From: an uncultured Lachnospiraceae bacterium
GTDB taxonomy: Bacteria > Bacillota > Clostridia > Lachnospirales > Lachnospiraceae
DNA length: 16,155 nt
Reading direction: 5' to 3'
Assembly (NCBI GenBank): GCA_902803635.1
Contig: CADCQU010000069.1
Span: 1-16,155 of the forward strand
In this document: positions 1 through 16,155 of the stretch, piece by piece
How the letters are laid out: the number at the start of each line of letters is the position of its first letter
How positions within the stretch are numbered: the first letter of the stretch is position 1
The notes under the pieces: model-generated
What the model saw: the letters and a program-made list of their open reading frames with translations, nothing else
What the model was told of the DNA's origin: nothing
The model's database searches: none
Translations under genes and position numbers: made by a program

Positions 1-303
1 AGTGAGAATCTTTATTGAAAAACTACCCGTGCAATGGAAAATGCGCTTCATGCGTCAAAGTGAATCCTGATGATGTACAGATATAAATGGATAATTCATA
101 TCCATTGTCGAGAGCAACGAATTCAGGCAGCGAAGTTTAAGAAACTGAACATTATGATTCCAAACAGAGGGTTTCAGGAACAGTTTGCTGCCTTCGTCGC
201 TCAGGCCGACAAATCAAAAGTAGTCGCTCAAAGTGCCTTGGGATAGATTCAAGAACTATACGAAAAAATAGTTTTTCAATATTACAATATGTCTATTATA
301 TAG
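1..303 (+). pseudogene. hsdS: Remnant of type I restriction specificity subunit, C-terminal end
   Basis: This is a broken coding relic. From about 106 to 243 one frame reads a typical HsdS C-terminal helix region, including LNIMIPNRGFQEQFAAFVAQ followed by ADKSKVVAQSALG. HsdS proteins commonly end with a segment of the form 'LPPLELQNQFAAFVQQVDKSK', which is the basis for the call. That frame meets TAG at 244-246 but then continues sensibly to TAG at 301-303 (IQELYEKIVFQYYN). Upstream, a different frame (about 6-83) reads KNYPCNGKCASCVKVNPDDVQI-like sequence, so there is at least one frame change between about 64 and 86 as well as the internal amber codon. A start codon and target-recognition domains are not in the window. 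An intact HsdR gene lies 1 kb downstream, which supports a former hsdS-hsdR arrangement. The identification rests on motif resemblance, not an alignment. Confidence 0.6.
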
Positions 304-501
304 ATTATAGAAACAAGCGAGCTGTTTTCGGGAATAAATCTAGTGAAATCTATAGTTAAAGAAAATCGAGTAAGCGTAAGAGTACGCACACAACTTGTTG
401 ATAGCGATGAGTTGTCAAATATCTATTGCTATTGATAAAGGGGTTATATATACTGGAGATAGCTTGGTACATTGATTTATAGAAACAAAACTTGCTACTA
501 A
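304..501. other. AT-rich spacer without a recognisable gene
   Basis: No convincing coding sequence, RNA gene or promoter is visible. There is a weak potential fold between the GATAGCGAT region (about 402) and ATTGCTATT (about 425), and two similar 14-15-bp words (303-316 and 474-488). Neither is strong enough to name. The stretch separates the hsdS relic from the inverted-repeat-bracketed DUF559 unit and may be further decayed restriction-locus sequence. Confidence 0.4.
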
Positions 502-545
502 CTCCCCCTCCGGGGGAGCTGTCGGCATAGCCGACTGAGAGGGGG
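502..545 (-). repeat. Two-hairpin repeat, inverted copy (left end of DUF559 unit)
   Basis: Read on the minus strand this copy has the same layout as the other copies: CCCCTCTCA, a GTCGGC/GCCGAC stem (loop TAT), then a CTCCCCC/GGGGGAG stem (loop GGA). It matches the plus-strand copy at 977-1019 at about 39 of 43 positions, and most differences are in the loops. On the plus strand its last bases (GAGAGGGGG, 537-545) form the apparent ribosome binding site for the DUF559 gene starting at 550. Confidence 0.85.
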
Positions 546-549
546 AAAT

Positions 550-927
550 ATGCTTCCAAGGAATAAGGAGATGCTTGGGAATGCAAAGCAGCTACGGCGG
601 GAAATGACGGCTGAGGAGAGAAAGCTCTGGTATCTGTTTTTGAAAAACTATCCCGTGAAAATATATAAACAAAGAATCATTGGTTCGTATATTGTTGATT
701 TCTATTGCCACGCTGCGAAGCTTGTGATTGAGTTGGATGGGTCGCAGCATTTTGAGGAGAAGGGGATAGCTTATGATGCAAGAAGGACAGATTTTTTGAA
801 GGAGCAGGGGATTTCGGTGCTGCGGTTTACGAATTTGGAAGTTGACCGGGAGTTTGAGGTTGTTTGTGAGGCGATTCATAATGAAATACAGGGGAGGTTG
901 GGGAGGACAGTATCTTTCCGGAGATGA
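550..927 (+). CDS. DUF559 endonuclease-domain protein (Vsr/PD-(D/E)XK-like)
   Basis: This 125-aa protein fills a normal single DUF559 domain. Residues 10-35 give the usual lead-in (AKQLRREMTAEERKLWYLFL). The core is KQRIIGSYIVDFYCH (40-54) followed by LVIELDGSQH (58-67), which supplies D50, E61, D63 and H67 as the likely metal/catalytic cluster. A conserved LRFTNLEV strand follows. The family is related to Vsr mismatch endonucleases, but its biological substrate is not established. The ATG at 550 is chosen because GAGAGGGGG at 537-545 is a good Shine-Dalgarno; that sequence is the end of the left repeat. An inverted copy of the same repeat begins 49 bp past the stop, so the gene sits inside an inverted-repeat bracket. 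There is no sign of frameshift or truncation. The family call is confident; the role is unknown, possibly tied to the repeats. Confidence 0.9.
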   Translation: MLPRNKEMLGNAKQLRREMTAEERKLWYLFLKNYPVKIYKQRIIGSYIVDFYCHAAKLVIELDGSQHFEEKGIAYDARRTDFLKEQGISVLRFTNLEVDREFEVVCEAIHNEIQGRLGRTVSFRR

Positions 928-976
928 TGGGTGACTGTCGTTATTCCTCTCATTTCGTAGATGCTGTAGGTCTGCA

Positions 977-1019
977 CCCCTCTCAGTCGGCTTCGCCGAC
1001 AGCTCCCCCTTAGGGGGAG
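977..1019 (+). repeat. Two-hairpin repeat, copy 2 (right end of DUF559 unit)
   Basis: Hairpin one is GTCGGC-TTC-GCCGAC and hairpin two is GCTCCCCC-TTA-GGGGGAGC, preceded by CCCCTCTCA and followed by CCAAGAGGAGC. It is inverted relative to the copy at 502-545, so the pair encloses the DUF559 gene. Confidence 0.9.
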
Positions 1020-1136
1020 CCAAGAGGAGCGTCTATATGTCTCTCGATTAAAGATTGACTTTTGAGCTGATTTCTTTTGTCTTAATTTGTACGTCTGTAC
1101 TTACTTATCTCATTCCGTAGATGCTGTAGGTCTGCA

Positions 1137-1179
1137 CCCCTCTCAGTCGGCTTCGCCGACAGCTCCCCCTAAGGGGGAG
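1137..1179 (+). repeat. Two-hairpin repeat, copy 3
   Basis: The core is identical to the copy at 977-1019 except that the second loop is TAA instead of TTA. It has the same upstream lead (about 1111-1134) and the same CCAAGAGGAGC tail. It is part of the 160-bp direct duplication upstream of hsdR. Confidence 0.9.
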
Positions 1180-1242
1180 CCAAGAGGAGCTTCGTTATGT
1201 CTCTCGCTTTAAGATTGACTTTTTCAGAGATTTCGTTTTCCT

Positions 1243-1294
1243 CGAAAATGGCTTATGAGGTTCGGTTACGAAAATGGCTTATGAGGTTCGGTTA
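1243..1294 (+). repeat. Perfect 26-bp tandem duplication ending at the hsdR start codon
   Basis: Two identical 26-bp units (1243-1268 and 1269-1294) each carry ATGGCTTATGAGGTTCGG. The last base of the second unit is the A of the hsdR ATG. The GAGG within the second unit is the likely ribosome binding site, 7 nt before the ATG. The first unit ends in TTA followed by CG, so it has the same ribosome binding site but ACG where the start would be. An ATG in the first unit opens a short overlapping reading frame (1248-1307). Confidence 0.9.
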
Positions 1295-4200
1295 TGACGA
1301 ATTTTGACTGTTTTGCGAATGTACGGGAGTTTTCTTCTTTTGTTGAACCGGCGGTGGCGGCGGAGAGGATTTATCGGATTGATGCTGCGGCGTCGGTGAT
1401 GAATTGTCGGCGGGCGATGGAGGCGGCGATTAAGTGGATGTATTCGGTGGATGGGGCTTTGGTGATGCCTTATCAGGACACGCTGGCGTGTCTCATGAAT
1501 ACGGATGAGTTCCGGCAGATTGTGGATGTAGATTTGTACCGGAGGATGGACTTTATTCGAAAGGTTGGGAATTCAGCCGCTCATGGCGGGAGGACGATTT
1601 CGAAGGAACAGGCGGCTCTTTGTCTTGAGAATCTTTTTATCTTCCTTGATTTCGTGGCTTACTGTTACTCGGAGAACTATGAGGAGCGGGAGTTTGATGC
1701 CAGCCTTTTAGAGAAGAAGCCCGCTTCAACCGTGATCCTGAATCAAGAACGCCAGAAAGTTAGGGAAGCAACGCTTGCGTTAGAAGAAAGCGAGAAGAAG
1801 CGTAAAGAACTGGAAGCGGCGGTTGCAAATGCAGAAAGAGAGAGAAGCAAAAAAGAAGAGGCTGTCGCTGCCGCATTAGCGGAAAGTGAAAGGAAGCAGC
1901 GGGAGCTTGCGGCGGCGGTTGCATTTGCCGAAAAAGAAAGGACTAAGCAGGAGCGGGAGAGTGTCGCGGCAAATGCGGAGATGGAGCGGCGGCTGGCGGA
2001 TATGATGCGGGAGAACGCCTCGCTTCGGGAGGAGCTGACGGCTAAGCAGGAAGAGCTGGCAGCCCGGAGGGAGGAGCTGACAGCCCGGCGGAGGGAGCAG
2101 CAGGCGACGTATGTTCCGAAGCCGCTGGATCTTTCCGAGTACGAGACTCGGAAGCTCTACATCGATGCGATGCTGGAGGATGCCGGCTGGGTACGCGGGA
2201 AGGACTGGCTGGAGGAGTATGCGGTCATGGGGATGCCGAACCCCTCCGGGACTGGCTCGGTGGACTATGCGCTTTTGGGCGACGACGGGCGGGTGCTGGC
2301 GGTCGTCGAGGCGAAGCGCACCTGCGCAGACGTGGTGCGGGGGCGGCAGCAGGCGAAGCTGTATGCGGATGCAATCGAGCAAAAACAGGGCCGCCGTCCG
2401 GTTGTCTTTATGACAAATGGCTTCGATACGCGCATTGTGGATAGCCAATATCCCGAGCGGAAAATATCGACGATTTACTCAAAACGCGATCTTGAAAAGC
2501 TTTTCAACCTGCAGCGGATGCGGACGAGCCTTGCAAATGTCTCGATTGACAAATCGATCGTGAATCGATACTACCAGGAGGCCGCAATTCGGGCGGTCTG
2601 TGAGAGCTTTGGGAAGAAGAACCGTCGGAAAGCCCTTCTCGTGATGGCAACCGGTTCAGGCAAGACGCGGACGGTCATCGCGCTTGTGAAGGTGCTTCTG
2701 GAGCATGGCTGGATTCGGAATATTCTCTTCCTTGCGGACAGGAATTCCCTGGTCACGCAGGCGAAGCGGAGCTTCGTGAACCTCCTGCCGGACCTTTCGG
2801 TCACAAATCTCTGCGAGGAGAAAGACAATTTTGCCGCGCACGGGGTGTTTTCGACCTATCAGACGATGATGAACTGCATCGATGTCGTTCGCGACGAGGA
2901 GGGGAAGCTCTTTTCCTGCGGCCACTTTGACCTTCTGATTTGCGACGAGGCTCATCGCTCGATTTACAATAAATATCGCGACATTTTCAACTATTTTGAC
3001 GCCCCGCTCATCGGCCTGACCGCAACCCCGAAAGACGAGATTGACAAGAACACCTACTCTGTGTTTGAATTGGAGAGCGGCGTGCCGACCTACGGCTACG
3101 AGCTGGCGCAGGCCGTGAAGGATGGATTTCTGGTCGATTTTCTGTCCGTGGAAACGAAGCTGAAGTTCCTGACGGAGGGCATCGTCTACGACGACCTTTC
3201 CGAGGAAGACAAGGCGGCCTACGAGGAGACATTTGAGACGGAGGACGGGCATTTGCCAGAACGGATTGAACCGTCGGCTCTCAACGAGTGGATTTTTAAC
3301 GAGGATACTATCCGCGAGGTTCTTTCCATTCTCATGGCAAATGGCCTTCGCGTTGATTTTGGGGCGCGACTTGGGAAGACGATTCTTTTTGCAAGAAACC
3401 ATAAGCATGCGGAGAAGATTCTGGAGATTTTTAATAAAGAATATCCGCATCTTGTCGATTTTGCGAAGGTGATTGACAACCGGACTGCCTACGCGCAGAG
3501 CGCGATTGACGATTTTTCCGACCCGAGGAAGCTCCCACAGCTTGCGATTTCCGTTGACATGCTGGACACCGGCATTGACGTGCCGGAGGTGCTAAACCTC
3601 GTCTTTTTCAAGCGTGTCATGAGCAAGGCGAAGTTTTGGCAAATGATTGGCCGCGGGACGCGGCTCTGTCCAGGGCTTTTGGACGGGAAGGATAAAGAGA
3701 AATTCTATATCTTTGACTTCTGTGGGAATTTTGAATTTTTCCGCATGGAGAAAGGGAAGGCCTCGCCAAATGCGATCCCCTTGCAGGGGGCACTTTTCAG
3801 CCTGCAATTTGACATGGCCTATAAGCTGCAGGCTCTGCAATACCAGACGGAGCGACTCATTGCGTACCGGGATCAGCTCGTCGGGCATTTGTCTGGGAAA
3901 GTACGTGAACTCAACCGGGAAAATTTCGCCGTACGGCAGCATTTGCGAGCCGTGGACCAATATGCCACGCCGGAGGGCTATCAGGCACTGACCTACGAGG
4001 ACACGTTGCTCGTGCGGGAGGAGCTTTGCCCGCTGATCGAGCCGGAGAAGGACGATGCGATGGCTCTACGCTTCGACGCGCTTATCTATGGAATCGAGCT
4101 TGCGCAGCTCGATGGTAAGAAAAACGGGCGGGCGCGGAAGGAGCTTCTAAGGAAGGTGGCGGGCGTGGCTGAGGTGGCCAACATTCCGGAGATTCGGGCG

Positions 4201-4863
4201 CAGGCGGGGCTGATTGAGAAGATTCTGCATACCGATTATTTGGAAAATGCGGATATGGATGATCTGGAGCACATTCGGAAGGCTCTCAGGGATCTGATGA
4301 AGTACCTGCCGAAGGAGCGGAAGGTATTTGAGACAAATCTTGCGGACGAGGTTCTCTCGATGGAGTGGAAGGAGTCCGAGCTGGAAAATGACGACCTTAG
4401 AAACTACAAGGCGAAGGCGGAATTCTACGTGCGGCAGCATTTGGACAATGTGGCGATTGCGAAGCTGCGGACGAACCAACCGCTTACCGAGGTAGACCTG
4501 CGCACGCTGGAGGAGATTTTGTGGAGCGAGGTCGGAACACGGGAGGAGTACGAGGCCGAGATAGGGAAAAAGCCGCTTGGGGAGTTCGTCCGCGAGATTG
4601 TCGGACTCGATATGGGCGCGGCGAAGGAGGCCTTTGCGGAGTATCTGAACGAGGCGAATTTTGATAGCCGGCAGATTTATTTTGTGAACCAGATTGTGGA
4701 GTATATTGTACAGAACGGGATGCTGCGGGATCTGTCGGTGCTGCAGGAGGCACCCTTTACGGATCAGGGGAGCGTCGCGGAGCTGTTTGGAGGGGATATT
4801 ATCGCCTGGCAGGGGATTCGAAGCGCAATCGAGCGCGTCAATTCGAATGCGGGAGCGGCGTGA
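1294..4863 (+). CDS. hsdR: Type I restriction enzyme R subunit (EcoKI-like) with DUF4145-like N-terminus
   Basis: This 1189-aa protein is the ATP-driven translocase/nuclease subunit of a type I restriction system. An N-terminal DUF4145-like helical domain (about 12-130) is followed by a long charged coiled coil (about 148-270) with internally repeated ~33-residue segments. The HSDR_N nuclease has D324 and E339-A340-K341 as the D...ExK site. The SF2 helicase motor shows TGSGKT (453-458), DEAH (551-554), TATP (576-579) and QMIGRGTR (783-790). The rest matches an EcoEI-type C-terminal region that docks to the methylase complex. The ATG at 1294 has GAGG 7 nt upstream. Only a broken hsdS is visible upstream and no hsdM is in the window, so a functional enzyme would need M and S elsewhere. 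The reading frame and all motor and nuclease residues look intact. The first ~150 codons look compositionally plainer than the rest (TTT/GAT/GCG-rich). Confidence 0.96.
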   Translation: MTNFDCFANVREFSSFVEPAVAAERIYRIDAAASVMNCRRAMEAAIKWMYSVDGALVMPYQDTLACLMNTDEFRQIVDVDLYRRMDFIRKVGNSAAHGGRTISKEQAALCLENLFIFLDFVAYCYSENYEEREFDASLLEKKPASTVILNQERQKVREATLALEESEKKRKELEAAVANAERERSKKEEAVAAALAESERKQRELAAAVAFAEKERTKQERESVAANAEMERRLADMMRENASLREELTAKQEELAARREELTARRREQQATYVPKPLDLSEYETRKLYIDAMLEDAGWVRGKDWLEEYAVMGMPNPSGTGSVDYALLGDDGRVLAVVEAKRTCADVVRGRQQAKLYADAIEQKQGRRPVVFMTNGFDTRIVDSQYPERKISTIYSKRDLEKLFNLQRMRTSLANVSIDKSIVNRYYQEAAIRAVCESFGKKNRRKALLVMATGSGKTRTVIALVKVLLEHGWIRNILFLADRNSLVTQAKRSFVNLLPDLSVTNLCEEKDNFAAHGVFSTYQTMMNCIDVVRDEEGKLFSCGHFDLLICDEAHRSIYNKYRDIFNYFDAPLIGLTATPKDEIDKNTYSVFELESGVPTYGYELAQAVKDGFLVDFLSVETKLKFLTEGIVYDDLSEEDKAAYEETFETEDGHLPERIEPSALNEWIFNEDTIREVLSILMANGLRVDFGARLGKTILFARNHKHAEKILEIFNKEYPHLVDFAKVIDNRTAYAQSAIDDFSDPRKLPQLAISVDMLDTGIDVPEVLNLVFFKRVMSKAKFWQMIGRGTRLCPGLLDGKDKEKFYIFDFCGNFEFFRMEKGKASPNAIPLQGALFSLQFDMAYKLQALQYQTERLIAYRDQLVGHLSGKVRELNRENFAVRQHLRAVDQYATPEGYQALTYEDTLLVREELCPLIEPEKDDAMALRFDALIYGIELAQLDGKKNGRARKELLRKVAGVAEVANIPEIRAQAGLIEKILHTDYLENADMDDLEHIRKALRDLMKYLPKERKVFETNLADEVLSMEWKESELENDDLRNYKAKAEFYVRQHLDNVAIAKLRTNQPLTEVDLRTLEEILWSEVGTREEYEAEIGKKPLGEFVREIVGLDMGAAKEAFAEYLNEANFDSRQIYFVNQIVEYIVQNGMLRDLSVLQEAPFTDQGSVAELFGGDIIAWQGIRSAIERVNSNAGAA

Positions 4864-4866
4864 GGC

Positions 4867-4916
4867 CCCTCTCCGTCACCGCCTCCGGCGGTGCCACCTC
4901 CCCCTTGAGGGGGAGG
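4867..4916 (+). repeat. Divergent two-hairpin repeat abutting the hsdR stop codon
   Basis: The layout matches the other copies but both stems differ: CACCGCC-TCC-GGCGGTG (4877-4893) and CCTCCCCC-TTGA-GGGGGAGG (4897-4916). The leading CCCCTCTC and trailing CAAGAGGAGC are conserved. Stem changes are matched on the opposite arm, so pairing is kept while sequence changes. It begins 4 bp after the hsdR stop and would lie in the 3' end of that transcript. It lacks a T-run, so it is not a classical terminator. Confidence 0.85.
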
Positions 4917-4927
4917 CAAGAGGAGCG

Positions 4928-4980
4928 GCGAGCATTTGATCGCTTTAGAGTAAGAAAGGAGCAGCGACCATTTGGTCGCT
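4928..4980 (+). repeat. Pair of related small hairpins upstream of the aminopeptidase gene
   Basis: GCGAGC-ATTT-GATCGC (4928-4943, imperfect) and AGCGACC-ATTT-GGTCGCT (4963-4980, perfect 7-bp stem) share the form GGAGC-n-GCGA-n-CATTTG-n-TCGC, with both starting in a GGAGC word. There is no T-run after either. They sit in the leader of the aminopeptidase gene. A weak TATATT at 4993-4998 could be a -10 element, but no good -35 is present. Confidence 0.6.
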
Positions 4981-5014
4981 ATCACTGCACTATATATTAA
5001 GGAGGAGAATATAC

Positions 5015-6241
5015 ATGATCACAAAAGAACTTTTACAAAAATATGCGGAACTGATCGTGCGCACGGGCGCGAATGTGCAGCCGGGGCAGGTGGTGCAGCT
5101 TGCCATCCCGGTCGAGCAGCATGCATTTGCCGGAATTATAACGGAGGAGTGCTACAAGGCCGGGGCGCGGAAGGTGAACGTTGACTGGATGAGCGATACG
5201 CTAAGCCGCATGGATTTCCTGTACGCGGATACGGAGGTGCTTTCCGAGGTGCTTCCCTGGCAGGAAGCGAAGATGCAGCAAATGGTGGAGGACCTGCCCT
5301 GCCGAATCGTGATCCTGTCGGATGACCCGGATGCGCTGGCCGGGGTGGACCCGCAGAAGATTTCTTCCGTCATGCAGAGCCGTTCAAAGGTCATGAAGCC
5401 CTACCGCAACGCGATTGACGGGAAGCACCAGTGGCTCGTCGCGGGTTATCCTAGCGAGAAGTGGGCTTCCAAATGCTTCCCGGACGATCCGAACGCGGTC
5501 GAGAAGCTCTGGGAGGCAATCCTGACCACCGTGCGCGTCCGTGAGGACAACGACCCGGTGGCGGAGTGGAAGGCCCACGTGGAGTTCCTGAATAAAAAGA
5601 TGGACTGGCTCAACGAGCAGGCCTTCACGTCGCTCCGCTATAAGAGTGCGAACGGGACCGATTTTACGGTGGATCTCATCCCCGGCGCAAAGTGGGAGGG
5701 GGCCGGAAATACGAATCCGAAAAATGGCGTCTTCTACATCCCGAACCTCCCGACGGAGGAGATTTTCACCTCCCCGCTCGCCGGCAAATGCGATGGCAGG
5801 CTGGTTTCGGTAAAGCCGCTTTCGTGGAACAGCCAGCTCATCGAGGACTTCGAGATTACATTTGCCGATGGAATGGCCGTCTCGTGCAATGCCCGAAAGG
5901 GGCAGGAGCTTCTGGAGCAGATGCTGCAAATGGACGAGGGCGCGGCGATGCTGGGCGAGGTGGCCCTGGTGCCGAAGGAGAGCCCGGTGAACCAGTGCGG
6001 CTTCCTTTTCTATGAGACTCTATTTGACGAAAATGCATGCTGCCACTTCGCGCTCGGGGCGGGCTTCAAGGAAGTTCTTCCGGGAGGGGATGAACTTTCG
6101 ACGGAGGAGGCGAAGGAACAGGGAATCAATGATTCCATCATCCATGTGGATTTCATGGTCGGGGCGGACGACCTCTCGATTGACGGCGTGCGGGCAGATG
6201 GAAGTACCACTGCCATATTCCGAAACGGGACATGGGCGTGA
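5015..6241 (+). CDS. M29-family aminopeptidase (AmpS/PepS/AmpT type)
   Basis: At 408 aa this is full length for peptidase family M29, cytosolic co-catalytic metal aminopeptidases that remove N-terminal residues from peptides. The N-terminus has the family's LLQKYAELIVRTGANVQPGQ signature. Likely metal ligands by motif are E248 or E249 (LPTEE), E315 (GEVAL), H344 (CCHFALG), H377 and D379 (IIHVD). The tyrosine I recall seven residues after the first histidine (H348/Y355 in the Thermus enzyme) appears to be F351 here. The ATG at 5015 follows AAGGAGG (4999-5005) at ideal spacing. There is no signal peptide. The next gene starts 26 bp after the stop, so co-transcription is likely. Family certain; specificity unknown. 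Confidence 0.93.
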   Translation: MITKELLQKYAELIVRTGANVQPGQVVQLAIPVEQHAFAGIITEECYKAGARKVNVDWMSDTLSRMDFLYADTEVLSEVLPWQEAKMQQMVEDLPCRIVILSDDPDALAGVDPQKISSVMQSRSKVMKPYRNAIDGKHQWLVAGYPSEKWASKCFPDDPNAVEKLWEAILTTVRVREDNDPVAEWKAHVEFLNKKMDWLNEQAFTSLRYKSANGTDFTVDLIPGAKWEGAGNTNPKNGVFYIPNLPTEEIFTSPLAGKCDGRLVSVKPLSWNSQLIEDFEITFADGMAVSCNARKGQELLEQMLQMDEGAAMLGEVALVPKESPVNQCGFLFYETLFDENACCHFALGAGFKEVLPGGDELSTEEAKEQGINDSIIHVDFMVGADDLSIDGVRADGSTTAIFRNGTWA

Positions 6242-6267
6242 AGATTGATTGTTGAGAGGTGTTTCTT

Positions 6268-9200
6268 ATGCGTAGACTTAAAATTGTATTCCGTAGTTGC
6301 TATATGTCTGGCCCCTCTCAGTCGGCTTCGCCGACAGCTCCCCCTGAGGGGGAGCCAAGAAGAATGAAAACAGATATCTGCCGCAGCTATACATCTGGCC
6401 CCTCTCATTCGGCTTCGCCGACAGCTCCCCCTGAGGGGGAGCCAAGAGGTAAGAGAACTTCTGGCCGCCGCTGCTCTTGCCTCTTTTCGTTCTTAATAGC
6501 TTTGGCTTTATTCCTGATCCTTCCCACGTCGCTGCAGGCGTCGGAGGTTTTTACGGACAAATTGACGGTGGAAGATACGGGTGCGGTGAAAACGAATTAT
6601 ATCGACTGGACGGCCGAAAGAGGCGAGGGGCATCCGACGATTACGTCGGGAGCCGTCTATGCGGGCAACTCGGCGAAGGGCAGCGGGAATGGCGGGATTC
6701 AGCTGCGAAGCAAAGGCCAGTCGGGGATCATCACCACCGGTTCGGGCGGCCGGGCGAGGAAAGTCACCGTCGCGTGGGTGAACACCTACCAGAATGACGA
6801 CCGGTATCTCGCCGTTTACGGCATCAATACCAGCTATACGTCCGTGTCCAATCTCTACACAGAAGGGATGCGCGGTGACCTGCTCGCCACGTTCAGTTAT
6901 AATGAATCCTCCTTCAGTCAGGAGGATGACGTCTATTACAGCGAGATCGAGATTACGGACGATTACAGGTACATCAGCCTCCGTTCCAGCAGCGGGGCCT
7001 TGTACCTTGCCTCCGTTTCAATTGACTGGGAGGTTTCCGGCGCAAGCCGCGTGTGGGATTGGGCGGAGGATTACAACTCCGCGACCTGCACCTTTACCGA
7101 CGATTCAGGGACGCACACCGAGGAGGCGACCGTGACAAGCGAGGTCACGAAGGAACCCACCTATATCGAGGACGGGGTTTTGACCTATACCGCAGCCGTC
7201 ACCTATGACGGCGTGCTCTACCGGGATTTGCAGACAGAGCCGATCCCACACCTTGTATTTCCGGGAACCGTTCCCTATATTGACGCGAACAAAACCCCAC
7301 AGGATTCCCCCGCGGGCACCCAACTCATCACCGGCTCCGAGAGCGAGCTGACCAGCGGCTGGTATGCCGCTGCCTCGGATACCTACGTTAACAATATTCA
7401 AATCAAGGGCGATGTGAAGATCATCCTCTGTGACGGCGTTACCATCAGCGGAGCCACAACCGCCTTCCACGTCTCCGGAAGCAGCGACAAGCTGACCTTC
7501 TACGGACAGGAAAAGGACAGCGGAGCCCTCGGCAATTCTAAATCCTACACGACGGCGGACGGTAAGGGCACGATTATCGTGTACGGCGGCTCCTTCATCA
7601 ACTGCGTACTGAGCTGTGAGAATGCAATCACCGTTAACGGCGGCAAAATTGACAGCCGCAGCGATAATGCCGGCCTATACTGCAGAAACGGAACGGTGAC
7701 CTTCAACGGGGGCGAGTTTTATTCCAGCTCATCCCCCGGCGTTTACTGCCAGAAATTTGTATACAATGGCGGAAAATTCAGAGCCGACAACTCAAGAACC
7801 GGAATTGATTGCCCCGGCAAAGACGTCACGCTCAATTGGACAAGTGAGGATGACAGCTTTTATGCCTCGCAGATTGGCTACTGGCTTTTGACCGACATTT
7901 ATAACAACACGTATATTTTTGACACGATGGACGTGACCCTGAAAAAGGATTTTATCGACAAAAACGGCAAACGGTATCCCGCCGGCAAAAACAACAGCCA
8001 TGACCTGTGGTATACCACGCTCTATCCCGCTGTTGACAAATGGCAGAGCCTGCAGAACAAGATTGATGCCTCGTCAAGCGGCGACGTCATCACCTTAAAA
8101 AGCGACATCGTTGCCGGAGCCGACAACACCGCGCTTGTGGTTCCCACGGGGAAAGAAGTCCTCACCATCGATCTCAACGGCTACAAGCTCGACCGTGGTC
8201 TTGCAAATAAAGACGCCGTCGAGGGCGGCAACGTGATTACCAACCATGCCGCGGAGCTGCACATTATTGACACAAGCGACAATAAGTCAGGCCGCATCAC
8301 CGGCGGCAACAACCTCGGCAACGGCGGCGGCATACTCAACGATACAAACACGCTCGAATTGGACGGTGTGACCGTTTCGGGGAATCGGTGCAATGGCAAC
8401 GGCGGCGGGATTTGTTCGACCCACGACGTCGTCCTGCACAATTGCAAGGTGGAGAACAATACCGCGGGCGGCAACGGCGGCGGAATCTTCACCGATACCG
8501 ACACGCTCGAATTGGACGGCGTGACCGTTTCGGGGAATCGCTGCAGCGGAAGCGGAGGAGGCATTTGTGCAAGCTTCGCCATTGTCCTGCACGATTGCAA
8601 GGTGGAGAACAATGTCGCGGACGTGAACGGCGGCGGCATATTTTGCAGCAGAAACAACGTGAACAACAAGGTTCTCATTTCCGGCTTGGTGAAGGTCACA
8701 GGCAATACGAAGTCCGACGGGTCGGCAAACAATGTCTACTTTCCTGGCAGCCAGAATTTCATATATCCGACCGACCAATTGAGCTCGGACACTCTGCTTG
8801 GGATTCGTACGTCGGTCTCGGACAAAAGGATCACGGATGGCTTGCGCGGCAAGGGTACAGCTGAGAACTTTTTCAGCGATGACAAAAACTATGCGGTTTA
8901 CCTGACAAATAGTGGAGAAGCCAGACTTGCAAAGTCGTTCGTCCTTCATTTCGATGCAAATGGCGGCAGCGGCGAGATGGAGGATCTTTCGACGCTCGAT
9001 TCCACCGTCACGATGCCCACGTGCACCTTTACCCCTCCCGAGGGCATGCGTTTCAAGGCGTGGTCGGACGGGTACGGCAACGACAACATCCAGGAGGACG
9101 AGGAGGTCAATTTGTCCAATACCGCGTATGAATACACCATCTACGCAGTTTGGGCAAAGCTCTATACAATTACGGTGGAGAACGCGAAGCATGGGACGGT

Positions 9201-10290
9201 GCTTGCAAATAAGGACGAGGCCATTGCGGGAGAGCGGGTTCGTCTCGAAGCGACGCCGGACGAAGGCTACCGGCTGGACCATTTCGTCGTTACGGACGGG
9301 GATGGGAAGCGGGTGAACGTGTACAACAGCAGCTACTTCCTGATGCCGGAGGCAAACGTCACCGTATCGGCTGAATTTATAAAAGCGCAGTTATTTGCCG
9401 CGCATAGTCTGAGCCTTGATGGAGAAATCGGTGTGAACTTCTATTTGTCTCTTACGGAACAGGAGATCGCGGACGGCGCGGAGGTTGCATTTGCCTGGAC
9501 CGTCGATGGAAAGCAAAAGACGCGGGACATTTGCCTGACTGCTAAGGACAAAACCTCCAACGGTTACAGGGCGAAGTGCCCGGTCGCGGTCGCGGAAATG
9601 ACGTACGAGATTACCGCGACGCTGACACTTGGCGGGACGGTGGCCGCGACCAATACCTATTCCGCTGCAACCTATGCAAATGTAATCCTCACCGATGCGG
9701 ACTTTCGGATGCAATTCCTTGAGGAGGCAAATGCGGAGCAGTACGACAAGCTGGTCCTTCTCGTGAAGGCGATGCTCGACTACGGGACCAAGGCCCAGCT
9801 TCGCTTCGGCCGCAATACCGAGAATCTGGCAAATGGCGGCACGGACTTCTTTTCCGAGGAAGTGACGATTCCAAATCGTGCGAGCGTTATGAACGAAGGT
9901 CTCAGCGATTGTGGCCTGGAGTATGTCGGCAGCACGGTCGTCTATCTCTCGAAAACAACGCTGCGTCACTATTACAAGATTGTGGACCCCTCCAGGTTTA
10001 CCGAGGATATCCAAAACGGGATTACCTTTGACGGAGAAACGGTCACCTACGGTGAGAAAAACGGCATGATCTACTTTGACAAGGCCGATATTGCCGCTCC
10101 GGAGCTCGACACCGAGTATGTACTTAGCATCAATGGTCACGAGTATCATTACGCGGCACTGGATTACTCGTCCCTGGCCTATGCCTCGGATACCAGGCCC
10201 TATGATGAGAGCATCACAAAGCAGCTCGCCGCGGCGGTCTACCGCTACAACCAGGCGGCCGACGCCTTCTTCGATAAGGAGGGAGCCTGA
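6268..10290 (+). CDS. Large secreted beta-helix / InlB-repeat protein with repeat-encoded N-terminus
   Basis: This 1340-aa protein probably works outside the cell; its binding partner is unknown. Order: an N-terminal extension (1-61) made largely of two ~29-residue copies of SGPSxSASPTAPPEGEPR; a signal peptide (about 62-91: basic stretch, LFSFLIALALFLILP core, SLQA before S92); a beta-sandwich-like region (93-255); a small repeat region (about 260-335); a right-handed beta-helix with GG-rich turns (about 375-880), including two 51-aa repeats (692-793); two InlB/Flg_new-type repeats (891-965, 965-1037); and a C-terminal domain I recall from clostridial surface proteins (GEIGVNFYLSL, LVKAMLDYGTKAQLRFG). 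No LPXTG, SLH or dockerin is seen. ATG 6268 is preferred to GTG 6259 because GAGAGG (6254-6259) is 8 nt upstream; ATG 6304 or 6364 are alternatives. Every possible start lies before or between the repeat copies. Confidence 0.88.
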   Translation: MRRLKIVFRSCYMSGPSQSASPTAPPEGEPRRMKTDICRSYTSGPSHSASPTAPPEGEPRGKRTSGRRCSCLFSFLIALALFLILPTSLQASEVFTDKLTVEDTGAVKTNYIDWTAERGEGHPTITSGAVYAGNSAKGSGNGGIQLRSKGQSGIITTGSGGRARKVTVAWVNTYQNDDRYLAVYGINTSYTSVSNLYTEGMRGDLLATFSYNESSFSQEDDVYYSEIEITDDYRYISLRSSSGALYLASVSIDWEVSGASRVWDWAEDYNSATCTFTDDSGTHTEEATVTSEVTKEPTYIEDGVLTYTAAVTYDGVLYRDLQTEPIPHLVFPGTVPYIDANKTPQDSPAGTQLITGSESELTSGWYAAASDTYVNNIQIKGDVKIILCDGVTISGATTAFHVSGSSDKLTFYGQEKDSGALGNSKSYTTADGKGTIIVYGGSFINCVLSCENAITVNGGKIDSRSDNAGLYCRNGTVTFNGGEFYSSSSPGVYCQKFVYNGGKFRADNSRTGIDCPGKDVTLNWTSEDDSFYASQIGYWLLTDIYNNTYIFDTMDVTLKKDFIDKNGKRYPAGKNNSHDLWYTTLYPAVDKWQSLQNKIDASSSGDVITLKSDIVAGADNTALVVPTGKEVLTIDLNGYKLDRGLANKDAVEGGNVITNHAAELHIIDTSDNKSGRITGGNNLGNGGGILNDTNTLELDGVTVSGNRCNGNGGGICSTHDVVLHNCKVENNTAGGNGGGIFTDTDTLELDGVTVSGNRCSGSGGGICASFAIVLHDCKVENNVADVNGGGIFCSRNNVNNKVLISGLVKVTGNTKSDGSANNVYFPGSQNFIYPTDQLSSDTLLGIRTSVSDKRITDGLRGKGTAENFFSDDKNYAVYLTNSGEARLAKSFVLHFDANGGSGEMEDLSTLDSTVTMPTCTFTPPEGMRFKAWSDGYGNDNIQEDEEVNLSNTAYEYTIYAVWAKLYTITVENAKHGTVLANKDEAIAGERVRLEATPDEGYRLDHFVVTDGDGKRVNVYNSSYFLMPEANVTVSAEFIKAQLFAAHSLSLDGEIGVNFYLSLTEQEIADGAEVAFAWTVDGKQKTRDICLTAKDKTSNGYRAKCPVAVAEMTYEITATLTLGGTVAATNTYSAATYANVILTDADFRMQFLEEANAEQYDKLVLLVKAMLDYGTKAQLRFGRNTENLANGGTDFFSEEVTIPNRASVMNEGLSDCGLEYVGSTVVYLSKTTLRHYYKIVDPSRFTEDIQNGITFDGETVTYGEKNGMIYFDKADIAAPELDTEYVLSINGHEYHYAALDYSSLAYASDTRPYDESITKQLAAAVYRYNQAADAFFDKEGA
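6312..6354 (+). repeat. Two-hairpin repeat, copy 5, in frame inside a coding region
   Basis: The core is identical in both stems to the copies near 1 kb, with second loop TGA. It is preceded by the related lead CCGTAGTTGCTATATGTCTGG and followed by CCAAGA. In the frame of the secreted protein it encodes PSQSASPTAPPEGEP. GGGGGAG at the end (6348-6354) lies 9 nt before ATG 6364 and could act as a ribosome binding site, although it is within a stem. Confidence 0.9.
6399..6441 (+). repeat. Two-hairpin repeat, copy 6, in frame inside a coding region
   Basis: It starts exactly 87 bp (29 codons) after copy 5, so it keeps the same frame and encodes PSHSASPTAPPEGEP. The first stem has one changed base (ATTCGGC instead of AGTCGGC), which opens its outer pair; the second hairpin is intact with loop TGA. 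It is followed by CCAAGAGG and then the signal peptide codons. Confidence 0.9.
8341..8646 (+). repeat. Two tandem 153-bp (51-aa) coding repeats in the beta-helix region
   Basis: Unit 1 (8341-8493) and unit 2 (8494-8646) both encode TLELDGVTVSGNRC, then a GGGIC turn, then CKVENN and an NGGGI turn. Identity at DNA level is high in the strand-coding parts (GAATTGGACGG, GACCGTTTCGGGGAATCG, TGCAAGGTGGAGAACAAT) and lower in the turns. This is typical of rung duplication in right-handed beta-helix adhesin-like proteins. Confidence 0.85.
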
Positions 10291-10294
10291 CAAA

Positions 10295-10420
10295 ATGAAT
10301 AAGGAAAAGTACGAACGTATTGAATGGGAAGTCGTACGGTTCGAGGCGGAGGACATTCTTTCGACCTCCCCCTTCGATCCGGATGAATATGAGGATGATA
10401 TTTTGAATCAGAATGGCTAG
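10295..10420 (+). CDS. Small acidic peptide (41 aa), translationally coupled to the secreted protein
   Basis: The peptide starts MNKEKYERIEWEVVRFEAED and continues ILSTSPFDPDEYEDDILNQNG. It has a basic start, a central (E)xxVxxFxAEDIxxTS motif and a very acidic tail, with no cysteine and no membrane segment. I recall similar short Clostridia proteins carrying an F-x-A-E-D-[VI]-x-x-T-S motif, annotated only as hypothetical. The start at 10295 is fixed by an excellent AAGGAGGGAG (10276-10285) inside the end of the upstream gene, and the ATG is 4 bp after that gene's stop, so translation is likely coupled. The GNAT gene starts 27 bp downstream. The function is unknown; a chaperone, a leader-type precursor or a stand-alone factor are all possible. 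Confidence 0.8.
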   Translation: MNKEKYERIEWEVVRFEAEDILSTSPFDPDEYEDDILNQNG

Positions 10421-10447
10421 GACAAGAACATAGAAAGGACAGATACT

Positions 10448-11185
10448 ATGCATGATATTCTTTGCCGACAGATGGCGGTTGATTTTTGTTGCACGGAGGA
10501 GGCCGTCCGGGGACGGGAGAACTGCTTTACGGAGCACCAGTTTTTGGAAGGGCGGCGGAGGTTTCACGAGGGGCAGGAGTGCTACCTCAAAATCGCCGTG
10601 ATCGGCGGAAAGCTCCTATTTTGCGGACGGAAAGACATTTTGGAATGGTGCCGGGCGAACTATGCGAAGGACGGTTCGGAGTGGTTTCTGGAGGCGAAGA
10701 ACGTCCGGAGGCTCAACGACCGGGTGCACGGGGATGGCTACCGGATTTCTTTCTTGCACCCGTTCTATATCGCCGAGAAGGCCACCGAAGTCACGTACGA
10801 AGGCTATAACATTTGCTGGTACGAGAGGGAGGACATCGAACAGTTCCGGGGGGACAACCGATTTGACGAGGCCTATTCCTTCCAGGAGAGCGCGCCGGAC
10901 GTGCTCGGCATCTCGGCGGTGCGCGGCGGAGAAATCCTCGGCATGGCCGGGGCCAGCGCGGACAGCCCGGACATGTGGCAGATCGGAATCAACGTGATGC
11001 AAGGGCACGAGGGCCTTGGCATCGGCTCGACGCTGGTCTCGCTCCTTAAAAACGAGCTTTTGGCAAGGGGCAAGCTCCCCTACTACGGGACCGGCTTCGC
11101 GCACCTCGCATCCCAAAGGCTCGCCCTCTCCGCCGGCTTCCACCCTGCGTGGGTTGAGATGTCAACGGAGAAGATGGGGGGATAA
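10448..11185 (+). CDS. GNAT-family N-acetyltransferase
   Basis: This 245-aa protein has a C-terminal GNAT fold: IGINVMQGHEGLGIGSTLV (179-197) is the beta4/acetyl-CoA pyrophosphate-binding loop with Q/H-x-x-G-x-G-x-G character (G189, G191, G193), followed by the LASQRLALSAGF helix-turn near the end. The N-terminal ~140 residues (QMAVDFCCTEE, GRRRFHEGQECYLK, EWCRANYA, RRLNDR) match a clostridial GNAT subfamily that I recall as common and uncharacterised, so the acceptor cannot be named. The ATG at 10448 has GAAAGGA about 8 nt upstream. It is the last gene before the terminator at 11246-11282 and is probably co-transcribed with the 41-aa peptide gene. Because this subfamily is widespread, the neighbourhood does not prove that it acts on the peptide or the secreted protein. 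Confidence 0.88.
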   Translation: MHDILCRQMAVDFCCTEEAVRGRENCFTEHQFLEGRRRFHEGQECYLKIAVIGGKLLFCGRKDILEWCRANYAKDGSEWFLEAKNVRRLNDRVHGDGYRISFLHPFYIAEKATEVTYEGYNICWYEREDIEQFRGDNRFDEAYSFQESAPDVLGISAVRGGEILGMAGASADSPDMWQIGINVMQGHEGLGIGSTLVSLLKNELLARGKLPYYGTGFAHLASQRLALSAGFHPAWVEMSTEKMGG

Positions 11186-11245
11186 TGATCGGTGCGGGAG
11201 TCCATCCGACCTTGATGCGATTGCTACGCATATTTATAGGGAGGC

Positions 11246-11282
11246 GGCGACAGGAGATACCCTCCGTTGTCGCCTCTTTTTT
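11246..11282 (+). terminator. Rho-independent terminator after the GNAT gene
   Basis: Stem GGCGACA (11246-11252) pairs with TGTCGCC (11268-11274). An inner GGAG/CTCC extension closes the loop, and six T follow at 11277-11282. It ends the aminopeptidase-to-GNAT run. Confidence 0.85.
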
Positions 11283-11353
11283 GATATTATTTTACCATTT
11301 TGTTTCTCGCAGAAGGACATAGCTTTTAGGAAAATTTATGGGGGACCTTATTG

Positions 11354-12490
11354 ATGAGCATTCTTGAACGTATTAAAAGACGATTTTCCATACCAAAAGA
11401 CGAGAAGACATTGATCTGGCGCGAAGCATCTGCCGAATCAGATGCCTACTATCCATATTGTCCCCGGTGCGAGGCGAATCTTTCCCTACAGGAGGGATAC
11501 AGGAAAGATTTGCCGTACTGGATTTGCAAGGGATGTGGCGAGATGCTGATCAACCCTCACGTAAAAGCCGATGATAACGTTGCGTGGATTTGTGACCGTT
11601 GCGGGGCCATGCTGAACATACAGAGCGGGTTTGAAAATACGGTAGGTCGATGGAAGTGTACAGAATGCGGGTTTGTAAATGAAATAAGCCTACATGAAAT
11701 CTACGCTTCGGAGGCGGAGTATCAGGCGGATGTTCGAAATCCTTATCGGGGCTTGCCGGATGCGGACGCGCTTGCGCTTTCGTTGTATCAGGAGCTGACA
11801 CTTATCGACGGGAGGCCGGATATCCTCCTCGTGAGGCAAATGGAGACTGGAAAGCTCCGTGTCAAGAAGCTTCTTGCCACCTTCAACCGCAGTATTTATG
11901 AGCATCTCAGGGAAAATCCTGTGTCAGGAATGCCTCGCATCTATGAATTGTACGAGAGCAGGAACTGCCTGATCGTGTTGGAAGAATATATCGAAGGCCG
12001 GACGCTCACGGAAATTCTTGAAAACGGAGCTGTATCACAGGAAATGGCCATATATATCGCGCTTGCCATTTGTAAAATCCTGCATAGTCTTCAAATCCTG
12101 CCGACCCCCATCATCCACAGGGATATCAAGCCTTCCAATATTATCATCACGCCAACAAAGGAGGTTTTTCTGTTGGACATGAATGTGGCCAAATGGTATG
12201 ATCCTGACAAGAAGGACGATACCAGCTACATGGGAACGAGATACTATGCCGCGCCGGAGCAGGCCGGATATGGGCTGTCGGCATCCTCCCTTAAAACCGA
12301 CGTCTATGCGGTCGGCGTTCTAATCAATGTCATGCTCACCCGTAAGTTTCCCAAGGAGGAGGCGGCAAATGGAGCGATTTGGGAGATTATACAGAAGTGT
12401 ATCCGTTTGGATGCCGAGGAGAGGTACAGTGTTTCGGAATTGATCGAGGCTCTTTTGCATTTGCAGAAGGAGGCAAATGGAGTAAGTTAA
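11354..12490 (+). CDS. Cytosolic Hanks-type Ser/Thr protein kinase with two N-terminal zinc ribbons
   Basis: This 378-aa protein probably phosphorylates Ser/Thr on protein partners. Two zinc ribbons lead: C36-x2-C39...C58-x2-C61 and C80-x2-C83...C102-x2-C105. The kinase domain (about 150-375) keeps the ATP lysine in RVKKL (K172), the catalytic loop HRDIKPSN (D257, N262), the Mg aspartate D275 and AAPEQ at the end of the activation segment. DFG is DMN (275-277), and a normal glycine-rich loop is not visible before K172. No transmembrane segment or PASTA domain follows, unlike PknB/PrkC. ATG 11354 has GGGGGA 8 nt upstream; a TTG directly before it is the alternative. It follows a terminator and precedes the HTH-like gene by 21 bp, so the two likely form an operon. 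The zinc ribbons may be a ligand- or redox-sensing input, which is inference. Confidence 0.9.
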   Translation: MSILERIKRRFSIPKDEKTLIWREASAESDAYYPYCPRCEANLSLQEGYRKDLPYWICKGCGEMLINPHVKADDNVAWICDRCGAMLNIQSGFENTVGRWKCTECGFVNEISLHEIYASEAEYQADVRNPYRGLPDADALALSLYQELTLIDGRPDILLVRQMETGKLRVKKLLATFNRSIYEHLRENPVSGMPRIYELYESRNCLIVLEEYIEGRTLTEILENGAVSQEMAIYIALAICKILHSLQILPTPIIHRDIKPSNIIITPTKEVFLLDMNVAKWYDPDKKDDTSYMGTRYYAAPEQAGYGLSASSLKTDVYAVGVLINVMLTRKFPKEEAANGAIWEIIQKCIRLDAEERYSVSELIEALLHLQKEANGVS

Positions 12491-12511
12491 AACTCGAACT
12501 GAGGGATGAAA

Positions 12512-12970
12512 ATGGAAAAGAAACCAACGGACGAATTGAATGAGATTCTTGAAAATACAAAGCCGGAACAGGTGGGGGCGTATTTTCAGGACAATAGGAA
12601 ATTTCTGGTCGAAAACAGAAAATCGTTTTATACGTATTTTACGGATATTCTGGCCGAAAAGAGGATTAAATTGAATTACGTCTATTCCTTTGCGGACGTG
12701 TCGGAGTCGTATGGCGGGCAGATTGTGCGGATGGAAAAGCATACAAAAAATAGAGACTTGATTCTTCGGCTCTGCATCGCGGGGCATTTGTCGTTGGACG
12801 AGACAAATCGGGCCCTGAAGCTGTACGGTATGCGCGAGCTTTATGCCAAGGACAAACGGGACGTAATTCTCATTGTGGCCATCAACAACAGAATCTACCA
12901 GCTTGCTGAGATAGATGATCTGCTTCAGGAAAATGGGTTTGCCGGGCTGATAAAAAATGAGGAGAACTGA
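12512..12970 (+). CDS. Small HTH-like (degenerate XRE-type) partner of the kinase
   Basis: This 152-aa protein has an acidic helical N-terminus (1-35) and then a region with the pattern of a clostridial HTH family: a Y-x-Y-x-F-A turn, NRDLILRLCIAGHLSLDETN, then LKLYGMRELYAKDKRDVILIV and LAEIDDLLQENGF. In that family I recall 'PSRDKLLALAFGMxLSLEEtQxLLKxAGxxPLYPRxKRDAxIIFAL' near Ser/Thr kinases. The canonical recognition helix looks degenerate, so DNA binding is doubtful and it may be a kinase substrate or adaptor. ATG 12512 is preferred over ATG 12506 because GAGGG (12501-12505) directly abuts the latter and is 6 nt from the former. It ends at a clear terminator. Confidence 0.75.
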   Translation: MEKKPTDELNEILENTKPEQVGAYFQDNRKFLVENRKSFYTYFTDILAEKRIKLNYVYSFADVSESYGGQIVRMEKHTKNRDLILRLCIAGHLSLDETNRALKLYGMRELYAKDKRDVILIVAINNRIYQLAEIDDLLQENGFAGLIKNEEN

Positions 12971-12991
12971 TTCTTCTAAAGCCTCCAATTT

Positions 12992-13022
12992 CCCTACCAT
13001 TTTGGTGGGGATTCTTGTTTTT
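12992..13022 (+). terminator. Rho-independent terminator after the kinase operon
   Basis: CCCTACCA (12992-12999) pairs with TGGTGGGG (13003-13010), with one G-T wobble and a TTT loop. The tail ATTCTTGTTTTT follows. Confidence 0.8.
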
Positions 13023-13028
13023 GTGACA

Positions 13029-13037
13029 TGGTAGAAT
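13029..13037 (+). promoter_or_regulatory. Possible extended -10 promoter for the lipoprotein gene
   Basis: TGGTAGAAT has the TGn extension and five of six bases of TATAAT. No good -35 lies 16-18 bp upstream because that space is the preceding terminator. TTGTGA (13021) with TTAATA (13045) at 18-bp spacing is an alternative. The gene starts about 60 bp downstream behind AAGGAGG. Confidence 0.35.
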
Positions 13038-13095
13038 ATAGACATTAATATAAAAAGTTGCTTGAATTCACCTGTAAAAACAAGGAGGACTCGTT

Positions 13096-13815
13096 ATGAA
13101 AAGAATCCCTTTCTTAGCTCTCATTTTTCTTATGGTTTTTAGTTTCACGGCTTGCGATCGAAAGACTGATGTCGGAAGCATACAATCCTCCGTGCCAACC
13201 CGGAACGAAGAAGTGAAAGAAGCATCTACCGTATCAAAAAGCGAAAAAGAGTCATTCACAGAAGAGAAATCCTCTATCGCGAACATCTCCTCCGCTACAG
13301 GCGAATCCTTTTTGGAAGAGGACACCTCATTTTCCGAAGCTTCCATCAAAACGGAGAGTCGCTCTGCAACAGCTATTTCATCTGTGGTTGATGTATCCTC
13401 TGTAGCAGGAGATACCACGGATATAGAGAATCCCGATGAAATGACTTCTTCCTCTGCAACAGATACTTCAAGGAAGACAGAGCAACCGAAGAAGAGCAAG
13501 AAGCCGAAGAAAAAAGCATCCCTGACACCCACGCAAGAAAAAAGTAACGGCATCCGTCCGGAATTTCAGAAAGCGATGGACGAGTACGTTGCCTTCTTTG
13601 AAGAATACTGTGCGTTTCTTAAGGTTTATTCCACATCGGAGAATCCTGCTGCCTTGCTGGCTCAATACACGCAATACATGAACCAATATGCAACCATGCT
13701 GGAATCTTTTGAGGCGATGGATGATAAAGAAATGAACACAGCAGAGCTTAAGCTTTATATCGAAACAAACGCAAAGGTTCAGGAAATGTTGTTAGAGGCG
13801 ATGGCATACACATGA
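13096..13815 (+). CDS. Lipoprotein with Ser/Thr/Glu-rich stalk and DUF6591-like C-terminal domain
   Basis: This 239-aa protein is probably anchored to the outer face of the membrane. MKRIPFLALIFLMVFSFTAC is a lipoprotein signal with C20 as the lipidation site (lipobox FTAC, slightly non-canonical at -3). Residues 21-130 are low-complexity Ser/Thr/Glu/Asp-rich, and 131-145 is a Lys/Pro-rich hinge. The C-terminal helical domain (152-239) begins GIRPEFQKAMDEYVAFFEEY and includes LLAQYTQYMNQYATMLE and a final helix. This pattern matches what I recall as DUF6591, a domain of clostridial lipoproteins without known function. AAGGAGGA lies about 8 nt before the ATG. A terminator follows immediately, so it is probably monocistronic. 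The lipoprotein call is strong; the domain name is from memory. Confidence 0.85.
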   Translation: MKRIPFLALIFLMVFSFTACDRKTDVGSIQSSVPTRNEEVKEASTVSKSEKESFTEEKSSIANISSATGESFLEEDTSFSEASIKTESRSATAISSVVDVSSVAGDTTDIENPDEMTSSSATDTSRKTEQPKKSKKPKKKASLTPTQEKSNGIRPEFQKAMDEYVAFFEEYCAFLKVYSTSENPAALLAQYTQYMNQYATMLESFEAMDDKEMNTAELKLYIETNAKVQEMLLEAMAYT

Positions 13816-13821
13816 CGAAGG

Positions 13822-13847
13822 CAGGGGGGATAACCCCCTGTCTTTTT
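13822..13847 (+). terminator. Rho-independent terminator after the lipoprotein gene
   Basis: A perfect CAGGGGG (13822-13828) / CCCCCTG (13834-13840) stem with loop GATAA is followed by TCTTTTTC. Confidence 0.88.
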
Positions 13848-13963
13848 CAGCACCAGAATGACATACGACTGCTGCGCTCGCGACGAACAGAAGATATGTG
13901 TACATGAACTACTTGATAGCGACATTAGCAAAACATTTCCATGTTTACTTTTCATAGTCTTTC

Positions 13964-13992
13964 TTGACCTAACGATGAATACGTGGGATAAT
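13964..13992 (+). promoter_or_regulatory. Near-consensus sigma-A promoter for the 355-aa protein gene
   Basis: TTGACC (13964-13969), a 17-bp spacer, and GATAAT (13987-13992): five of six matches at each box with optimal spacing. The start codon lies about 30 bp downstream of the -10, giving a short leader with its own ribosome binding site. Confidence 0.8.
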
Positions 13993-14022
13993 AGACTATA
14001 TTCATGAAATAGAGGTGATGCA

Positions 14023-15090
14023 ATGATGGAAAACGAGTTTAGCCTTCCTGACAGTCTCGAAGTCAAGCCATTTACAGGAAACCTGGAAAAGATTTATGCC
14101 AATAAACTACCTGTTTCAAGTGATACGCAGATTTTCTTCAATCAAATAGCCAGTCAGCTTCCCTCTATGTTGGCCGCCAACACCCTGTCTTCCTCAAACC
14201 TCTATACGATACGTTTTCCGAAAGGGATAAACGGAGAGCTTATTCGGCTCAAACAAGGCGGTTTCGGTGCCATGCTAAGAAACCCGGAAAGCGGAAGATT
14301 TGTTGGAACTGCCTCCTATTTTCCTGTGAATACTGCATCTGAGGTAGCCGTCCTTGGAATGTTCTCTGCAATGTCCGTTGCAACTGGACAGTATTTTCTC
14401 ACGCAGATTAATAATAAGCTAACCATGATCAACCAGAAGCTTGACAAGGTTCTGGAATTTCTCTATGGGAACAAAAAGGCAGAGTTAATCGCGGAGATTA
14501 ACTTTATCCGCTATGCGTATCAGAATTATTCTTCCATCATGCAGTACGGAGAGCAGAGGGTCGCCACTATTACAAGTTTGCAGGAGGCACGAAAGGTGGC
14601 TATGCGAGACATTGAATTCTATTTGCATGATATGGATACCACGGTCAATGCCAAGGTAAGTCATGGGAACGATCTTGAGGATATGGTTCAGAAGACTTTC
14701 GCCATCCATGAAAGTGTTGACATGGCCATGCAGCTCTATGCCGTGAGCATGCTACTTGAAATCTATTATTCCCAAAATACAAGTCAGGAGTACGTCACAT
14801 ATCTGCAACATGAATTTGATTCGTACATTGAAAAATGTGATAAACACACACTTCATTATTTGGGGGATTTGAAGAGACGTGTTGTAGAGGGTTGGAACTT
14901 TGCGCCCATGCGAGGAAGATTTGACAAATCCACCAATCTACAAAAGCTTGAAAACGAGATTGAAAGTTTGATGGACGGGAATTCCAAAAAATATGAAGAT
15001 GTGAGAACCGCGATTTCGGCATTGTCCGAGCCGGCTGAATATGTAATGAGCATCGAAGGGGATTTATATTATACAAAAAATGCAAGTTAA
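14023..15090 (+). CDS. Uncharacterised 355-aa protein with hydrophobic segment and coiled coil
   Basis: I do not recognise an assigned function. Residues 1-100 form a mixed domain (LPSMLAANTLSSSNLYTIRFP, KQGGFGAMLRNPESGRFVGT). Residues 108-126 (VAVLGMFSAMSVATGQYFL) are an amphipathic or weakly membrane-embedded helix, directly followed by a heptad-like coiled coil (INNKLTMINQKLDKVLEFLYG, 129-149). The rest (150-340) is helical with ITSLQEARKVAMRDIEFYLHD. I recall similar proteins in Firmicutes only as hypotheticals. The start is ATG 14023 or ATG 14026; AGAGGTGAT (14011-14019) favours the second slightly on spacing. It has its own strong promoter, stands alone, and is more AT-rich than the genes before 12.9 kb. 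A membrane-acting or defence role would fit the hydrophobic helix plus coiled coil, but this is speculation. Confidence 0.8.
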   Translation: MMENEFSLPDSLEVKPFTGNLEKIYANKLPVSSDTQIFFNQIASQLPSMLAANTLSSSNLYTIRFPKGINGELIRLKQGGFGAMLRNPESGRFVGTASYFPVNTASEVAVLGMFSAMSVATGQYFLTQINNKLTMINQKLDKVLEFLYGNKKAELIAEINFIRYAYQNYSSIMQYGEQRVATITSLQEARKVAMRDIEFYLHDMDTTVNAKVSHGNDLEDMVQKTFAIHESVDMAMQLYAVSMLLEIYYSQNTSQEYVTYLQHEFDSYIEKCDKHTLHYLGDLKRRVVEGWNFAPMRGRFDKSTNLQKLENEIESLMDGNSKKYEDVRTAISALSEPAEYVMSIEGDLYYTKNAS

Positions 15091-15128
15091 TACAAATATT
15101 TTTAGGTATCGCGAAAGTATCCATACTG

Positions 15129-15160
15129 GCGGCGACTGGGTTTTGGGCTCATGTCGTCGC
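15129..15160 (+). terminator. Possible weak terminator or hairpin after the 355-aa protein gene
   Basis: GCGGCGAC (15129-15136) pairs with GTCGTCGC (15153-15160), eight pairs with one wobble and a 16-nt loop. Only TTTA follows, so termination would be inefficient. Confidence 0.4.
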
Positions 15161-15250
15161 TTTACTCATCAGGATGACAGAAATAATGCTATATTTCATG
15201 ACATTGGATACGAATGGGGAAATCGAGAGGTTATTATTTGACTATCACCT

Positions 15251-15256
15251 TATAAT
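15251..15256 (+). promoter_or_regulatory. Perfect TATAAT -10 element upstream of the DUF4869 gene
   Basis: A consensus -10 hexamer lies about 57 bp before the chosen ATG (15313). The expected -35 position (about 15228-15233, AGGTTA) is poor, so the promoter is tentative. If real, the GTG at 15274 would also be in the transcript. Confidence 0.35.
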
Positions 15257-15312
15257 TTTTTCTGTTTTGGCAGGTGAAGCTGGAACGCAGGTATGGGGGA
15301 AGAAAGAACGAT

Positions 15313-15765
15313 ATGCTACGGGTTTGGTTTGGGGATAGGGAGAATAGTATTTACAATACTTCGGTATTTTTCAAGAACCGGTATACGAATGACTGGATTT
15401 TGGACGATTTTGCAAGGAAAATTATTCAGGATGTGGATCATTCGGAGGTGATCAGTGCGAACATCATCCTCAGCCCGGTTTTTGGGAGTATCTCTCCCCT
15501 ACAGTTATCTGGCGGGGTGAAGGCGGTGTTGTTGATGAAGCATTATCCGGGGAAGATTTTTAGCGCACAAAATTGTGGCGATAACTGTGCCAAATGGATT
15601 TTGGAGCTTGGGAAAACGCAGAATTTCACAATCAATCTTTTTCATGTGATGAATTTTGGTGACGGAGAATTCAACATCCGAATTTTAAATGACAGGAAGT
15701 TGGTCGTACACAACATGCAGGAGTTTCTCGATGCCGGGGCATATTATTTGCGTAAAGGAACTTAA
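15313..15765 (+). CDS. DUF4869 domain protein
   Basis: This 150-aa protein has the whole domain: it opens MLRVWFGDRENSIYNTSVFF, then SANIILSPVFGSISPLQLSGG, then SAQNCGDNCAKWILELGK, and ends with an acidic-to-basic strand pattern (HNMQEFLDAGAYYL). This matches my memory of DUF4869, a Clostridia/Bacilli family without known function; C and D residues in the CGDNC motif could bind metal or be catalytic, which is inference. The reading frame opens at GTG 15274, but ATG 15313 is chosen because family members begin at the MLxxxFGD motif; the upstream GGGGGAAGAAAG gives a fair ribosome binding site. The next gene begins 45 bp downstream, so the two may be co-transcribed. Confidence 0.82.
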   Translation: MLRVWFGDRENSIYNTSVFFKNRYTNDWILDDFARKIIQDVDHSEVISANIILSPVFGSISPLQLSGGVKAVLLMKHYPGKIFSAQNCGDNCAKWILELGKTQNFTINLFHVMNFGDGEFNIRILNDRKLVVHNMQEFLDAGAYYLRKGT

Positions 15766-15810
15766 ATAACACTTGGGATAATTATCATCATGGATTGAGA
15801 GGTCAGAACC

Positions 15811-16155
15811 ATGGAATTATTACACGGCTCTCCCGCTGATATGTCCGGGCGGAGCGACAGGGAGATCAGGACATATGAATTTCTGGACAGGCTTGGGATA
15901 GAGTTTGACCGCACGGATCATCCGGAACAGCCGGCGACAAGCATGGAGGTATGCGCGGAGGTGGATGCAATCCTGAAAGTTCATATCTGCAAGAATCTGT
16001 TCCTCTGCAACAGGCAGAAGACGAATTTCTATTTGCTGGTTATGCCTGGGGACAAGCCCTTTAAAACGAAGGAATTGTCAAAACAGATGGGCATCAGCCG
16101 CCTGTCCTTTGCCGATGAGGAATACATGGAGCAGTTTCTTGATATCCATCCAGGC
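15811..16155 (+). CDS. YbaK/PrdX-type aminoacyl-tRNA deacylase, partial (runs off the window)
   Basis: The first 115 residues are visible. The family hydrolyses mischarged tRNA (for example Ala- or Cys-tRNAPro), acting in translation quality control in the cytosol. Visible signatures are TYEFLDRLGIEFDRTDHPE (21-39), the ICKNLFLCNRQKTNFYLLVM block (59-78) with its catalytic-region lysine K61, then GDKPFKTKELSKQMG and RLSFADEEYMEQFL. This matches the stand-alone PrdX/ProX subgroup rather than bacterial YbaK proper. ATG 15811 has GAGAGG (15797-15802) 8 nt upstream. The C-terminal part with the GSVSP-type loop is beyond the window edge, so completeness cannot be judged. It is not interrupted within view. 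Confidence 0.9.
   Translation, partial: MELLHGSPADMSGRSDREIRTYEFLDRLGIEFDRTDHPEQPATSMEVCAEVDAILKVHICKNLFLCNRQKTNFYLLVMPGDKPFKTKELSKQMGISRLSFADEEYMEQFLDIHPG

Follow-up and report, generated by a model that had tools for sequence, protein, structure and literature searches.

Short palindromic repeats fill many bacterial genomes, and RAYTs account for only some of their families. The locus described here raises the question of whether a gene for a small DUF559 nuclease and the pair of inverted repeats that encloses it belong together as a mobile unit. It lies in a contig of an uncultured Lachnospiraceae bacterium (GCA_902803635.1, CADCQU010000069.1, positions 1 to 16,155), and this whole 16,155-nt stretch is referred to below as the window. 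Our best explanation is that the DUF559 gene and its two inverted repeats probably form one selfish unit, REPtron-like in its working and built around an unrelated nuclease. The observed basis of this reading is co-occurrence beyond chance, matched ends, empty sites in relatives, near-identical units in unrelated surroundings, and repeat load.

The original prediction had placed a 125-codon DUF559 gene between a minus-strand repeat copy upstream and a plus-strand copy downstream (39/43 matching), with at least four more copies nearby. This arrangement is present at 502-1019, and the further copies are those at 1137-1179, 6312-6354, and 6399-6441, together with a subtype copy at 4866-4916. The features are, in order along the window:

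161 to 246, plus strand: frame similar to the C-terminal end of HsdS, adjoining the cassette on the left (our own reading, and matching loci in congeners)
502 to 544, minus strand: upstream two-hairpin repeat, near type a, with an outer CTTGG end that is not conserved
550 to 927, plus strand: DUF559 nuclease gene, 125 aa (PF04480, E 9.1e-32)
977 to 1019, plus strand: downstream repeat of type a, in the opposite orientation to the upstream copy (39/43 matching)
1137 to 1179, plus strand: second plus-strand type-a repeat, within a 144-nt direct duplication
1294 to 4863, plus strand: HsdR-like type I restriction subunit, adjoining the cassette on the right
4866 to 4916, plus strand: type-b repeat, after the hsdR-like gene
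6312 to 6354, plus strand: type-a repeat that ORF 6259-10290 translates in frame as TAPPEGEPR close to its start
6399 to 6441, plus strand: type-a repeat, in frame near the start of the same ORF

The two arms of the cassette (502-544, minus strand, and 977-1019, plus strand) are 43 nt each, 91% complementary, and 432 nt apart, and the sole gene between them is the DUF559 gene. The purine tail of the upstream repeat, GAGAGGGGG, occupies 537-545 and leaves 4 nt to the ATG at 550; judged by sequence and spacing, it looks like the ribosome-binding site of the gene, as had been predicted. The stop codon is separated by 49 nt from the start of the downstream repeat, and the stretch holding this repeat is covered by the 144-nt direct duplication (935-1078 and 1095-1238, 88%). 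ORF 6259-10290 translates its two repeats as TAPPEGEPR, and DUF559 homologues were found to run, at one end or the other, into the translated repeat as PLPLGEVAERSEDGEG and GPLSHLR or, in a Sphingomonas homologue, to end in HPNPSPEGEG. The statement in the original prediction that APPEGEPR-like peptides are this repeat in translation was therefore borne out, and odd protein ends such as SPTAPPEGEPR and HPNPSPEGEG are explained as translated repeats. ORF 6259-10290 itself encodes a large, secreted-looking protein in which the two translated repeats precede a signal-peptide-like stretch at the N-terminus. At 1243-1294, immediately 5′ of the hsdR-like start codon, a 26-nt unit is present in two perfect tandem copies.

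The genome from which the window comes holds 46 repeat cores at no more than 1 mismatch and at least 141 matches to a covariance model of the repeat. Its assembly consists of 411 contigs, and a binning artefact, by which the DUF559 contig or the repeat-bearing contigs would come from another organism, has to be considered. We regard this as barely credible, because the repeats are found on dozens of the bin's contigs, the stated contamination is 1.17%, the DNA of the neighbours in the window is 69-76% identical to that of congeners, and the association of DUF559 with the repeat is independent of the window's genome.

Read on the minus strand, the repeat consists of an outer CTTGG, a hairpin whose arms are pyrimidine (L) and purine (R), a further hairpin that varies, and a purine tail T that points toward the gene. 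Its extremities are the purine tail (GAGAGGG type) at one side and CTTGG/CCAAG, or an A-rich stretch, at the other, and two subtypes were distinguished, a (GAGC..TGAG) and b (GAGG..GGAG). Across 67 aligned copies, nearly all of which come from DUF559 flanks, 92.1% of 917 cells were paired versus 76.5% after shuffling. Both sides change in 12 of 14 pairs and slid versions pair to at most 56%, a comparison that favours the drawn structure because it was drawn from sequence-aligned copies. The alignment (A2) holds 67 of the 91 listed copies, with one more window copy or fewer after near-duplicate thinning, and two downstream copies and locus L106 were left out of it. On the strength of this covariation, the repeat is predicted to be two hairpins plus a purine tail. 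At gathering scores, no Rfam family was found for the repeat in the window and seven further loci.

Tail T was also found to be a near mirror image of arm R. Among 71 distinct arm/tail combinations from DUF559 loci and Gemmiger stretches, the match was 86% for type a (70% when shuffled) and 78% for type b (69% when shuffled). Such mirroring would suit a purine-motif foldback triplex, which T may form with the hairpin, and pairing of T with L is also possible.

The repeats are arranged in a regular manner. Of 26 typed pairs of opposed neighbours in 327 kb of the window's genome, 25 were mixed, one a and one b, and all 10 pairs of same-direction neighbours were of one type. In the DUF559 loci and Gemmiger stretches, tail-to-tail pairs were mixed in 29 cases and of the same type in 11, the corresponding numbers being 22 and 10 for head-to-head pairs and 4 and 18 for same-direction pairs. 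The pairs that flank DUF559 genes depart from the mixed rule (12 mixed, 17 same, 3 untyped). This pairing of opposed copies that are mixed and same-direction copies that are alike is the BIME logic of REPs, and the many dispersed copies, inverted pairs, and alternating arrays in which a faces b are likewise features shared with REP/RAYT systems.

The protein encoded between the repeats was modelled (pLDDT 87.2), and the model was compared with known structures. It gave a TM-score of 0.83 (target length) with each of 3hrl and I-Bth0305I and a weaker match with Vsr; by sequence, the DUF559 profile matched 3hrl with E 3e-20 and I-Bth0305I with E 4e-4. The DUF559 protein is therefore predicted to fold like the homing nuclease I-Bth0305I and like Vsr, in agreement with the claim that a Vsr-like nuclease fold takes the place of a tyrosine transposase. 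In an alignment of 36 proteins, the residues D50, E61, D63, G64, and H67 do not vary, and among the proteins of the loci described below, DFY is present in 80/81 and E-x-[DE]-G-x-x-H in 79/81. I-Bth0305I, which we take to represent the EDxHD class of homing endonucleases, resembles the DUF559 system in its fold and in that the gene is present or absent at otherwise matching sites. It differs in being a mobile intron protein (as described in the PDB), whereas the DUF559 gene stands free, between repeats of its own.

The association between the gene and the repeat was evaluated in 80 DUF559 loci, the best 80 of at least 566 confirmed relatives in a one-genome-per-species collection, together with the window. 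In 77 of these 81 loci (4 were dropped for insufficient flank) the two flanks of the DUF559 gene were aligned with each other, with the other ORFs of the same loci as controls. An inverted flank score of at least 20 was obtained at 44/77 DUF559 loci versus 9/748 control ORFs; direct (same-sense) alignments reached 20 at 16/77 versus 15/748. A motif defined by shape only gave a minus copy within 200 bp upstream in 51/76 DUF559 loci versus 14/719 controls, a plus copy downstream in 40/76 versus 30/719, and the full inverted pair in 30/71 versus 3/719 (the denominators 76, 76, and 71 are the loci with enough flank). Motif copies in the wrong orientation occurred at 21/76 and 11/76 DUF559 loci, and the full inverted pair was missing by motif in 41 of the 71 loci having room on both sides. 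In 1.18 Mb of DUF559 loci, the motif matched 241 times, compared to once in first-order Markov copies. The lack of any enrichment of flanking repeats at DUF559 genes had been named beforehand as what would speak against the idea; enrichment was found by alignment and by motif alike, and the REPtron-like geometry seen in the window recurs elsewhere.

A different sampling, in which loci were chosen by PF04480 alone, gave a canonical pair within 150 bp in 12/27 loci (read by eye, with the duplicates L154, L157, and L160 left out). The covariance model found 78 matches in 83 kb of these 27 loci; in L148 and L152 the pair was in the opposite sense, and in L145, L149, and L170 no repeat match was found by this model.

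Gene and repeat are also interlocked at the level of the sequence. Where the upstream minus copy is present, its tail ends no more than 20 nt from the start codon in 25/53 loci, and where the downstream copy is present, the repeat overlaps the stop codon in 19/44 loci. Because the repeat supplies the likely ribosome-binding site and often the stop codon, the gene and its ends are not easily separated. Furthermore, the ends differ from one genome to another, yet within a unit they agree with each other: the inner 5 nt of arm L were the same at both ends in 27/32 cassettes, whereas 2000 shuffles gave a mean of 8.5 and a maximum of 16, which indicates that both ends change together. In a weak ranking against all downstream flanks, the locus's own downstream flank was the best match for the upstream flank in 12/77 loci.

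The number of repeats in a genome was compared with the presence of a DUF559 gene. Among 42 genomes of the window's genus, a full DUF559 gene was found in the window's genome only, with its at least 141 repeats, whereas the other 41 congeners have 0-2 repeats each (7 with 1-2, and 34 with none). Weak partial PF04480 matches occur in 3 of these 41, and in 200 genomes of the window's own family (one per genus) no other strong full-length DUF559 was found. In another family, 41 of 150 genomes have DUF559 (E < 2e-9, some of them fragments). All 41 have a repeat and 36 have at least 5, whereas of the 109 DUF559-free genomes, 55 have at least 1 and 25 at least 5. The median was 22 versus 1 (Fisher p 3e-13, a value that overstates the case, as the load p values do generally, because of the relatedness of the genomes and the use of DUF559 flanks to train the model). 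The counts in the 150 genomes were made with stricter filters and the tallies read by eye, with per-genome numbers near 39 being lower bounds, and G247, G250, and G341, which have weak PF04480 matches, were counted as DUF559-free. Decayed DUF559 copies with stops are also present. Repeat number therefore tracks DUF559 presence, a check that had been proposed with the original prediction, and the link is strong but not exclusive, because 25 of the 109 DUF559-free genomes have at least 5 repeats.

These numbers bear on an alternative in which the repeats came first, spread in some other manner, and were perhaps kept as terminators, with DUF559 being a homing-type parasite that cuts the repeats and is copied into existing pairs. 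The homing-nuclease fold, the single DUF559 gene beside so many repeats in the window's genome, the repeat-rich genomes that are DUF559-free, and the gene-free inverted pairs that share the geometry of the cassette would all suit it. Repeats that had spread independently would not be expected to be so scarce in the 41 congeners that are without a full DUF559 gene, and in G201 (Pseudoflavonifractor sp. MSJ-37, locus L081; 2.6 Mb) the only two reported repeat matches are the flanks of its DUF559 gene. Repeats are also lacking at loci of Y1 transposases, the sole other enzyme family examined. We therefore consider the homing parasite to be unlikely, and a single selfish unit of gene and repeats to be the better account.

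If the cassette is such a unit, then sites with and without it should be found, and they were. The Gemmiger cassette of L126 (genome G202) stands between two convergent genes and is also present in G380. At this site, 17 of 30 loci were readable across, G202 and G380 included. A cassette-free spacer of 60-99 bp with a terminator-like hairpin was found in 9 genomes (G375, G376, G377, G382, G386, G391, G399, G400, and G407), 5 loci have a cassette-free spacer of 149-315 bp, and one spacer of 1,099 bp was not read. At the window locus, the congeners G425 and G428 have hsdS and hsdR with neither a DUF559 gene nor a repeat between them, the spacer being taken by a different small ORF. In the loci L269 and L273 (reverse complement) of two congeners, a small coiled-coil-like ORF fills the hsdS-hsdR spacer in which the window has its DUF559 cassette. 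An empty site for L081 was sought in its genus, with short matches only.

Cassettes that are 81-94% identical in DNA occur in differing surroundings at 15 loci. A same-side flank protein is common to 5 of the 105 pairs of these loci (four at 24-29%, and one at 56% over 68 aa), a number to be read with the fact that at eight of these 15 loci one side offers hardly any flank or none; L073 and L078 share about 575 nt upstream and thus represent one site. L075 and L081 have full flanks and cassettes that are 90.5% identical, and they have no flank gene in common. Homology ends at the repeats on both sides between L079 and each of L071, L074, and L081, and at the left repeat between L063 (the contig of which ends 35 nt past the gene) and five others and between L116 and L122. 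Other cassette pairs share about 40-75 nt of DNA beyond the repeats, including a promoter-like stretch and a hairpin, which indicates that the moving unit is larger there and that the repeats are not always the outermost ends.

Gene-free copies of the repeat vary between relatives as well. A 140-kb Gemmiger stretch has 14 motif matches and the matching 130 kb of G380 has 15, versus one in 120 kb of G387, and several gene-free repeat sites that are occupied in one Gemmiger genome are repeat-free in another, some with other elements. A-T-rich elements with AATAAATAATAAATA-type ends stand where a relative has a two-hairpin pair (L243-L255). A further element, distinct from the repeat, measures about 180 bp and has TTAAGGCAAYACCGCATAATTC as its inverted ends (L126:10471-10650); some Gemmiger genomes have many near-identical copies of it.

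Copies were also found nested, with a type-a copy inside the second hairpin of a type-b copy, in the window's genome. The pattern of the right junction matched 10 times (9 of them behind a type-a copy) and that of the left junction 8 times, both being present at no fewer than 6 places. The nested type-a copy is bounded by CCCCTCTC and CCAAG and takes the place of 3-4 nt of the target. The nested copies are equally compatible with separate events and with the spread of one composite, which cannot be told apart on this evidence. At the Gemmiger site there is a possible AAAAA duplication, but it lies within an A-rich stretch, and no target-site duplication was recognised at the other sites read. 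The original prediction had likewise seen no target-site duplication and had called for a comparison of strains; this comparison yielded occupied and empty sites. The claim of a mobile unit is thus supported as far as occupied and empty sites and linkage are concerned, with the cutting by the nuclease and the mode of copying remaining inference.

Strand joining is not to be expected of a PD-(D/E)XK nuclease by itself. In the mechanism that we propose for the selfish unit, the Vsr-fold nuclease would recognise the folded repeat by its two hairpins and purine tail and would cut or nick the repeat or a target, whereupon host repair would copy the cassette as a whole, or else lone repeats and inverted pairs. 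These gene-free copies would then be non-autonomous descendants that fill the genome. If the nuclease does drive copying in this way, it would be a new type of mobility mechanism, and a single small protein together with a hairpin DNA of less than 50 nt would suffice to test the question.

The similarity to REPtrons raises the alternative that the repeats are mobilised in trans by a transposase, be it a tyrosine enzyme (Y1, RAYT-type) or another kind. According to published descriptions, a RAYT gene has an inverted REP on each side (PMC2817692), REPINs are inverted REP doublets (PMC3116915), and some RAYT relatives have other terminal repeats (PMC3733652). As in REPtrons, REPINs, and BIMEs, a single gene stands between two inverted palindromic repeats here, and the repeat pairs resemble the REPINs and BIMEs of PMC3116915. 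The enzyme and the repeat are different: the gene encodes a PD-(D/E)XK nuclease (PF04480) rather than the HUH (Y1) tyrosine transposase of RAYT, and the repeat is made of two hairpins and a purine tail without a GTAG tag, neither this tag nor a close variant being present at the repeat ends (type b has CGTC internally, not terminally). A Y1 gene was present in 9 of 20 genomes tested. Nevertheless, the 23 Y1 loci of these genomes gave one weak repeat match in 69 kb, in contrast to the 78 matches in 83 kb of the 27 PF04480-chosen loci, a contrast to be read with the fact that the covariance model was trained on copies almost all of which adjoin DUF559 genes. No match to the Y1 family (PF01797) was found in the window's genome (G000) or in G201; the former is 88.65% complete, so a Y1 gene could have been missed there. 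Taken together, these results make a transposase acting in trans very improbable. A DDE transposon or MITE also differs from the DUF559 unit, in which no transposase, and the DUF559 gene alone, lies between the repeats.

A further alternative is that DUF559 is a Vsr-like repair or restriction accessory, found beside restriction genes for that reason, and that the repeats are ordinary intergenic hairpins. Vsr mismatch endonuclease and Caulobacter VsrA belong to the same protein family and share the fold, and VsrA, which has a DUF559 domain, is a Vsr-like repair enzyme according to its authors, with a functional link to a cytosine methyltransferase (PMC12907096). In 8/107 loci (L064, L069, L070, L072, L080, L085, L094, and L110) as well as in the window, DUF559 is followed within 600 bp by an hsdR-like gene, and in some cyanobacterial plasmids DUF559 adjoins BREX- or methylase-type genes. 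However, 99 of the 107 loci have no such hsdR-like neighbour, the two ends of the cassette co-vary, the unit is also found in metabolic operons (see below), and, unlike the situation of Vsr and VsrA, no match to a methyltransferase family was found among the 11 window proteins scanned. An accessory role is therefore improbable. Six of the hsdR-adjoining loci (L069, L070, L072, L080, L085, and L094) have the upstream repeat only, by motif, a pattern that would fit capture of the gene by a restriction locus.

The proposed unit of DUF559 gene and repeats was also sought beyond the Clostridia, in plasmids. The sample comprised 22 DUF559 loci of 38 matching records, several of which share a genus; L366 (a large fusion), L347 (phage-labelled), and 15 further records were left out. 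An inverted flank score of at least 20 was obtained at 10/22 loci versus 1/99 controls, and of at least 15 at 12/22 versus 7/99. The ten loci scoring at least 20 are from Sinorhizobium meliloti, Deinococcus (four), Pseudanabaena (one), Qipengyuania, Sphingomonas (two), and Sphingobium. The twelve below 20, some of which carry a hairpin on one side, are from E. coli, Photobacterium, Synechocystis (two), Picosynechococcus (two), Azospirillum (two), Shinella, Sinorhizobium K101, Novosphingobium, and Sphingomonas (one). By eye, the two-hairpin form with a tail 5′ of the gene was seen in Shinella, Sphingomonas (pnt), Sphingobium, and Novosphingobium.

Several of these genes, each with an inverted flank, interrupt conserved operons: DUF559 separates sufB from sufC, pntAA from pntAB, and paaD from paaZ, and in the Deinococcus hpa operon it lies at differing points. 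Related records span sufB-sufC, pntAA-pntAB, or hpa genes without DUF559 (67-82% identity; from spans and feature lists). DUF559 was also found between yqeY and dnaG, with no scored pair. The Deinococcus case comprises three plasmids (L345, L349, and L360) with DUF559 at different points of the same hpa operon.

These loci extend to three other phyla the tie, first seen in gut Clostridia, between REP-like repeats and a second enzyme class that is unrelated to RAYT. DUF559 thereby gains a likely role, and widespread repeats of unknown origin would gain a likely driver. In the open-licence literature, at the level of titles and the beginnings of abstracts, we found no paper on a link between DUF559 and repeats (including palindromes, transposons, homing, and REP). 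A wider proposal, which is possible but which we hold to be somewhat doubtful, is that of a bacteria-wide class of selfish DNA in which a Vsr-fold nuclease drives the break-and-copy spread of its own two-hairpin repeat. The tail might fold on the mirrored arm as a purine triplex that is read by the enzyme, and DUF559 might be the missing driver of many RAYT-less REP-like repeats, the class perhaps covering orphan repeats such as CIR. The CIR repeats of Caulobacter and other alphaproteobacteria are described as abundant, with two arms and a linker and an open mobility mechanism (PMC2229807). The DUF559 repeat is also two-armed and abundant; the CIR is defined by a GANTC site, and the two were compared by description only.

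Phage cargo was considered as a source of DUF559 and rejected, since 3/50,697 phage records match and viral contigs gave 5 near relatives (50-60% identity) among 14 confirmed. The five viral-labelled contigs with DUF559, which may be host DNA, have 42 repeat matches in 51 kb. One viral-labelled contig with DUF559 (L226:1-10339) has more than 20 repeat matches in 10 kb.
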